Under the pieces are notes generated by a model that was not told the DNA's origin, did no database searches, and was given only the letters and a program-made list of their open reading frames with translations. From Microbacterium terrisoli (GTDB lineage: Bacteria; Actinomycetota; Actinomycetes; Actinomycetales; Microbacteriaceae): 64,000 nucleotides of DNA. This document shows positions 1-64,000 of this stretch, in pieces. A program made the translations under genes and the position numbers. Where the stretch lies: positions 2,976,001-3,040,000 of the forward strand of contig NZ_CP133019.1 of the NCBI RefSeq assembly GCF_030866805.1, given 5' to 3'. The number at the start of each line of letters is the position of its first letter. Position 1 is the stretch's first letter.

Positions 1-834
1 CAGCTTCTCGCGGCCGATGCGCAGCACCTCGGTCATGACCTGACCGTCCATGTCGTAACTCAGGGTCGCGTGGTGCAGCACACCGCCGTTGGCCAGGCGC
101 TTCTGCGCGGCGCCGCCGATCTTGCCACTGGGGCCGGCGATGTCGTTCAGCGGCTGGTACACGGCGTCGATGCCGAGCGAGCGCAGCGCCTGCAGCACCC
201 AGTCGTCCAAGAACGCGTACGAGTCGGCGAACGTCATCCCGGCCACGAGCGATGCGGGTACGTACAGCGAGTACGTCACGATGGAATTCGCGCCCATCAT
301 CATGGCGCCGCCGCCCGAGATGCGCCGCACGATGTCGTACCCGTGCTTGCGTGCACCGTCGGGGTCGACCTCGTTGCGCACCGATTGGAACGAGCCGATC
401 ACGACGGCCGATTCATCCCACTCCCACATGCGCAAGGTCGGGTTGCGCCGGCCATCGCCCACGCGGGTGGTGAGCACTTCGTCCAGGGCGAGGTTCATGC
501 GCGGCGAGACCGGCTTGTCGTGCACGACCTCCCACGCGAAGTCGCGCCACCCGGGCGCGGTGACCAGCGCGCGCCGCACGGCGGTGCCGACGGATTCGGG
601 GGTGAACCCCAGCAGCTGCGCGCCCTCGGGCAGCGCGGCGCGCACCGCGGCGGCGATGGTGACCGCATCCGCGGTGTCGGGCAGTGCGTTGACGGCGGCA
701 TCGATGTCTGCCAGCGCGTCGTCGGGTTCGAGGAAGAAGTCCCCTGACAGATGGAAATCGACGATCCGTCCGTCGCGTACGTCGAGGTCGACGACGACGA
801 GCTTTCCGCCCGGGACCTTGTACTCACCGTGCAT
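1..834 (-). CDS. Lipoate-protein ligase family protein (3' end cut by window edge)
   Basis: This is a lipoate/octanoate ligase-type enzyme that would attach a lipoyl group to E2 or GcvH proteins in the cytoplasm. The visible 278 codons run off the left edge without a stop. Residues about 100-278 form the catalytic LplA/LipB fold: RRISGGG at 170-176 is the nucleotide and lipoate loop, and GKIGGAAQ at 238-245 carries the conserved Lys, followed by LHHATL at 253-258. Residues 1-85 (GGKLVVVD, then SGDFFLEP at 30-37) resemble the accessory domain that is C-terminal in LplA or separate as LplB, so the domain order looks swapped. The ATG at 834 is the only good start; it diverges from the helicase gene 122 bases away. 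A broader biotin/lipoate ligase or octanoyltransferase role cannot be excluded. Confidence 0.85.
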   Translation of the reverse strand, partial: MHGEYKVPGGKLVVVDLDVRDGRIVDFHLSGDFFLEPDDALADIDAAVNALPDTADAVTIAAAVRAALPEGAQLLGFTPESVGTAVRRALVTAPGWRDFAWEVVHDKPVSPRMNLALDEVLTTRVGDGRRNPTLRMWEWDESAVVIGSFQSVRNEVDPDGARKHGYDIVRRISGGGAMMMGANSIVTYSLYVPASLVAGMTFADSYAFLDDWVLQALRSLGIDAVYQPLNDIAGPSGKIGGAAQKRLANGGVLHHATLSYDMDGQVMTEVLRIGREKL

Positions 835-862
835 GCTCTCAGCCTAAGGCGGCGCGGACCGG

Positions 863-868
863 TAGTGT
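863..868 (+). promoter_or_regulatory. Possible -10 box for the DEAD-box helicase gene
   Basis: TAGTGT lies about 90 bases before the helicase ATG in the short divergent spacer. No convincing -35 box is visible, so this rests on the -10 resemblance and the position only. Confidence 0.25.
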
Positions 869-955
869 GGATGCTGCGGCCCTGCCGCTGCGTCGTCGAC
901 ACGCTCCCTGCGACCGGGCCTCAACCCGTCGCGGTTTCTCTCGAACGGCGAACCG

Positions 956-2704
956 ATGCGCACACCTGCGCCGTCGCCATCTCGCGCATTTCCACGCGCC
1001 TTGCCCGAAAGCACCCCTTTGTCTTCTTTCCTCTCTCTCGGTGTGCCCGAGAAGCTCGCCGACGTCCTTGCCGCATCCGGCAAGACCGAAGCGTTCCCCA
1101 TCCAGACCGACACGCTGCCGGACTCTCTGTCCGGCCGTGACGTGCTCGGCCGCGGCCGGACCGGCAGCGGCAAGACGATCGCGTTCGCCGTCCCCCTGGT
1201 CGCCCGCCTGACCGGCACGTCGGCGCGCCCGCGCCGCCCGCGCGGGCTCGTGCTCGCTCCGACCCGCGAGCTGGCTTCGCAGATCGCCGCGACCGTGGCG
1301 CCCCTGGCCGATGCGGTGGGCCTGACCGTCACGACCGTCTTCGGCGGTGTGAGCCAGCGCCCGCAGGAGCAGGCGCTCGCGCGCGGCGTCGACATCGTCG
1401 TCGCGTGCCCCGGACGCCTCGAAGATCTCATGAAGCAGGGCGTCGCCGACCTCGGCGACGTCGCGGTGACGGTGCTCGACGAGGCGGACCACATGGCCGA
1501 CCTCGGGTTCCTTCCCGGCGTCAAGCGCATCATGGGCGCCACCCCCGCCATCGGGCAGCGGATGCTGTTCAGCGCCACCCTGGACCGTGGCGTCGACACG
1601 ATCGTCCAGCGCTTCCTGCACGACGCGGTCACGCACTCGGTGGACGAGTCATCCGTCCCGCAGGGCCAGCTGACCCACCGCGTGTTCGTCGTGGACCCCG
1701 ACGACAAGGCCACGCTCGTGCGCCACCTCGCGTCGGGCCAGGGCAAGCGGATTCTGTTCATGCGCACGAAGCACCAGGCCAAGAAGCTGGCCAAGCAGCT
1801 GACAGCGGCGGGCATCCCCTCCGTGGATCTGCACGGCAACCTGTCGCAGAACGCGCGTGAGCGCAACCTCGCCGCGTTCGGCGCCGACCCCGTCGACGGC
1901 GGCGTACGGGTGCTGGTGGCCACCGACGTCGCAGCGCGCGGCGTGCACGTGGACCACGTCGAACTGGTCGTGCACGTCGACCCGCCGGTCGAGCACAAGG
2001 CGTACCTGCACCGCTCGGGCCGCACCGCCCGTGCCGGGGAGGAGGGCACTGTGGTCACCGTGACCCTGCCCGAGCAGCGTCGCGACGTGAACGACCTGCT
2101 GCGCAAGGCGAAGCTCAACGTGCCGTTCGAGGCGGTCAGGCCGCAGGATGCCGCCGTCTCGATCCTCGTCGGCGAGCCCGCACCCTACGTGACCCCGGCG
2201 CCGCCGGTGGCCGCACCCGCCCGGGGCGGGTCGTCGGGCAAGGGCGGTTCGTCGGGCCGGGGCGGTTCGACGGGCCGGGGCGGTTCGGCCGGCCGGAGCG
2301 GTTCGGCCGCCCCGGGCGGTCGGGGCGCGCACAGCGCAGCCGGCGCGGCGCAGGGCGGCGGCCGTCGCGGCGGCCGCGGACAGCGCACCGGCGCAGACTC
2401 ACGCGTTGATGCTCCCAGCGCATCAACACGTGAGCCGCGCCGACCCCGCACTGCAGATGCCGCGAAGCAGAGCGGCCAGCGCGACGGCGCTGACCGTTCG
2501 GGCACGCAGCGCTCGAGCACGCAGCGCTCGGGCACGCAGCGCCCTGGCACCCAGCACTCCGCCAACCAGCGCTCGAGCGGACAGGCTCACTCCTCTGCAC
2601 CGCAGGCCGGGCGCACCGCGTCGGGCAAGCCGACCATCGGCGCCACGGTCGGCGGCGCCCGGTCGCGGGGATCGCGCCGCGCGTCGTACCCCGGCGGGCG
2701 CTGA
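956..2704 (+). CDS. DEAD-box RNA helicase with RGG-like repetitive tail
   Basis: This is an ATP-dependent RNA helicase of the DEAD-box family, expected to act in ribosome assembly or mRNA turnover. The 582-residue protein has FPIQ of the Q motif at 47-50, GRTGSGKT (motif I) at 67-74, PTRELA (Ia) at 102-107, DEAD (II) at 175-178 and SAT (III) at 206-208. The second RecA domain has the motif VI stretch HRSGRTARAG. After about residue 405 the protein becomes low-complexity, first Gly/Ser/Arg repeats and then Thr/Gln/Arg/Ser repeats, typical of RNA-binding tails on actinobacterial RhlE/CsdA-like helicases. No strong ribosome site precedes the ATG, and a TTG near 1001 is an alternative start. The tail also holds an intragenic inverted repeat, listed separately. 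Confidence 0.9.
   Translation: MRTPAPSPSRAFPRALPESTPLSSFLSLGVPEKLADVLAASGKTEAFPIQTDTLPDSLSGRDVLGRGRTGSGKTIAFAVPLVARLTGTSARPRRPRGLVLAPTRELASQIAATVAPLADAVGLTVTTVFGGVSQRPQEQALARGVDIVVACPGRLEDLMKQGVADLGDVAVTVLDEADHMADLGFLPGVKRIMGATPAIGQRMLFSATLDRGVDTIVQRFLHDAVTHSVDESSVPQGQLTHRVFVVDPDDKATLVRHLASGQGKRILFMRTKHQAKKLAKQLTAAGIPSVDLHGNLSQNARERNLAAFGADPVDGGVRVLVATDVAARGVHVDHVELVVHVDPPVEHKAYLHRSGRTARAGEEGTVVTVTLPEQRRDVNDLLRKAKLNVPFEAVRPQDAAVSILVGEPAPYVTPAPPVAAPARGGSSGKGGSSGRGGSTGRGGSAGRSGSAAPGGRGAHSAAGAAQGGGRRGGRGQRTGADSRVDAPSASTREPRRPRTADAAKQSGQRDGADRSGTQRSSTQRSGTQRPGTQHSANQRSSGQAHSSAPQAGRTASGKPTIGATVGGARSRGSRRASYPGGR
2225..2308 (+). repeat. 18-bp tandem repeat in helicase tail
   Basis: Four imperfect 18-base units (GGCGGTTCGTCGGGCCGG type) start at 2225, 2243, 2261 and 2279, with a partial fifth. 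They encode repeats such as GGSSGR. The copies differ mainly by single substitutions, which suggests growth by slippage. Confidence 0.9.
2398..2434. repeat. 15-bp inverted repeat inside the helicase coding region
   Basis: CTCACGCGTTGATGC at 2398-2412 and GCATCAACACGTGAG at 2420-2434 pair over 15 bases with one mismatch across a 7-base loop. The stem is less GC-rich than its surroundings and lies in the disordered tail, so it could be an inserted palindromic element kept in frame. It may instead form an RNA hairpin. Confidence 0.8.
2501..2575 (+). repeat. 15-bp tandem repeat in helicase tail
   Basis: Five 15-base units (GGCACGCAGCGCTCG type) start at 2501, 2516, 2531, 2546 and 2561 and encode repeats such as GTQRS. 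Unit length and sequence differ from the 18-base array upstream, so two separate expansions are present in one gene. Confidence 0.9.
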
Positions 2705-2744
2705 CCCGGCGCGCTGACCGGGCGGGCGCTGACCCGGCGCGCTG
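2693..2744 (+). repeat. 24-bp direct repeat spanning the helicase stop codon
   Basis: The 24 bases at 2693-2716 are repeated exactly at 2721-2744. The first copy contains the helicase TGA and the second lies in the spacer to the convergent hydrolase. It looks like a recent short tandem duplication. Confidence 0.85.
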
Positions 2745-2756
2745 CCGAAGCGGGGG

Positions 2757-3608
2757 TCAGTCCCGGCCCGCGAAGCGTGCGTTCAGCCAGGCGAGCACGT
2801 CGGCACGCACCTCGGCCTGCATGACCTCGTTGAACAGCTCATGGCGGGCATCGGGGTAGACGAGGGTCGTGACGTCGGTCAGTCCGGAGCGCTGGCGGTA
2901 CGCGTCGGCGAGCCGGTGCACGCTGCGGGGGCCTCCGACCGGGTCGTCGCGACCGACGATCAGCAGCAGCGGAATGTCACGGCCGAGGTCCTTGCGCGGC
3001 CGCCCGTACAGCTGCACGGCGTTGAACGGGCCGAACAGCCGCAGCAGCGGCACCGACACCGTCAACGGATCGGCCATGAACTCCTCGGCCACGCGCGGGT
3101 CGGAGGACAGCCATGCCATGCCCGTGGCATCCTCCTTCTTCCATCGGGCGTTCAGATCTCCCGCATTCAGTCCGGTGGGAGTGAGCAACGCAGACCCCGA
3201 CAGGATCACCGCGTCGTAGGCCTCGGGGTGCCGATTCACCAGCATCTGCGCGAGGAACGACCCCCACGAGTGTCCCAGCACCACCAGCGGCAGCCCCGGA
3301 TTCTCCTCGCGGATCAGCTGCGTGAACTGCCAGAGCGCGTCGACGGCCGCCCCGTGTCCGCCGCGACCGAGGTGTCCGAGCCGGGAGGCATCACCGCCGT
3401 GCTGCCGCATGCCGGTGCGCCCGTGTCCGCGATGGTCGTCGGCATAGACGGTGAAGCCGTCCGAGGTCAACACGTCGATCAGCGCCGTGTAGCGACCGGC
3501 GTGCTCGCCCACGCCGTGGAGGAGCTGGATGACCCCGCGGGCCGCGCCCTGCGCGGGGTGCACGTCGTAGACGATCGCAATGCCGTGTGCATCGGTGAAC
3601 TCGGGCAT
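2757..3608 (-). CDS. Alpha/beta hydrolase, monoacylglycerol-lipase type
   Basis: This is a serine hydrolase of the alpha/beta fold, closest in pattern to monoacylglycerol lipases and lysophospholipases (Hydrolase_4 type). The 283-residue length is normal for the family. HGVGEHAGRY at 31-40 is the oxyanion-hole region, GHSWG at 112-116 holds the nucleophile Ser114, GRDDPVGG carries the acid, and DARHELFNE near the C-terminus carries the catalytic His. There is no signal peptide, so it should be cytoplasmic. It is divergent from the MarR gene, with only about 70 bases between them, so the two may share a control region. The true lipid substrate is not decided by sequence. Confidence 0.87.
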   Translation of the reverse strand: MPEFTDAHGIAIVYDVHPAQGAARGVIQLLHGVGEHAGRYTALIDVLTSDGFTVYADDHRGHGRTGMRQHGGDASRLGHLGRGGHGAAVDALWQFTQLIREENPGLPLVVLGHSWGSFLAQMLVNRHPEAYDAVILSGSALLTPTGLNAGDLNARWKKEDATGMAWLSSDPRVAEEFMADPLTVSVPLLRLFGPFNAVQLYGRPRKDLGRDIPLLLIVGRDDPVGGPRSVHRLADAYRQRSGLTDVTTLVYPDARHELFNEVMQAEVRADVLAWLNARFAGRD

Positions 3609-3643
3609 GGCGAGAGCCTATCGCCTGCCCCCACGATATTTAC

Positions 3644-3656
3644 TTAGCAAGACTAA
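3644..3656. promoter_or_regulatory. Candidate MarR operator
   Basis: TTAG-N5-CTAA forms a small perfect inverted repeat in the spacer between the hydrolase and the MarR gene, 21 bases before the MarR ATG. The surrounding AT-rich stretch probably contains the promoter. MarR proteins commonly bind such sites in their own promoters, so autoregulation is inferred. Confidence 0.45.
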
Positions 3657-3677
3657 TAAGGTAGGCTAAAGAATTAC

Positions 3678-4163
3678 ATGGCTGAACAACGCAGAGCACC
3701 CGACACGTCCGTCGCGACGACGACATCCGACATCGAAGTCCCCGCAGAGGATGCCGCGGCCGCCCGCGATCTGCGGATGGCCACCTTCCGGCTGAGCAGG
3801 CGACTGCGCTCCGAACGTGGCCTGGACACGATGAGCGACGCGCAGTTCGCGGTGCTTGCCACGCTCAGCCATCACGGACCCCACACGCTGGGCGAACTCG
3901 CCGAGCGTGAACGGGTGACGGCGCCTTCGATGAACCGCACGGTGAACTGCCTCGAAGAGGGCGGGTGGCTCACCCGCACCCCCGACGAGGACGACCGACG
4001 CAAGGTCAACATCCAGATCACCGACACCGGGCGGGATCTCGTCAGCGAGACGGTGCGCCGCCGCGACCGGTGGCTGGCCACGGTCGTTGCGGGCCTCACT
4101 CCCGCCCAACGCCGCACACTGACCAAAGCCGCCGAGATCATGCACGAGATGGCCGCCCGATGA
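3678..4163 (+). CDS. MarR-family transcriptional regulator
   Basis: This 161-residue cytoplasmic regulator has the MarR winged-helix domain. TLGELAERERVTAPSMNRTVNCLEEGGW (about 72-100) reads as the recognition helix followed by the wing, and TRTPDEDDRRKVNIQITDTG is the diagnostic MarR wing sequence with the conserved DxR. It probably represses itself and the downstream exporter until a small ligand binds. Its TGA overlaps the ATG of the MFS gene (ATGA), so the two are co-transcribed and translationally coupled. The ligand cannot be read from the sequence. Confidence 0.92.
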   Translation: MAEQRRAPDTSVATTTSDIEVPAEDAAAARDLRMATFRLSRRLRSERGLDTMSDAQFAVLATLSHHGPHTLGELAERERVTAPSMNRTVNCLEEGGWLTRTPDEDDRRKVNIQITDTGRDLVSETVRRRDRWLATVVAGLTPAQRRTLTKAAEIMHEMAAR

Positions 4164-5578
4164 AGTCGATGTTCCGCTCGCTCGGCCTGTTCAACTACCG
4201 CGTCTGGTTCATCGGCGCTCTGGTCTCCAACATCGGCGGCTGGATGCAGTCCACCGCACAGGACTGGGTCGTGCTCACCGAGCTGACGCACAACGACGCC
4301 ACCGCGATGGGCGTGACGATGGCGCTGCAGTTCGGTCCGCCCCTGGTGCTGGTGAGCATCACCGGATGGGTCGCCGACCACTTCGACAGACGCAAGCTGC
4401 TCATGTGCACGCAGACCGCGCTGGGCCTGCTCGCGATCACCGTCGGCGTGCTGCTGCTCACGCACGTGATGACCCTGCCCATGATGTGGCTGTTCGCGGG
4501 CCTGTTCGGCGTGGCCAACGCCTTCGACTCCCCCGCCCGGCAGGCGTTCGTCTCGGATGTCGTCTCGCGTGAGAACGCGGCGAACGCCGTCGCCTTGAAC
4601 TCGGCATCCTTCAACACCGCACGCCTGATCGGACCCGCCGTGGGCGGCGTCATGATCGTGCTGGTGGGCACCGGCTGGATGTTCATCGTCAACGCCGCGA
4701 CATTCCTGGCCATGCTGTTCGCGTTGACGATCATGCGGCAGAGCGAGCTGCAACCGCGGGTGAGGGCGACGGATGCCTCGCGCCTGGCCGACGGCTTCCG
4801 CTACGTCGCCGGGCGCCCCGACCTGATCGTGCTGTTCGTCATGGTGTTCCTCATCGGCGCGTTCGGCATGAACTTCGCCATCTTCGCCTCGACGATGGCG
4901 CTGGAGTTCGGCCTGAAGGCCGACGGCTACGGGGCCTTGAGCTCCATGCTGGCTATAGGTTCGCTGGCAGGTGCCCTCATGGCGGCCCGACGCGATCGCG
5001 CCCGGCTGCGCGTGGTGATCGTCGCCGCCGGCGGGTTCGGCGTCACCTCGCTCGTCTCGTCGGCCATGCCGGTGTACTGGATGTACGGCGCCGTCATCGT
5101 GTTCGTGGGCTTTTCCACCGTCTCGATGCTGACCACCGCGAACGGCTACGTGCAGACCACCACCGCGCCGCACCTGCGCGGCCGGGTGCTGGCACTGTAC
5201 ATGGCGGTGATCATGGGTTCCACCCCGATCGGCGCACCGATCGCCGGATGGGTGGCCACCACGTTCGGCGCGCGCGCGGCGATCCAGCTGGGTGCGGCCG
5301 CCGGCATCATCGCGTGCGTCATCGGCGCGGTGTGGCTGGTCACCTCGGGGCGTCTGCACCGCAGCGAAGAGCGCCGGTTCGCGTTGACGATCGATGAGAC
5401 CCGACCCATCAGCGTCGTGGCGGCGATGGCCCCCGAGGAGTTCAGCGACGAGATCGCACAGACGACCCCGATCCCGATCACCGACCGCGAGGCGCCCCTG
5501 TGCCCCACGGCGAGCGAGACCGCGGTGAGCCCGACGGGCACGACCAAGCGCCGTGCATCCGGTGGCTCGGTCGCCTGA
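4160..5578 (+). CDS. MFS transporter (drug/siderophore-exporter type)
   Basis: This is a 472-residue major facilitator superfamily membrane protein with about 12 hydrophobic segments. The N-terminus (FRSLGLFNYRVWFIGALVSN) and the loop VADHFDRRKLLM match the MFS_3/EntS-like exporter group, which moves small molecules out of the cell by proton antiport. The ATG at 4160 is chosen because it overlaps the MarR stop. An in-frame upstream extension would lie entirely inside the marR gene and is rejected. About 60 residues after the last membrane segment form a polar tail. The pairing with a MarR regulator suggests an inducible efflux pump for a toxic compound; the substrate is unknown. Confidence 0.9.
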   Translation: MKSMFRSLGLFNYRVWFIGALVSNIGGWMQSTAQDWVVLTELTHNDATAMGVTMALQFGPPLVLVSITGWVADHFDRRKLLMCTQTALGLLAITVGVLLLTHVMTLPMMWLFAGLFGVANAFDSPARQAFVSDVVSRENAANAVALNSASFNTARLIGPAVGGVMIVLVGTGWMFIVNAATFLAMLFALTIMRQSELQPRVRATDASRLADGFRYVAGRPDLIVLFVMVFLIGAFGMNFAIFASTMALEFGLKADGYGALSSMLAIGSLAGALMAARRDRARLRVVIVAAGGFGVTSLVSSAMPVYWMYGAVIVFVGFSTVSMLTTANGYVQTTTAPHLRGRVLALYMAVIMGSTPIGAPIAGWVATTFGARAAIQLGAAAGIIACVIGAVWLVTSGRLHRSEERRFALTIDETRPISVVAAMAPEEFSDEIAQTTPIPITDREAPLCPTASETAVSPTGTTKRRASGGSVA

Positions 5579-5592
5579 CGAACGTCAGGCGA
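5571..5592. terminator. Bidirectional hairpin between convergent genes
   Basis: TCGCCTGAC and GTCAGGCGA pair perfectly over 9 bases around a GAAC loop, overlapping the MFS stop codon and ending 5 bases before the dehydrogenase stop. There is no U-tract, which is common for actinobacterial terminators. Confidence 0.6.
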
Positions 5593-5596
5593 TCGC

Positions 5597-6613
5597 TCAG
5601 GCGAGCCTGTGCTGAAGTTGCTCGCCGCGGACGAACCGCATAAGTTCGCTCAGCCCCAGCTGCAATCCGCGTTGCTGCGTCTGAGCGGTCGCGCCGCCCA
5701 GATGTGGCGAGAGGATCACGTTCGACAGCATGGCGAGCTCCGGCCACGCGCCGTCCGGCTCGCATACGTCTAGCGCGGCGCCGGCGAGGCTGCCTGACAT
5801 CAGCGCGGCCAACAGCGCCGTCTCATCAACCAGGCTCTCGCGTGAGGTGTTGATCAGAACCGCGCCGGGCTTCATGGATGCCAGGAATGGAGCGTCCACA
5901 AGCCTCGTGGTCTCTGGAGTGGCCTTCGCGTGCAGCGTGATCACATCGCTGCGGGCGGACAGCTCACCAAGGCCGACCATTTCGACGCCGGTCGGGTGCT
6001 CCGTCACAAAGGGATCGTGCACCAGTACCCTCATATCGAGCCGACGCGCCTGCCGTCCGACCAGCCTGCCGATCGCCCCATATCCCACGATGCCGATGGT
6101 CAGTCCGCGCGGTTCTCTCCCCGTCCATTGCCCGCCGATGAATGTCGAGTCGAGGTGCCGCCCGCCCGCTTCCGCCAGTTTCACGAGCGACTGGCTCGCC
6201 TGAGGCACACGACGCAGCAGCAGATGCAGATAGGCGATCGTGAGGTCGCAGACCGAAGGCGCATTCTTCGCCGGCGTGTTCACCACGGCCACATCCAGCG
6301 CAGCAGCGGCATCCAGGTCGACGTTGACAGGACCTCCACGCAGGCATACAACGAGTCGGATTTGCCGATGTTGCTCAAGCAGAGTCCGCGTCACCGGCGC
6401 CGCATGCACGACCATCGCCGAATGGTCTGCGATCCACGTCGAGATGACCGCGGGGTCACCCTGATACTCACGCAACGGCGGCAAGTAGGGTCGAGCAACG
6501 GGATCGACAGTGGCATAAGTCGGCTCGATCTCCGGGCGGAGCGCTTCCACCGCGGGCCGCATGACCTCGACTGGCATGTAGCTGTCCCCGATGACCAGAA
6601 CTGACGTCGGCAT
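5597..6613 (-). CDS. D-isomer-specific 2-hydroxyacid dehydrogenase
   Basis: This is an NAD(P)-dependent dehydrogenase that interconverts a D-2-hydroxyacid and the 2-oxoacid. The 338-residue protein has GYGAIG (GxGxxG) at 177-182 followed by an acidic HD at 199-200, which favours NAD. The catalytic set is Arg258 (NTSRES), Glu285 (DVCEPD) and His304 (LSPHLGG). It is transcribed away from the SorC regulator across a perfect palindrome, so it should belong to the same regulon as the sugar importer. A role on a hydroxyacid formed in module A (lactate, glycolate or glycerate) is inference. The family ranges over phosphoglycerate, glyoxylate and hydroxypyruvate reductases. Confidence 0.88.
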   Translation of the reverse strand: MPTSVLVIGDSYMPVEVMRPAVEALRPEIEPTYATVDPVARPYLPPLREYQGDPAVISTWIADHSAMVVHAAPVTRTLLEQHRQIRLVVCLRGGPVNVDLDAAAALDVAVVNTPAKNAPSVCDLTIAYLHLLLRRVPQASQSLVKLAEAGGRHLDSTFIGGQWTGREPRGLTIGIVGYGAIGRLVGRQARRLDMRVLVHDPFVTEHPTGVEMVGLGELSARSDVITLHAKATPETTRLVDAPFLASMKPGAVLINTSRESLVDETALLAALMSGSLAGAALDVCEPDGAWPELAMLSNVILSPHLGGATAQTQQRGLQLGLSELMRFVRGEQLQHRLA

Positions 6614-6644
6614 CTCACCTCCGCATGGATGGACTGAGAGAGTA

Positions 6645-6671
6645 ACATACGTTCAGTTATTGAACGTATGT
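6645..6671. promoter_or_regulatory. Perfect palindromic operator of the SorC regulator
   Basis: ACATACGTTCA at 6645-6655 and TGAACGTATGT at 6661-6671 form a perfect 11-base inverted repeat around GTTAT. It lies between the divergent dehydrogenase and SorC genes, 16 bases before the SorC ATG. The half-site CATACGTTCA recurs near 7715 and 16685, the two other promoters of this locus. Confidence 0.8.
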
Positions 6672-6687
6672 GCAGGAGCGAGGAACA

Positions 6688-7668
6688 ATGACATTCCACG
6701 GCGTCGCCGGCCAACGCAACGCGGAACCACCCCGTCGGGACAACGACACCGAGCATCAAAAGCTCGTACGCGTCGCCTGGCTCTATTACCGCGAGAACCT
6801 GACACAGGCGCAGATTGCTCAGCAGTTGCACGTGTCCCGCCCGACAGTGGCCCGACTCCTCGAACGCGCCAGACAAGCGAGCATCGTGACCATCGACATC
6901 GACACCACCGGGGTGGGTGGGCTCGAACTCATCGATGGACTGCGCCAGAAGTACGAACTCCGAGACATTGTGATCGTGCCGCAGGTGAGCGAGGACAGTT
7001 CTGCCGAGGTGACGAACAGCAGGCTGGCGGTCGAAGCAGCGCAATACATGCGTCGGTTCCTCCGGCCTGGCGCTGTGATCGGCGTGGGGTGGGGTGACAC
7101 TGTGCTGCGTACGTTGCTCGCGCTGAGCCCTTCATCACTGAGCGGCGTCACATTCGCCACAATCACCGGCGGCATCGACGCATACACGACCAAGGTGAGC
7201 GGCACGACCAACAACGGGATCTCGGACTACATCCGTTTCGTGCCGGCCCCGTTGCTGGCTTCCAGCCCCGCCATCGCCTCGGCGCTGCGTCACGAACGCG
7301 CAGTGACGAACGTCTTGGACATGGCGAGGGCGTCGGACGCTGCCCTCATCGGGATCGGTGGCGCCATTGCCACCGCCACGATCCTGCACACAGGCGTCGT
7401 CACGGAACAGCAGATCGTCGACTACCAGCGGCGCGGCGCCGTCGGTGACATTCTCGGCGAGTGGTATGACGAAACAGGCACTGTCCTGGCCGTCGACTTG
7501 CAGAAGATCAGGATCGGGCTGGCCATCCGCGAGTTGCAGACGATGAAACACGTGGTGGGCGTCGCTGGCGGCATCGACAAGCTCGCGGCGATCCGTGGCG
7601 CACTCATGGGCCGCTACCTGCACACCCTCATCACCACCGAGGACGTCGCCCGCGCGCTGGCCTCCTAG
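6688..7668 (+). CDS. SorC/DeoR-family sugar-responsive regulator
   Basis: This 326-residue regulator has an N-terminal helix-turn-helix (LTQAQIAQQLHVSRPTVARL, about 33-52) and a C-terminal sugar-binding domain with GVGWGDTVLRTLLALSP, typical of SorC proteins such as LsrR and EryD. These proteins are usually released from DNA by a phosphorylated sugar. The ATG at 6688 is preferred because AGGAG lies 9 bases before it. A GTG at 6670 would overlap the operator palindrome. It most likely controls itself, the divergent dehydrogenase, the ABC importer operon and the 15.7-16.6 kb operon through a shared half-site. The inducer should be an intermediate made by the PfkB kinase; that is inference. Confidence 0.92.
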   Translation: MTFHGVAGQRNAEPPRRDNDTEHQKLVRVAWLYYRENLTQAQIAQQLHVSRPTVARLLERARQASIVTIDIDTTGVGGLELIDGLRQKYELRDIVIVPQVSEDSSAEVTNSRLAVEAAQYMRRFLRPGAVIGVGWGDTVLRTLLALSPSSLSGVTFATITGGIDAYTTKVSGTTNNGISDYIRFVPAPLLASSPAIASALRHERAVTNVLDMARASDAALIGIGGAIATATILHTGVVTEQQIVDYQRRGAVGDILGEWYDETGTVLAVDLQKIRIGLAIRELQTMKHVVGVAGGIDKLAAIRGALMGRYLHTLITTEDVARALAS

Positions 7669-7714
7669 TCCCTCCAAAGCTCGACCCCTCTCTCCCCGCG
7701 GCGCTCGGCCTGAG

Positions 7715-7743
7715 CAAATGTTCAATGTACGATCATGTGTTTG
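7715..7743. promoter_or_regulatory. Candidate SorC operator upstream of the ABC importer operon
   Basis: CAAATGTTCA at 7715-7724 matches the CATACGTTCA half-site at 8 of 10 positions. A weaker copy, CATGTGTTTG, starts 19 bases later at 7734. The same 19-base direct-repeat spacing occurs at 16685/16704. The site lies about 100 bases before the ATPase start. Confidence 0.55.
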
Positions 7744-7843
7744 ACGTGCGTTCTCACGCTTGTTAGATTCAGCGTGATCGTGGAGGCACCGTGAGCCAGT
7801 CACTGGTGAGTCGGACGCCGCCAGGGAAGGCAAGGTTGCGTCG

Positions 7844-9373
7844 ATGGCCGACACTCCATCCAACAAGAGCACGGCGACCATGCCCCGGTTGAGCATCCGA
7901 GGCGTGAGCAAGAGCTTCGAAGCTGTGCACGCCTTGCGTGACGTCAGCTTCGACATCGCCCCCGGCCAGATCCACGCACTCGTCGGTGAGAACGGCGCCG
8001 GCAAGTCGACCCTTGTGGCTATCATCACGGGTCTTCTCGAGGCGGACACGGGCCAGCTCATCTTCGATGGAGAGCCTGTCCGCTTCCGCAATCCGCTGGA
8101 TGCGCGCGGCAGAGGGCTCGCTGCCGTTTACCAAGACCCGAACCTCTTCCCGCATCTTTCCGTGGCGGAGAACATCTTCACCGGCCAGTACCCGCGCAGC
8201 GGCGGCATCGTCAACACGGCGCAGATGCGTGAGCGGGCGCAGTCCCTCCTCGCCCACCTCGGCTTCGACCTCGACGTCGATGAGCTGGTGGCGAATCTCA
8301 CCGTTGCCGAGTCGCAATACGTCGAGATCGCACGGGCGCTCTCTTCTGATCTGCGCCTGTTGATCCTCGACGAGCCCACAAGCGCACTGACGCCCGGTGA
8401 GGCCAGCAAGCTCTACGACGTCGTCCACAGGCTGCGAAACGAAGGAACCACCATCGTCTGGATCTCTCACCGCATGGAAGAGATCAGCCTCCTGGCGGAC
8501 ACGGTCACGGTGCTTCGGGACGGTCAGCACGTGCAGACATCACCGACAGAAGAGCTCGACTACGCGACGATGATCAAGCTGATGGTCGGCCGATCCGTCA
8601 CGCTCGACGCCGTACCGCGCGAAGAGTCGCTCGGGCCGCCCCGGCTGTCAGTCACAGGGTTGAGCAGCCCCGGAATGTTCGACGACATCACTTTCGACGT
8701 GCACGAGGGTGAGATTGTGGGCGTCGCGGGTCTGGTCGGTTCGGGCCGCTCTGAGATCGCCCAATCGATCTTCGGCATAGGCAGTCGCCCAGCCGGTCGC
8801 GTCGAGGTCGACGGAGAAGTCGTGAACCCACGGTCACCAGGGCACATGGCGGAGCTCGGCGTGGCGTACCTGCCGGAGGACCGGGATATCGAGGGCGTGA
8901 TCGCGTCGATGACGATCTCGGCCAATATCGCCCTTCCGAGTCTGCGCGTCCTCAGCAGGTTCGGCTTCATGAGCCGCCGGCGCGAGCGCGCGCTGGCGGC
9001 AACACAACGCCAAGGTCTGAGCATCAAGGGTGCTATTGGGGACCTCGTCAGTTCCTTGTCGGGCGGCAACCGTCAGAAGGTCGCCCTCGCCCGGTGGCTG
9101 GCGACGCAACCTCGCGTGCTTCTGCTTGACGAGCCGACACACGGCATCGACGTCGGCACCAAGGCCCAGGTGCACGACATGATGCGAGACCTCGCTCGCA
9201 AGAGCCGGCTCGCGATCCTCATGATCTCGTCTGACATGCCTGAGGTCCTGGCGGTCAGCGACCGCATCCTGGTCATCGCCCGTGGGCGCCTGGTCGCGGA
9301 CTTCGACATTCAGGAAGCCTCGCAGGAGAAGATCCTCGCCGCGGCCGCGCGCACGAAGGAGGAGCCAGCGTGA
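7844..9373 (+). CDS. Sugar ABC transporter ATPase (duplicated RbsA/LsrA type)
   Basis: This 509-residue protein is the double ATPase of a CUT2-type sugar importer and works on the inner face of the membrane. The first half has Walker A GENGAGKST (about 51-59) and Walker B LLILDEPTSAL. The second half has a degenerate A loop (VAGLVGSGRSE), the signature LSGGNRQKVALARW and Walker B VLLLDEPTHGID, the normal pattern for RbsA/MglA/LsrA proteins. It is first in the operon with two permeases and a binding protein; its GTGA overlaps the next gene. The start ATG has a GGAAGGCAAGG stretch 10-20 bases before it. Confidence 0.93.
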   Translation: MADTPSNKSTATMPRLSIRGVSKSFEAVHALRDVSFDIAPGQIHALVGENGAGKSTLVAIITGLLEADTGQLIFDGEPVRFRNPLDARGRGLAAVYQDPNLFPHLSVAENIFTGQYPRSGGIVNTAQMRERAQSLLAHLGFDLDVDELVANLTVAESQYVEIARALSSDLRLLILDEPTSALTPGEASKLYDVVHRLRNEGTTIVWISHRMEEISLLADTVTVLRDGQHVQTSPTEELDYATMIKLMVGRSVTLDAVPREESLGPPRLSVTGLSSPGMFDDITFDVHEGEIVGVAGLVGSGRSEIAQSIFGIGSRPAGRVEVDGEVVNPRSPGHMAELGVAYLPEDRDIEGVIASMTISANIALPSLRVLSRFGFMSRRRERALAATQRQGLSIKGAIGDLVSSLSGGNRQKVALARWLATQPRVLLLDEPTHGIDVGTKAQVHDMMRDLARKSRLAILMISSDMPEVLAVSDRILVIARGRLVADFDIQEASQEKILAAAARTKEEPA

Positions 9374-10401
9374 GCGCTGACGCAATGATCGCCCACCGCA
9401 CCCGCAAGCGGTCCTTCGGTGGGGGTGCCCTGCGTGTGAGATTCCTCGGGGTCTTCGCGTTCCTCGTACTGCTCTTCGTGGTGTTCAGCATCCTCGACCC
9501 ACGGTTTCTGACATGGCCGAACGCTCGTAGCATCCTGTTCACCGGGGCCATCCTGGCCATAGCCGCACTCGGGCAGACTCTTGTCGTCCTCACCGGCAAC
9601 CTCGATCTGTCCGTGGGGTCGATCATGGGCCTGACGGCCTACGTGGTGTTCGACATCGCTGGAAAAGTGACAGCGCTTCAGCCGTGGGTGGTGCTGATGG
9701 CGATGATCATCGGTGCGGTGCTCGGCTCGATCAACGGCATACTCGTCACCCTCCTGAAGATCCCGTCGATCGTTGCGACTCTGGGCACCCTGTCGATCTA
9801 CCGAGGTTTCGTCTCGTTCTACGCGAATGCCAAAGAAGTCACCAGTGGGACACTCCCCGCGTGGTCGAAGTCGCTGGCCGCACAGATCTGGCTCGGCTTG
9901 CCCGCATATGTCTGGATCTCCGCAATCTTGGTCGCGATCGTTGCGATTGCGCTGGCTCGACTGCCATGGGGCCGTATGGTCTACGCCTACGGCTCGAATC
10001 CGAAGGCGGCCAGGTTCTACGGGTTGAACAGCACCGGCATTGTGATCGGCGCGTACATAGGTGCGGGCGTGATCGCCGCGATTGCCGGGCTCCTGCTGGG
10101 TGCGCAAGTAGGCAATATCAACTCGCTCCTCGCCAATGGCATAGAGCTGGAGGTGCTGGCCGCGGTCGTGATCGGCGGCGTGAGCATTTGGGGAGGTACC
10201 GGCAGCGTCATAGGCGCCGCGTTCGGGGCGATCGTCCTTGCCACCATCGACAATGGCCTCGTCCTCCTCGGCGTCAACGAGTTCTACCGGCTGATCATCC
10301 AAGGCGTTGCCATCATCGCTGCGGTCGGAATGGATGCCATCATCCAACGCAACGTCCACCGAGCGACATCCCGGCGAAGCATCATGGAGGTCAAAGCATG
10401 A
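9370..10401 (+). CDS. Sugar ABC transporter permease (RbsC/LsrC type), first copy
   Basis: This 343-residue membrane protein belongs to the BPD_transp_2 family, with about 9-10 hydrophobic segments. NLDLSVGSIMGLTAYV and the late GGVSIWGGTGSVIGA are the family landmarks. It starts with GTG overlapping the ATPase stop and ends in an ATGA overlap with the second permease, so all three are translationally coupled. Two different permeases in one operon match the LsrC/LsrD and RhaP/RhaQ arrangement rather than the single RbsC of ribose importers. Confidence 0.92.
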   Translation: MSADAMIAHRTRKRSFGGGALRVRFLGVFAFLVLLFVVFSILDPRFLTWPNARSILFTGAILAIAALGQTLVVLTGNLDLSVGSIMGLTAYVVFDIAGKVTALQPWVVLMAMIIGAVLGSINGILVTLLKIPSIVATLGTLSIYRGFVSFYANAKEVTSGTLPAWSKSLAAQIWLGLPAYVWISAILVAIVAIALARLPWGRMVYAYGSNPKAARFYGLNSTGIVIGAYIGAGVIAAIAGLLLGAQVGNINSLLANGIELEVLAAVVIGGVSIWGGTGSVIGAAFGAIVLATIDNGLVLLGVNEFYRLIIQGVAIIAAVGMDAIIQRNVHRATSRRSIMEVKA

Positions 10402-11411
10402 AGAGCATCGTCGGCCGATTCGGGTGGGAACTCATCCTCATCGTCCTGATCGTCTTGGCGTTCCTGTGGTCGAGCACGCTCTCGCCCTATTTTCTGGACG
10501 GGGTCACTCTCCTCAACTCGGCCGAGTTCTTCGTCATCTTCGTCCTCATGGCATTCGGCCTCTTCCCGATTGTCGTGCAAGGAGAGATCGACATCTCCCT
10601 TGCCTCCACACTCGCCGTGGGCAGCGTCATGCTCGGCGAGTTCTCACATGCGGGAATGCCGCTGGCCATCGCGCTGCCGATCGTGGTCCTCGCTTGTGCC
10701 GTCCTCGGTGCCGTGAACGGCATTCTGGTGGCCGTGGCCGGCCTTCCATCACTGGCAGTCACCCTCGGCACGATGGGCGCGTACCGAGGCATCGCATACA
10801 TCATGGCGGGCGATAGCGGGATGACCGGCTTCAGGCCCGACTACCTTGCGCTGGGATCCACATGGGTCGGCATCGTGCCGATGAACGTGATCGTCGCGCT
10901 GATTGTCGCGATCGGCGCAGGCGTGCTCATGTCGACGACCCGATTCGGTCGAGAGAGCTACGCGATCGGCAGCTCGGCTGCGGCAAGCAGAATGGCGGGC
11001 ATCAATGTGACCGCTGCAAAGGTCATCGCCTTCTCGCTCGCAGGCGCTCTCAGCGGCCTCGCCGGCCTCGTCTGGGTAAGCCAGTATCAATCGGCCCGCG
11101 GCGACAACGCGGACGGCAGCATTCTGTTCGTCGTGACCGCGGTGGTCCTCGGGGGCGTACTCATTCAGGGAGGGTCTGGCCGGGCGATCGGTGTCTTCCT
11201 CTCCCTCGTGCTGCTCGCCACGATCCAGACAGGCATGCAGCTTGCAAACATCCCCGGAACAAGCCAGACGCTCGTCATCGGCATCCTCCTCGTTGCCAGC
11301 ATCGGCCTGCCACACATCGTGACCGTCACCCGACAGCGGCTCGCGCACCGAAGAGCCGCAGGCCGACAGCCGACGAGCAGCACAGCGCCGGGAGTGAACA
11401 CCACGGCATGA
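10398..11411 (+). CDS. Sugar ABC transporter permease (RbsC/LsrD type), second copy
   Basis: This 337-residue BPD_transp_2 permease pairs with the upstream one to form the membrane channel. It has the GEIDISLASTLAVGSV motif equivalent to the partner's NLDLSVGS, and VLGGVLIQGGSGRAIG near the end. The start is the ATG at 10398 that overlaps the stop of permease one; GGAGG lies 8 bases upstream. An open extension further upstream is only the other frame of the first permease. The last 35 residues are polar and rich in Arg and Thr. Confidence 0.92.
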   Translation: MKSIVGRFGWELILIVLIVLAFLWSSTLSPYFLDGVTLLNSAEFFVIFVLMAFGLFPIVVQGEIDISLASTLAVGSVMLGEFSHAGMPLAIALPIVVLACAVLGAVNGILVAVAGLPSLAVTLGTMGAYRGIAYIMAGDSGMTGFRPDYLALGSTWVGIVPMNVIVALIVAIGAGVLMSTTRFGRESYAIGSSAAASRMAGINVTAAKVIAFSLAGALSGLAGLVWVSQYQSARGDNADGSILFVVTAVVLGGVLIQGGSGRAIGVFLSLVLLATIQTGMQLANIPGTSQTLVIGILLVASIGLPHIVTVTRQRLAHRRAAGRQPTSSTAPGVNTTA

Positions 11412-11470
11412 CGACTCGCTCAGCGCTTCCAAGAACCCTTTGATCGAGCACCAATAGGAAAGGCAATCAC

Positions 11471-12532
11471 ATGCGAAAAATCACATCCATCCGAAGCCGG
11501 GTCGCTGCGGGCGCCGCGACGATCCTGTCTGCAGCCATGTTGTTGGCTGCATGTTCGTCAACACCACCCACATCGTCGTCCACTGACAGCGCAGGTGCGA
11601 AGCAAGCGAGCGACGTCAGGATCTTCATGGCGCCGAAGTTCACCGGGCTCGCCTACTTCGAGGTCGCCAAGAACGGCGGTGAAGAGGCGGCGAAGGACCT
11701 CGGCTTCCAGTTCCAGTACATCGGTTCGGATCAGCCTGACGCCACAGCGCAGATCGCAACGCTGACCAACGCGATCCCGCAGAAGCCCGACGCGCTTGTC
11801 GTCAGCGCCATCGATCAGGATGCCGTCGCGCCGGCTTTGAAGCAGGCCATGAAGAGTGGCATCAAGGTCGTCACCTACGATGCCGACGCTGCCGCTGACG
11901 CGCGCGACCTCTTCGTCAATCAGCTGAGCTACAAGCTGGCGGCAGAGACCATGCTGAAGGCCGCGAAGCTCGACTCGCCCGACGGCGGCCTCGTCGCGTT
12001 CATCTCGGCTTCGCCCACCGCCGCCAACCACGCAGCCCACGTCAAGTACATGAAGGAACTGATCGACACCGATCCCGCATACAAGGACTTCAAGTATCTG
12101 GACACGGTGCAGTTCGCCGGGGATGATGCGAAGAAGAGCCAGGACATCGCGTTGAACCTCATCCAGGCTCACCCGGACCTCAAGGTCATCATCTCGTCGT
12201 CCGCGGTCTCTGCACCCGCCGCCGAACAGGCGATTGTGAACGCAGGCCTGCAGAACAAGGTGTATGCGACGGGCTTTGCCCTGCCCAGCTCCGTCAAGGA
12301 CTTCATCAAGAACGGCGATGCGAAGGCGTTCGCGATGTGGGACCCTGCGGAGCTCGGCTACGTGGCGACCGCAGCCGCATTCCAGCTGGCCACCGGAAAG
12401 ATCACCTCGGCTGAAGGACAGGTGGTCGACGCCGGAAAGCACGGCAAGTACACCGTCGGGAAAGACGGCGAGGTCGACTACAACAAACCGTTGATCTTCA
12501 CGAAGGACAACATCGACAACTACAACTTCTGA
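11471..12532 (+). CDS. Sugar-binding lipoprotein of module A importer (LsrB/RhaS type)
   Basis: This is the 353-residue extracellular sugar receptor, anchored as a lipoprotein. The signal peptide ends in the lipobox LLAAC with Cys28, followed by a Ser/Thr-rich linker. The mature part is a periplasmic-binding-protein type 1 fold in the LsrB/RhaS group: APKFTGLAYF, VVTYDADA and a C-terminal FTKDNIDNYNF. In LsrB, AI-2 contacts include an Asp-Gln pair; at the matching place this protein reads PTAANHAAH, so AI-2 is unlikely to be the ligand. The module B receptor is a clear relative but differs in the ligand loops, so the two should bind different sugars. Confidence 0.92.
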   Translation: MRKITSIRSRVAAGAATILSAAMLLAACSSTPPTSSSTDSAGAKQASDVRIFMAPKFTGLAYFEVAKNGGEEAAKDLGFQFQYIGSDQPDATAQIATLTNAIPQKPDALVVSAIDQDAVAPALKQAMKSGIKVVTYDADAAADARDLFVNQLSYKLAAETMLKAAKLDSPDGGLVAFISASPTAANHAAHVKYMKELIDTDPAYKDFKYLDTVQFAGDDAKKSQDIALNLIQAHPDLKVIISSSAVSAPAAEQAIVNAGLQNKVYATGFALPSSVKDFIKNGDAKAFAMWDPAELGYVATAAAFQLATGKITSAEGQVVDAGKHGKYTVGKDGEVDYNKPLIFTKDNIDNYNF

Positions 12533-12541
12533 CCGTTCGCG

Positions 12542-12581
12542 CACTGGCCCGGCAGGATCACCGCATCCTGCCGGGCCAGTG
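12542..12581 (+). terminator. Strong hairpin after the module A binding-protein gene
   Basis: CACTGGCCCGGCAGGAT at 12542-12558 pairs perfectly over 17 bases with 12565-12581 around a 6-base loop. It starts 10 bases after the stop. It lacks a U-tract, and the kinase gene follows 44 bases later in the same direction, so it may be a partial terminator or an mRNA-stabilising stem. Confidence 0.75.
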
Positions 12582-12624
12582 TCATCGGCGCCCACCGTCA
12601 AGGGTGCCCGCAGGCCGGAAAGCT

Positions 12625-13614
12625 ATGATCGGACCCATGATCGCTCAGAGTCCGACGGTGCTTGCCGCTCAGGGCTCGACGCCCCGTCACGCGCTTGCGC
12701 GGGTCCACGTCATCGGCAGCATCAACGTCGACACCATCCTGGCGATGCCGACTTTCCCCGCCCCCGGTACGACCGTGATCGCGACCGATTCGCGACAGGC
12801 GCTCGGTGGCAAGGGGGCGGCCCAGGCGATCGCGTCGGCGCGTTTCGGTGCGCAGACGGGACTGACCGGCTCGATCGGGTCGGATGCAGAAGGCGACGTG
12901 GCGCGGACCACACTGAACGCTCAGGGCGTCGACGACCGGCTGTTGCGTGCGAGTTCGCTGCCGACAGGCCGCGCCTTCGTCTACGTCGACCGCGGCGCAG
13001 AGAACGAGATCGTCGTCGATCCGGGCGCAAACGCCGACCTGAAGACGCTCAGCGCTGGCGACCGAGAGGCCATCCTCGCCGCCGATGTCGTCCTGACGCA
13101 GCTCGAGGTTGGCTGCGCGATCGCATTCGAGGCCATCGAGTTCGCCTCCCAGAACTCTGTCACGGTCATCCTCAACGCGGCTCCGGCGCTCGACCTGCCG
13201 ACCGACATCCTGGCCAAGATCGACTTCCTCATCGTCAACGAACCCGAAGCCACGGCACTCAGCCGTGAAGGCGATGCGATCACTGCGGGCGAGCGGCTCG
13301 CCAGGGCGGTCGGGACGGTTCTGGTCACGCTCGGTGCGCGCGGTGGGCGCCTGCATCGGCGCGGGGCGGCGCCGCAGAGCTTTCCCGCCCTCACGGTCAC
13401 GCCCGCCGACACCACCGGTGCCGGCGATACCGTGTGTGGAGTGTTCGCCGCCGCGATCGCTCAGGGGTGGCAACCGAGCGAAGCGTTCCGGGTCGCACTT
13501 GTCGCCGGCTCGATCGCCACCACAACACGCGGCAATGCGCCCTCGATCCCTGACCGCTCGCGCATCCTTGCAATGTTGCCCGACAGCCGCGGCGCGGCCG
13601 TCGGCCTACCGTAG
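12625..13614 (+). CDS. PfkB-family carbohydrate kinase (ribokinase-like)
   Basis: This 329-residue cytoplasmic kinase transfers phosphate from ATP to a sugar or sugar phosphate. It has VIGSINVDTIL near the N-terminus, GGKGAAQAIASARFG (first PfkB signature) and the second signature VTPADTTGAGDTVCGVFAAA with the catalytic Asp in GAGD. The ATG at 12625 follows GGAAAG, and an ATG at 12637 is also possible. The sequence is most ribokinase-like, but the context (3-epimerase and a rhamnulose-phosphate-type aldolase) suggests it phosphorylates a ketose of module A. Its last 9 bases overlap the 3' end of the convergent aldolase gene. Confidence 0.88.
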   Translation: MIGPMIAQSPTVLAAQGSTPRHALARVHVIGSINVDTILAMPTFPAPGTTVIATDSRQALGGKGAAQAIASARFGAQTGLTGSIGSDAEGDVARTTLNAQGVDDRLLRASSLPTGRAFVYVDRGAENEIVVDPGANADLKTLSAGDREAILAADVVLTQLEVGCAIAFEAIEFASQNSVTVILNAAPALDLPTDILAKIDFLIVNEPEATALSREGDAITAGERLARAVGTVLVTLGARGGRLHRRGAAPQSFPALTVTPADTTGAGDTVCGVFAAAIAQGWQPSEAFRVALVAGSIATTTRGNAPSIPDRSRILAMLPDSRGAAVGLP

Positions 13615-15669
13615 GAACGCCGCCGCGACACCCGAATCCACCGGGATGCTATGTCCCGTCGTCTTGGCCAGGTCACCGCACAGGAGCGCGGCAACGGCCG
13701 CCGCCACATCGTCCGGCACGACCTCGCGCTTCAAGATCGTGCGGCCAGCGTAGTAGCTCCCCAGATCTGCCCGGTCGACGCCGTACAGCTTCGCGCGCTC
13801 GTCGCCCCATCCCCCCTCGAACAGTCCTGACCCGCGCACGACCCCATCGGGGTTCACCCCGTTCACCCGGATGGAGTGCTCGCCGAGCTCGGCGGCAAGA
13901 AGACGCACCTGGTGGGCCTGATCCGCTTTAGCCGCGGAATACGCGACGTTGTGTGTGCCGGCGAAGACCGCGTTCTTGCTGGAGATGTAGATGATGTCGC
14001 CGCCGAGTCCTTGCGCGATCATCACGTTGGATGCCTCTCTGGACACGATGAAGGACCCTCGCGCCATGACGCCGTGCAGCGTGTCCCAGTCCTCGTCGGT
14101 CGTCTCGGCGAGGGACAGACTGCGCGACAGACCTGCGTTGTTGATCACGATGTCAATCCCGCCGAACGCTTCTGCAGCCTCGGCGACTGCCTGACGAACG
14201 GCTGCCGAGTCGCTGACATCGACGTGCACTGCAACTGCGACGTCACCGACCTGGACAGCGCCCGCCGCTGCCGCAATCTCGTCCGCCACAGCACGAGCCC
14301 GCTCCGCGTCCAGATCGGCGACGACCACGCATGCACCCTCTCGGGCCAGACGCAGAGCGATCGCACGGCCGATGCCGTGCCCGCCACCCGTCACGAACGC
14401 CACGCGCGCCGCCAGTGGTTTGGGCTTCGGCCGACGTGCGAGCTTCGCCTCTTCCAGGCTCCAGTACTCGATGCGGAACTTCTCGGCGTCGGGGATGGGC
14501 GCGTACGTCGAGACGGCTTCGGCCCCCCGCATCGCGTTGATCGTATTGACGAAGTACTCGCCTGCCACGCGCGCCGTGTGCTTGTCTGCGCCGAAACTGA
14601 ACATCCCCACGCCGGGGATGAGGAAGACGGCGGGGTCGGCTCCTCGCATCTTCGGGGAATCAGCCGTGGCATTCGCGGAGTAATAGCGCGCGTAATCCTC
14701 GCGGTAGGCCGCGTGCAAGTGGCCGAGGCGCTGCTCGACCAGAGCGAGTTCGCTGTCCCCCGGCAGATCGAGCAGAAGCGGCCGGATCTTGGTACGCAGG
14801 AAGTGATCGGGGCAGCTGCAGCCCAGATCGGCGAGCCGCGGGCATTCACTGCGACTGAGGAAGTCGAGGACGACCTCGGAGTCGATGTAATGTCCGACGA
14901 CCGGCCCGTCGGTGGCGGCCATTCTGCGCAGCAGCGGCGCGAGCACGGCCGCTCGCGCGTGGCGCTCCTGTCGTTCGAGCGCACCGTAGCCCTCACGCAC
15001 GGCCCCGAACGGCGCTGGCGCGCCGTGTTCGTCGATGTACTGCTCGGCCAGCGCGATGATCTCCAATGACCGCTGTCGACATTCGGTGCTGGATGCGCCC
15101 CATGCCGTGATCCCGTGCCCGCCGAGTATGCAGCCGATGGCCTCAGGGTGAGCGCGCTGGATCTGCGCGATGTCCAGCCCAAGCTGGAACCCCGGACGAC
15201 GCCATGGCACCCAGACGACCCGCGCACCGTAGATCCGTCGCGTCAATTCCTCGCCGTCCGCGGCCGTGGCGACGGCGATCCCCGCGTCGGGGTGAAGATG
15301 ATCGACGTGGGGCGCGTCGACGAGCACATGCATGGCGGTGTCGATCGATGGCGGAGCAACTGGCTGTCCGAACATGCAATAGTCGAACAACCCGACCATC
15401 TCGTCTTCGTGTTGGGGTCCACGGTAGACCGCGGAGAGCGCCTGAACGCGGTCGCGGCGCAGCACGGCCAGCCCCCGTTCCGTCAGCGTCCCGAGATCGC
15501 CGCCCGAACCTTTGACCCAGACGACCTCGACGTCGGACCCTGAAGCGGGATCGATGACACAGCCCTTCGCTGACGTATTGCCACCGCCGTAATTGGTCAC
15601 GCGGGGGTCTGCCCCGAGCGTGTGGCTTCTCTCGATCAGTTCCGTGACGACGCTGCCCTGCTGCTGCAT
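13606..15669 (-). CDS. Class II aldolase / short-chain dehydrogenase fusion (RhaEW-like), module A
   Basis: This 687-residue bifunctional enzyme joins a rhamnulose-1-phosphate-type class II aldolase to a short-chain dehydrogenase. The aldolase part (about 1-410) has NYGGGNTSAKG near residue 26, WVKGSGGDLGT and the metal site HVDHLHPDAGI. The dehydrogenase part (about 420-687) has TGGGHGIG for NAD, NNAGLS, and the active-site Tyr and Lys in AYSAAKAD. In the known family it cleaves L-rhamnulose 1-phosphate to DHAP and lactaldehyde, then oxidises the aldehyde to lactate. The ATG at 15669 is chosen because GGAGAGGAG precedes it and the N-terminus aligns with the module B copy. A GTG at 15702 overlapping the epimerase stop is the alternative. 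Confidence 0.9.
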   Translation of the reverse strand: MQQQGSVVTELIERSHTLGADPRVTNYGGGNTSAKGCVIDPASGSDVEVVWVKGSGGDLGTLTERGLAVLRRDRVQALSAVYRGPQHEDEMVGLFDYCMFGQPVAPPSIDTAMHVLVDAPHVDHLHPDAGIAVATAADGEELTRRIYGARVVWVPWRRPGFQLGLDIAQIQRAHPEAIGCILGGHGITAWGASSTECRQRSLEIIALAEQYIDEHGAPAPFGAVREGYGALERQERHARAAVLAPLLRRMAATDGPVVGHYIDSEVVLDFLSRSECPRLADLGCSCPDHFLRTKIRPLLLDLPGDSELALVEQRLGHLHAAYREDYARYYSANATADSPKMRGADPAVFLIPGVGMFSFGADKHTARVAGEYFVNTINAMRGAEAVSTYAPIPDAEKFRIEYWSLEEAKLARRPKPKPLAARVAFVTGGGHGIGRAIALRLAREGACVVVADLDAERARAVADEIAAAAGAVQVGDVAVAVHVDVSDSAAVRQAVAEAAEAFGGIDIVINNAGLSRSLSLAETTDEDWDTLHGVMARGSFIVSREASNVMIAQGLGGDIIYISSKNAVFAGTHNVAYSAAKADQAHQVRLLAAELGEHSIRVNGVNPDGVVRGSGLFEGGWGDERAKLYGVDRADLGSYYAGRTILKREVVPDDVAAAVAALLCGDLAKTTGHSIPVDSGVAAAFLR

Positions 15670-15698
15670 CCCTGACGTCTCCTCTCCGACCGTTCGGC

Positions 15699-16583
15699 TC
15701 ACAGCGCCGGACGATTCGCGGCCGAACGCAGCTGCGCGTCGATGAACCCACGGGCATGCGCGGCGAGATCGGCGTTGTCGCTCCAGAGATCGCGCCAGAT
15801 CGCCAGCGTGTAAGAGAGCTCAGGCATGATGATGCGAGATGAGAAGCTCTCGAAGGTGATCGGACCCGTGTAGCCGATCGCTGCGAGACCCCGGAACAAC
15901 GAGGTGAAGTCGACGTTTCCGGTCCCGAGATAGCCGCGGTGGTTCTCTCCGATGTGCACGTACCCGAGGTGTTCGCCGGCGGTGAGCACTGCCGAGTAGT
16001 TGTCGCTCTCCTCGATGTTCATGTGATAGGTATCGAGATGGATTACCAGGTTGTCCCTGCCGACCTCGCCGACATAGCTGACAGCCTGGGCAGCAGTGTT
16101 CAGCATGTTGGACTCGTAGCGATTGACCAGTTCCAGCCCGATCTGGATGTCTGAACCCGCGGCAGCATCGCACAGTCTCTGCAGCGCGGCGATGGAGTTC
16201 TCGCGACCGAGCCTCGACACCGGTGCGTTGTACTTGCCGAGCGCGCCATAGAGCACACCACCGACGTACAGTGCCCCGAAATCGCGCGCGACGCTGTAGG
16301 CCTCATGCAACAGCCGCTCGCCGGCATGCACACGATCGGGATCCTCACTGCTCACATCAGTCTCGGCGGACAGACCGAACGAGGCCGTGGCCTCCATCTC
16401 GTACTCATCGAGAAGGCGACGCGTCATCGCTGCATCGACCTTGCGCGGGTCCATCAGCAGGATCTCAATCACGTCATAACCGGTCGCTTTCGCACCCTCA
16501 ATCGACGAACGCGCCTCGGCCTCAGACCACCCCCCGGCCCATACGAGCCCGTGAACTCCGACCTTGTTGGTATAGGCAGACAT
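15699..16583 (-). CDS. Ketose 3-epimerase (D-tagatose/D-psicose 3-epimerase family)
   Basis: This 294-residue TIM-barrel enzyme should epimerise a ketose at C3. The metal ligands of the D-tagatose 3-epimerase family are all present with nearly the same numbering: Glu151, Asp184, His210 and Glu245, plus the substrate contacts His187 and Arg216 in the hallmark loop HIGENHRGYLGTG. The ATG at 16583 is chosen for AGAGGGG 7 bases before it. It is first in a two-gene operon with the aldolase fusion, preceded by SorC-type half-sites. The substrate is not readable; a 6-deoxyketose or pentulose would fit the aldolase. A TIM-barrel isomerase of another specificity is possible. Confidence 0.87.
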   Translation of the reverse strand: MSAYTNKVGVHGLVWAGGWSEAEARSSIEGAKATGYDVIEILLMDPRKVDAAMTRRLLDEYEMEATASFGLSAETDVSSEDPDRVHAGERLLHEAYSVARDFGALYVGGVLYGALGKYNAPVSRLGRENSIAALQRLCDAAAGSDIQIGLELVNRYESNMLNTAAQAVSYVGEVGRDNLVIHLDTYHMNIEESDNYSAVLTAGEHLGYVHIGENHRGYLGTGNVDFTSLFRGLAAIGYTGPITFESFSSRIIMPELSYTLAIWRDLWSDNADLAAHARGFIDAQLRSAANRPAL

Positions 16584-16684
16584 CTGAACCCCTCTTCTGG
16601 CCGGAATACGGCGATCTTTGAGGCCGCCCACTGGCGGCGGGCGCACATGCTGTCAACTTAGACGCGGATCCAGACTGAATCAAG

Positions 16685-16713
16685 CATACGTTCATATCAT
16701 GCACATATGTTCA
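16685..16713. promoter_or_regulatory. SorC-type operator with two direct half-sites
   Basis: CATACGTTCA at 16685-16694 equals the half-site of the perfect palindrome at 6645-6671. CATATGTTCA at 16704-16713 is a second copy with one change, 19 bases on. They lie about 100-130 bases upstream of the epimerase ATG, in the spacer shared with the divergent esterase. This ties the epimerase-aldolase operon to the SorC regulator 10 kb away. Confidence 0.7.
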
Positions 16714-16797
16714 CGAATTGGCGCGCGAAGGATGCGAGGGGCTCGGGAATGATGGACGGATGACGAGTCCGCAGCCCCACCCGATCGAGCGCCCGTC

Positions 16798-17763
16798 GTG
16801 CTGACGCCGGCCGACGTCGCGATGTGGTTCGTCGCCCGGCGCCTTGGCCGCACCGGCACGGCACCCGATCCGCGGCCCGACATCGACACGGCGTCACTGC
16901 AGAGGCGCTTTCCGCGTCTGGCGACGGTCGTGGCCGCGGACGTGCCCGTCGCGAGCGACGACGGGCCCGTGCCTGCGCGGTTGTACCGCGATCACGCGAC
17001 GCTGGCGCGCAATGCACTCGTGTGGGTGCACGGCGGCGCGTGGCTCGGCGGCGACCTCGACATGCCCGAGTCGAACTGGGTGGCGCTGGAGCTCGCGGCC
17101 GCGGGCATCCCGACCCTCGCCGTCGACTACCGCAAGGCGCTGCGCGGCGTCCGCCACCCCGCACCACTGGACGACGTGCAGGCGGCGTGGCGACACGCGA
17201 CTGCGCACACGGTCGACCTGTTCGGCACCGACGCCACGCGGGTGCATCTGGGTGGGGCGAGCGCGGGCGGCGCACTCGCTGCGGGGGTCGTGCTGCGAGC
17301 ACGGGATGCCGCGGCCCACCATTCGCCGGGTTCCACGGGCGACGGCAGAGTCCCGGCATCCCTCGTTCTCGCCTACCCCATGCTGTACCCGCGGCTGCCG
17401 CCCAACTCGCCCGAGACGAAGCGCCTCATGGCGAAGATGCCGGCGCGCCTGCGGTTTCGGCCCAGCATCGTGCGGGCGCTCGCCAAGCACTACGCGGGCG
17501 CTGCGGGGATGACGGATCCGACGGCGTTCCCGGGGTTCGCGAGCGACCTGCGGGGTTTTCCGCCGACGTACGTGCTGGTCGCCGCAATCGACGATCTGCG
17601 CTCATCAGGCGACATGTTCGGCGAACGGCTGCGAGCCGCCGGGGTGCGCGTCGAACTGTTCGCCGAGCGCAGCGCGACGCACGGACACCTCAATCATCCG
17701 GAGGCGAACTCGGCGCAGCGCAGTGTGAAGCGCATCGTCGAATGGATCGACGGCTTCGCGTAG
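16798..17763 (+). CDS. Alpha/beta hydrolase of the hormone-sensitive-lipase family
   Basis: This 321-residue cytoplasmic esterase has the HSL-family oxyanion motif HGG at 78-80 (WVHGGAWLGGD) and the nucleophile elbow GASAGG at 153-158 with Ser155. The Asp is in VAAIDDLRSSGD and the His in SATHGHLNH near the end. It probably hydrolyses short acyl esters. The start is the GTG at 16798; an ATG at 16760 is out of frame. The esterase and the peptidase 40 bases downstream form a likely pair unrelated to the flanking sugar modules. Confidence 0.85.
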   Translation: MLTPADVAMWFVARRLGRTGTAPDPRPDIDTASLQRRFPRLATVVAADVPVASDDGPVPARLYRDHATLARNALVWVHGGAWLGGDLDMPESNWVALELAAAGIPTLAVDYRKALRGVRHPAPLDDVQAAWRHATAHTVDLFGTDATRVHLGGASAGGALAAGVVLRARDAAAHHSPGSTGDGRVPASLVLAYPMLYPRLPPNSPETKRLMAKMPARLRFRPSIVRALAKHYAGAAGMTDPTAFPGFASDLRGFPPTYVLVAAIDDLRSSGDMFGERLRAAGVRVELFAERSATHGHLNHPEANSAQRSVKRIVEWIDGFA

Positions 17764-17803
17764 GGGGTCGTGGCGAGCGGTGCGCGCATGAAACGATGGA
17801 TCG

Positions 17804-19894
17804 ATGCACGACTACCCTTCTGCGCGCCGCAGCGATGTCCACGAGACCCTCCACGGCGAGGTCGTCGCCGACCCGTACCGCTGGTTGGAGGACGCCGACG
17901 CACCCGAGACGCAGGCGTTCGTCGCCGCACAGAACGCGCACGCGCGTCCGGCGCTGGATGCGCTGAGCTCACGTACGGAGTTCCTCGAGACGGTCACCGA
18001 AATGCTGACCGCCCCCGCCCGGGGCTGCCCGTTCGAGAAGGGCGGGCGCGTGTTCGCGTGGCACGGCGACGGGCAGAATCAGGACGTGCTCGTGGTCGCC
18101 GACTCGGTCGACGAGCTCGAGAACGGACGCGTGCTGCTGGACCCGAACACGCTGTCGGACGACGGTACCAGTGCTGTGACGACAGCGTCGGTGAGTCCCG
18201 ACGGCGCACTGCTCGCGTACGGGGTCGCCGACGGCGGGTCCGACTGGCGCACGATCCGGGTGCGAGATGTCGAGACAGGCCAGGACCTCGACGACGAGAT
18301 CACGTGGACGAAGTGGAACTCGCCGGTGTGGTTGCCCGCTACTGACCAGAGTGCTGACCAGAGAGTCGACACGAGTGTCGACGTCGCGGCGCGCTCGTTC
18401 TCGTACTGGTGCTACGACGAGCCGGACGGCAACGCGCTGACCAGCGAGCAGGGCGCGGGCAGGCTGCAGGCGCACGTGGTCGGCACCGACCGGCAGGCCG
18501 ATGCCGTGCTGTTCTCGCGGCCCGACGAACCGAGAACGTTCGCTCGGCCGTGGCCCGCGGACGACACATGGTTCGTGCTGCACACCGACAGCGGATCGTC
18601 GTCGGGCAACGACCTCGCCGTGCGCCGGCACGCTGAGCCGGTCGAGGCGCTGCGCGCGCTCGTGACCGGACGCGACCGCGAATGGCATTCGATCGGCATT
18701 CGCGACGACGTGCTGTACGTCGTCACCGACGACGGGGCGGCGCGTTACCGACTGGCATCCTTCGACCTCAACACCGGGGCGCAGAGCACCGTGGTCGCCG
18801 AGCATGACGAGGACGTGCTGCTGAACGCGCACCTGACGGCGACCGGCCTCATGCTCGAGTATTCGCACGACGCCGCGCACCGGGCGCAGCTCGCCGCGTT
18901 CGACGGGACCCTCGGCGAGGCGCTGCCACTCGGCGAGGGCGTCAGCATCACCGGGATGTCGACCGACGACGAGTCCGGTCGCGTGTACGCGACGACGTCG
19001 AGCTTCGTCGACCGCGGCACGCGGCACATTCTCGACGTGGACGGGACATCGGTGCTCTCACACCGCACCCTGCCGACGCCGGGGCCCGCGGCGCCCCGCG
19101 CGACGACCTCACGCATCCGCGTCACGAGCACCGACGGTGCCGACGTCCCGGCGTTCGTCGTGCGGCCCGAAGGCGACGACGGTTCGGTCCCGCGCCCGAC
19201 ACTGATCTGGGGATACGGCGGCTTCAACATCCCGATGAACCCGGGCTTTCGCGCCGTGCTGGCCGCGTGGGTGGCCGCCAGCGGAGTGCTCGTCGTGCCC
19301 AACCTGCGGGGAGGAGGCGAATTCGGCTCGGACTGGCACCACGCCGGCACGAAGGAACGCAAGCAGCAGGTGTTCGACGACCTGTATGCGGTGGCCGAGC
19401 ACCTCGTGTCCACCGGCGTCACGACCCGGCGTCAGCTCGCGCTGCACGGCCGGTCGAACGGCGGCCTGCTGGCCGGCGCCGCCCTCACCCAGCGTCCCGA
19501 GCTCTGGGCGGCGGTGCTGCCCGGGGTCGGCGTGCTCGACATGCTGCGATTCGACCGGTTCACGATCGGCTGGGCCTGGACCAGCGACTACGGCGACCCC
19601 GACGAGGCCGACGCCTTCGCCTATCTGAAGGCATACTCACCGCTGCACAATGTGCGGCCGGGAACGGAGTATCCGCCGACTCTGATCACGACCGGTGATC
19701 ACGACGACCGCGTCGTGCCCGGGCATTCTCTGAAGTTCGCCGCCGCCCTGCAGCACGCACAGGCCGCCGACGCGCCGATTCTGCTCGCGGTCGACACACG
19801 AGCCGGGCACGGCATGGGCAAGCCGAAGGATGCCGCGGCCGCCGAGTTCGCCGACCAGCTGGCGTTCGCGGCACATCACACGGGGCTGCGCTGA
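17804..19894 (+). CDS. Prolyl oligopeptidase family serine peptidase (S9A)
   Basis: This 696-residue enzyme is the size of a prolyl oligopeptidase or oligopeptidase B and should cut short peptides in the cytosol; there is no signal peptide. The N-terminal DPYRWLED and the propeller (about 70-420) precede a catalytic domain with GRSNGGL around Ser551, the Asp in GDHDDRVVP (632-640) and His669 in AGHGMGKP. The motif GGGEFGSDWHHAG is typical of S9A. Oligopeptidase B is a possible alternative specificity. A short insertion at about residues 180-192 carries a 12-base direct repeat and an 8-base palindrome, probably in a propeller loop. Confidence 0.9.
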   Translation: MHDYPSARRSDVHETLHGEVVADPYRWLEDADAPETQAFVAAQNAHARPALDALSSRTEFLETVTEMLTAPARGCPFEKGGRVFAWHGDGQNQDVLVVADSVDELENGRVLLDPNTLSDDGTSAVTTASVSPDGALLAYGVADGGSDWRTIRVRDVETGQDLDDEITWTKWNSPVWLPATDQSADQRVDTSVDVAARSFSYWCYDEPDGNALTSEQGAGRLQAHVVGTDRQADAVLFSRPDEPRTFARPWPADDTWFVLHTDSGSSSGNDLAVRRHAEPVEALRALVTGRDREWHSIGIRDDVLYVVTDDGAARYRLASFDLNTGAQSTVVAEHDEDVLLNAHLTATGLMLEYSHDAAHRAQLAAFDGTLGEALPLGEGVSITGMSTDDESGRVYATTSSFVDRGTRHILDVDGTSVLSHRTLPTPGPAAPRATTSRIRVTSTDGADVPAFVVRPEGDDGSVPRPTLIWGYGGFNIPMNPGFRAVLAAWVAASGVLVVPNLRGGGEFGSDWHHAGTKERKQQVFDDLYAVAEHLVSTGVTTRRQLALHGRSNGGLLAGAALTQRPELWAAVLPGVGVLDMLRFDRFTIGWAWTSDYGDPDEADAFAYLKAYSPLHNVRPGTEYPPTLITTGDHDDRVVPGHSLKFAAALQHAQAADAPILLAVDTRAGHGMGKPKDAAAAEFADQLAFAAHHTGLR

Positions 19895-19923
19895 CGCGGC
19901 GTGCGGGCAGTATGCCGACAGCG

Positions 19924-20925
19924 TCAGCCCTCTGTCGAACGGCGCACGACGAGTTCCGGTCGGAACGTCACATGCCGAGGCGGAAGCGTGTGATCCACGG
20001 ATTCATCGAGCAGGATCCGCATGCCCGTCGCGCCGATCTGCGCGGCGGGCTGGCGGATGGACGACAGCGGCACGGTAGCCGCGGCCGCGAACGCGATGTC
20101 GTCGTAGCCGATCAGCGCCACGTCTTCGGGTACCCGGATGCCGGCGGCGGTCAGGCCGCCCAACAGTCCGATGGCGATGAGATCGTTCGCTGCGAACACC
20201 GCGTCGGGCCGTCCATCAACGCCGCCCGCAGCCAGGACAGCGCTGGCGCGCTGACCCTCAGCAATGCTCAACGCCGTCAGCTCCACCACTTCCAGACGTG
20301 CGTCTGGATGCTCTGCCGCAGCGTCACGAGCGCCGAGAAGCCGGTCCTCGACTTGCGCGATGCCCCGCGGCCCAGCAACGTAGGCAATGTGCCGGTGCCC
20401 GCGGTTCAGCAGATGCCCGACCGCCAACGCGCCACCCAGGCGATCGTCCACCGACACGGAGCTGAATGAGTGGTCCGAGCTGGCTCGATCGACCAGCACG
20501 GTCGGGATGCCTCGCCGTCGCAAGGCGCGTAGGCGCTCATCGACATCCCCGAACGGAGTGAGCAGAACACCGCGTAACCGCTGCTGTTCGAACAGGTCCA
20601 GGTAGGCCCGTTCACGATCGGGACGCTCCCCTCCGTCGCCGACGATGACGGCGAGTTCTGCCGCCTGCGCGACATCTTCAGCACCACGAGTCAGGTCGGC
20701 GAAGAACGGGTTTGTCATATCCAGCACGATGAGCCCGACCGCACTGCTGCGGCCTGCGCGCAATTGCCGCGCGGCATCATTGCGGACAAACCCGAGCTCA
20801 TCGATGGCCGCGCGCACCCGTTCGGCAGTTGCGGCACTGACATGCTGTGGCCTGTTGAGCACGTTCGATACGGTGCCCACGGAGACGCCGGCACGCGCCG
20901 CGACGTCTTTGACGCTCACCGTCAT
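19924..20925 (-). CDS. LacI-family repressor of the rhamnose locus
   Basis: This 333-residue repressor begins VSVKDVAARAGVSVGTVSNVLN, the LacI DNA-binding helix-turn-helix and hinge, followed by a periplasmic-binding-like ligand domain. The ATG at 20925 is preferred over a GTG at 20970 because LacI proteins start a few residues before the first helix. It is divergent from the rhamnose importer operon, and two LacI-type operator-like sites lie between them. It should repress the operon until L-rhamnose or an intermediate binds. The pattern resembles actinobacterial rhamnose regulators; the ligand is inferred from the neighbours. Confidence 0.9.
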   Translation of the reverse strand: MTVSVKDVAARAGVSVGTVSNVLNRPQHVSAATAERVRAAIDELGFVRNDAARQLRAGRSSAVGLIVLDMTNPFFADLTRGAEDVAQAAELAVIVGDGGERPDRERAYLDLFEQQRLRGVLLTPFGDVDERLRALRRRGIPTVLVDRASSDHSFSSVSVDDRLGGALAVGHLLNRGHRHIAYVAGPRGIAQVEDRLLGARDAAAEHPDARLEVVELTALSIAEGQRASAVLAAGGVDGRPDAVFAANDLIAIGLLGGLTAAGIRVPEDVALIGYDDIAFAAAATVPLSSIRQPAAQIGATGMRILLDESVDHTLPPRHVTFRPELVVRRSTEG

Positions 20926-20983
20926 TGGAGTCCCTACCGCCGGAGCTGTCTCGGCGACGCCGGCTTTCACATGATAGCGAGTC

Positions 20984-20995
20984 TATAACGTTTCA
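20984..20995. promoter_or_regulatory. LacI-type operator 1 (regulator side)
   Basis: TATAACGTTTCA matches the LacI-type palindrome TGAAACGTTTCA at 10 of 12 positions. It lies 59 bases upstream of the repressor ATG, well placed for autoregulation. Confidence 0.5.
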
Positions 20996-21026
20996 CTAAG
21001 GGGCTGCCATCGTCGCAGCACGCCTC

Positions 21027-21055
21027 TTGACATTCTCTACCGATACAGTCACAAT
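21027..21055 (+). promoter_or_regulatory. Promoter of the rhamnose importer operon
   Basis: TTGACA at 21027-21032 and CACAAT at 21050-21055 are separated by 17 bases, a good sigma-70-type layout. The -35 box is a consensus match, which is rare in this GC-rich window. Confidence 0.55.
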
Positions 21056-21071
21056 CGGTGACGCGGCTGAT

Positions 21072-21083
21072 TGTAACGATTCA
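21072..21083. promoter_or_regulatory. LacI-type operator 2 (operon side)
   Basis: TGTAACGATTCA matches TGAAACGTTTCA at 10 of 12 positions and shares ten bases with operator 1. It lies just downstream of the predicted -10 box, where a bound repressor would block transcription. Confidence 0.5.
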
Positions 21084-21144
21084 TTTTTGCGACACAGCGC
21101 AATTCCCGCGCGGGCACCCGCGCCTCACTGTGGAGGTACACGCT

Positions 21145-22722
21145 TTGACGGAGCCGTCAGCTGGCGATGCCGGCAGCCCGCTGCTGGAACTGTCGCACGT
21201 CGCGAAATCCTTTGGACCGGTGATCGCCCTCGCCGACGCGGATCTCACGGTCCGCGCCGGGTCCATCCATGCGCTGGTCGGCGAGAACGGCGCGGGCAAG
21301 TCGACACTGGTCAAGATCATCGCGGGCCTGTACCACCGTGACAGCGGCTCCTTCAGATTCGCGGGTGCCCCCGTCGACTTCCGGTCCACAGCCGAGTCCA
21401 AGCACGCCGGGATCGCCGTCATCTACCAAGAGCCGACGCTTTTTCCTGACCTGTCGGTCGTGGAGAACATCTTCATGGGTCGCCAGCCGACCACCCGCAC
21501 CGGTGGCATCGATCGGCGTGCCATGGTCACCGAGGCCGAACGCATCTTCCGCCGCCTCGGAGTCCACATCGACCCCCAACGGCCCGCAGAAGGATTGTCG
21601 ATCGCCGACCAGCAGCTCATAGAGATCACCAAGGCCATCTCACTGGATGCGAAGTTGATGATCATGGACGAGCCGACCGCTGCCCTCAGCGGCGTAGAAG
21701 TCGATCGATTGTTCACCGTCGCACGCAGTCTGCGCGACGAAGGACGCGGCCTCGTCTTCATCTCCCACCGTTTCGACGAGGTGTTCGCGCTGTGCGACGA
21801 GATCACGGTCATGCGCGACGGCCGCTACGTCTCCACTGACAAGACCACGTCCGTCACCGAAGACGAGATCGTCCGCCGCATGGTGGGACGCGACGTCACC
21901 GAGCTGTTCCCGAAAGTGGACGCGCAGATCACCACGCCACTCCTCGAAGTGCGAGGGCTCACGTCGCCGGGCACCTTCGAAGGCATCGATCTGACGGTGC
22001 GCGCCGGTGAGATCGTCGCACTGGCCGGGCTGGTGGGCGCCGGTCGCAGCGAGATCGCCCGAGCCGTCTTCGGCGTCGACAGATACTCCGCAGGCTCCGT
22101 CACCATGAAGGGCGTTCCTGTCCGACCTGGCGACCCATCCGCTGCGATCGCCGCCGGCATCGCCTTCGTCCCCGAAGACCGACGCAAGCAGGGACTGGTC
22201 ATGGAGGCGACCATCGGCCGCAACACGGCACTGGCCATCCGCGACCGACTCGCGACAACAGGACTGATCACATCACGTCGCGAGAACACCGTCGGCCGCG
22301 AATGGGCCGACCGTCTGCGGGTGAAGGCCTCGGCCCTCGACACCATCGCCGGCACTCTCAGCGGCGGAAACCAGCAGAAGGTGGTGCTCGGCAAGTGGCT
22401 CGCAACCGACCCGCAAGTGCTCATCATCGATGAGCCCACGCGCGGCATCGACGTGGGCACGAAGTCCGAAGTGCACCGGCTGCTGTCGGAGCTGGCCGGG
22501 CGGGGCATCGGGATCCTGATGATCTCGTCCGAGCTCCCCGAAGTACTCGGCATGGCGGATCGCGTCCTGGTCGTGCGGGAAGGGCGCATCACTGCCGAGC
22601 TGGACCGCGCCGAAGCCACGGCCGAAACCGTGATGTACGCGGCCACGCACGCGGCCGGCGTGAGCAACCCGTCACCGGCGTCGACGACGACCGCCGCCGA
22701 CAGCGAGGAGACCGACCGATGA
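21145..22722 (+). CDS. Rhamnose ABC transporter ATPase (duplicated, RhaT-like)
   Basis: This 525-residue double ATPase powers the module B importer. Walker A GENGAGKST and LMIMDEPTAAL are in the first half; GLVGAGRSE, LSGGNQQKVVLGKW and VLIIDEPTRGID are in the second. The TTG at 21145 is chosen because GGAGG (21132-21136) lies 8 bases before it and the protein then starts shortly before the ATPase fold. The open frame continues further upstream to 21058 but would cross operator 2. The stop overlaps the next ATG. It is paralogous to the module A ATPase. Confidence 0.92.
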   Translation: MTEPSAGDAGSPLLELSHVAKSFGPVIALADADLTVRAGSIHALVGENGAGKSTLVKIIAGLYHRDSGSFRFAGAPVDFRSTAESKHAGIAVIYQEPTLFPDLSVVENIFMGRQPTTRTGGIDRRAMVTEAERIFRRLGVHIDPQRPAEGLSIADQQLIEITKAISLDAKLMIMDEPTAALSGVEVDRLFTVARSLRDEGRGLVFISHRFDEVFALCDEITVMRDGRYVSTDKTTSVTEDEIVRRMVGRDVTELFPKVDAQITTPLLEVRGLTSPGTFEGIDLTVRAGEIVALAGLVGAGRSEIARAVFGVDRYSAGSVTMKGVPVRPGDPSAAIAAGIAFVPEDRRKQGLVMEATIGRNTALAIRDRLATTGLITSRRENTVGREWADRLRVKASALDTIAGTLSGGNQQKVVLGKWLATDPQVLIIDEPTRGIDVGTKSEVHRLLSELAGRGIGILMISSELPEVLGMADRVLVVREGRITAELDRAEATAETVMYAATHAAGVSNPSPASTTTAADSEETDR

Positions 22723-23750
22723 CACACCTGCTGGGCAGGTTCCTGCACTCCCGAGAGATCGGCATCCTCATCGCGCTGGTCGCGGTGATCGCCGTGACAA
22801 CCCTCGTGAACCCGACCTTTCTGTTCAGCCCCGACGGCTGGCGCGACCTGCTGCTGACCCCCACGATGCTGGTGCTTGTCTCGGTCGGCCAGGCCGTGGT
22901 CATCATCACGCGCAACGTCGACCTGTCGGTGGGAAGCGCGGTGGGTCTGGCCGCGTACTTCTGCGGCCGGATGTTCATCGACTTCCCCGGCATACCCGTC
23001 GTCTTCGTGTTCATCCTCGCCATGGTCTTCGGAGCAGTGCTCGGCCTGGTCAACGGCCTTCTCACCGCATACGGACGTGTGCCGTCACTGGTCATCACCC
23101 TCGGCACGATGTATGCGTTCCGCGGAGCACTCGTCCTGTGGGCGGGCAGCAACCGCATCAACCCGTCGGACATGCCCGGTTCGTTCCTGGACCTCGGCAC
23201 CAGCGCGCTGCTGTCCATCCCCTGGCTCGCAATCATCGCTATCGTCGTGACCGTCATCATCGGGTGGTACCTGCGCAGCCGCCGCTCCGGACGCGAGTTC
23301 TATGCCATCGGCAGTGACCCCGCCGCGGCCGAACTGTACGGGCTGAAGGTCCGCCGCCGGGTGATCGCCGCCTTCCTGATCTCAGGGGTGTTGGCGGGCC
23401 TGGCCGGGGCACTCTACGCGGCCCGATACGGCACCACCGATTCTCAGACCGGTACCGGCCTGGAGCTTCAGGCGGTGGGTGCCGCGGTCATCGGCGGTGT
23501 GGCGATCTTCGGTGGCAGCGGCACCGTCTGGGGCGCGGCCATCGGCGCCATGCTCCTCCTGACGATCAACCGCGCCCTGCCGATCGTCGGGATTCCGGAC
23601 TTCTGGCAGCAAGCCGTCGTCGGCGTGCTGATCATCGGCGCCATTGTGCTGGATCGGGTGCTGTCGTTGCGCACCCGAAGGCGATTGCTCGCCCAGCGTC
23701 ACGACCCCGAAACCCCCGCCGCGCCGGCTCTCGAAGGAGTACAGCGATGA
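22719..23750 (+). CDS. Rhamnose ABC transporter permease (RhaP-like)
   Basis: This 343-residue BPD_transp_2 permease has about ten hydrophobic segments and the motif NVDLSVGSAVGLAAYF. It overlaps the ATPase stop and the next permease start by ATGA, so the transporter core is made as a coupled set. Its position and the partner enzymes indicate L-rhamnose import. Confidence 0.9.
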   Translation: MTHLLGRFLHSREIGILIALVAVIAVTTLVNPTFLFSPDGWRDLLLTPTMLVLVSVGQAVVIITRNVDLSVGSAVGLAAYFCGRMFIDFPGIPVVFVFILAMVFGAVLGLVNGLLTAYGRVPSLVITLGTMYAFRGALVLWAGSNRINPSDMPGSFLDLGTSALLSIPWLAIIAIVVTVIIGWYLRSRRSGREFYAIGSDPAAAELYGLKVRRRVIAAFLISGVLAGLAGALYAARYGTTDSQTGTGLELQAVGAAVIGGVAIFGGSGTVWGAAIGAMLLLTINRALPIVGIPDFWQQAVVGVLIIGAIVLDRVLSLRTRRRLLAQRHDPETPAAPALEGVQR

Positions 23751-24781
23751 CCGCACTCGGTGCCCGCACGGCTGCGTCCCGAACGACACTCCCCTCCTAC
23801 GGTCGACCGCTGTGGCGCCGCATCCTGTTGTCTCCCGAAGCGCTCATCATCGCCGTGCTGATCGCTGTGGTGCTCATCGCCGCAGAGACGGTCCCCTACT
23901 TCGCCGGCACGAACACGGTGTACTTCCTGCTTCTGGACGCCGCCCCTGTGCTCATGATCGCGCTGCCGATGACGCTCGTGATCATCACCGGAGAGATCGA
24001 CCTGTCGGTGGCGAGCATCATCGGTTTGAGCAGCGTGCTGTTCGGCGTGCTCATCCGGGCAGGCGTGCCCGTGGCCGTGGCGATCGTCGTCTGCATCGCG
24101 ATCGGCTTCGGCGCAGGAGCGTTCAACGGCTTCTTCGTGACCGTCGTGGGTCTACCCTCTCTCGCCGTCACGATCGGCACCCTGGCGCTGTTCCGCGGTC
24201 TGGCCGTCGGCATCCTCGGAACGACAGCCATCACCGAGTTCCCATTGGACTGGCAGAACCTCGCCCAGCTGCGCTTGGGTGCATCCGGCATCCCCGCGAT
24301 ATCGCTCCTCGTGCTCGTCCTGATCGCCGTGTTCGTCGTCGTGCTGCACTACACGCCGTTCGGCCGCGGTCTGTACGCACTGGGCTTGTCAGCCGCGGCC
24401 GCACACTTCTCGGGCGTGCACGTGAACCGCAGCAAGTTCGTAACGTTCCTGCTCTCGGGTGCCGTCTCCGCTCTGGCAGGCGTGTTCTGGACGCTGCGCT
24501 TCGGCAGTGCTCGCGGCGACAACGCGAACGGATTGGAACTGTCGATCATCGCCGCGGTACTGCTGGGCGGTGTGTCGATCTTCGGAGGCAAGGGCAGCAT
24601 CCTCGGCGTCATCGGCGGCGTCCTGCTGATCTCCGTGCTGCAGAGCGCGCTGCGCCTGGCCGGGGTCAGCTCCGATGCCATCAACGTCGTCACCGGCGCA
24701 CTGCTGATCCTGTCCGTGCTTGCACCCCGCGTGCCCGACTGGTTCCGCGCACTGCGACACCGCGCTCCACCTGTCCCGTGA
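23747..24781 (+). CDS. Rhamnose ABC transporter permease (RhaQ-like)
   Basis: This 344-residue second permease has GEIDLSVASIIGLSSVLFG and a late GGVSIFGGKGSILG, landmarks of the family. It is closer in pattern to the second permease of module A than to its own partner, which suggests that both importers descend from one two-permease ancestor. Confidence 0.9.
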   Translation: MTALGARTAASRTTLPSYGRPLWRRILLSPEALIIAVLIAVVLIAAETVPYFAGTNTVYFLLLDAAPVLMIALPMTLVIITGEIDLSVASIIGLSSVLFGVLIRAGVPVAVAIVVCIAIGFGAGAFNGFFVTVVGLPSLAVTIGTLALFRGLAVGILGTTAITEFPLDWQNLAQLRLGASGIPAISLLVLVLIAVFVVVLHYTPFGRGLYALGLSAAAAHFSGVHVNRSKFVTFLLSGAVSALAGVFWTLRFGSARGDNANGLELSIIAAVLLGGVSIFGGKGSILGVIGGVLLISVLQSALRLAGVSSDAINVVTGALLILSVLAPRVPDWFRALRHRAPPVP

Positions 24782-24843
24782 CCACACCGGCACGGCCGGC
24801 ACCCCCTATCAACACCCCTGTACCACCGATGAAAGGAACTCAC

Positions 24844-25899
24844 ATGATCACCGCAGCAACGAGCGGCCGGATGCGCCGCCTGCTCGCCGCCGGAGTCGGG
24901 GCCGTCGCCCTCGCCATGGCCCTGACCGCCTGCGCCGGCGCAGGCACCCCGGGTTCGACGACGGGAGGCGACAACGGCGCCGCGAAGAACTACAAGATCA
25001 CCTTCCTGCCCAAGAACCTGGGCAACCCGTACTTCGACACGTCTGACAAGGGCGGCCAGAAGGCGATCGAGTCGTTCAACGGCACTTACAGCCAGGTAGG
25101 TCCCACCACAGCGACTGCTGATGCACAGGTCAGCTACATCAACACCCTCACCCAGCAGGGTGTGGGCGCGATCGTGCTCTCCGCGAACGACCCGAAGGCG
25201 CTGTGCAGCTCGCTGAACCAGGCGAAGCAAGCGGGCGTGAAGATCGTGACGTTCGACTCCGACACGGATGCCTCGTGCCGCGACGTATTCGTCAGCCAGG
25301 CCTCGGCCGAAGGCATCGCAAAGGCTCAAGTTGATCTGATCACGAAAGAGATCGGGGACTCCGGCGACATCGCTATCCTCTCGGCCTCGGCCAACGCGAC
25401 CAACCAGAACGCGTGGATCGAGCTGATGAAGAAGGATCTGAGCGCCAACCACCCCAACGTGAAGCTCGTCGGCGTCGTCTACGGCAATGACGACGATCAG
25501 ACATCCTTCGACAAGACGGCTGCACTGCTGCAGACGTACCCGAACCTGAAGGGCATCGTCTCTCCGACCACGGTGGGGATCGCGGCGGCTGCACGCTACC
25601 TGTCCACCTCCCAGTACAAGGGCAAGGTGGCGCTGACGGGTCTGGGCACGCCGAATCAGATGCGCTCGTTCGTCAAGGACGGCACGGTGACCTCGTTCGC
25701 CCTGTGGAACCCGGGGGACCTGGGCTACCTGGCCGCCTTCACGGCGAAGGCACTGATCGATGGCACCATCACCGGCAAGCAGGGCGACACCTTCAAGGCC
25801 GGCGATCTGGGCGAGTTCACCGTCGGAGCCGACAGCACCGTCCTGCTGGGCGACCCGTTCGTCTTCGACGCCAGCAACATCGACAAGTTCAACTTCTGA
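24844..25899 (+). CDS. Rhamnose-binding lipoprotein (RhaS-like)
   Basis: This 351-residue receptor has a lipoprotein signal ending in ALTAC with Cys30, then a Gly/Thr-rich linker and a type 1 binding-protein fold. FLPKNLGNPYF, VTFDSDTDASCRD and the C-terminal FDASNIDKFNF align with rhizobial RhaS and with LsrB. The start ATG at 24844 follows AAAGGA. The open frame upstream is an artefact of the permease gene. The genes downstream make L-rhamnose the expected ligand. Confidence 0.9.
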   Translation: MITAATSGRMRRLLAAGVGAVALAMALTACAGAGTPGSTTGGDNGAAKNYKITFLPKNLGNPYFDTSDKGGQKAIESFNGTYSQVGPTTATADAQVSYINTLTQQGVGAIVLSANDPKALCSSLNQAKQAGVKIVTFDSDTDASCRDVFVSQASAEGIAKAQVDLITKEIGDSGDIAILSASANATNQNAWIELMKKDLSANHPNVKLVGVVYGNDDDQTSFDKTAALLQTYPNLKGIVSPTTVGIAAAARYLSTSQYKGKVALTGLGTPNQMRSFVKDGTVTSFALWNPGDLGYLAAFTAKALIDGTITGKQGDTFKAGDLGEFTVGADSTVLLGDPFVFDASNIDKFNF

Positions 25900-25911
25900 T
25901 CGACCTCGTCG

Positions 25912-25936
25912 GGTGGTCGGCTCCGTGCCGGCCACC
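25912..25936 (+). promoter_or_regulatory. Hairpin between binding-protein and mutarotase genes
   Basis: GGTGGTCGGC at 25912-25921 pairs with GCCGGCCACC at 25927-25936 over 10 bases, one pair being G-U, around a 5-base loop. Such stems after binding-protein genes often raise the receptor mRNA level relative to downstream genes. Confidence 0.5.
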
Positions 25937-25956
25937 GACGTCGAAAGGCAACCCCT

Positions 25957-26319
25957 ATGACTCGCGTCTGCTTCGAGCTGCATGTCAAGCCCGAACTGCT
26001 CGACGAATACATCGCGAGACACACGCCGGTGCGGCGCGAGATGCTCGACGAGATCGCGGCTGCAGGTCGACGGAACTATTCGCTGTTCCTCGCCGACGGC
26101 GGACGGCTCATCGGCTATTACGAAACAGACGACGATCAGGCCGCGCAGGCGTATCTGGCCGCATCGCCGGTCGCGACGACGTGGGAGGCCGAGATGGCGC
26201 CCTACTTCGTCGGCCTCGACGGACGTCCCGACCAGGCGGCCACACCCCTCACCGAGATCTTCCACCTCGCCGATCAGCAGGCCGCGGCATCCCCCAACGA
26301 AGAAAGCGACGCATCATGA
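25957..26319 (+). CDS. rhaM: L-rhamnose mutarotase
   Basis: This 120-residue protein interconverts the anomers of L-rhamnose after uptake. Tyr18 and His22 sit at the positions of the catalytic pair in E. coli RhaM, and RNYSLFL (39-45) and a Trp at 76 belong to the same pocket. It is slightly longer than the E. coli enzyme because of a polar C-terminal tail. AAAGG precedes the ATG. The stop overlaps the isomerase start (ATGA). Confidence 0.93.
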   Translation: MTRVCFELHVKPELLDEYIARHTPVRREMLDEIAAAGRRNYSLFLADGGRLIGYYETDDDQAAQAYLAASPVATTWEAEMAPYFVGLDGRPDQAATPLTEIFHLADQQAAASPNEESDAS

Positions 26320-27482
26320 CCACCTTGTCCTCCGAGATCCTTGCAACGCTCGAGCAGCAGGCGATCGAGCTGCCCAGCTGGGCGTTCGGCAACTCGGGCA
26401 CCAGGTTCAAGGTGTTCACCACGCCCGGCACTCCCCGCGACCCGTTCGAGAAGATCTCGGATGCCGCACAGGTGCACAAGCACACAGGCCTTGCGCCGTC
26501 GGTCGCGTTGCACATCCCGTGGGACATGGTCGATGACTTCGGCGCACTGCGCCGTCACGCCGAAGACATGGGCGTGCAACTGGGCACGGTCAACTCCAAC
26601 GCGTTCCAAGATGACGACTACAAGTTCGGTTCGCTCACGCACAACGACGAGCGCATCCGCCGCAAGGCCATCGATCACCACCTCGCGTGCATCGACGTGA
26701 TGGATCAGACCGGATCACGCGACCTGAAGATCTGGCTCGCGGACGGCACGAACTATCCCGGCCAGGGCGACATGCGCGCCCGGCAAGACCGTCTGCACGA
26801 CTCGCTGCAGACCATCTATGCCCGCCTGGGCGAGGACCAGCGTCTGGTGTTGGAGTACAAGTTCTTCGAGCCAGCGTTCTATCACACCGATGTACCGGAC
26901 TGGGGAACCAGTTACGTGCAGGTGTCGGCGCTCGGCGACAAGGCTATGGTGTGCCTGGACACCGGCCACCACGCGCCCGGTACCAACATCGAGTTCATCG
27001 TGATGCAGCTGCTGCGTCTGGGCAAGCTCGGCTCGTTCGACTTCAACTCGCGCTTCTATGCCGACGACGACCTGATCGTCGGCGCAGCCGACCCATTCCA
27101 GCTGTTCCGCATCCTGACCGAGGTCGTGCGCGGCGGCGGGCTGAACAGCCCCGGCGTGGCGTTCATGCTCGACCAGTGCCACAACATCGAGAAGAAGATC
27201 CCCGGCCAGATCCGCAGCGTGCTCAACGTTCAGGAGATGACTGCGAGGGCGCTGTTGCTCGACCGCGAGGCACTCGCACGGGCACAGGCCGAGAACGACG
27301 TGCTGGCCGCGAACGCGATCTATATGGACGCATTCCAGACCGACGTGCGTCCGGCGCTTGCCGAATGGCGTGCGAGTCGGGGCCTGGCCGCAGACCCGAT
27401 GGCGGCATACGCGGCGTGCGGTTACCAGGAGAGAATCGAAGCCGACCGCATCGGCGGAGTACAGGCAGGATGGGGTGCGTGA
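26316..27482 (+). CDS. rhaI: L-rhamnose isomerase (RhaI type)
   Basis: This 388-residue TIM-barrel enzyme converts L-rhamnose to L-rhamnulose. It belongs to the Pseudomonas stutzeri/Rhizobium RhaI type rather than the E. coli RhaA type. The metal-site segments are visible: LEYKFFEPAFYHTDVPDWG with Glu, MVCLDTGHHAPGTN with Asp and His, and SFDFNSRFYADDD with the further Asp. The start is the ATG overlapping the rhaM stop. The longer open frame upstream reads through the mutarotase gene and is not used. It is followed at once by the aldolase fusion. Confidence 0.92.
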   Translation: MTTLSSEILATLEQQAIELPSWAFGNSGTRFKVFTTPGTPRDPFEKISDAAQVHKHTGLAPSVALHIPWDMVDDFGALRRHAEDMGVQLGTVNSNAFQDDDYKFGSLTHNDERIRRKAIDHHLACIDVMDQTGSRDLKIWLADGTNYPGQGDMRARQDRLHDSLQTIYARLGEDQRLVLEYKFFEPAFYHTDVPDWGTSYVQVSALGDKAMVCLDTGHHAPGTNIEFIVMQLLRLGKLGSFDFNSRFYADDDLIVGAADPFQLFRILTEVVRGGGLNSPGVAFMLDQCHNIEKKIPGQIRSVLNVQEMTARALLLDREALARAQAENDVLAANAIYMDAFQTDVRPALAEWRASRGLAADPMAAYAACGYQERIEADRIGGVQAGWGA

Positions 27483-27498
27483 AGCGATGGAGAACAGC

Positions 27499-29550
27499 AT
27501 GACCAATCCGAGCGTCGCCGAGCTCATTGCCCGCAGCAACCGACTGGGCTCCAATCCGGTGAACACGAACTATGCCGGCGGCAACACATCGGCCAAGGGC
27601 ACCGAGATCGATCCGGTCACGGGTGAGGACGTCGAGCTGCTGTGGGTGAAGGGCTCGGGCGGTGACCTGGGCACGCTGAAGCCCGAGGGACTCGCGGTGT
27701 TGCGTCTGGACCGGGTGCAGGCACTGCAGAACGTGTATCCCGGCGTCGACCGCGAAGACGAGATGGTCGCCGCATTCGACTACTGCCTGCACGGCAAAGG
27801 CGGAGCCGCCCCCTCGATCGACACCGCCATGCATGCTCTGGTGGATGCCGCGCACGTCGACCATCTGCACCCCGACGCCGGTATCGCGATCGCGACGGCC
27901 GCCGACGGCGAGCAGCTGACGGCGAAGATCTTCGGCGACAGTGCCGGTAACCAGCGGGTCGTGTGGGTGCCCTGGCGCCGCCCCGGCTTCCAGCTCGGCC
28001 TGGACATCGCTGCGATCAAGAAGGCCAGCCCCCAGGCAGTGGGCTGCATCCTCGGGGGGCACGGTATCACCGCATGGGGCGACACGTCCGACGAGGCCGA
28101 GGCCAACAGTCTGTGGATCATCACCACAGCGCAGGCCTATATCGACGAGCACGGGGCCGACGCTCCGTTCGGTGCCATACGAGAAGGCTTCGAGGCCCTG
28201 CCCGAGGCCGAGCGCCGCGCGAAGGCCGCTGCCCTGGCCCCCACGATCCGCGGGCTCGTCTCCACTGACAAGCCGATGGTCGGACACTTCACCGACGCCG
28301 AGGTGGTCCTCGACTTCCTCGCCTCCTCCAAGGCGCCGGCCCTTGCCGAGCTCGGCACGAGCTGCCCGGATCACTTCCTGCGCACAAAGGTCAAGCCGTT
28401 GCTGTTGGACCTCTCCGCTGATGCCTCGATCGAGGCATCCCTCAGCCGTCTGAAGGAACTGCACGAGGCCTACCGCGCCGATTACGCCGCGTACTACCAG
28501 CGCCACGCCGACGCCGACTCCCCCGCGATGCGCGGCGCCGACCCGCTGATCGTGCTGGTGCCCGGTGTGGGCATGTTCAGCTACGGCGCGAACAAGCAGA
28601 CCGCGCGCGTGGCGGGCGAGTTCTATGTGAACGCGATCAACGTGATGCACGGCGCGGAAGCCCTGTCGACCTATCAGCCGATCGCGGAGTCTGAGAAGTT
28701 CCGCATCGAGTACTGGGCGCTCGAAGAGGCGAAGCTCCAGCGGATGCCGAAGCCCAAGACACATCAGGGACGCATCGCGTTCGTCACGGGAGCAGCGTCC
28801 GGCATCGGCAAGGCGATCGCTACCCGGCTCGCCCGCGAGGGCGCCTGCGTCGTGGTCGCCGACCTCGATCTCGCCAAGGCGCAGGCCGTGGCAGCCGAGC
28901 TCGGCAGCACGGACGTCGCGATCGGGGTGGCCGCGAACGTCTCCGACGCCGACGGCGTGCAGGCCGCGATCGATGCGACCGTGCTGGCGTTCGGCGGCGT
29001 CGACCTGGTCGTCAACAACGCCGGCCTCTCGCTGTCGAGGCCGCTGCTGGAGACCACCGAGAAGGACTGGGACCTGCAGCACGACGTCATGGCGAAGGGC
29101 TCCTTCCTCGTCTCGCGCGCGGCCGCGAAGGCCCTGATCGCGCAGGGGATGGGCGGCGACGTGATCTACATCTCGTCGAAGAACAGCGTGTTCGCCGGCC
29201 CCAACAACATCGCGTACTCGGCGACCAAGGCCGACCAGGCGCACCAGGTGCGACTGCTGGCCGTCGAGCTCGGTGAGCACGGCGTGCGCGTGAACGGAAT
29301 CAACCCCGACGGTGTCGTACGCGGCTCGGGCATCTTCGCCGGCGGGTGGGGGGCGCAGCGCGCCGCGACCTACGGCGTGAAAGAAGAGGACCTCGGACAG
29401 TTCTATGCGAACCGCACGATCCTCAAGCGCGAAGTCGTCCCCGAGAACGTCGCGGACGCGGTCTATGTACTGACCGGACCCGAGCTCAGCCGCACCACCG
29501 GTCTGCACATCCCCGTCGACTCAGGCGTCGCCGCCGCCTTCCTGCGATGA
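27499..29550 (+). CDS. rhaEW: Bifunctional rhamnulose-1-phosphate aldolase / lactaldehyde dehydrogenase
   Basis: This 683-residue fusion does the last two steps of L-rhamnose breakdown: cleavage of L-rhamnulose 1-phosphate to DHAP and L-lactaldehyde, then oxidation to lactate. The aldolase half has NYAGGNTSAKG, WVKGSGGDLGT and HVDHLHPDAGI. The dehydrogenase half has TGAASGIG, NNAGLS and AYSATKAD. The ATG at 27499 follows GGAG by 6 bases; the ATG at 27487 is an alternative. It is a close paralogue of the module A fusion over its whole length. The stop overlaps the kinase start. The symbol follows the Bacillus naming. Confidence 0.93.
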   Translation: MTNPSVAELIARSNRLGSNPVNTNYAGGNTSAKGTEIDPVTGEDVELLWVKGSGGDLGTLKPEGLAVLRLDRVQALQNVYPGVDREDEMVAAFDYCLHGKGGAAPSIDTAMHALVDAAHVDHLHPDAGIAIATAADGEQLTAKIFGDSAGNQRVVWVPWRRPGFQLGLDIAAIKKASPQAVGCILGGHGITAWGDTSDEAEANSLWIITTAQAYIDEHGADAPFGAIREGFEALPEAERRAKAAALAPTIRGLVSTDKPMVGHFTDAEVVLDFLASSKAPALAELGTSCPDHFLRTKVKPLLLDLSADASIEASLSRLKELHEAYRADYAAYYQRHADADSPAMRGADPLIVLVPGVGMFSYGANKQTARVAGEFYVNAINVMHGAEALSTYQPIAESEKFRIEYWALEEAKLQRMPKPKTHQGRIAFVTGAASGIGKAIATRLAREGACVVVADLDLAKAQAVAAELGSTDVAIGVAANVSDADGVQAAIDATVLAFGGVDLVVNNAGLSLSRPLLETTEKDWDLQHDVMAKGSFLVSRAAAKALIAQGMGGDVIYISSKNSVFAGPNNIAYSATKADQAHQVRLLAVELGEHGVRVNGINPDGVVRGSGIFAGGWGAQRAATYGVKEEDLGQFYANRTILKREVVPENVADAVYVLTGPELSRTTGLHIPVDSGVAAAFLR

Positions 29551-30962
29551 GCGCTGGGGCCGTCGCGGCGATCGACCTGGGTGCCACGAGCGGTCGCGTC
29601 ATCGTCGGCCGGGTCGGCCCAGATGTGCTGGATACGACAACGGTCACGCGCTTCGCAAACTCCCCAGTGCGCGCCGGCGACGGCCTGCACACCGACATCC
29701 TCGCGCTGTACGACGCCGCACTGGGCGGCCTGCGCGCGGCGCTGCACGCCCACCCCGACGTCGCCTCGATCGGCGTGGATTCGTGGGCCGTCGACTATGC
29801 GCTGCTGCGCGGCGGCAGGCTGCTCGGCAACCCGTTCCACTACCGCGACGAACGGTCCGAACGGGGCGTCGCGAAGGTGCACGAGAAGATGCCACACTCG
29901 ACTCTGTTCGCCCGGAACGGACTGCAATTCCTGCCGTTCACCACGCTCTACCAGCTCGCCGCAGAAGATCCGGACGTGCTCGGCTTCGCCGACACCGCTC
30001 TCCTGATCCCCGACCTGGTCGCGTACTGGTTCACCGGCCGCGCCGTCGCCGAACGCACGAACGCCTCCACGACAGGCCTCCTGCGCGATGGCACATGGGA
30101 TGACGAACTCATCCGCACGCTCGGATTTGCGCGTGGACTCCTACCCGAGCTCGTCTCACCCGGCGAGAGAGTCGGGATGCTGCGGCCCGACGTCGCCGCA
30201 TCGCTGAGCGCGCCAGAGCGCCTGCCGGTGACGGCCGTGGGCACGCACGACACCGCATCGGCGGTGGTGGCAGTGCCCATGGAGGCCGGGCACGCCGCGT
30301 ATATCTCGTGCGGCACCTGGGGACTCGTAGGCGTTGAGGTGGACTCTCCCGTGCTGACGCCCGAAGCGCTCGCGGCGAACTTCACGAACGAGGGCGGCGT
30401 CGATGGCAGGGTACGGCTGCTGCACAACGTCATGGGCCTGTGGGTACTGACCGAGGCCATGCGCGGCTGGGAACGCGCCGGCAGAGGGATCGAACTGTCG
30501 TCGCTGCTGACGCAGGCCGCCGCGGTCGATCCTGCCGCCGTGCCCGTGTTCGACATCCAGGATCCGCGCTTCCTGCCGACGGGCGACATGCCGGCTCGCA
30601 TCAAGGCCTGGTGTGACGAGCACGACGTCGTCGCGCCGCGCACCCAGGCGGAATACGCCCGCGCGATCATCGAGTCGCTCGCGCAGGCGTTCACGGACAC
30701 GGTGGCCGCGGCATCCCGCATCTCGCACGTCAACGTGCGCACGATTCACATCGTCGGAGGCGGGGCGCTCAACGACCTGCTGTGTCAGCGCACAGCCGAT
30801 CGAGCCGGTCTGCCGGTGCTGGCCGGCCCCGTCGAAGCGACGGCGCTGGGAAATCTGCTCGTGCAGGCCCGCGCGGTCGGACTCGTCTCCGGCTCACTGG
30901 AGGCACTGCGCGACCTTGTGCAGCGCACGCACGCACCGCGGCGGTTCACTCCAGCCCCGTGA
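29547..30962 (+). CDS. rhaB: Rhamnulokinase
   Basis: This 471-residue FGGY-family kinase phosphorylates L-rhamnulose at C1. AAIDLGATSGRVIVG near the N-terminus is the ATP-binding start typical of RhaB, VDSWAVDYALL (about 75) is the substrate region, VGTHDTASAV and HIVGGGALNDLLCQ are the later nucleotide motifs. The ATG overlaps the upstream stop. It is last in the module B operon. Module A has a PfkB kinase instead, so the two pathways may differ at this step. Confidence 0.93.
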   Translation: MSAGAVAAIDLGATSGRVIVGRVGPDVLDTTTVTRFANSPVRAGDGLHTDILALYDAALGGLRAALHAHPDVASIGVDSWAVDYALLRGGRLLGNPFHYRDERSERGVAKVHEKMPHSTLFARNGLQFLPFTTLYQLAAEDPDVLGFADTALLIPDLVAYWFTGRAVAERTNASTTGLLRDGTWDDELIRTLGFARGLLPELVSPGERVGMLRPDVAASLSAPERLPVTAVGTHDTASAVVAVPMEAGHAAYISCGTWGLVGVEVDSPVLTPEALAANFTNEGGVDGRVRLLHNVMGLWVLTEAMRGWERAGRGIELSSLLTQAAAVDPAAVPVFDIQDPRFLPTGDMPARIKAWCDEHDVVAPRTQAEYARAIIESLAQAFTDTVAAASRISHVNVRTIHIVGGGALNDLLCQRTADRAGLPVLAGPVEATALGNLLVQARAVGLVSGSLEALRDLVQRTHAPRRFTPAP

Positions 30963-31036
30963 CGGCGCCGCACATTTCTTGCGGTCGTACAATTTGCGTC
31001 GTGTTCGGGTGGGACGTCGACGAGACGCCGCCAGAG

Positions 31037-31066
31037 CTGACATCGCCCGAATCGATTCGATAGACT
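31037..31066 (+). promoter_or_regulatory. Promoter of the MATE gene
   Basis: CTGACA at 31037-31042 and TAGACT at 31061-31066 are 18 bases apart. The same TAGACT -10 box occurs before eccD at 63093. It gives a leader of about 70 bases for the MATE mRNA. Confidence 0.5.
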
Positions 31067-31073
31067 GGTGACC

Positions 31074-31100
31074 GCAGGCGACCGTGCATCGGTCGCCTGC
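31074..31100 (+). promoter_or_regulatory. Hairpin in the 5' leader of the MATE gene
   Basis: GCAGGCGACCG and CGGTCGCCTGC pair perfectly over 11 bases around TGCAT, directly downstream of the predicted promoter. It could be an operator on DNA or a leader-RNA stem. The leader is too short for a known riboswitch. Confidence 0.55.
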
Positions 31101-31141
31101 CGCGTTCCCCCTTCATCCGTCTTCTCCCGCCGAGAGGCCTC

Positions 31142-32614
31142 ATGGCCACCACCCTCACCACGGGCCGTCCGTGGCGCGTCATCCTCGCCTTCGCGGTCCC
31201 GCTGCTGATCGGCAACGTGGTGCAGCAGCTGTACCAGTTCGCCGACACGATCGTCGTCGGTCGCCACCTGGGCGTGGATGCCCTGGCGGCGGTGGGCGCG
31301 ACCGGCAGTCTGCTGTTCCTGCTGCTGGGATTCGCGTGGGGACTGACCAGCGGATTCGCGATCCCGACGGCCCAGGCGTTCGGCGCCCGCGACGAGGCCG
31401 GCGTGCGCCGGTCCGTGGCATCCGGCGTCATCCTCACCGGGGCGACCACCCTGCTGCTCACCGTCGGCGCCCCGCTGATCGCACGCCCGGTGCTGATGCT
31501 GCTGCAGACGCCCGCAGAGCTTCTGGACGACGCGACGATCTTCACGCAAGTGAGCTTCCTCGGCGCGGGCGCGACGATGTTCTTCAACTACCTTGCCGCC
31601 ATCATCCGCGCGATCGGCGACTCGCGCACGCCGCTGGTGTTCCTCACGCTCGCGTGCGGGCTGAACGTCGTGCTCGTGGTCGGGTTCGTCGGCGTGATCG
31701 GCTGGGGGGTCGCCGGGGCCGCTCTGGCCACCGTCGTCTCGCAGGCGGTGTCGGTGCTGCTGTGCCTGCAGTTCGTGCGCCGCCGCATGCCGGTGCTGCA
31801 CGTGCGACGCGCCGACTGGCGCGTCTCGCGCACGGATCTCGCCGAGCATCTGCGTCTGGGGCTGCCGATGGGCTTTCAGGCATCGATCATCGCCATCGGC
31901 ACGCTCACAGTGCAGGTCGCACTGAACGTGCTGGGTGCGGATGCCGTGGCCGCCTACACGACCGCCTCGCGCGTGGATTCCCTGGCCGTGGCCCTGCTGC
32001 AGTCGCTGGGTCTTGCCGTCTCGATGTACGCCGCCCAGAACCTCGGCGGACGACGCCCCGACCGCATCCGCCGCGGGGTCGTGCAGGCCGTGTGGATGTC
32101 GGTGTTCGCCTCGCTCGCCCTCGGCGTGCTGCTGGTCTCGTTCGGCACGCAGATGGTGCGCGTGTTCATCGGCGACGGTTCGGACCAGGTCGTGCACCTC
32201 GCGCACCTCATGCTCATCATCAACGGTGTCAGCTACAGCGCACTGGGCGTGCTGTTCGTGCTGCGTGGGGCTCTGCAGGGTCTGGGCCACACGCTGGTGC
32301 CGACCATGACCGGCGTGATCGAGTTGGTCATGCGGGTGGCCGCCGCAGTCCTGCTGGGGGCGATGGTCGGCTACCCCGGCGTCGTGCTCAGCAACCCGCT
32401 GGCCTGGCTCGGGGCCGCGGCGCTGCTGATCCCCGCGTACATCCGCGTGCACCGCCGGCTGGCGGCGATGCCGATCGCTCCCGAGCTGGCGACGGAGACG
32501 ACGCCGATCGCGGTGATCGGCCCGACCGACGGGTCGATGGTGGTGGACGCCGTGATCACGCAGTCGATACCGGCCGTGACCTCGGCACAGGCGCGACGGT
32601 CTGCGCGGACGTAG
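31142..32614 (+). CDS. MATE-family efflux transporter
   Basis: This 490-residue membrane protein has about 12 hydrophobic segments and the MATE pattern: LIGNVVQQLYQFADTIVVGRH at the N-terminus and GDSRTPLVFL in the middle, repeated in the second half as SLGLAVSMYAAQNLGG. It should export cationic compounds by Na+ or H+ antiport; the substrate is unknown. The C-terminal 50 residues are polar. A good promoter and an 11-base hairpin precede it. A short gap separates it from the oxidoreductase gene. Confidence 0.92.
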   Translation: MATTLTTGRPWRVILAFAVPLLIGNVVQQLYQFADTIVVGRHLGVDALAAVGATGSLLFLLLGFAWGLTSGFAIPTAQAFGARDEAGVRRSVASGVILTGATTLLLTVGAPLIARPVLMLLQTPAELLDDATIFTQVSFLGAGATMFFNYLAAIIRAIGDSRTPLVFLTLACGLNVVLVVGFVGVIGWGVAGAALATVVSQAVSVLLCLQFVRRRMPVLHVRRADWRVSRTDLAEHLRLGLPMGFQASIIAIGTLTVQVALNVLGADAVAAYTTASRVDSLAVALLQSLGLAVSMYAAQNLGGRRPDRIRRGVVQAVWMSVFASLALGVLLVSFGTQMVRVFIGDGSDQVVHLAHLMLIINGVSYSALGVLFVLRGALQGLGHTLVPTMTGVIELVMRVAAAVLLGAMVGYPGVVLSNPLAWLGAAALLIPAYIRVHRRLAAMPIAPELATETTPIAVIGPTDGSMVVDAVITQSIPAVTSAQARRSART

Positions 32615-32624
32615 GCTCGGTGTC

Positions 32625-34157
32625 GTGGACGGATCGAGGCTGCGCGCCGCGCTGGCGGGCATCGCCGCCGTGGTGCTCGGCGCCGGCGTGGGCGAACTCA
32701 TCGCCGCGTGGCTCGCGCCCTCGTCGAGCCCGCTGGCATCGATCGGCGCCGCGCTGATCGATCTGGCGCCCGGCTGGGCGAAGCAGACGGCGATCGGCCT
32801 GTTCGGCACGGCTGACAAGGTCGCCCTGCTGATCGGGATCGCCATCGTGCTGGTCGCGGTCGCCGCCGGACTCGGCATCCTCGAATCACGCGTGCGGCGC
32901 GCGGGCGCCCTGCTGTGCGGACTGCTCGGAGTCGCCGGCATCGTCGCCGCCGCGACCCGGACGAACGTCTCGGCCATGGCGTGGCTGCCGTCGGCGGTGG
33001 CGGGCGCGGTGGCCGCGTTCACGATCGGGCCCCTGGTGCAGGCCGCCGATGTTCCGCACCGCTCGTCCACCCCTGAGTCGGGGCCGCCGATGGATCGTCG
33101 CCGCTTCTTCGCCGTGACCGGTGCCGTCGCACTGGTGGGGGTCGCCGCCTCGGTCGGAGGTGCACTGCTGCAGACGGGTGCGCGCGCGGCTGAATCGGCG
33201 CGGCGGGCGCTGCGCCTGCCGACGCCCGTGCGCACCGCCGCACCGATTCCGGCGGGCGCCGATCTGCGCGTCCCCGGGCTCGCCCCGCTGGTCACCCCCG
33301 CTGCGGACTTCTACCGCATCGACACGGCGCTGCTGGTGCCCCAGGTCGACCCGGCGCAGTGGTCGCTGCGCATCCACGGCATGGTGGACCACGAAGTGAC
33401 GCTCACGTGGAACGAACTGCTCGCACTCCCGCTCGAAGCCAGCTGGACGACGCTCACCTGCGTCTCGAACGAGGTGGGCGGCGACCTCATCGGCAACGCG
33501 AAGTGGCTGGGCTACCCGATCCGCAATCTGCTCGCGCAGGCGAGCCCCCACGCCGACGCCGACATGGTGCTGTCGACCTCGATCGACGGGTTCACGGCAT
33601 CCACTCCTCTGCCGGTGCTCACCGACGACCGTGCGGCCATCCTCGCGGTCGGGATGAACGGCGCTCCCCTGCCGCCCGAACACGGCTTTCCGGTGCGCAT
33701 GGTCGTGCCCGGCCTGTACGGCTACGTCTCGGCGACCAAGTGGGTCACCGACCTCGAGGTCACCCGGTTCGACCGCGCCTCCGCGTACTGGACGCACGAG
33801 GGGTGGGCTCCGCGTGGGCCGATCAAACTCGAATCACGCATCGACGTTCCCCGCGCGACCGGGGACGTACCCGCAGGCAACACCGTGATCGCCGGCGTCG
33901 CCTGGCAGCAGCACACCGGCATCGCCCAGGTCGAGGTGCAGGTGGATGACGCGGCCTGGCAGCAGGTGCAGCTGGCTCCCGCGATCTCGGACGACACGTG
34001 GGTGCAGTGGCGCCTGCCGTGGCACGCCGAACCCGGCGATCACACCATCCGGTGCCGAGCGACCAACCGTCACGGTCAGCTGCAGACCTCGCGCAAGGCC
34101 TCGCCGGTGCCCGACGGCGCGTCGGGGTGGCACGAGATCAGCGTGCACGTGGCGTGA
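32625..34157 (+). CDS. Membrane-anchored molybdopterin oxidoreductase (sulfite-oxidase fold)
   Basis: This 510-residue protein has a molybdopterin-binding sulfite-oxidase domain facing the outside of the cell. The first 150 residues hold about four hydrophobic segments, then DRRRFFAVTGAVALVGVAAS (about 152-171) resembles a Tat-like membrane segment. The catalytic domain (about 235-400) has the probable molybdenum ligand Cys in TLTCVSNEVGG and the motif HGFPVRMVVPGLYGY. The last 100 residues are the Ig-like dimerisation domain. It starts with GTG. The electron partner and substrate are unknown; no haem domain is present. Confidence 0.88.
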   Translation: MDGSRLRAALAGIAAVVLGAGVGELIAAWLAPSSSPLASIGAALIDLAPGWAKQTAIGLFGTADKVALLIGIAIVLVAVAAGLGILESRVRRAGALLCGLLGVAGIVAAATRTNVSAMAWLPSAVAGAVAAFTIGPLVQAADVPHRSSTPESGPPMDRRRFFAVTGAVALVGVAASVGGALLQTGARAAESARRALRLPTPVRTAAPIPAGADLRVPGLAPLVTPAADFYRIDTALLVPQVDPAQWSLRIHGMVDHEVTLTWNELLALPLEASWTTLTCVSNEVGGDLIGNAKWLGYPIRNLLAQASPHADADMVLSTSIDGFTASTPLPVLTDDRAAILAVGMNGAPLPPEHGFPVRMVVPGLYGYVSATKWVTDLEVTRFDRASAYWTHEGWAPRGPIKLESRIDVPRATGDVPAGNTVIAGVAWQQHTGIAQVEVQVDDAAWQQVQLAPAISDDTWVQWRLPWHAEPGDHTIRCRATNRHGQLQTSRKASPVPDGASGWHEISVHVA

Positions 34158-34189
34158 GGCCCCCCGCGAGACAAGGGATCGTCCGTCAG

Positions 34190-34248
34190 ACCGGGGATTC
34201 TCGGTGAGATAAGGGCCACCGTCCCCGGTCTCACCGAGAATCCCCGGT
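34190..34248. repeat. 19-bp perfect inverted repeat between convergent genes
   Basis: ACCGGGGATTCTCGGTGAG at 34190-34208 is matched perfectly by its complement at 34230-34248 across a 21-base loop. Just upstream GAGACAAGGG is echoed in the loop as GAGATAAGGG, so the element contains direct repeats as well. It lies in the 141-base spacer between the oxidoreductase and rocD genes, where it could terminate both. Its length suggests a palindromic repeat element. Confidence 0.85.
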
Positions 34249-34298
34249 TTGGCGAAAGAGCCGCGCGGCGGCCTGCCCTGCAGGGCGGCCGGCGCAGC

Positions 34299-35522
34299 TC
34301 AGGCTTCGAGCACGACCTTCAGCTGCTCGACGGCCCAGTCCAGCTCCGTGGCGCGGATCGTCAGCGGCGGTGCGATGCGGATCGTCTGTCCGTGCGTGTC
34401 CTTGACCAGCACACCGCGCGCCAGCAGCCGCTCGGCGACCTCGCGGCCCGTTCCGATCGACGGCTCGATGTCGACGCCGGCCCACAGGCCCGCTGCGCGC
34501 ACCTCGGTCACGCCGTGGCCTATCAGCTCGTTCAGCTTCTGCGCCAGGTGCTCGCCCAGCAGCGCCGCGCGCTTCTGGAACTCACCGGTCTTCAGCAGCT
34601 CCACGACCTTGATGCCCACGGCCGCAGCCACCGGGTTGCCGCCGAACGTCGACCCGTGCTCGCCCGGGTGGATCACGCCGAGCACATCGGCGTTCGCCGC
34701 CACCGCCGAGACCGCGACGATGCCGCCGCCCAGGGCCTTGCCGAGCAGGTACATGTCGGGGACGACCTCTTCGCGGTCGCACGCGAACGTCGTGCCGACC
34801 CGGCCCAGGCCTGCCTGGATCTCGTCGGCGATGAACAGCACGCCATGACGGGTGCAGATGTCGCGGACGGCCTTCAGGTAACCGGCGGGCGGGATGATGA
34901 CCCCCGCCTCACCCTGGATCGGCTCGATGAGCACGGCGGCGGTGTCGGACGTGATGGCCGCCTCGATCGCGTCGGCGTCGCCGAAGGGAACCGAGACGAA
35001 TCCCGGCGTGAACGGGCCGAAGTCATCGCGGGCCGTCGGGTCATCGCTGAATCCGACGATCGTCGTCGTGCGGCCGTGGAAGTTCCCCTTCGCCACCACG
35101 ATGGTCGCGGCATCCTTCGCCACGCCCTTGACCCGATACGCCCAGGCCCGCGCGGTCTTGATGCCGGTCTCGACGGCTTCGGCGCCCGTGTTCATGGGCA
35201 GCACGAGGTCTTTGCCCGTGAGCTCGGCCAGCGCGGTGGCGAATTCGCCGAGCTTGTCGTTGTGGAACGCGCGGCTGGTGAGCGTCAGTCGCCCCAGCTG
35301 CGCGGTCGCGGCCTCGATGAGGGCAGGATGCCGGTGCCCGAAGTTCAGGGCGGAGTAGGCCGACAGCAGGTCGAGGTAGCGCTTGCCCTCGACGTCGGTG
35401 ACCCACACTCCCTCGCCTTCGGCGACCACGACCGGCAGCGGGTGGTAGTTGTGGGCGACGTGCGCGTCTTCGTTGCGGATGATCCGCACAGCCGTGGTGT
35501 CCAGTGTCGTGGGCGTGGTCAT
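34299..35522 (-). CDS. rocD: Ornithine aminotransferase
   Basis: This 407-residue PLP enzyme converts ornithine and 2-oxoglutarate to glutamate semialdehyde and glutamate. It is a class III aminotransferase: MNTGAEAVETGIKTAR is the PLP phosphate loop, LFIADEIQAGLGR contains the conserved Asp, and LGKALGGG holds the Schiff-base Lys262. The sequence RLYLDLLSAYSALNFGH-like start (YLDLLSAYSALNFGH) is typical of RocD. The ATG at 35522 follows GAGGAGG and overlaps the ddaH stop. Its product feeds glutamate synthesis through the semialdehyde dehydrogenase half of PutA, encoded 12 kb away. Confidence 0.93.
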   Translation of the reverse strand: MTTPTTLDTTAVRIIRNEDAHVAHNYHPLPVVVAEGEGVWVTDVEGKRYLDLLSAYSALNFGHRHPALIEAATAQLGRLTLTSRAFHNDKLGEFATALAELTGKDLVLPMNTGAEAVETGIKTARAWAYRVKGVAKDAATIVVAKGNFHGRTTTIVGFSDDPTARDDFGPFTPGFVSVPFGDADAIEAAITSDTAAVLIEPIQGEAGVIIPPAGYLKAVRDICTRHGVLFIADEIQAGLGRVGTTFACDREEVVPDMYLLGKALGGGIVAVSAVAANADVLGVIHPGEHGSTFGGNPVAAAVGIKVVELLKTGEFQKRAALLGEHLAQKLNELIGHGVTEVRAAGLWAGVDIEPSIGTGREVAERLLARGVLVKDTHGQTIRIAPPLTIRATELDWAVEQLKVVLEA

Positions 35523-36400
35523 GACCTGCCTCCTCGCAGTTCGAGCGTGCAGCACTTGATGCCGCCGCCGCCGAGCAGCAGCTCCGACAGGTCGATGTGC
35601 ACGGGGTTGTAGCCGCGTTCGCGCAGCTGCGCGTCGTAGCCGGTCGCACGCGGCGAGATGAACACGTTCCTGCCGTCGCTGGCCGAGTTCAGTCCGAACA
35701 CGGCCCCGTCTTCGTCGGCGACGCGGATCGCGTCGGGGAAGCGCTCTTCGAGGATGCCGCGGCCGCGGTCGTCGAACGCGTTCGGCAGGTAGGCGATGTT
35801 GGCGGCTTCGACGCCACCGGGTCCGACCACCGGGTCGAGCACCGCGATCGCGGTGTCGAGGTGGTAGAAGTTCGGGTTCACCAGGTGCAGCGAGACGACC
35901 TCACGGTCGAACACGTCGGCGATCTCGCGGTGGCTCTCGATGGAGGAGCGGAAGCCGTAGCCGGCCAGGATCGTGTCGCCGGCGAGCAGGATGTCGCCCT
36001 CGCCCTCCTGGGTCGCGATGGGTTCGACGACCTCGAAGCCGTGCGAGCCGAACCAGTCCATGAACGGCTGCTCCTCGCCGCGGCGCTCGCCGACGCTGAA
36101 GCGCACACCCAGAGCCTTGCCGTCGATGATGAACCCGCCGTTGGCCGTGTAGACCATGTCGGGCAGACCCTCGATCGGGTCGATGACCTCGACGTCATGT
36201 CCCAGAGACAGGTACGTGTCGTACAGCGTCTGCCACTGCCGCACGGCCTTCGGGGTGTCGGTCGGGTCGGCCTTGTGCATCCACGGGTTGATCTCGTAGC
36301 TCACCGTGAAGTACGCCGGCTTGCACATCAGGTAGCGACGATGCTGCTGGATGCGCCCGGATGACGGGGCCCGGTCGACAGCGGTTTCAGAAAGCGACAT
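35519..36400 (-). CDS. ddaH: Dimethylarginine dimethylaminohydrolase family protein
   Basis: This 293-residue enzyme belongs to the amidinotransferase/arginine-deiminase fold and most likely hydrolyses methylated arginine, or arginine, to citrulline. DMVYTANGG at 81-89 is the substrate-binding strand, His180 lies in NPNFYHLDTA, and the nucleophile Cys283 is in GGGGIKCCT. The ATG at 36400 follows GAGGAGC. It is translationally coupled to rocD (ATGA). The pair is a known actinobacterial arrangement, but the true substrate is uncertain and arginine deiminase activity is possible. Confidence 0.82.
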   Translation of the reverse strand: MSLSETAVDRAPSSGRIQQHRRYLMCKPAYFTVSYEINPWMHKADPTDTPKAVRQWQTLYDTYLSLGHDVEVIDPIEGLPDMVYTANGGFIIDGKALGVRFSVGERRGEEQPFMDWFGSHGFEVVEPIATQEGEGDILLAGDTILAGYGFRSSIESHREIADVFDREVVSLHLVNPNFYHLDTAIAVLDPVVGPGGVEAANIAYLPNAFDDRGRGILEERFPDAIRVADEDGAVFGLNSASDGRNVFISPRATGYDAQLRERGYNPVHIDLSELLLGGGGIKCCTLELRGGRS

Positions 36401-36458
36401 TCTGCTCCTCACAGGACGTGTGCGGCGGACGCCGTCCTCGGGCCCGGCGGAAGTTCGA

Positions 36459-36471
36459 CCCACCGGGTGGG
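36459..36471. promoter_or_regulatory. Possible operator upstream of ddaH
   Basis: CCCACCGGGTGGG is a 13-base palindrome 59 bases upstream of the ddaH ATG. The rest of the 290-base spacer (36401-36690) shows no convincing gene or promoter. Confidence 0.25.
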
Positions 36472-36690
36472 GAAGATGCGACACGGGCACGCCGCATCCA
36501 TTCTCTCACCGAGGGCCGAGTGCGCCTCTCAGCGACCTCCGGGTTGGCTGTGGTGGGCGTTCCCCGCCGTGCGCAACTGCGGGGACTTTCACGGACGCGC
36601 CGAGATCCGGGCACCCTGCGCGGCGTGTCGCCCAGCATCCCCGCCGTTGTGCTCGCGGCAGGCCCGCGGCCGCAGCGCCGCAGGGCCGTG

Positions 36691-39600
36691 TCAGGCCCGA
36701 CGCACGCGCAGGGTGCGGATCTGGAACGGCCGCAGCTCGAGCGCCACCGAAACTCCCCCCTCGGTCTGCTGCGACGCCACCGCGTCGCCCGGACGCTCGA
36801 GCAGGTCGGCGGCCACCACCGAACCCGCCGGCAGGGTCAGCACCGTCCGTGCCCGTCCTCCCCGCGTCTCGTACACACGCACGACCAGGTCGCCCGACCG
36901 ATCGTCGGCGAGCTTGACCGCGCTGACCACGACAGCGTCGTCCGACGAGCGCACGAGCGGTTCGACAGCCGATCCCACCGCTTCGATCACCGGCGCGGTG
37001 AATCGGGATGCCGCGGCCACGGCATCCGGAACACCCGCACCGACCACCACACCGAACCGCATCCGCTGCACTCCCTGGTCGGTGCGCGGGTCGGGGAAGC
37101 GCGGTGCACGCAGCATCGAGAAGCGTGCATGCTGGACGATGCGCCCGTCGTGCGCTGTGCGCGTGACGTCGAACCCGTAGCTGCAGTCGTTCAGGAACGC
37201 GACGCCGAACCCGGGCTCCTCGAGCAGGAACCAGCGCTGCGTGTGCTGCTCGAATTTGGCCGCATCCCACGACGTGTTCTCGTGCGTGGGACGTGTGTGG
37301 TGGCCGAACTGGGTCTCGGCGACCACCTGGTCGCCGAACACGTCGACGGGGAAGGCGAGCTTGAGGAACTTCTCGGTCTCGTGCCAGTCGATCGAGTTGT
37401 CGATCACGAGCGTGCGCCCATCGTCCGAGAGCGTCAGCCTCTGCCCGATCGTGGATGCGCCGAAATCGGTGCGCACCACGATCGCGTCGCCATGCAGGCT
37501 CGCCACGCCCCCGGCGATGTCCTGGCCCATGCCGCGGTAGTGCGTGTCGACATCCCACGCATCCCACTTGTTGGGGAAGTCCTGATGCAGCTGCAGCAGG
37601 TTGCCGACCTCGCCCGCCGGGATCGCATCGCGGCCGCCGGCCCGATCGATCGCGCTGATCACGTGCCCTGCGGCATCCACGACCACGCGCACCGCATCGC
37701 TTTCGAGCACGAACGTATCGCCGTGCGCATACGCGCGCACGGTCGCGCGCGGCTGCCCGGCCCCGACCGCGCCGGCGGGCACACCCCGCTGCGTCACGGC
37801 TGCGGGGTTCACGATCACGTGGCCGGCCGGCGCACCCCCGGCATCCACTGCCCGCACGCCCAGTGCCGCCAACGCCTGCTCGATCACTGCGTGAAGCGTG
37901 TGCGCGAGACGTTCGTAGCGCTCTGCGGCCTCACGATGCACCCACGCGATCGACGAGCCGGGAAGGATGTCGTGGAACTGCAGCAGCAGCACCTCGCGCC
38001 ACGCGTCGTCGAGCACGTCGAAGGGATACTCCGCCCCCGCACGCACGGCGGCGGTGGCCGCCCACAGCTCGGCCTGGCGCAGCAGCTGCTCGCTGACACG
38101 GTTGCCCTGCTTCATCTTGTGCTGGGTGGTGTAGGTCGCGCGGTGCAGTTCGAGATACAGTTCGCCCCGCCACACGGGCGGGTCAGGCAGTTCGGCCTTC
38201 GCGCGCGCGAAGAAGTCGTCGGGCGTCTCCCACCGCACCTTCGCGCTGCCCTCGAGGTCAGCCAGGCGTGCGGCCCGCGCGATCATCTCGCGTGTCGTGC
38301 CGCCTCCGCCATCGCCCCAGCCGGTGGGCGCGAGCGACGACGACGCCTCGGCCTTCTCACGGAACTGCTGTGCGGCGCGGGCGATCTCCTTGCCGGAGAG
38401 TTCCGCGCCGTACGTGTCCATCGGCGGGAAATGCGTGAAGATGCGCGTGCCGTCGATGCCCTCCCACAAGAACGTGTGGTGTGGAAACGTGTTCTGCTGG
38501 TTCCACGACATCTTCTGGGTGAGGAACCATTCGTAGCCGGCCCCGGCGAGGATCTGCGGCAGCGCGCCGGAGTAGCCGAAGCTGTCGGGCAGCCACGCGC
38601 CGCGGCACTCGATGCCGAACTCCTCGCCGAAGAACCTCTGCCCGTAGGCGATCTGGCGGATGAGGGACTCGCCGCCGGGCAGCACCGCATCCGACTCCAC
38701 CCACATGCCGCCCACCGGCACGAACCTGCCCTCGGCGACGGCCTGCTTCACACGCGCGAACACCTCGGGCCGCTCGTCGCGCAGCCACGCGTACTGCTGC
38801 GCGCTGCTCATCGCGTAGACGAACTCGGGGTGCTCATCCAGCAGCGTCACCATCGAGCTGGTGGTGCGGGCGACCTTGCGCACGGTCTCGCGCAGCGGCC
38901 ACAGCCACGCCGAGTCGATGTGCGCGTGGCCGACGGCACTGATCAGCTGCGCGCTCGCATCGGCGGGCGCGGCAAGCGCCGGGGCGAGCTCTGCGCGGGC
39001 GGCCGAGGCGGTGGCCGCCACGTGCTGCAGATCGACGCGGTCCAGCGCCCGGTCCAGCGCCCGCAGAATGCGCGCGCGGCGCGTGGAGTCCTCCGGCAGC
39101 TCGACGGCCAGCTGCAGCAGCACGTCGATGTCGTGCACGAGCTCGAAGACCTCCGCTTCGAACACGCACACATCGACCCTCCGGATGCGATAGAGCAGCT
39201 CGTCGCCGGCGGTGTCCCAATCGCCCCGTTCGGTCGGCAAGAACGGGTGATGGTCCAGCAGCACCGGGTTGGAGGCGCCCTCGATGAAGAACTCGATCTT
39301 CTCGTCGGCGACGGCGCGTGCGCTGATCGGCACCCACTGCGCGCGCGGGTGCAGCGAGCGCACCGGAGTGCCGTCGGCGAGGTACACGAGACCCTCGCAC
39401 TGGAACCCCGGCATGTCGACGTCGAAACCCAGGTCGACCACAGCCTCGACACGCTTCTGCGTGAAGGATGCCGGCACCCGGCCGGTGACCTGGAACCAGG
39501 TGGTGTCCCACGCCCGCCCCCACGCGCTGCCCACAGGCAGGGGTTCGAACGGGCCGGCCAGTCCCTTCGCGACAGGGATCGGCTCGCCGTTCACGCGATG

Positions 39601-39705
39601 CGCGGCGAGCGTGAGCGGGTGCGGATCGGAGTGGACGGCGGGGCGCAGGCGCTCTTCGAGGACCCGGGTCGCCCGGCCGATCGTCAGCTTCTGGTCAGCG
39701 TGCAT
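36691..39705 (-). CDS. Alpha-mannosidase (GH38)
   Basis: This 1004-residue exoglycosidase removes terminal alpha-mannose and has no signal peptide, so it acts on imported sugars. VGHAHIDSAWLWPL holds the zinc ligands His262 and Asp264, and LPDSFGYSG contains the nucleophile Asp374. The C-terminal half is the beta-rich domain of GH38 with residues such as GVAFLNDCSYGFD. It starts 11 bases inside the upstream LacI gene, so it is the last gene of the mannoside operon. The length and N-terminal extension fit the bacterial class II enzymes. Confidence 0.92.
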   Translation of the reverse strand: MHADQKLTIGRATRVLEERLRPAVHSDPHPLTLAAHRVNGEPIPVAKGLAGPFEPLPVGSAWGRAWDTTWFQVTGRVPASFTQKRVEAVVDLGFDVDMPGFQCEGLVYLADGTPVRSLHPRAQWVPISARAVADEKIEFFIEGASNPVLLDHHPFLPTERGDWDTAGDELLYRIRRVDVCVFEAEVFELVHDIDVLLQLAVELPEDSTRRARILRALDRALDRVDLQHVAATASAARAELAPALAAPADASAQLISAVGHAHIDSAWLWPLRETVRKVARTTSSMVTLLDEHPEFVYAMSSAQQYAWLRDERPEVFARVKQAVAEGRFVPVGGMWVESDAVLPGGESLIRQIAYGQRFFGEEFGIECRGAWLPDSFGYSGALPQILAGAGYEWFLTQKMSWNQQNTFPHHTFLWEGIDGTRIFTHFPPMDTYGAELSGKEIARAAQQFREKAEASSSLAPTGWGDGGGGTTREMIARAARLADLEGSAKVRWETPDDFFARAKAELPDPPVWRGELYLELHRATYTTQHKMKQGNRVSEQLLRQAELWAATAAVRAGAEYPFDVLDDAWREVLLLQFHDILPGSSIAWVHREAAERYERLAHTLHAVIEQALAALGVRAVDAGGAPAGHVIVNPAAVTQRGVPAGAVGAGQPRATVRAYAHGDTFVLESDAVRVVVDAAGHVISAIDRAGGRDAIPAGEVGNLLQLHQDFPNKWDAWDVDTHYRGMGQDIAGGVASLHGDAIVVRTDFGASTIGQRLTLSDDGRTLVIDNSIDWHETEKFLKLAFPVDVFGDQVVAETQFGHHTRPTHENTSWDAAKFEQHTQRWFLLEEPGFGVAFLNDCSYGFDVTRTAHDGRIVQHARFSMLRAPRFPDPRTDQGVQRMRFGVVVGAGVPDAVAAASRFTAPVIEAVGSAVEPLVRSSDDAVVVSAVKLADDRSGDLVVRVYETRGGRARTVLTLPAGSVVAADLLERPGDAVASQQTEGGVSVALELRPFQIRTLRVRRA

Positions 39706-40756
39706 GGGATCCCTCCTGACAGGCCGGTGCGCTCGTCTTGCGCACGATCAGCGTGCTGGGAATGGCCGGCTCGGGCTGCTCGGGCTCGGATTCGATCGCG
39801 CGCAGCAGCAGTCGGGCGGTTCGCCTGCCCTGTTCCTCCGGGTGCCGCGCGAGCGCCGTGATCGAGGGCACCGAGATCTCACACAGCATCGAATCGTCCC
39901 AGCTGACCATCGCCATGTCGGCGCGGCCGGCGTCTATGAGCATGCGCTGGATGCCCAGAGCCATGACGTCGTTCGAGCTGATCACCGCCGTCGCCCGTCG
40001 CCACTGCGGCAGTCGCTCGGCCACGACGCGCTCGGCGCCGGCACGCGTGTAGTCGCCTTCGACGAACATGACGCGCATACCGCGCTCGACGGATTCGGCG
40101 GCGACGGCGTCGCGGCGCGCGACCTCGTGCGCGAGTGCGAGCGGCCCGGTGACGGCGACGATCTCGGTGTGGCCGAGGGCCGAGAGATGGTCGACGATGA
40201 GGCAGGCGTCGGTGACCAGGTCTTCGATGACCCGCTGGCCGGTGTCGGGGTCGATGCGCAGCCCGTGCATGACGAACGGCATCCCCAGCGACTGCAGCAG
40301 CGCGGGGCGGGGATCTTCGATGAGCCGGTCCAGCACGATCACGCCGTCCACGCGCCGCTCGACGCTCCACCGGCGATACACGTCGATGTCACGGCCCTCG
40401 ACCTCGCTGTCCTGCGCCCTGCCGACCATGCGCAGCATGAGGGACTGACCCGCCTCCGACAGCACCGACTCCACACCGCTGAGCAGGTGCATGTAGTACG
40501 GCTCGTTGCCCAGCAGCTCGGGGTCCCGGCGCAGCACCATGCCGATCGTGTCGGTGCGCGACCGCGACAGCGCGCGCGCCGACGAGCTGGGGTGCCAATC
40601 CAGTTCCCGCGCCAGCGCGAGCACGCGCTCGCGGGTCGCCTGGCCGACGCCGGGCCGGCCGTTGAGCGCATACGACACCGATGCGACCGACAGCCCGAGC
40701 CGGCGGGCCATCTCGTGAATGGTCACACGCACGGCGGGCTTGTTCTGGTTGTCCAT
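39695..40756 (-). CDS. LacI-family repressor of the mannoside operon
   Basis: This 353-residue repressor has the LacI DNA-binding start VRVTIHEMARRLGLSVASVSYALNGRPGV and a ligand domain with the usual SSNDVMALGIQRML. The ATG at 40756 follows GGAAGAG. It lies inside the operon between the GH5-like hydrolase and the mannosidase genes rather than at a promoter, so it would be autoregulated with the whole unit. The likely operator is the AACCGGTT palindrome ahead of the binding-protein gene. Confidence 0.9.
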   Translation of the reverse strand: MDNQNKPAVRVTIHEMARRLGLSVASVSYALNGRPGVGQATRERVLALARELDWHPSSSARALSRSRTDTIGMVLRRDPELLGNEPYYMHLLSGVESVLSEAGQSLMLRMVGRAQDSEVEGRDIDVYRRWSVERRVDGVIVLDRLIEDPRPALLQSLGMPFVMHGLRIDPDTGQRVIEDLVTDACLIVDHLSALGHTEIVAVTGPLALAHEVARRDAVAAESVERGMRVMFVEGDYTRAGAERVVAERLPQWRRATAVISSNDVMALGIQRMLIDAGRADMAMVSWDDSMLCEISVPSITALARHPEEQGRRTARLLLRAIESEPEQPEPAIPSTLIVRKTSAPACQEGSHAR

Positions 40757-40798
40757 CGATGCCACTCTTCCATGCCCCGCCGCGTGCATGCGAGACGG

Positions 40799-42709
40799 TC
40801 AGCGGATCTCGTACACCGCCGCACCGTATCGCCCCAGCGTGAGGGATTGCGTCGCGACGCCGTCGAGCGTGCACAGCACACCGGATGCCACGACCGGCCG
40901 CACAGTGCATTCCTGTGCGTGCTGGCTCGTGAACACCGCAAAGGTGCGTCCGTCGGTGTGCGCGAGGGTGTCGACGAGCACTCCGGGGTCGTCCACCACG
41001 ATGCCGCGCCGCACCCCGGCCCGCTCGGCCAACGCGTCGTACAGCCGCCACGTGTCTTCGGGGTTGACCCGCGGCGCGCGCGCAGCGAGGTACTCCAGCG
41101 GATACGTGCACAGCAGCGCATACCCGTCCCCGTGGCTGCGTCCGACCAGTGCGGGTCTGCCATGGGCGTCCACCGCGATCACCTCGCCGCCGGTCACGGT
41201 CACCGGCAGTCGGGCGCGCGCATCGTCCGTTCCCGCCGCACGCACCTGCAAGCGGTCCCCGACGCGCAGCGAGCCGAAGTCTGCGGTCAGCTCGATCGTG
41301 ACGACCTCGTCTTCGATGGGCTCCACGATGCCGTATGCCGTGTCGACGCGCGCGCCGAACAGCTCCTCGGTGAACGCCCACCACGGCCCGCGCTGCTCTG
41401 CCGCCTCACCGGCGCAGTACGACGCGTAGACGACGGCTCCGGCATCGGCGAGATCGCACAGCTGTCGCCAGGTCGGTCCGCACAGCTGCTTGACCGACGG
41501 CAGCAGATAGAGCCGATGGCCGGATGCCACACCCCCGTCCGCGCTCTCGCGCTCGACCGCGATCGGCACGTGCGCTTCGCGGGCGGCGAGGTGCGCCTGT
41601 TCACCGACGGCGACGATGAGGGCGCGCTCGGCCTCCTGCGTGAACGGGTAGTCCTCGGCCAGGTGCGACGGCAGGATCAACGCCGTGTCAGCGGACGACG
41701 GCCGCAAGCCTGCCACATCCATCGCCTGCAGGTCCGCCGCGAACCGCTCCAGTTCGAGCAGCGCCGGCTTGGGGCGGCCCGCCGCGTCGGTGATGCCGAA
41801 GTGCAGTTCGAACGGATGATGCGAGTACGGGCGCTCGGCGACGAGATCGTCGAAGTCGGTGTTGTTCCAGGCGATCCAACCGACGGCCCCCGCCGTCAAC
41901 GAGTTGTACAGCTGCTGCCGGTAGTAGTCGGCGGCGCCGGTGGCCGACACGTACGCGTCGGTGACACCGAATTCCTCGAGCACGACGGGCCGATCGCCGA
42001 TGCGGCACAGCTGGGCGACCCACGCCGATTTCAGGTTCTGCCGCACCTGGTCGGTCTCCATGCGGTACACGTGGGGGCCGGCGAACTGCGACAGCTGCGC
42101 GAGCTCGCGCAGCCGGAACCCGTTGTCGTGCCCGGTGGTCTCGATGCCCCAGGCGCCGTCGCCGACCGACACCGGCTGGGTGGCCCCGGCGGCCCGGATC
42201 GCATCGACGAGCAGCTGCGCCCAGGCGGTGACGAGCTCGTGCGGGGCCTCCCCTCCGTAGATCGGCACTTCGTTGCTGAGCAGCCAGCCGGCGATGGCCG
42301 GGTGCTCGTGGAACCGCGCGGTCAGCTCGCGCACATACCAGGCCTGCCGGGCGACGAACCAGACGTCGCGGTAGAGATCGCGGCCGCCACGCCACGCCGG
42401 ATCCCAGTTCTCCCCCGACATGTGCCCCACGATGAACGTCGGAATCGTCGTCATCCGCACCTCGACGTGCGCGTCGAGGAAGTCCGCGAAGCGCGCGACG
42501 CAGTCCTCGTCGAGCCGATCCGGCGCCGGGTGGAAGTCGGGCCAGAAGAAGAACGAGCGGGTCACGGTCAGCCCGTGCGCGGCCAGCATCGCCAGTTCTC
42601 CGCGGACGACGGCCGGGTCGTACCGGTCCGTCCACATCCGCGGACCGCCCGCCCGCGACCAGAAGTTCGCACCCAGCCAGAACGGAGCACGCCGGTCATC
42701 GGCATCCAT
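40799..42709 (-). CDS. Clan GH-A glycoside hydrolase (GH5-like, probable beta-mannosidase)
   Basis: This 636-residue hydrolase begins with a TIM barrel of clan GH-A. Glu147 in WLLSNEVP is the acid/base (the NE motif) and Glu246 in VLEEFG is the nucleophile. After about residue 360 come a second domain like the trimerisation region of GH42 and a beta-sandwich end. There is no signal peptide. Its ATG overlaps the permease stop (TGATG). The neighbours suggest cleavage of imported beta-mannosides or mannan fragments, but beta-glucosidic or galactosidic activity is not excluded. Confidence 0.82.
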   Translation of the reverse strand: MDADDRRAPFWLGANFWSRAGGPRMWTDRYDPAVVRGELAMLAAHGLTVTRSFFFWPDFHPAPDRLDEDCVARFADFLDAHVEVRMTTIPTFIVGHMSGENWDPAWRGGRDLYRDVWFVARQAWYVRELTARFHEHPAIAGWLLSNEVPIYGGEAPHELVTAWAQLLVDAIRAAGATQPVSVGDGAWGIETTGHDNGFRLRELAQLSQFAGPHVYRMETDQVRQNLKSAWVAQLCRIGDRPVVLEEFGVTDAYVSATGAADYYRQQLYNSLTAGAVGWIAWNNTDFDDLVAERPYSHHPFELHFGITDAAGRPKPALLELERFAADLQAMDVAGLRPSSADTALILPSHLAEDYPFTQEAERALIVAVGEQAHLAAREAHVPIAVERESADGGVASGHRLYLLPSVKQLCGPTWRQLCDLADAGAVVYASYCAGEAAEQRGPWWAFTEELFGARVDTAYGIVEPIEDEVVTIELTADFGSLRVGDRLQVRAAGTDDARARLPVTVTGGEVIAVDAHGRPALVGRSHGDGYALLCTYPLEYLAARAPRVNPEDTWRLYDALAERAGVRRGIVVDDPGVLVDTLAHTDGRTFAVFTSQHAQECTVRPVVASGVLCTLDGVATQSLTLGRYGAAVYEIR

Positions 42710-43548
42710 CACTTCACCGCACCCGCCGTCAGCCCCGCGACGAAGCTGCGCTGCAGCAGCAGGAAGACGATCACGATCGGAACGCTCACGGCGAGCGAGG
42801 CCGCCATGATCTGGTTCCAATACACGTTCACCTGCGTCGAGTACTGCTGAAGTCCGATCGCGAGCGTCTGCGTGTCCCCGTTGGTCAGCACCGACGCGAA
42901 CAGCAGCTCGCCCCAACTGGTCATGAAGCTGTAGATCGCGACGGCCACCAGGCCAGGGCGTGCGGCGGGCAGCAGCACGTACCACAGCGCCCCCATCGCG
43001 CCGGTGCCGTCCACCTTCGCCGCTTCGTCGAGGTCACGCGGGATGCCGTCGAAGTACCCCGCGAGCATCCAGATCGAGAACGGCAGCGCGAACGTCAGAT
43101 ACGTGATCACCAGTCCCAGCCGGGTGCCGATCAGGGGGATCCCGGTGGCATTGGTGACATTGATGAAGATCAGGAACAGCGGCAGCAGGAACAGGATGCC
43201 GGGGAACATCTGCGTCGACAGCACGGTGGTCGTGAAGATGCTGCGGCCGCGGAACCGCCAGCGCGAGACCGCATAGGCGGCGAAGACGGCGATCACGAGG
43301 CTCACGAGGGTCGCGGCCGTGCACACGATGAGGCTGTTCAGGAAATACTGCGCCAGCGGCACCGTCTGCCACATCTGGATGTACGGCTCGAACGTGATGT
43401 GCTGCGGCCACCAGCTGAAGCTGTCGAGCACTTCGCCCAGCGGCTTGACCGACGAGGTGACCATCACCCACAGGGGAAAGAGGGTGAACAGGCTCAGGAT
43501 GACGATGGTGGCGACGCGGAAGACCCGGGCCCCTCTTGTCTCACGCAC
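42709..43548 (-). CDS. Carbohydrate ABC transporter permease (MalG/LacG type)
   Basis: This 279-residue CUT1 permease has six hydrophobic segments and the EAA loop in FDGIPRDLDEAAKVDGTGAMGALWYVLLPAARPG, where it contacts the ATPase. It starts with GTG, 8 bases inside the MalF-type gene, and its stop overlaps the start of the GH5-like gene. It forms the channel with the partner permease for uptake of an oligosaccharide. Confidence 0.92.
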   Translation of the reverse strand: MRETRGARVFRVATIVILSLFTLFPLWVMVTSSVKPLGEVLDSFSWWPQHITFEPYIQMWQTVPLAQYFLNSLIVCTAATLVSLVIAVFAAYAVSRWRFRGRSIFTTTVLSTQMFPGILFLLPLFLIFINVTNATGIPLIGTRLGLVITYLTFALPFSIWMLAGYFDGIPRDLDEAAKVDGTGAMGALWYVLLPAARPGLVAVAIYSFMTSWGELLFASVLTNGDTQTLAIGLQQYSTQVNVYWNQIMAASLAVSVPIVIVFLLLQRSFVAGLTAGAVK

Positions 43549-44530
43549 GCTTGGACCTCCGGTTCACGAACAGCAGGTAGGCGACTGTTACCAACAGGAG
43601 GAACAGCAGCAGCAGCACCGACATGGCCGAGCCGTAGCCGAAGTTGAATGTCAGGAACGACGCGTTGTAGATGTGGAACGAGATGAGATCGCCGGCCGGC
43701 GGCTGCGCGGTCTTGCCGAACAGCACGAACGGCGTGTTGAAGTCGTTGAACGTCCACAGGAACATGACGAGCACCAGCACGACGTTCACCGGTCTCAGCA
43801 TGGGCAGCGTGATCGAGCGCCACTGCCGGAGCGGCTTGGCCCCGTCGACGGCGGATGCCTCGTACAGATCCTCGGGGATCGATTGGAGTCCCGCCATCAG
43901 CATGAGGAACGCGAACGGCCAGAGCCGCCAGATCGCGACGATCACCAACGCCCAGAAGGCGTTTCCGCCGATCAGCCAGAACGGTTTGGTGCCGGGCAGG
44001 TGCAGGTCATCGAACAGCAGGTGATTGAGCGCACCGGTGTCTTTTTGGAACATGAACTTCCAGGCGATGATGCCGGCATACACGGGGATCGCATACGGGA
44101 TCAGGAACAGCGTGCGGAACAGCCCGCGGCCGGGGAAGCGCCGCTGGAGCGCCACGGCCGCAGACATCCCCGCAATCCACGAGATGCCGACGACCAGGAT
44201 GGTGTACCCGCACGTGACCAGAAAGGAATGCAGCAGTGCCTGCCCCACGACGCCGTTGACGTCGACGAGGACCCGGTAGTTGCCCAGGCCCAGGAACGGC
44301 GCTTCGCTCCAGTTCTGCAGGTACTGCTGCGTGAGCTTGACGAAGCTCATCCAGATGCCCGTGACCATCGGAATGATGTGCACGAGCAACTCGAACACGA
44401 TGGCCGGTATCAGCAGGACGTACGGCAGCCACCACCGTACGCGTCTGCTGCGACGGTGCGGCCCGGGCATCGTTCTCGGTGCCTTCGTGCCCGGGCCGTC
44501 TTCGGCCCGCACGGATGCGTTCGCGGACAT
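43541..44530 (-). CDS. Carbohydrate ABC transporter permease (MalF/LacF type)
   Basis: This 329-residue CUT1 permease has an Arg-rich N-terminus and six or seven hydrophobic segments, with the EAA loop in LQSIPEDLYEASAVDGAKPLRQWRSITLPML. The ATG at 44530 is chosen for GGGAGGAG 7 bases before it. An in-frame upstream start lacks such a site. No ATPase gene accompanies the two permeases. Confidence 0.92.
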   Translation of the reverse strand: MSANASVRAEDGPGTKAPRTMPGPHRRSRRVRWWLPYVLLIPAIVFELLVHIIPMVTGIWMSFVKLTQQYLQNWSEAPFLGLGNYRVLVDVNGVVGQALLHSFLVTCGYTILVVGISWIAGMSAAVALQRRFPGRGLFRTLFLIPYAIPVYAGIIAWKFMFQKDTGALNHLLFDDLHLPGTKPFWLIGGNAFWALVIVAIWRLWPFAFLMLMAGLQSIPEDLYEASAVDGAKPLRQWRSITLPMLRPVNVVLVLVMFLWTFNDFNTPFVLFGKTAQPPAGDLISFHIYNASFLTFNFGYGSAMSVLLLLFLLLVTVAYLLFVNRRSKRA

Positions 44531-44555
44531 TCCGCGTCTCCTCCCAGCGTCCGCC

Positions 44556-44610
44556 GCCGGGCACGGCAACCCACTCACCCCATTGAGGAGAGGTGGCGTC
44601 CGTGCCCGGC
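44556..44610 (-). promoter_or_regulatory. Long-loop hairpin between binding-protein and permease genes
   Basis: GCCGGGCACGG at 44556-44566 pairs perfectly over 11 bases with 44600-44610 across a 33-base loop. It follows the binding-protein stop in the direction of transcription and probably attenuates transcription into the permease genes. Confidence 0.55.
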
Positions 44611-44630
44611 TGCGCGGTCGGCGGCCCTTG

Positions 44631-45950
44631 TCAGCCTGCGGCTTCGACCTGTTGCTGAGCCGAGGTCAACATCGAGGCGATGTCCGCGTTCGTGACATTC
44701 TTGCCCGTCGCGATCTGCGCGAACAGGTTGCTCAGCCCCTTGCCGATCGTGCTCTCGAAATCGGCCTCGCTGGCCACCTGCGGCAGCGGCTTGGAGTGGT
44801 TCTGATAGGCGTCCATGAACGCCTTCGCCTCAGCGGCGTCGGTGGTGAAGTCCGCCTTGGCCCCCTGCAGCACCGGAAGGACCGAGTAGGGGACGGCCAG
44901 CTCGGACTGCACAGCACTGCTGGTCATGTACTTCACGAACTGCAGCGCCTGCGGCAGATGCTTGGTGTACTTGAACACCGACATGTTGATCCCCGCGGGG
45001 AACGTCGAGATCTGTGCGGCAGCGCCCGCCGGAGCCGGCAGCGCGACCACGCCCCAGTCGCCGACCTTCATCCCATCGGCCTTCAGCGTCGTGTCGGCGT
45101 TGTTCTGGCTGAGGAACATCGCCGCCTTGCCCGATGCGAAGTCGCTCGAGGGCTGCGCGTCACTGTCGTACTGCGCGTTGGAGGGGTTCACGATCTTGTC
45201 GGTCTGCATGAGGGCGAGGTACCGCTGCAGTCCGGCGACGTTCTCGGGCGTGTTGAAGGTCGGCTTGCCGCTGGCGTCATAGAACGCGCCACCGTTCTGG
45301 GCCGCCGTCAAGAAGGCGAAGTGGATGTTCTCGGTGTAGCTGGCCGCCGCGAGGGTCAGCCCCCACTGAGCGCCGTGCGTGAGCTTCTTGCCGTCGGCGA
45401 CGAAATCCTCCCAGGTGGTCGGCGGCTGGAGGCCTGCCTGCTGGAACAGCGCCTTGTTGTAGTAGAGGCCGTAGGCCAGGCCGTACAGCGGAACGGAGGT
45501 GGGGGTCTTGCCGGGCGCCCCGCCGGCATCCAGCGCGGTCTTTACGAAGCGGTCGAGGCCCCCGATCGCGCTGGCGTTCTTCGAGTCGAACGGCACGAAA
45601 GCACCGGTCGATTGGAAGGAGGTGCCCCACGTGTTGCCGATGTTGACGACGTCCGGGCCCTGGCCGCTCGTGACGGCGGTCTGGATCTTGGTCTGCAGAT
45701 CGTTCCATCCGATCACCTGGAGGTCGACCTTGATTCCGGTCTGCTTCGTGAAGTCCTTCAGAATCGGCGTCAGCACCTCTTTGTCGTTCTGCAGGCTGGA
45801 ACCCTGATTGCTGGCCCAGTAGGTGAGGGTCGTGCCGCTGTTGCCGCCGCTGGCGCCGGTACCGCTGGACCCGCCGGAGCATCCTGCCAGCAGCATCGCC
45901 ATCGCTGCTGCGATCGTGGTTGCCGCGACCGCCTTCTTCTTCGCTTCCAC
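44631..45950 (-). CDS. Extracellular carbohydrate-binding lipoprotein (CUT1)
   Basis: This 439-residue receptor is the first gene of the mannoside operon. The GTG at 45950 is chosen because GGAG lies 6 bases upstream and gives a proper signal: KKK, a hydrophobic stretch and the lipobox LLAGC with Cys24. The mature protein is an SBP_bac_1 type, with YWASNQG near the start and repeated Trp and Tyr residues for stacking sugars. A longer reading frame upstream would put 27 non-signal residues first. The ligand is probably a mannose-containing oligosaccharide, judged from the enzymes. Confidence 0.9.
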   Translation of the reverse strand: MEAKKKAVAATTIAAAMAMLLAGCSGGSSGTGASGGNSGTTLTYWASNQGSSLQNDKEVLTPILKDFTKQTGIKVDLQVIGWNDLQTKIQTAVTSGQGPDVVNIGNTWGTSFQSTGAFVPFDSKNASAIGGLDRFVKTALDAGGAPGKTPTSVPLYGLAYGLYYNKALFQQAGLQPPTTWEDFVADGKKLTHGAQWGLTLAAASYTENIHFAFLTAAQNGGAFYDASGKPTFNTPENVAGLQRYLALMQTDKIVNPSNAQYDSDAQPSSDFASGKAAMFLSQNNADTTLKADGMKVGDWGVVALPAPAGAAAQISTFPAGINMSVFKYTKHLPQALQFVKYMTSSAVQSELAVPYSVLPVLQGAKADFTTDAAEAKAFMDAYQNHSKPLPQVASEADFESTIGKGLSNLFAQIATGKNVTNADIASMLTSAQQQVEAAG

Positions 45951-46049
45951 CCCTGACTCCTTCGTCTCGCACGGCCGGCCTGCGGCCGCGACCGCCTCGC
46001 TCCGGTGCCCGGGACGGGCCACCGCTTCCATGAGGAGGATCTGAGCAGT

Positions 46050-46067
46050 ATTCTAACTTAACCGGTT
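46050..46067 (-). promoter_or_regulatory. Promoter and LacI-type operator of the mannoside operon
   Basis: On the minus strand TAGAAT (46055-46050) looks like a -10 box. The palindrome AACCGGTT (46060-46067) lies in the adjacent spacer, where a LacI protein would block polymerase. The same site stands about 95 bases before the divergent GH1 gene, so one operator could control both. Confidence 0.5.
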
Positions 46068-46161
46068 CGGTTGTGTTCCTGAGGATTTGCTTTCAGCACT
46101 CTCTGCGCAGTCGTTTCCCCGTGACACACCGACCGGTGCGACAGAAGGATGGCGAGTCGAC

Positions 46162-47562
46162 ATGTTCCCCGAACGGTTCCTCTTCGGCACGGCGACGGCC
46201 TCGTATCAGATCGAGGGCGCCGTGCACGAGGACGGGCGCGGCCCCTCCATCTGGGACACCTTCAGCCACACACCGGGCAACGTGGCCCACGCCGACACCG
46301 GAGACATCGCCTGCGACCATTACCACCGGCTCGAAGAGGATCTCGACCTGATGGCATCGCTGGGGATGGACGCCTACCGCTTCTCCCTCGCGTGGCCGCG
46401 CATCCAGCCGAGCGGCCGCGCACCGGCCAACCCGGCAGGTCTCGCGTTCTACGACCGTCTCGTCGACGGGCTGCTGGCCCGCGGCATCCACCCCGTCGTC
46501 ACGCTCTATCACTGGGATCTGCCGCAGGCGCTGCAGGATGCCGGGGGCTGGGCGGATCGCGACACCGCGGCGGCATTCGCCGACTATGCCGCTGTCGCAG
46601 GCGAGGCGCTCGGCGATCGTGTTCAGATGTGGACGACGCTGAACGAGCCGTGGTGCTCGGCGTTCCTCGGGCACGGTTCGGGCGTGCACGCCCCCGGCAT
46701 CACCGATCCGGTGACGGCACTGCGCGCTGCGCACCATCTGAACCTCGCACACGGGCTCGCCCTGCAGGCGCTGCGGGCGCGGGTGCGCGCGGACGCGCAG
46801 TTCTCGGTGGCGCTGAACCTGCATGTCGTGCGCCCCGACCGCGCCGATGACGCCGGCGACGTCGACGCCGCGCGGCAGATCGATGCCGTCGGAAATCGCA
46901 TCTTCCTGGATCCGATGCTCGCAGGCGCCTACCCGGACGATCTGCTGGCCGACACGGCGACGGTCACCGACTGGTCGTTCGTGCACGACGGCGACCTGGC
47001 CCGGATCCACCAGCCGCTGGAGGCGATCGGCGTCAACTACTACTCGACCAGCCGCGTGCGCCGCTGGGACGGCGTCGGCAGCAACAACCACTCCGCCGGT
47101 CACAACACGTCGACGGCGTCGCCGTGGCCGGGCGCCGCGTCGGTGCAGTTCCTGCCCCAGCCCGGGCCCTACACCGAGATGGGGTGGAACATCGACCCGA
47201 GCGGCCTGTACGAGCTGCTCATGCGCATGCACCGCGAGCACCCGCAGCAATGGCTCCTGGTCACCGAGAACGGCGCGGCGTTCGCGGATGCGGTGACCAT
47301 GAGCGACGGGCACCCGGTCGTGCACGACCCGGACCGCATCGACTACCTGCGCCGGCACCTCGCGGTGGTGCAGCAGGCTCGCGACGACGGTGCCGATGTC
47401 CGCGGTTATTTCGCCTGGTCGCTGTTGGACAACTTCGAGTGGGCGTACGGGTACGACAAGCGCTTCGGCCTCGTCCGGGTCGACTTCGACACCCTCGCGC
47501 GCACGCCGAAAGACAGCGCGCTCTGGTACTCGCGCCTGGCGCGCTCTCGCACGCTCAGATGA
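46162..47562 (+). CDS. GH1 beta-glycosidase
   Basis: This 466-residue enzyme hydrolyses terminal beta-linked glucose or related sugars in the cytoplasm. [15 protein letters not shown] is the GH1 N-terminal signature, Glu162 in TLNEPW is the acid/base and Glu369 in VTENGA is the nucleophile. The ATG at 46162 is chosen because GH1 proteins begin just before FLFGTATAS. It is divergent from the mannoside operon and probably shares its operator, so beta-mannosidase activity, known within GH1, is worth considering. Its last 8 bases overlap the end of putA. Confidence 0.92.
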
Positions 47563-50500
47563 TGTCCTGACTCCAGTCGTCGGGGTTGCCGAAGCGATGC
47601 GCGGTGATCGCGATCGCCTGCTCGTGCAGGAACGGCAGCAGCTCGAGACGCCCGGCCGTGGTCACCTCGTTGTCGTAGACGGCGAGGTCGGGGTTGCCGT
47701 GCACCGCCTCGGCGAGCGCCGCATGCAGCCGGGCCATGGAGTCCGGTCGGCCCACGAGCCGCACGCGCGGCGGGGTGGATGTCTCATCCGTGCCGCTTGC
47801 CGCGGCCGCGGCATCCCTCGCCCCCCGCGAGGCGCCGACCCGCTGCATCCACTGCACGTCGGTCTCCACGAACACGGCCACTCCCTGCTCGGACAGCACA
47901 CGACGCACGGCCGTGGGAAGCCCCGAGGCCAGCGACAGCGTGAACGCGCCCCCGGCGCGAACCCCTGCCAGCGCGACGCGCAGCACTTCGTGCAGTGTCG
48001 CATCGGGGGTCGCGCGCACGGCGACCGGCAGAGCGCGATAGCGGAACAGGTTGCGCTCGACGCCCAGGTGCGAGACATCCTTCACCTGGCCGAACTCACG
48101 GTCCCAGGCCACGGCATCCGACAGCGCCGCGCGCCGCAGCCACTCGAAGGCCTCGAAGTCCATCGACGGCTGCGCAGCCTCGATGATCTCGGTGAGCCGG
48201 TTGTCCAGCCCCCGCAGGTGCAGCGTCTTGGACACGGCAGCACCGGTCGAAGAACGCCACGAGCCGAGGCCGATGAGATAGTTCGGACCGCCTGCCTTCG
48301 TGCCGGCGCCCACCGACGACCGCTTCCAGCCGCCGAAGGGCTGGCGCTGCACGATGGCACCGGTGATGCCGCGGTTGACGTACAGGTTGCCGGCCTGGAC
48401 GCCGTCGAGCCAGATCTGCAGGTCCTGCGGGTTCTGCGTGTACAGACCCGCCGTCAGACCGTACGCCACGCCGTTCTGGATGCGGATGGCCTCGGCCAGC
48501 GTGCGCGCATGGACGATGCCCAGCACCGGGCCGAAGAACTCCTCGAGGTGGAACCGCGACCCCGGCTGCACGCCTTCGCGCACACCGGGCGTCCAGAAGC
48601 GTCCCGCCGTCTCGGGGCCGAAGTCCAGCGGCTGCGGTTCCACGAGCCAGCTCTCCCCCTCGGCGAGAGTGGTCAGCGCCCACTGCAGCTTGCCCTGCGG
48701 CTTCTCGATGACCGGGCCCACCTCGGCCAGCGGGTCCGACGGCGGGCCCACGCGCAGCGAGCGCACCGAGTCGATCAGCTGCCGGCGGAAGCGCTCGGAG
48801 CGGGCGACCGGGCCGACGAGGATCGCCAGCGACGCGGCCGAGCACTTCTGCCCGGCGTGCCCGAACGCGCTCTTGACCAGATCGGATGCCGCCAGGTCGA
48901 GGTCTGCGGACGGCATGATGACCATGGCGTTCTTGCCGCTGGTCTCGGCCAGCACCGGCAGGTCGGGGCGCCACGAGCGGAACAGCGCCGCCGTCTCCCA
49001 CGACCCGGTGAGGATCACGCGGTCGACGTCGTCGTGTGTGATCAGCTGCCGTCCGAGATCTCCCTCATCGATGTCGACCAGTGCCAGCACGTCACGGGGA
49101 ACACCGGCCTCCCACAGCGCCTCGCAGATGACGGCCGCGCAGCGCCGGGCCTGCGGCGCCGGCTTGAACACGACACCGGAGCCGGCGGCCAGGGCTGCCA
49201 GCACACCGCCGGTGGGGATCGCGATCGGGAAGTTCCACGGCGGCGTGACGACGGTCACCTGCGACGGCACGAACACGGCCCCGGCGACACTGTCGAGCTC
49301 ACGGGCGCCGGCGGCGTAGTAGTTCGCGAAGTCGACGGCCTCGCTGACCTCGATGTCACCCTCGGAGAAGACCTTGCCGGTCTCGCTGGCGGCCACCTCG
49401 ATGAGTTCGCCCCGGCGCGCCTCCAGCGTGCGCGCGGCGGCCTGCAGGACCACTCCGCGATCGACGGCGGGACGTGCGCCCCACGCGGAGCCGGCGGACC
49501 TGACCCGTGTGACGATCCCATCCAAGACGTCGGCGTCGGTCACCCGGGCCGACGCCAGCGTCGCGTCGCCGGCGATGGAGGTGGAGATGCGCCCCAGGAT
49601 CTCGCGCGCCCACTCACGGTTGACCGGCAGCGCGGGGTCGGAGTCGGGGGTGTTCGCGAATCCGGGCGCGCCCACGGCGCGAGTGCCGGACTCGCGGGGT
49701 GCGAAGTCGGCGGTCTCGGTGAACCGTTCACCGCCGAACACCCGCTGGGATCCGGTGATGCGCAGCGACCCCGTCGTGACCGGCGGCGCGGCCGCGGCAT
49801 CTTCCACCGCGTCTTCGGCGATGGCCGAGACGGCCTCGGTGAGCGACTCGTCCGACACCTCGACTGCATCGCGCAGGCGCCGCGCCGCGGCACGCGCGCC
49901 GATCGCGGCCACCTCGGCGGTGCGGTCCTGTGTGCGCAGCGGCCCGGTGTGCAGCTCGGGGTCTGCCGCACGCTGCATCGAACCGATGAAGCGGTCGCGC
50001 TCGCGGTCGAACAGTGAGACGTCGTCGTGCAGTTCGAACGCCGCCGACAGGAAGTTGTCGGTCGAGGCGTTCTCTTCGAGGCGCCGCACCAGGTAGCTGA
50101 TCGCGACGTCGAACTCCTTGGGCTTGACCACCGGCACGTACAGCAGCACCTGGCCGACCTCGCGCGAGACGGCCTCGACCTGACCCTGCGCCATGCCCAG
50201 GAGCATCTCGAACTCGATGCCCTCGCGCACGCCGCGCTCGCCCGCCAGCAGCCATGCGTAGGCGATGTCGAACAGGTTGTGACCGGCCACTCCCAGCCGT
50301 ACGGCGGCGGTGCGCTCGGGCTGCATGGCGGCATCCAGGCAGCGCAGGTAGTTCGCGTCGGTGTCGAGCTTGCGGTCGTAGGGCGCCTGGTCCCAGCCGT
50401 GCATGACGGCGTCGACGTGCTCCATCGCCAGGTTCGCGCCCTTGACCAGTCGCACCTTGATGGGGGCCCCGCCCGCGTCCACCCGTCGCTGCGCCCAGGC

Positions 50501-51319
50501 GGTGAGTCGGTCCAGAGCCGGCAGCGCGTCGGGCAGGTATGCCTGCAGAACGATACCGGCCTGCATGCCGGCGAGCTGCGGGTCATCGAGGATGCGGGTG
50601 AACACCTCGATCGTGAGGTCGAGGTCGCGGTACTCCTCCATGTCGAGGTTGATGAACGTGCCCGACTGCGCGGCCGTGCGATAGAGCGGATCGAGGCGCT
50701 CGACGACGGTGTCGACGACCTCGTCGTACGCCCACATCGACAGGTGGCTGACGACGGCCGACACCTTCACCGACACGTAGTCCACGTCGGGCCGGTGGAT
50801 CAGCTCGTGCACCCCCTGCAGGCGCCGTGCGGCCTCGGTCTCGCCGAGCACCGCCTCACCGAGCAGGTTGAGGTTCAGTCGGTGCCCGCCGCCGCGGATC
50901 TTCTCCAGCGCGGGGCCGAGCTTGTCGGGCCGGGCGTCGACGATGAGGTGGCCGACCATGCCGCGCAGCACGCGCCGGGCGATCGGCACCACCGGGTAGG
51001 GCAGGATCGGGGCGACAGCGCCGCCCACGCGCACCGCTGCGCGCAGATACCAGGGCAGGAACGACGGCACCAGCGGCGCGACGCGTCGCAGGTTGGATGC
51101 CGCCGCCGCGAGGGATTCGGGACGCATCACGCCGTCGACGAACCCGATCGTGAACGGCAGACCGTTCTCGTCCTGCAGGACACCCGCCAGCTTCTGCGCT
51201 GCGGGGTCGACGTCGGCCGCTGCCGCCTCGTTCACCCAGCGCTGTGCGAGGGCGATCGCCTTGTGGGCGATTTCGGGGGCGTCGGGCCGGGGGGTGAGGG
51301 GCATGGTTGCCTCAGTCAT
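47555..51319 (-). CDS. putA: Bifunctional proline dehydrogenase / glutamate-semialdehyde dehydrogenase
   Basis: This 1254-residue enzyme oxidises proline to glutamate in two steps. The FAD-binding proline dehydrogenase barrel (about 120-470) contains [15 protein letters not shown] near residue 290. The aldehyde dehydrogenase domain (about 600-1060) has the catalytic Cys826 in GHAGQKCSA and the preceding ETSGKNAMV with the conserved Glu. The final 190 residues form a C-terminal domain. There is no N-terminal DNA-binding domain, so it does not act as its own repressor. CAGGAG precedes the ATG at 51319. The divergent LysR gene is the probable activator. Confidence 0.94.
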
Positions 51320-51392
51320 GTGCACTCCTGTCCGGATGGTTCCAGACTGCACCGCATCGTGGATCACAGTCCAAGGATGCGGCATCCTACTC

Positions 51393-51441
51393 ATTATGAA
51401 AAGCGATCATCTATGATGAATTCCCATCGATACTATCGATG
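51393..51441. promoter_or_regulatory. putA / LysR divergent promoter with two inverted repeats
   Basis: CATAAT on the minus strand (51398-51393) is a good -10 box for putA. Two small inverted repeats follow: ATCAT-CT-ATGAT at 51406-51417 and CATCGAT-ACT-ATCGATG at 51425-51441. They look like LysR binding sites upstream of putA, and the second also overlaps the expected LysR promoter. Confidence 0.5.
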
Positions 51442-51490
51442 ATGAGCGGCAGCCGACGGCGCCGTGACGACGGCCGGAGACGGGGGCGCC

Positions 51491-52369
51491 GTGTTCGAAC
51501 TGCGACGACTGCGCATGCTGCACGAACTCGCGCTGCGCGGCACGCTCGCCGCGGTGGCCGACGCGCTGGCCTACAGCCCGTCGACGATCTCGCAGCAGCT
51601 CGCACTGCTCGAGCGCGAGGCCGGGGTCTCGCTGTTCGAGCCGGATGGGCGCGGAGTGCGGCTGACCGCGCAGGGACGACTGCTGGCCGCCCACGCCGAA
51701 CGCGCGATCGAACTCGACGAGGCCGCGCGCGTGGAGCTCGAGCGGCTGGTGCCCAGCGCGACGCCCGTGCGCGTGGCCGTCATGCAGACGGCAGCACAGG
51801 CGATCCTGGGGCCGGCGCTGTCGCTGCTGGCCGGCAGCGATCCCGACCTGCGCGTCGACGTCGCCGAAGTGCCTCCCGAAGAGGGTCTGTTCGAGTTGTC
51901 GGCGCGCCGCTTCGACCTCGTGGTGGCCGAACAGTACCCCGGCTCGGCGCGCGCGCACCGCGCGGACCTGGACCGCGAGGTGATCGGACACGACCCGATC
52001 CGGCTCGCGCTGCCACCCGACGAGACCATCGCGAGCCTTGCCGACCTGCGCGATCACGCCTGGGTGATGGAGCCGCGGGGCACCGCCGCGCGCAGCTGGG
52101 CCCTCGATCAGTGCCGCGCGGCGGGGTTCGAACCAGACGTGCGGTTCGAGATCGCCGACCTCACGGTGCAGGTCTCGCTGATCGCCGCCGGTCGTGCCGT
52201 GGGATTGCTGCCCGACCTGGTGTGGGGGGATGCCCCGCCCCGGGCGCGCCTGGTCGACCTGCCCCAGGCACCCACCCGCGAGCTGTTCACCGCCGCCCGG
52301 CGGTCGGCGGCCGCACGCCCCGGCATCGTGCACGTGCGCGATGCGCTGCGCCGCGCCTTCCCCGCCTGA
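51491..52369 (+). CDS. LysR-family transcriptional regulator
   Basis: This 292-residue regulator has the LysR winged helix (LRMLHELALRGTLAAVADALAYSPSTISQQLALLE, about 6-40) and the substrate-binding domain. Two GTG starts are open, 51464 and 51491; the second is preferred because the protein then begins FELRRLRM as in its family, with GGAG 11 bases upstream. It is divergent from putA, which it probably activates in response to proline or a metabolite. The effector is inferred from position. Confidence 0.88.
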   Translation: MFELRRLRMLHELALRGTLAAVADALAYSPSTISQQLALLEREAGVSLFEPDGRGVRLTAQGRLLAAHAERAIELDEAARVELERLVPSATPVRVAVMQTAAQAILGPALSLLAGSDPDLRVDVAEVPPEEGLFELSARRFDLVVAEQYPGSARAHRADLDREVIGHDPIRLALPPDETIASLADLRDHAWVMEPRGTAARSWALDQCRAAGFEPDVRFEIADLTVQVSLIAAGRAVGLLPDLVWGDAPPRARLVDLPQAPTRELFTAARRSAAARPGIVHVRDALRRAFPA

Positions 52370-52409
52370 CCTTCGCGCGGCCCGCCGCCCGACCCCGACC
52401 GCGGGTGCG

Positions 52410-55400
52410 CTACATCACCGTCGGCGGCGAGAACACGAGCTGGGCCGCGAAGGTGCCCTGGTTGCGGCTGACGACCTGCGCGCGCCCCGGGGCCGACGGC
52501 ACCGGCTTGACGCGGCCGATGAGGGCGCCTTCTTCGGGGTTGCCGCCGAGCAGGATGCCGGTGACCCCCAGGTCCGTGAACCGCTGGATGATCGGGTCGT
52601 ACGCGGCCCGACTGGCACCGCCCGTGCGTCGGGTCAGGACCACGTGCAGCCCCAGGTCGGACGCCTGCGCCAGCAGCGGCTGCAGCACCGCGATCGGGTT
52701 GCCCTGGCTGGTGGCGACCAGGTCGTAGTCGTCGACGATCACATAGCCCTCTGCTCCCGACCACCAGCTGCGCTGCCGCAGCTGCTCGGGGGTCACGTCG
52801 GGCCCGGGGATGCGGCCGGAGAAGAAGGCCGACAGCTCCGCCATGCCCGACGAGGCCAGCTCATGCGAGGTGAGGTAGGCGCCGAGGTAGGGCTGCGGCA
52901 CTTCTCCCAGCAGCGAACGACGGTAGTCGACGACGAAGATCTTCGCCTCGTTCGCAGCGTGCAGTCGGGTGATCTCCTGCACGATGCCGCGCAGGAACGA
53001 CGACTTGCCGGTGCCGCTGTCGCCGTAGAGGAAGAGGTGCGGCTCTTTGCGCGGGTCGATCCCGAACGGGCTGAGATGGGCCTCTTCGACGCCGAGCAGG
53101 ACCTGACGTGAGAGCGCCGAACCGGCAGGCACCTGTGTGCGCACCTCGTCCAGCGTGATCAGCTGAGGCAGCAGGCGCAGCTTGGGGCCGGCGGGACCGT
53201 GCCAGGCGGCAGCCACCTTGGCGACCATGTCGTCGACACCGTCAGCCAGGTGCGACGGGTCGGCGTCGCCGTCCACGCGCGGCAGGGCACCGAGCATCTG
53301 CAGCTTCTTGCGCGACAGGCCCCGGCCGGGCAGGTTGCGCGGTACGTTCTGGGCCTGCTTGCGGTCGACCTCCGAGTCGCTCGGATCCCCCAGCCGCAGC
53401 TCGATCCGGGTCTGGATCAGGTCCTTCATGCTCGCGCGGATCTCCATCCACCGGTTGGCGGTGATCACGACATGGATGCCGAAGCCGAGGCCCCGCGCCG
53501 CAATGGTCTGCACCCGCGTCTCGAGCGGCTCGTATTCGGCGCGCACCGTCGCCCAACCGTCGACGACCAGGAAGATGTCGCCGTAGCCGTCGTCGACGAC
53601 GCCCTGTGCGCGGCGCTGCCGGTAGGTGTCGATCGAGTCGACGCCGTGATCGCGGAAGTACGCCTCGCGCGCGTCGAGGATCGCCTCCACCTCGGCCACC
53701 GTCCGCCGCACCGACTCCACGTCGGTGCGGGTGGCAACCCCCGCCACGTGCGGGTGCTTCTGCAGTCCGGTGAACGCTCCGCCGCCGAAGTCGAGCACGT
53801 AGAACTGCGTCTCCAGGGGCGATGTGACCAGGGCAAGCGCCGACACGAGCGTGCGGGCCGAGGTCGACTTGCCGCTCAGCGGCGCGCCCACGATCGCGAC
53901 GTGGCCGGCTGCTCCTCCCAGCGACACCGTCAGCTGCTCACGGCGCTGCTCGAGAGGCACGTCGACGATGCCGATCGGAACCGTGAGGGCCCCGGCATCC
54001 CGCCAGCTGCGCGAGATGAGACCCAGCTGCGGGTCCACTGCGAGGTCGGGCATGAGCTGGTCGAGGGTCGCGGGCTCGGCCAGCGGCGGCAGCCACACCT
54101 GGTGGGCCGCCGGTCCCCGCCCTGCCATGCGCTCGACGGCCAGTTCGAACGTGGAGCGCTTCTCGAGGCGCACCGACTCGTGTGCGACGGGAGCCGAAGA
54201 CTCGATCTCGGCGTCGAACTCCTGGGCGGCGGCGGTGAACACGTCGACGTCCACGGCCGAGGCCTGCACATCGTCGGATCCGCTCGAGACGGGTCGGCGG
54301 CTCTTGGGCCTGCCCGACACGTAGGCGGCGCGGAACTGCACCAGACCATCGGTGCCGGCCTTCAGATAGCCGACGCCGGGCTCCTGCGGCAGCGTATAGG
54401 CATCGGGCACGCCCAGGACCGTGCGCGACTCGGCTGCCGAGAAGGTGCGCAGACCCACCCGGTACGACAGGTAAGTGTCCAAGCCGCGCAGCTTGCCCTC
54501 TTCGAGGCGCTGCGATGCCAGCAGCAGGTGCACCGCCAGCGACCGGCCCACGCGACCGATGTTGATGAAGCTGTCGACGAACTCAGGCTTGGCCGCCAGC
54601 AGCTCTGAGAACTCGTCGGCCACGATCAGCAGCGCCGGCAGCGGCTCGAGATCGCTGCGGCCGCCGCGGCGGGCCTTCTCGTAGTCGGTGACGTTGGCGA
54701 AGTTGCCCGCGGCGCGCAGCAGCTCCTGCCGCCGCACCACTTCGCCTTGCAGCGCGTCCTGAAAGCGGTCGACGAGGGCGAGCTCGCTGCCGAGGTTGGT
54801 GATCACGGCCGACACGTGCGGCATCCCGGCCATGCCGGCGAACGTCGCACCACCCTTGAAGTCCACCAGGACGAAGTTCAGCTGCTCGGGCGAGTGCGTC
54901 AGCGCCAGCGCCAGCACGAGCGTGCGCAGCACCTCGGACTTGCCCGACCCGGTGGCACCGATCAGCACGCCGTGCGGGCCCATGCCCTGCTGCGCCGCCT
55001 CTTTCAGATCGAGGATGAGGGGCGCACCGGTGGTGTCCTGTCCGATCGGCACGCGCAGCCGGTCGCGCTCGAGCCGCGGCGCCCACGCCCGGTCGAGGTC
55101 GACGTCGCGCACGTCGGGCAGGCCCAGCAGCTCGACGAGCTCGCGCTGGCCGACGGATGCCTGAGCCGCCCCGCCGGTGGTGACGATCGGCTCGGGGCGC
55201 AGCGCCATGAGCCGGCGCGCCGTGGCCTCGGCTTCGACGACGGTCGCCGCATCCGGCACGAAGATGCGGGCGTCGGCCGACACATCGAGGATCTCGGCCT
55301 CGGCTGCCTGATCTGCCGGCACCGCCAGACGAAGCGTGGCCGGATCGTCCAGCTCACCCCAGCGCGCGGGCAGGTCCAGCACAGTGACACCCTGCACGCC

Positions 55401-56384
55401 TTCGATGCCCACCAGCGGATCGCTCACCGGAAGGTCCACTCCATCGGCGACCAGCACCACGTGCGGCGCCGGCGGGGTGCCGCCACGGGTGAACCGCCCT
55501 CGCTCGACCAGGCCCGCCGGCAGCATGTCCTTCAACGCGTCCAGCGACGCACTGATCATGCGCGCGGCACCCAGGCGATCCTGCACGCGCGCCGAATGGG
55601 CGTGCGGCAGCCATTTCACCCATTCCCATTCGGCCAGCTGATCGGGTCCGGCCAGGATCGCGATCACGACGTCTTCAGGGTCCTGCAGCGCTGCCATGCC
55701 GACGACCATGGCGCGTGCGAGGGCTCGCACCCGCTCGACATCGGACCCCGTGATCTCGACTCGCGCATAGTCGCCGAGGCCGACCGCGCACGGCAGGTCG
55801 TGCTGCGTCTCGTGCGTGAGCATGAGCCGGTGGGCCGCCGAGGCGGCCACGGGGTCCAGCTGGGCCAGCGGCGGCAGCTCGGGAGCGGTCAGTGTCAGCG
55901 ACAGCGGCTGGTCGCTCGTACCCACGCGCACCTGCAGGAACTGCTCGTCGGCGGGCCGGCGCTCCCACACCCGCGCCCGCTCTTCAACCAGGAACGGCAG
56001 GGTGGACGGCGCCGGATTCTCCCAGTTGTCATGGCGGCGCTGCTGACGCGCGGCAACCCGCACGCTCTCGCGCAGCTGGGCGAGGTATGCGAGATATTCG
56101 CGCCGGTTCGACAGCACCTGCGCGGTGTGCTGTGAGCGCTGGCGCCAGCCGTTGACGGCCACGAACCCCAGCGACGACAGCAGGAACATGCCGCCGGTGA
56201 TGAATCCGGTGGGCCCCGAGTTGCTCATGGCGATCATCACGATCGCCCCGATGCTGCCGACCATCGGCAGAAGAGAGGTCAGGATGCCGGAGCCGCCCTC
56301 ACTGGGCACGAGCTCGGGCGGCGGCTGCACGACGATGCGGTCAGTGGGCTTGCGCGGCGGCGCCAGGCGGGATGCGCCCTTCAC
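52410..56384 (-). CDS. eccC: Type VII secretion ATPase EccC (fused EccCa-EccCb)
   Basis: This 1324-residue FtsK/SpoIIIE-type ATPase is the motor of the type VII secretion system. Two hydrophobic segments at about 32-78 anchor it. Three ATPase domains follow, with Walker A GATGSGKS at 476-483, GAPLSGKS at 833-840 and GDSGTGKS at 1121-1128. Domain 1 has the intact Walker B VADE with Asp590-Glu591. Domain 2 has VVDG at 940-943, without the catalytic Glu, so only domain 1 looks fully active, as in studied EccC proteins. The GTG at 56384 overlaps the FHA-gene stop (GTGA). A longer open frame continues upstream but belongs to other genes. Confidence 0.94.
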   Translation of the reverse strand: MKGASRLAPPRKPTDRIVVQPPPELVPSEGGSGILTSLLPMVGSIGAIVMIAMSNSGPTGFITGGMFLLSSLGFVAVNGWRQRSQHTAQVLSNRREYLAYLAQLRESVRVAARQQRRHDNWENPAPSTLPFLVEERARVWERRPADEQFLQVRVGTSDQPLSLTLTAPELPPLAQLDPVAASAAHRLMLTHETQHDLPCAVGLGDYARVEITGSDVERVRALARAMVVGMAALQDPEDVVIAILAGPDQLAEWEWVKWLPHAHSARVQDRLGAARMISASLDALKDMLPAGLVERGRFTRGGTPPAPHVVLVADGVDLPVSDPLVGIEGVQGVTVLDLPARWGELDDPATLRLAVPADQAAEAEILDVSADARIFVPDAATVVEAEATARRLMALRPEPIVTTGGAAQASVGQRELVELLGLPDVRDVDLDRAWAPRLERDRLRVPIGQDTTGAPLILDLKEAAQQGMGPHGVLIGATGSGKSEVLRTLVLALALTHSPEQLNFVLVDFKGGATFAGMAGMPHVSAVITNLGSELALVDRFQDALQGEVVRRQELLRAAGNFANVTDYEKARRGGRSDLEPLPALLIVADEFSELLAAKPEFVDSFINIGRVGRSLAVHLLLASQRLEEGKLRGLDTYLSYRVGLRTFSAAESRTVLGVPDAYTLPQEPGVGYLKAGTDGLVQFRAAYVSGRPKSRRPVSSGSDDVQASAVDVDVFTAAAQEFDAEIESSAPVAHESVRLEKRSTFELAVERMAGRGPAAHQVWLPPLAEPATLDQLMPDLAVDPQLGLISRSWRDAGALTVPIGIVDVPLEQRREQLTVSLGGAAGHVAIVGAPLSGKSTSARTLVSALALVTSPLETQFYVLDFGGGAFTGLQKHPHVAGVATRTDVESVRRTVAEVEAILDAREAYFRDHGVDSIDTYRQRRAQGVVDDGYGDIFLVVDGWATVRAEYEPLETRVQTIAARGLGFGIHVVITANRWMEIRASMKDLIQTRIELRLGDPSDSEVDRKQAQNVPRNLPGRGLSRKKLQMLGALPRVDGDADPSHLADGVDDMVAKVAAAWHGPAGPKLRLLPQLITLDEVRTQVPAGSALSRQVLLGVEEAHLSPFGIDPRKEPHLFLYGDSGTGKSSFLRGIVQEITRLHAANEAKIFVVDYRRSLLGEVPQPYLGAYLTSHELASSGMAELSAFFSGRIPGPDVTPEQLRQRSWWSGAEGYVIVDDYDLVATSQGNPIAVLQPLLAQASDLGLHVVLTRRTGGASRAAYDPIIQRFTDLGVTGILLGGNPEEGALIGRVKPVPSAPGRAQVVSRNQGTFAAQLVFSPPTVM

Positions 56385-57550
56385 GAGTCGGCTCCCGTCA
56401 TGCGTCGCACGGTGATGACCCGGTCGCCCAGGCGCACGCGCACCCCGTCTTCGACGAACGTGCGCCGGTTCGCGGTGAGCACCCGCACGCTGCCGTCCTC
56501 GTCCAGCAGTGCCGAGCCGTTGGTCGAACCGAGCTCGGTGACCCAGGTGCCTTCGAGCGTGTTCTCGAGCCGGGCGTGGGTCTTCGACACGGTGCGGCTG
56601 GGGTCGTCGACGACGATCACGACGTCTCCACTCTGGGTCTCGTTCGGGCTGCGGCCCAGGTTCACGGCGGACGGCACGGGCACGACTTCGCGCTGCCCGG
56701 TGTCGAAGATCAGAATGACGCTCATCGTCGGCACGCGGGCCGATCTGCGCGTGGGGGCGGGGGCGGATGCCGCATCGTCGACGCGCGCGACAGCGGGCCG
56801 AGGAGAGGGCTCGAACGCGGCAGGCTCCGGCACGGCGGGCGGCGGCACGGCGGACGGGAGCGGGTTCGCCGCCGGCACTGGGTTCGCCACCGGGGTCGGG
56901 TGCGCCGCCGGGGCCGGCGTGGCCGGCTGTGCCGGCGCGGCGGAGATCGGCGCGGCGGGGATCGGCGCCGCGCGCGGCGCGAAGGACGTCGGAGGGAGTC
57001 TGGGGCCCGCCTGTACGACCGGCGATCCGGCCGCTGCACGCGCGGTGACGCGGGGCACTTCCAGCACCGCGGTCCCTGCGGCACGATCGGCCCACGACCT
57101 GCGCAGACCGCTGCGATCGCCCGCACCCGTGGCCTCTTGCACCCAAGCGCCCACGACCAGGACGCACAGGCCTGCAGTGGTGATCAGGCCCCTGATGAGG
57201 GATCGGCCTCCGCCGGGGGAGAAAGGCTTGTCGACGCGCACCACGCGCACCCGCACCAGGGCGCCGCCCAGGCTCGCCCCGGTGCGCGCCTGCAGAATCC
57301 ACAGCGCCAGCACAGCCTCTGCCGTCGCCACCCCGGCCAAGATGAGCGAGCGGGTGGTCAGCGCGACCACCGCTGCCACGATCACGATCGCAGCGAGGTC
57401 GACGGTCAGCGCACCCAGGCGCGCGCCGATGCCCGCCGGACGGATGCGCGCCGCACCGCAGGTCGGGCACACTGCGGCCGTGGCCGGCATCGCCGCACCA
57501 CAGCCGGGACAGGTGATCGGGGCGCCCGCGGCTGCGCCTGCCGCGCTCAT
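56381..57550 (-). CDS. Zinc-ribbon / RDD / FHA membrane protein of the type VII locus
   Basis: This 389-residue protein combines three parts. Residues 14-33 hold CPGCG and CPTCG, a zinc ribbon. Residues 38-150 form an RDD membrane domain with three hydrophobic segments. A Pro/Ala-rich linker leads to an FHA domain (about 290-389) with NLGRSPNE, SKTHARLE and LGSTNGS, the phosphothreonine-binding loops. It overlaps the EccD-like stop and the eccC start, so it is coupled to both. An FHA protein here suggests control by a Ser/Thr kinase. It could play the part of a structural EccE/EccB substitute; that is inference. Confidence 0.88.
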   Translation of the reverse strand: MSAAGAAAGAPITCPGCGAAMPATAAVCPTCGAARIRPAGIGARLGALTVDLAAIVIVAAVVALTTRSLILAGVATAEAVLALWILQARTGASLGGALVRVRVVRVDKPFSPGGGRSLIRGLITTAGLCVLVVGAWVQEATGAGDRSGLRRSWADRAAGTAVLEVPRVTARAAAGSPVVQAGPRLPPTSFAPRAAPIPAAPISAAPAQPATPAPAAHPTPVANPVPAANPLPSAVPPPAVPEPAAFEPSPRPAVARVDDAASAPAPTRRSARVPTMSVILIFDTGQREVVPVPSAVNLGRSPNETQSGDVVIVVDDPSRTVSKTHARLENTLEGTWVTELGSTNGSALLDEDGSVRVLTANRRTFVEDGVRVRLGDRVITVRRMTGADS

Positions 57551-58953
57551 GCCATCACCCCGCGCAGCAGACCGATGAGACCTGCCACCAGTAGCCCGGC
57601 CGGCAGCGCGAAGGCCACCGCCACGGCGTCGACGCGGTCGCCGACGCGCGACCACGCCAGGGAGCGCATGCCGCGCCCAATCGGGACGATGACCGCGGCG
57701 ACGACCACCGCCGCAAGAAGGACCAGCAGCGCCACGGCACCGAGAAGATCGCGGCCGACCACGTCGACCACGGCGACGCCCGATGCGACCACGACCACGA
57801 CTGCGGCGGCGCCCGGCATCCATCGCAGCAGACCCCGCGGACTGCGACCGCTGCGCAGCATCAGCGCGAACGCGACGCACAGCGCCAGGACGATCTGACC
57901 GACCAGGATCAGCATGTCGTCGACGCGCAGGGGGACGATCGCGAAGGGCGCGCTCACGGCCGCCGCCAGGCACACCACCGCGGTCGCGGCGCGCCATTGC
58001 GCATCGGAGCGCGCGACCATCGCCTTGGCCTGTGCAGCGCCGACGGGTCGGGCTGGTTCGGGCTCGCGCTGACGCGCACTCCACCGGAGCACTTGGAACC
58101 TCACGAAGTCGATGAACATGCCGGGCCGCGCGGTGACCAGCACCGTCGGCAGAATACGCAGCGCCAGGGGCGCGAGGCCGAGAGTCAGCGCGCACGCGGC
58201 CGTCGGGGACAGACCGACGATCAGCACGAGCAGCCAGACGCCGGCCACGACCGCCGTGGTGCCCGAGATCGCCCCGAGCGCACCCGAGGTCGTCGGAGAG
58301 ACCGCCACCAGCGCGAGGCCGGCCGAGAGGACGGCGACGGCACTGAGCGCACAGATCACGGCCACATACGCGCTGCCCCATGCGAGCCACGGCGCGATCA
58401 GCAGACCGGCGGCGAACATCAGCGCGGGCGGCGCATACGCACCGCCGAGAGCGCCGAGCCCGTCAGCGGTCTGGTCGGCCTCGCTCGGCGAGGCCTCCGG
58501 CGGCGCCGACCGCCGCACCGCGAAGACACCGGCGGCGACGGCGCTGACGGCGATGAGTGCGCCGAGCAGAGCCGAGAGGGGGGCGGGGATGCGGACGACG
58601 ACGGGCGTGAGCGCGACGATGACCACCGCGAAAGAACCCACCGCTGCGACGGCGGCACCGGATCGAATGCCGCCGCGTTCGACGCCGCGGCCCCGCCGAG
58701 CAGTCACCATCGCGGTGGTGTCGACGATGGCGAAGACATCACCGTCGGCGCAGTCGCGCAGGGTGCGTGCAGGATCGACATCGGCGCCCGTCCGATCGCG
58801 CAGACCTATGGGCCCGTGGTCGATCCCGATCCGGGCGAGCACGGCATCCATCGTCATGTCGACGGGGGCGACGACGGCGTAGCTGACGGCGCCGTCACGG
58901 ATCGCGACGCGACGACGCGATGGCGTCTCGAGTGCGGTCTCGCCCGGTTGCAT
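57547..58953 (-). CDS. EccD-like type VII secretion membrane protein
   Basis: This 468-residue protein has an N-terminal soluble region of about 90 residues resembling the ubiquitin-like fold of EccD, followed by about ten or eleven hydrophobic segments. It is a second EccD-like protein in the locus, beside the one at the right edge. The ATG follows GGGAGG. It overlaps the FHA gene (ATGA). A specialised dimer partner of EccD would explain two copies; the sequence similarity is weak, so the call rests on topology and position. Confidence 0.72.
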   Translation of the reverse strand: MQPGETALETPSRRRVAIRDGAVSYAVVAPVDMTMDAVLARIGIDHGPIGLRDRTGADVDPARTLRDCADGDVFAIVDTTAMVTARRGRGVERGGIRSGAAVAAVGSFAVVIVALTPVVVRIPAPLSALLGALIAVSAVAAGVFAVRRSAPPEASPSEADQTADGLGALGGAYAPPALMFAAGLLIAPWLAWGSAYVAVICALSAVAVLSAGLALVAVSPTTSGALGAISGTTAVVAGVWLLVLIVGLSPTAACALTLGLAPLALRILPTVLVTARPGMFIDFVRFQVLRWSARQREPEPARPVGAAQAKAMVARSDAQWRAATAVVCLAAAVSAPFAIVPLRVDDMLILVGQIVLALCVAFALMLRSGRSPRGLLRWMPGAAAVVVVVASGVAVVDVVGRDLLGAVALLVLLAAVVVAAVIVPIGRGMRSLAWSRVGDRVDAVAVAFALPAGLLVAGLIGLLRGVMA

Positions 58954-59033
58954 CCGTCCATCCTCCCATCACCGGCGTCGGCATCCGCGTCGGGACGCCC
59001 GGCCGGCCGCCCGGGAACCGAGCTGCGCCTTCG

Positions 59034-60353
59034 TCAGTCGCGGCCGCCGGCACCGGCCGACTCCGAACGCGGTCCGCGCTGGTCATCGTCCTCCAGGTGC
59101 GGTGCGATCGGACCGCCCAGACCGCGGCCCTCCGGGCGGTCACGGTCTCGACCCGCGCCCTGGCCCGCGCCACCGGCGCCCATCATGCCGCCACGGCCTC
59201 CGGCACCCGAACCCGCTGCCGTGCGAGCGGCAGCCCCCTGGCTGGCACCGGTGCCGCCGAGCAGGCCGCCACCGCGCGAGCCTGCGCCGTTGGCCGAACC
59301 GCCCACTCCGCCGCCGCCGATACCGGTCGCGCCGACGCCGCCGGGAACGCCTACCCCGGCACCGCCTGCTCCAGCGCCGCGCGCCAAGCGGCCGCCGCCG
59401 AGCAGGGCCGCACCACCGGCCGCCGCCGCGCCACCGGCAGCCGCGCCGCCGAGCAGGCCCGATCCCGCACCACCGGGAACGGCACCGGCGCCACCACCGG
59501 CGCCACCTCCGACGCCGCCTCCGAATGACGTGCCGCCGGAACCCGGGCCGTTCGGCGTGAGTCCGCCGCCCGGGTACGGCGAGCCGCCGGGGTATGACCC
59601 GTCACCGCCCGGGTAGCCGCTACCACCGGGAACGATCGGATAGCTTCCGGGACCCCAGTCGAAGGACCCTCCCCCAGCGCTGGAGCCAGTACCGGAACCG
59701 GAACCGGGCGAGACTCCGCCGTTGCCGACCCCGCCCGCGTCCGGATAGTAGGAGAAGCTTCTCGGTTGCGACGACGAGCCCGATGCGGGATATCCGCCCC
59801 CGCCGCCGGTGGACCCGCCTGCCCGCTGCTTCGAGTCATACCTGCTGATCTCCGTCGGAAACGTGATCGCATCCAGGTCGTCGCTGGCTTTCTCGACCGC
59901 GCTCTTGGCCGCACTCTCTCGCTGATCGGCGACCTGGGAGGTCACGTCGGCCAACGTGTTCGGCCCCTTGATCAGGCACATGCCGACTTCGTCGACGTTG
60001 ACCCCGGCGCCGTCGGGAGTGTTGCTGATGCGGTTCGCGGTCTGGGTGCTCAGCTCCCCGTCGGGCAGATTGAGATAGGCCTGCTGGGCCGCATACTGCA
60101 CCTGCGCCGCCTGCTCCACCTTCTCCTGAACCCTCTTCGTGGTGTCGGCGATGGCCTGGGCGCGCGCGGCGGCGGTGTTCAGACTGTCGACGGCGGCGTC
60201 GCCGGTGCGCCCCGTCGCGCCCGGCTCCTTCGCCGCCTTCGTGAGCACCTCCTCGAGATCCTTCATCTTCGAGATGAGCCGATCGGCGTTCGGCATGCCG
60301 AACGTCAGCCCGTACGCGATGTTGTTGAGTCGGTCTTCCCAGATGCCGGTCAC
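59034..60353 (-). CDS. Gly-rich probable type VII secretion substrate
   Basis: This 439-residue protein has a helical N-terminal half (about 1-200; VTGIWEDRLNNIAYGLTFGM, then repeated Ala/Lys/Glu helices) and a Gly/Ser/Pro-rich second half with many GG and PGG runs. The end is acidic and charged (GPIAPHLEDDDQRGP) after a GGRGGMMGAGG stretch, a pattern seen in actinobacterial PPE-like secreted proteins. The GTG at 60353 overlaps the mycosin stop. There is no Sec signal. It is likely exported by the system or is a structural partner; no precise family is recognised. Confidence 0.65.
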   Translation of the reverse strand: MTGIWEDRLNNIAYGLTFGMPNADRLISKMKDLEEVLTKAAKEPGATGRTGDAAVDSLNTAAARAQAIADTTKRVQEKVEQAAQVQYAAQQAYLNLPDGELSTQTANRISNTPDGAGVNVDEVGMCLIKGPNTLADVTSQVADQRESAAKSAVEKASDDLDAITFPTEISRYDSKQRAGGSTGGGGGYPASGSSSQPRSFSYYPDAGGVGNGGVSPGSGSGTGSSAGGGSFDWGPGSYPIVPGGSGYPGGDGSYPGGSPYPGGGLTPNGPGSGGTSFGGGVGGGAGGGAGAVPGGAGSGLLGGAAAGGAAAAGGAALLGGGRLARGAGAGGAGVGVPGGVGATGIGGGGVGGSANGAGSRGGGLLGGTGASQGAAARTAAGSGAGGRGGMMGAGGAGQGAGRDRDRPEGRGLGGPIAPHLEDDDQRGPRSESAGAGGRD

Positions 60354-61636
60354 TTCGCCCCTCCCACGCTCTTGCTCTTCTTCCGATTCATCACGATCAC
60401 GATCACGATCGCCGCGGCCGCGATCAGCGCCAGCACCACGGCGCCGATGATCCAGCCCATAGGCAACCCCGCTGCAGTGGACGATGCCGCATCCGAGGGG
60501 ATGACCCGCGTCGGCGACGACGTCGCGGTCGCCGCCGGCGCAGCGGATGCCGCGACCTCGGCCGCGGTCACCTGCCCGGCCGTGGGCCGGGCCTTCGACT
60601 TGTCCATCAGTGGGTTGGCGTCCGCATACGTCATCGGGTCCACCCGCAGCATGTGCCGCAGGGAGACCACGCCATAGCCCCAGCCGCCGTTGCGGGACAG
60701 CTCGTGGTCCTTCAGCCCGGTGTTGCGGATCAACGACTGGATCAGCTGGCCGCCCGTCGCCTTCGGATACTTCTGCGCCGTCACCGCCAGGATCCCCGCC
60801 GTCAGCGGCGTGGCGAGGCTGGCCCCGCTGATCACCCACGTGCCGCTGCGCCAATCCACCGACGCAAAGCCGACACCGGGCGCGACGACCGTCGTGTCCT
60901 TCCAGCCGATCTGCTTGCCGGAGACCCGCTGATCCTGCTGGATGCGCCCGCTCTGATCCATCGCGTTCACCGCGACGACGCCGTTGAACGACCACGGCCA
61001 CAGCTGCTCGGCATCCTTCACGGAGTTCGGGGTCGCCGCGACGATCACGACGCCGGCCGCCAGCGCTTCGGCGATCGCCTCGTCGTCGGCGGGCGTCGCG
61101 TAATCGCCCCACCCCAGCGAGATCGAGATGATCTGCGCGCCGGATGCCACGGCCCGGTGGATTCCCTCGATGAGCGGGTCGCGCCCGTCGAAGTCGCCTC
61201 CGGAGTCGCAGACGCCGCTGCCGATGCCTTCGCCGTAGAAGGTGACCTCGGCGCGAGGGGCTATGCCGCGCACCTGTCCCTTGCCCTCGCCGTTGCCGAT
61301 CAGCAGCGCCGTGACATCCGACCCGTGGCTTGCCGCATCCGATTGATCCGAGTCGGCCACCCGCACTGTCCCGCCCTTGCACAGCGCGCGGTCATCGACC
61401 TTCAGCCGGGCGCCTTCGAACACGGGAAGGTCGGGGTTGATCTGGTTGTCGATCACCGCGACTTTCACGCCGGCACCGGTCCAACCCTGCGACTGCGCCT
61501 CTGCCACGCCGAAGCTCTTGTACCACCAGTTCGACCCGGCATCGGCCGCGTGGGCCGTCACTGCCGGCACGGCCACCAAGGCCGCCGCCACCGCACAGGC
61601 GGCGACCATGCGACCGATGCTCCGCAATGGCACCAT
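60350..61636 (-). CDS. mycP: Type VII secretion serine protease (mycosin)
   Basis: This 428-residue membrane-anchored subtilisin is required for a stable type VII system. It has a signal peptide (about 1-31, AHAADAG cleavage region), catalytic Asp63 in VAVIDNQ, His104 in ASHGSD, Ser273 in SGASLATP, and Asn near 204 for the oxyanion hole. A single membrane helix near 392-415 and a basic tail end the protein. The serine motif is GASLATP rather than the usual GTSMATP, a conservative change. The ATG at 61636 overlaps the stop of the upstream gene; a GTG at 61639 is possible. Confidence 0.93.
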   Translation of the reverse strand: MVPLRSIGRMVAACAVAAALVAVPAVTAHAADAGSNWWYKSFGVAEAQSQGWTGAGVKVAVIDNQINPDLPVFEGARLKVDDRALCKGGTVRVADSDQSDAASHGSDVTALLIGNGEGKGQVRGIAPRAEVTFYGEGIGSGVCDSGGDFDGRDPLIEGIHRAVASGAQIISISLGWGDYATPADDEAIAEALAAGVVIVAATPNSVKDAEQLWPWSFNGVVAVNAMDQSGRIQQDQRVSGKQIGWKDTTVVAPGVGFASVDWRSGTWVISGASLATPLTAGILAVTAQKYPKATGGQLIQSLIRNTGLKDHELSRNGGWGYGVVSLRHMLRVDPMTYADANPLMDKSKARPTAGQVTAAEVAASAAPAATATSSPTRVIPSDAASSTAAGLPMGWIIGAVVLALIAAAAIVIVIVMNRKKSKSVGGAK

Positions 61637-62130
61637 CACAGGTTTCCGGCGTCGGGCGTGCCGTCCGTGCCCGCAGCGGCAGTCGGTCCACCAGAGGTGC
61701 TCGCCGTCTGCGCAGTGGTCGCCGTTGCCTCCGTTGCCGGGGCCGCCGCCTGGGACTGCTCTTCGGTCACGGTCTTCTCAGCGGCCGCGACATCCTGCGT
61801 GGACGTGGACTTGGCGACATCGGTGACCAGCTCGTCCTGGCTCTTGACCCACTCGGCGTTGTGCTCGTCGCTGTCCTGCATCGAGCTTGCGGCCTTCTTC
61901 ATGATCTCGACATGATCCTTGACCGTGACGCGCACGACGTTCGTGTGGTCTCCGAGCTGATCGGCGATCTTCTTCAGGCGCGTCATGAACGCGGCCGTCG
62001 CGTGCTCCTGCGTCGTGCCGACGACGTCGCTGGCTTCCTCCGGCGTCGGCAAGCCGGTCTGGGCATCCATGATCTGCCCGCCGCGATAGTAGACAACGTC
62101 GCCGTCGATGCTGATGATGCTGGGTGCCAT
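61636..62130 (-). CDS. Small helical protein of the type VII locus, unknown function
   Basis: This 164-residue protein is not recognised. Residues about 30-110 are predicted helical and charged (EHATAAFMTRLKKIADQL, VKDHVEIMKKAASSM), and the last 50 residues are Ala/Thr/Ser-rich and disordered. There is no signal peptide or membrane segment. GGAG precedes the ATG. It lies between the WXG100 pair and mycosin and is coupled to the latter. It may be a substrate or chaperone of the system. Confidence 0.6.
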   Translation of the reverse strand: MAPSIISIDGDVVYYRGGQIMDAQTGLPTPEEASDVVGTTQEHATAAFMTRLKKIADQLGDHTNVVRVTVKDHVEIMKKAASSMQDSDEHNAEWVKSQDELVTDVAKSTSTQDVAAAEKTVTEEQSQAAAPATEATATTAQTASTSGGPTAAAGTDGTPDAGNL

Positions 62131-62207
62131 AGCGACTCATTCTCCTTCACTTGCCCGCCACTGTGGCCCGGGTCATCACCCGGGCCACAAGGGACGAGCA
62201 CATCACG

Positions 62208-62498
62208 TCAGCTCGTGAAACGACCCGCCGACGAGTTGTCCTGCGACACATAGCCCTGCGAGATCTGGTCCGTCTTGACCGAGATCTGCTCGAGCAGCTC
62301 GTTGAGCGCGTGCAGGGACTGCGTCCACTTGCGCTGCGCCTCGTCGTACGCGGCCTGCGCGGCGCCGTCCCACGACGACCGCAGCTTGCCCACCTCGGAC
62401 TCGAGCGTGTCCAGCTGTGTCTTGATGCCGCGGGCACCCGTACGAATCTGACCCGACAGCGCCGTGACCTGCTCCGGCTTCACCGACATCGACTGCAT
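62208..62498 (-). CDS. WXG100 protein (EsxA/EsxB type)
   Basis: This 96-residue protein has the WXG100 fold: two helices joined by the WDG turn at 43-45 (SSWDGAAQ). Such proteins form helical hairpin dimers and are exported by EccC. The C-terminal tail of about 15 residues may carry the export signal; a clear YxxxD is not present in it. It lies 29 bases after the second WXG100 gene, with GAGAGAGGG before the ATG. The two probably form a heterodimer. Confidence 0.9.
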   Translation of the reverse strand: MQSMSVKPEQVTALSGQIRTGARGIKTQLDTLESEVGKLRSSWDGAAQAAYDEAQRKWTQSLHALNELLEQISVKTDQISQGYVSQDNSSAGRFTS

Positions 62499-62527
62499 TT
62501 CAATCCCTCTCTCTCACCGGTGGGCGC

Positions 62528-62842
62528 TCAGGCGCCCATCATCGAGCCGAGGCCCGAAATCGTCTGCTGGTGCGACTCTTCGGTCGCGGACTGGTCGCGC
62601 TCGGTGCCGCGAAGCGCGTCCTCGAGCGTCACCAGGACGTTGTTCAGCTTGCGCGTCTCTTCGTCCCACCGCGCCATCAGCTGCGCGAACGAACCGGCAG
62701 CGGCGCCGGTCCAGAAGCCGGAGACCTGCTCGATCTCGCCGCGCACGAACTTCACCTGCTGGTCAATACCGGCTTTGGCTTCGTTCACCGCCTGAGCTCC
62801 GCGCGCAAGCGCTCCTTCTTCTGCCGAAATCAGATCAGCCAT
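62528..62842 (-). CDS. WXG100 protein, partner of the downstream gene
   Basis: This 104-residue protein has the WTG turn at 48-50 (GFWTGAAAG) between two amphipathic helices. GGAGGG precedes the ATG at 62842 by 3-8 bases; the open frame further upstream has no such site and is not used. It is the first gene of the type VII operon and probably pairs with the next WXG100 protein. Confidence 0.9.
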   Translation of the reverse strand: MADLISAEEGALARGAQAVNEAKAGIDQQVKFVRGEIEQVSGFWTGAAAGSFAQLMARWDEETRKLNNVLVTLEDALRGTERDQSATEESHQQTISGLGSMMGA

Positions 62843-62921
62843 CACACCCTCCACCTCACGTAGATCCGTCGCCGCCTTCACGCAGCGACCGGGACCAGGT
62901 AACCACATGACACCGCGAGAT

Positions 62922-62945
62922 CCCATGGGGACAATTCCCCATGGG
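62922..62945. promoter_or_regulatory. Perfect 10-bp palindrome upstream of the type VII genes
   Basis: CCCATGGGGA and TCCCCATGGG form a perfect inverted repeat around CAAT, 80 bases upstream of the first WXG100 ATG in the 262-base spacer shared with eccD. It is AT-rich at its centre and could be an operator for an unlinked regulator, or a hairpin in the WXG100 leader. Confidence 0.55.
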
Positions 62946-63092
62946 CGCCGCGCACGCCGCTGTGTACGGTGGGTCCCGTCGGCGCCGTGCGCGACGCAGT
63001 ACCGGAGTGGGCGGGAGAGGATCACGAGATGTCGGACGATGCCGAGGATTTCGGCGGACAAGCGATCCGATGGCGACTGCGACCCCGATCGT

Positions 63093-63098
63093 TAGACT
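63093..63098 (+). promoter_or_regulatory. -10 box of eccD, probably a leaderless mRNA
   Basis: TAGACT ends 6 bases before the GTG at 63105, the expected distance to a transcription start. The mRNA would then start at the codon itself, and no Shine-Dalgarno sequence is visible. No clear -35 box is seen. Confidence 0.5.
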
Positions 63099-63104
63099 GA
63101 CGTG

Positions 63105-64000
63105 GTGAGTCAGACGGTCAGCGCCTCCCGCGCAGCGGTGCGCGTCTCTGTGCTCGGCGAAGGACGGCGGCTGGATGTCGGCATCCCGGCGCAGTTGCCG
63201 CTGATCGAGCTCATGCCCGGCTTCGCCCGCAATCTCGGGCTGCTGGATGCCACGATGACCCACACCGGATACGAGCTGCGTCGCGCGGACGGGCGTGTGC
63301 TCGACGCGAGCAGCACCGCCGCCGCGCAGGGAGTGCACGACGGCGAGATGCTCACTCTCGCGCGCGGCGGCCTCGTGGCCCAGCCGCGCGTGTACGACGA
63401 CATCGTCGAGGCCGTGATCGACGCCACCGAAGGGCAGCACCGGCCGTGGACGCCGCAGGACGGCGTGCGCACGGCGATCGGCGCGAGCCTGACCCTGCTG
63501 GCCGTCTGCGCCGTCGTTCTGCTGGCGGCCGGCCCCGCACTGCGGATCGGCGCCCTGATCGCGGGGCTGGGCACCGTGCTGCTGATCGTGGTGGGCGCGG
63601 TGATCGTACGCCTCGGCCAGATCACCGCCGGCCATGCGATGGGCGTGGCCGCCGGCGTGTTCGCCGCCGTCGCCGGCTACCTGGTCGTCACCGACGGTGA
63701 GGCAGCGTGGGGTGCGCCGCTGGCCGCCGCGGGCGCCGCGGCACTGGTGGCCGGTCTGATCGTGCTCGCCCTCATGCCCGAACGACGCGAGATCGCGCTG
63801 GGCACGGTGATCGCCGGGGCCGTGATCGGCGCCACCGGCGGCATCACGATGCTGGCCCCCGCGCTCGCCGTCACCGTCTATGCGCTGATGGCCGCGATCG
63901 TCGCCACCGTCTCGAACGCGCTGCCGTGGCTCGTGCTCAGCTCCACCCGACTGCGGGTGTTCTCACCGCACAGCGATGCCGAGATGTTCGCCGACCCGAC
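63105..64000 (+). CDS. eccD: Type VII secretion membrane protein EccD (cut by right edge)
   Basis: The visible 298 codons encode an EccD-type protein. Residues about 8-90 form the YukD-like ubiquitin fold (VRVSVLGEGRRLDVGIPAQL, ending in HDGEMLTLARGG). A linker then leads into the membrane part, where at least six hydrophobic segments are seen before the edge. In the known systems EccD is the multi-pass core of the secretion channel. The GTG at 63105 is preferred, with GTG 63102 as alternative. It is divergent from the WXG100 operon. EccB and EccE are not in the window and may lie to the right. Confidence 0.9.
   Translation, partial: MSQTVSASRAAVRVSVLGEGRRLDVGIPAQLPLIELMPGFARNLGLLDATMTHTGYELRRADGRVLDASSTAAAQGVHDGEMLTLARGGLVAQPRVYDDIVEAVIDATEGQHRPWTPQDGVRTAIGASLTLLAVCAVVLLAAGPALRIGALIAGLGTVLLIVVGAVIVRLGQITAGHAMGVAAGVFAAVAGYLVVTDGEAAWGAPLAAAGAAALVAGLIVLALMPERREIALGTVIAGAVIGATGGITMLAPALAVTVYALMAAIVATVSNALPWLVLSSTRLRVFSPHSDAEMFADP

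Follow-up and report, generated by a model that had tools for sequence, protein, structure and literature searches.

A SorC-regulated sugar module of Microbacterium terrisoli and a candidate L-xylulose-1-phosphate route for rare ketopentoses

Gene content and predicted operators

The stretch of Microbacterium terrisoli DNA analyzed here (64,000 nucleotides, hereafter the window) carries nine intact genes between positions 5597 and 16646, arranged in three transcription units with one paired operator each (Table 1). Every gene that an earlier note had named at this locus was recovered intact and in its place; for the SorC, PfkB and epimerase genes, starts downstream of those of the longest frames were chosen so as to agree in length with database entries P0001, P0121 and P0157. 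Solved relatives of the D-2-hydroxyacid dehydrogenase (2HADH) include glycerate/glyoxylate and phosphoglycerate dehydrogenases. An Rfam scan of positions 5000–32000 returned zero matches, and generic scans stayed near chance, with two promoter-like sites (1.3 expected) and two terminator-like sites (4.3 expected).

Table 1. Coordinates of the module, its predicted operators and the adjoining rhamnose genes (window numbering)
Feature	Position	Strand	Remarks
2HADH	5597–6613	-	divergent from sorC; kept at 4/4 module loci
Paired operator (predicted)	6642–6674		between 2HADH gene and sorC; 28.5 bits, weakest of three
SorC/LsrR-family regulator	6688–7668	+	longest frame from 6670
Paired operator (predicted)	7711–7743		upstream of transporter operon; shares three bases with a -35-like hexamer (7741–7746)
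Sugar ABC importer ATPase, CUT2-type	7844–9373	+	
ABC permease 1	9370–10401	+	
ABC permease 2	10398–11411	+	
RhaS/LsrB-like sugar-binding lipoprotein	11471–12532	+	68–79% identity to the other three module loci
18-bp perfect hairpin	12541–12582	+	separates binding-protein and kinase genes
PfkB-family kinase	12637–13614	+	below ribokinase cut-off; in variable kinase slot; longest frame from 12604
RhaEW-type class II aldolase/short-chain dehydrogenase fusion	13606–15702	-	
Ketose 3-epimerase, L-ribulose 3-epimerase/AgDAE group	15699–16583	-	longest frame from 16646
Paired operator (predicted)	16681–16713		upstream of epimerase-aldolase unit
L-rhamnose module (context, outside the studied module)	19924–30962		LacI-type regulator, ABC importer with RhaS, RhaM-like gene (named by eye), RhaI, RhaEW, RhaB-like kinase
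RhaI of the rhamnose module	26316–27482		640.6, cut-off 531.35

Each predicted paired operator consists of two 14-bp dyads lying 19 bp apart. A first scan scored the three sites of the window at 38.0, 35.1 and 25.9, with the next best at 1.6—a result that is partly circular, because the half-site used for finding the operators of relatives was taken from the window itself. A matrix trained on three relatives placed the same sites at 28–38 bits, the next site in the 64 kb scoring 4. Leave-one-genome-out matrices yielded nine paired sites across four module loci (that of the window and its orthologues in genomes G893, G1070 and G305), every one of them upstream of module genes and scoring 28.5–43.9 bits; runner-up sites reached 12.0 when overlapping a true site and 7.6 without overlap, and the best control score was 11.4 in 280 kb from 15 other loci. 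This procedure lowers the circularity without removing it, since the training sites were chosen by eye. At the 2HADH/sorC promoter, G1070 has only a single dyad and G305 has no dyad. A single SorC regulon had been assumed in the earlier note; the three predicted paired operators, one per transcription unit, make co-regulation of the module genes by SorC well supported.

A diverged RhaEW paralogue beside a rhamnose module

An L-rhamnose module begins about 3 kb past the epimerase, and its RhaS, RhaI and RhaEW proteins all score above curated cut-offs, while its own RhaB-like kinase falls below (389.0 vs 527.95). Under TIGR02637 (cut-off 342.25), the RhaS of this neighbor reaches 390.0 and the lipoprotein of the studied module only 266.5. 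The studied aldolase/dehydrogenase shares 66–67% identity with the neighboring RhaEW, exceeds TIGR02632 (941.4 bits, cut-off 567.75) and lies just below PRK08324.1-1 (1149.2 vs 1152). A tree places the aldolase outside the RhaEW rows on a long branch (1.42), and 24 otherwise invariant RhaEW positions are changed in it alone. With a true rhamnose module 3 kb away, the aldolase/dehydrogenase is, on these sequence comparisons, a diverged RhaEW paralogue, so that the rhamnulose-phosphate-type fusion proposed in the earlier note holds as a type and can be narrowed accordingly.

The nine module proteins include no rhamnose isomerase and no RhaB. Moreover, all three family genomes with the module contain a separate RhaI/RhaEW cluster and AraA elsewhere, which argues that the module is not simply one for rhamnose or arabinose. 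The PfkB kinase scores under the ribokinase equivalog (TIGR02152, 230.6 vs 299.65), and Ala replaces the substrate-site Asn of the RbsK motif GGKGANQA, which has a ribose-binding role in RbsK; this Asn is missing in 14 of 18 aligned kinase sequences (18 of 36 matches). Plain rhamnose and plain ribose readings were set aside on these sub-cut-off scores and missing genes.

Lsr-type uptake and processing of AI-2 or a related signal was likewise considered, as the regulator is LsrR-like and the importer LsrABCD-like—a likeness at the level of regulator and transporter superfamilies—and an LsrF-like protein adjoins the module locus of G305. All equivalog scores nevertheless remain below cut-off (LsrR 227.7/486, LsrB 167.7/384, LsrA 388.6/586, LsrC 196.9/388, LsrD 151.7/500), and matches to LsrK, LsrF and LsrG are absent among the nine module proteins. 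On these grounds the Lsr reading was set aside, its probability being very slight.

Distribution and a variable kinase slot

The gene set is rare. Searches with SorC (E-value thresholds of 1e-60 for the genus, 1e-65 for the phylum and 1e-80 for all other samples, which overlap) recovered it in 3 of 349 sampled genomes of the family (the own genome, G893 and G1070), and a phylum sample (2/396, own and G305) added one more distant actinobacterium. The order sample gave 1/347 (own), the order of G305 1/248 (G305) and the genus of G893 1/2 (G893). The genus sample gave 2/149, the second match (G170) having 39% identity and lying, on a 4.6-kb contig, next to a transporter other than that of the module; a plasmid collection held no SorC match at 1e-50. 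Among the matches listed, and with the own genome excluded, SorC and epimerase homologues occurred on at least eight common contigs of at least 9 kb, and SorC and PfkB homologues on at least three, common contigs being those of exactly the same size (a jittered-size control gives 0.03 and 0.006, respectively). Two of the three contigs common to SorC and PfkB had no epimerase among the best 120 matches listed. First epimerase searches returned, besides the own gene, only relatives at ≤53% identity, and the rest of the module was absent from 20 neighborhoods of such relatives, searched with the proteins of the window, and from six plasmid loci, viewed as annotated. One genome (G048) pairs an epimerase with a rhamnose operon. 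These neighborhoods and plasmid loci were the ones covered, the remaining loci returned carrying flanks of just about 1.5 kb.

The orthologous modules of G893, G1070 and G305 retain 2HADH, SorC, importer, binding protein and aldolase. The kinase, counted in the earlier note as a component of the module, is no fixed part of it: PfkB in the window is replaced by a rhamnulokinase-like protein in G1070 (360.3, below the cut-off of 527.95) and by a ribulokinase in G893 and G305 (PRK04123, 572.7 and 618.8 bits, cut-off 428; TIGR01234, 487.1 and 529.4 vs 583.25). AraD is also reported at both G893 and G305, the G893 protein scoring 348.5 under PRK06557 (cut-off 251); under TIGR00760 AraD stays below (144.9 vs 389.1). 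AraB and AraD are pentulose enzymes. The rhamnulokinase of E. coli accepts L-xylulose too (PMC3245297), and AraB accepts D-ribulose too (PMC12307932).

The epimerase, which scores below the D-psicose (D-allulose) 3-epimerase equivalog (NF051856, 168.6 vs 300), has four motifs (LELVNRYE, HLDTYH, YVHIGE and ITFESF) that align with 5zfs and 7cj4 and presumably contain the metal/catalytic ligands Glu, Asp, His and Glu. Its closest characterized relatives, MetLRE, AgDAE and MlLRE, are all most active on L-ribulose (PMC8167858, Table 2), although these related enzymes are broad, MetLRE for example showing 81% and 65% of its L-ribulose activity on D-ribulose and D-allulose (PMC8167858). This is in vitro work that, as presented there, assigns no operon role to these enzymes. 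Together, the kinases of relatives and the epimerase preference moderately favor a ketopentose over a 6-deoxyketose; of the substrates suggested in the earlier note, we therefore keep the pentulose at that strength.

The disfavored 6-deoxyketose would be 6-deoxy-L-psicose or L-rhamnulose, imported, epimerized to L-rhamnulose and then processed as in rhamnose breakdown—a scheme in keeping with the RhaS-like binding protein, the RhaEW paralogue, the RhaB-like kinase of G1070 and the adjoining rhamnose module. Yet each of the three family genomes already possesses RhaI together with a RhaEW and a RhaB-like kinase outside the module, pentuloses are the substrates of AraB and AraD, and free 6-deoxyketoses of this kind are not known to be common; we judge the scheme decidedly unlikely.

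A candidate ketopentose route and its counterparts

We propose, at close to even odds, that the SorC-controlled module imports a rare 2-ketopentose belonging to the L-ribulose/L-xylulose pair and splits it via L-xylulose-1-phosphate. The ketose would enter through the ABC importer, the 3-epimerase would interconvert L-ribulose and L-xylulose, and the kinase (PfkB here, the rhamnulokinase relative in G1070) would phosphorylate L-xylulose at C1. The RhaE-type aldolase could then cleave L-xylulose-1-phosphate to DHAP and glycolaldehyde, which its own fused RhaW-type dehydrogenase domain may oxidize to glycolate; glycolate/glyoxylate would be substrates for the separate 2HADH, and SorC would repress the three promoters through the paired operators until an inducer appears. 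The reaction order set out in the earlier note, which runs from a ketose to its 3-epimer, on to the phosphate, then to DHAP and an aldehyde and lastly to an acid, fits the gene classes present. Counting against the proposed route, NAD-dependent glycolate oxidation is thermodynamically poor. Nor can the full route run as drawn in G305, whose locus has no epimerase and whose aldolase has lost the dehydrogenase motifs; in the G893 cluster, no 1-kinase was seen (AraB makes 5-phosphates), and the contig stops 1 kb past the epimerase.

The same chemistry could act on a ketohexose, for example D-tagatose via D-sorbose to D-sorbose-1-phosphate or L-psicose via L-fructose to L-fructose-1-phosphate, with cleavage to DHAP and glyceraldehyde and subsequent formation of glycerate; for D-series sugars, 2HADH would act on D-glycerate/hydroxypyruvate, consistent with its solved relatives. 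The C3/C4 stereochemistry of both 1-phosphates suits a rhamnulose-type aldolase, and relatives of the epimerase act on ketohexoses too. Set against this, two orthologous loci hold AraB and AraD, and three characterized epimerases prefer L-ribulose, leaving the ketohexose unlikely. A D-series ketopentose, D-ribulose, the epimerase then serving only a side branch, is improbable: RhaD-type aldolases expect 3R,4S, D-ribulose and D-xylulose are 4R, and AraD, an L-ribulose-5-phosphate enzyme, would be idle. In its favor, the enterobacterial Rbl and Aau systems take up free D-ribulose by ABC import and use a kinase that is either dedicated or borrowed, and AraB can phosphorylate D-ribulose (PMC12307932). 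Those systems differ from the module in using D-ribulose and an FGGY kinase—the window has PfkB instead, with ribulokinase only at G893 and G305—and the Rbl locus, as described, has neither 3-epimerase nor aldolase (PMC12307932).

The L-xylulose-1-phosphate route that we prefer has close precedents. The rhamnose enzymes of E. coli handle L-lyxose through the same intermediate, as PMC6443609 hints. An engineered E. coli pathway combines a tagatose 3-epimerase with RhaB and RhaD and, by 3-epimerization, phosphorylation, cleavage with the rhamnulose-type aldolase and oxidation of the aldehyde, converts L-ribulose to DHAP and glycolate (reviewed in PMC6443609 and PMC7341569). As summarized there, it uses E. 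coli genes with a Pseudomonas epimerase and is fed by AraA from L-arabinose; the studied module holds the same gene classes, with kinase position and substrate as proposed above, but is organized as a single regulon that includes a dedicated importer and, in this genome, employs PfkB for phosphorylation. Class by class, the enzymes of the G1070 locus (epimerase, RhaB-like kinase and RhaEW) correspond to those of that pathway. L-rhamnose modules with RhaEW, as described in PMC3870299, share the RhaEW-type fusion and RhaS-like importer, whereas the studied module lacks RhaI and RhaM, has a 3-epimerase, PfkB and SorC operators, and carries an aldolase outside the RhaEW clade. We found no description of the gene set in the literature searched, in line with the view of the earlier note that the combination matches no known system. 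Somewhat more tentatively, the module may represent an L-xylulose-1-phosphate pathway that is natural and dedicated to scavenged L-ribulose/L-xylulose, with a duplicated RhaEW at its core and a regulon in which three different types of kinase can stand in for one another.

A route of this kind, from a rare ketopentose to glycolate and a glycolysis intermediate, is known mainly from engineered strains. If the proposal is true, the module would be a natural counterpart to pathways termed non-natural (a section heading of PMC7341569) and to an engineered glycolate/ethylene-glycol route, and would give a physiological role to ketose 3-epimerases studied for D-allulose production. Rare-sugar and glycolate engineering would also gain an importer, a ketose kinase and a sensor whose (predicted) operators have been mapped. 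The locus would further serve as a compact example of a catabolic regulon that is based on the duplication of a rhamnose enzyme and in which the kinase type changes and importer, sensor and aldolase stay.

Gene layout and predicted operators

All nine genes of the module are intact (table). The 3-epimerase and aldolase/dehydrogenase genes overlap by 4 bp, and the converging kinase and aldolase genes share a short overlap at their 3' ends. A 78-base stretch at the hairpin, which a generic terminator scan did not call, folds at -53.5 kcal/mol (z -7.3); the hairpin may set the protein ratio within the operon. In the neighbouring rhamnose module, RhaS (390.0 bits), RhaI (640.6 bits) and RhaEW (1321.1 and 1005.3 bits) scored above their cut-offs, and the RhaB-like kinase scored below (389.0 vs 527.95 bits). 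The alpha/beta hydrolase has 40% identical relatives (L119:7389-8222 and L120:7824-8609) in G893 and G1070, two genomes of the same family, where they sit within the rhamnose cluster, with rhaI on one side and rhaEW on the other.

Module and neighbouring features (window: positions 2976001-3040000 of the 3.63-Mb genome; coordinates count from the window start)
Feature	Coordinates	Placement
Module	5597-16646	
D-2-hydroxyacid dehydrogenase (2HADH)		leftmost module gene, reading leftward
SorC-family regulator		beside 2HADH, reading rightward
Importer: ABC ATPase, two permeases, RhaS/LsrB-like lipoprotein		right of SorC
PfkB kinase		beyond importer genes
RhaEW-type aldolase/short-chain dehydrogenase; 3-epimerase		strand opposite to kinase
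Paired dyads (predicted operators)	6642-6674	
Paired dyads (predicted operators)	7711-7743	
Paired dyads (predicted operators)	16681-16713	
Perfect 18-bp hairpin	12541-12582	between binding-protein and kinase genes
Alpha/beta hydrolase	16798-17763	adjoining module
Rhamnose module	19924-30962	next in window

The earlier note had placed the module genes under one SorC regulator, and the predicted operators support this view. Dyads of 14 bp of the TGAACATATGTTCA type occur at three promoter regions, two per region and 19 bp apart—and, with a matrix trained solely on sites of relatives, the pairs at 6642, 7711 and 16681 ranked as the top three in the 64-kb window (28.5, 35.0 and 38.0 bits; next pair, 4.1). 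The initial half-site was derived from the window, making the first scan partly circular; the 7711 site and the 19-bp spacing were not used as seeds. Leaving out one genome at a time, we recovered three pairs in G893, two in G1070 and one in the more distant actinobacterium G305, each upstream of module genes, with the best pair in 15 other loci (280 kb) reaching 11.4 bits. The 7711 pair shares three bases with a -35-like hexamer, an overlap that would fit repression. No pair preceded the kinase gene in the window ranking, and this gene may be carried on the importer transcript.

Orthologous modules and their distribution

The 2HADH, SorC, importer, binding protein and aldolase are kept in G893, G1070 and G305. 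The kinase position, held by PfkB in the window, is occupied by a ribulokinase plus AraD in G893 and G305, and by a RhaB-like kinase in G1070. The ribulokinases passed PRK04123 and missed TIGR01234. The G893 AraD passed PRK06557 and missed TIGR00760, and the G305 AraD was assigned through its 72% identity to that of G893; the G1070 RhaB-like kinase is below cut-off, as is the RhaB-like kinase of the neighbouring rhamnose module. The epimerases of G893 and G1070 are 70-71% identical to that of the window. The G305 locus has no epimerase, and its aldolase retains the aldolase motifs and has lost the dehydrogenase motifs; genes for an LsrF/DhnA-like aldolase and a XylB-like kinase lie beside its 2HADH (L077:6956-9295 and 12227-14074). 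As the G893 contig ends 1 kb from the epimerase gene, this cluster may be cut. Each of the three family genomes (own, G893 and G1070) has a separate RhaI and a second RhaEW, together with AraA elsewhere and AraD near it; G305 gave no AraA match and a weak RhaI match only (1.4e-10).

In a tree of 39 rows, the epimerases of the window, G893 and G1070 cluster together (100/99). Their module aldolases separate from 32 RhaEW rows (96/85; 97/91 with G305), 29 of these rows being the genus loci returned out of 112 genomes with a match, and at nine positions the three module aldolases are invariant, as are the 12 RhaEW compared, with a different residue in each set. Long-branch warnings, strongest for G305, make the aldolase placing less sure.

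SorC orthologues were detected in two of 149 genus genomes (the own genome and G170; 39% identity, different context), three of 349 family genomes (own, G893 at 65% and G1070 at 63%) and two of 396 phylum genomes (own and G305 at 57%), whereas the aldolase fusion matched in 112 of the 149 genus genomes. Among the genus matches listed, the own genome alone has two complete fusion copies; another, G161, has four partial pieces. This patchy spread of the module fits horizontal transfer.

Taking exactly equal contig sizes in bases as the same contig, SorC occurs with the epimerase on at least eight contigs of 9 kb or more outside the own genome, and with PfkB on at least three, among the matches listed (best 120 of 219 for SorC, best 120 of 4951 for the epimerase, 36 of 36 for PfkB); jittered sizes gave 0.03 and 0.006, respectively. 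One further pairing of SorC and epimerase, on a 2096-base contig, may be chance. PfkB and epimerase, however, were found together on one of the three SorC-PfkB contigs among these matches. These lists are not exhaustive, as no entry with the contig size of G1070 stands for its epimerase among the best 120 of 4951 epimerase matches.

The case for a possible pentulose substrate

AraB and AraD act on L-ribulose and L-ribulose 5-phosphate, and RhaD-type aldolases work on the 3R,4S series, to which L-xylulose-1-phosphate belongs. The rhamnulokinase of E. coli accepts L-xylulose as well (PMC3245297). Since L-ribulose and L-xylulose are C3 epimers, the kinase solutions of the relatives and the epimerase converge on one sugar pair. 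The consulted portion of PMC7341569 reports RhaD activity on L-xylulose-1-phosphate, and an engineered pathway through this intermediate, leading to glycolate or ethylene glycol (PMC6443609 and PMC7341569, as excerpted), uses the same enzyme classes as the module but starts from L-arabinose. The RhaEW enzyme of Chloroflexus converts L-rhamnulose-1-phosphate to DHAP and L-lactate (PMC3870299, in part). Among known ketopentose importers, the closest found were Rbl and Aau, which take up D-ribulose (PMC12307932, in part).

The solved structures closest to the epimerase are 7cj4-7cj9 and 5zfs, followed by 3vyl. According to the sections of PMC8167858 consulted, 5zfs is AgDAE and 3vyl is MlLRE; 7cj8/7cj9 are probably MetLRE, because the substitutions that separate this pair, Y9I and Y37F, are ones that the paper describes. 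These three ketose 3-epimerases are most active on L-ribulose (MetLRE, 82.1; AgDAE, 121.3; MlLRE, 230 U/mg; Table 2 of that paper). The window epimerase scores too low to pass the D-psicose 3-epimerase model. For PfkB, ribokinase was rejected on a score too low; both the protein and 13 of 17 aligned relatives (17 of 35 relatives aligned) lack the Asn residue of the GGKGANQA loop.

Several misfits hold the specific pentulose claim at close to even chances: G305 has neither an epimerase nor a functional dehydrogenase domain, the visible part of the G893 cluster has no 1-kinase, and enzymes of the epimerase group accept a broad range of substrates. A further misfit is the 2HADH, which all four loci retain; it would act on glycolate/glyoxylate under the pentulose reading and on D-glycerate/hydroxypyruvate were the substrate a D-ketohexose, with no firm role in either case.

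Elsewhere in the genus, G048 carries a rhaM-rhaI-rhaEW-rhaB-epimerase run (L078:6868-12757) with the epimerase 60 bp behind rhaB; this epimerase differs from that of the module (52% to the window's), and the run is an independent coupling of a 3-epimerase with rhamnose enzymes. Three other genomes of the genus (G016, G020 and G044; loci L080, L081 and L034) have ketose 3-epimerase genes side by side in pairs, at 40-48% to that of the window. On a Rhodobacter sp. CZR27 plasmid (L090:11016-16071), the gene of another regulator with a sugar-binding domain has a related 3-epimerase gene (42.5%) immediately behind it, and genes for a sugar kinase, dehydrogenases and a protein like a tagatose-bisphosphate aldolase subunit come next; this set may form a parallel route of epimerase, kinase and aldolase. 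An Aureimonas sp. AU20 plasmid (L094:1998-10900) has a related epimerase near a LacI regulator, a sugar ABC importer, an FGGY kinase and a fuculose-phosphate-aldolase-like protein below the cut-off of that aldolase family.

The route outlined in the earlier note, from ketose through epimer and phosphate to aldol cleavage and an acid, fares better in general form than with a specific substrate: ketose import, epimerisation, phosphorylation, aldol cleavage and oxidation would be the more secure prediction. No such module is described in the literature searched (titles and abstract openings of the open-licence papers listed, at most 20 per search); it brings known enzyme families together in a conserved regulon.
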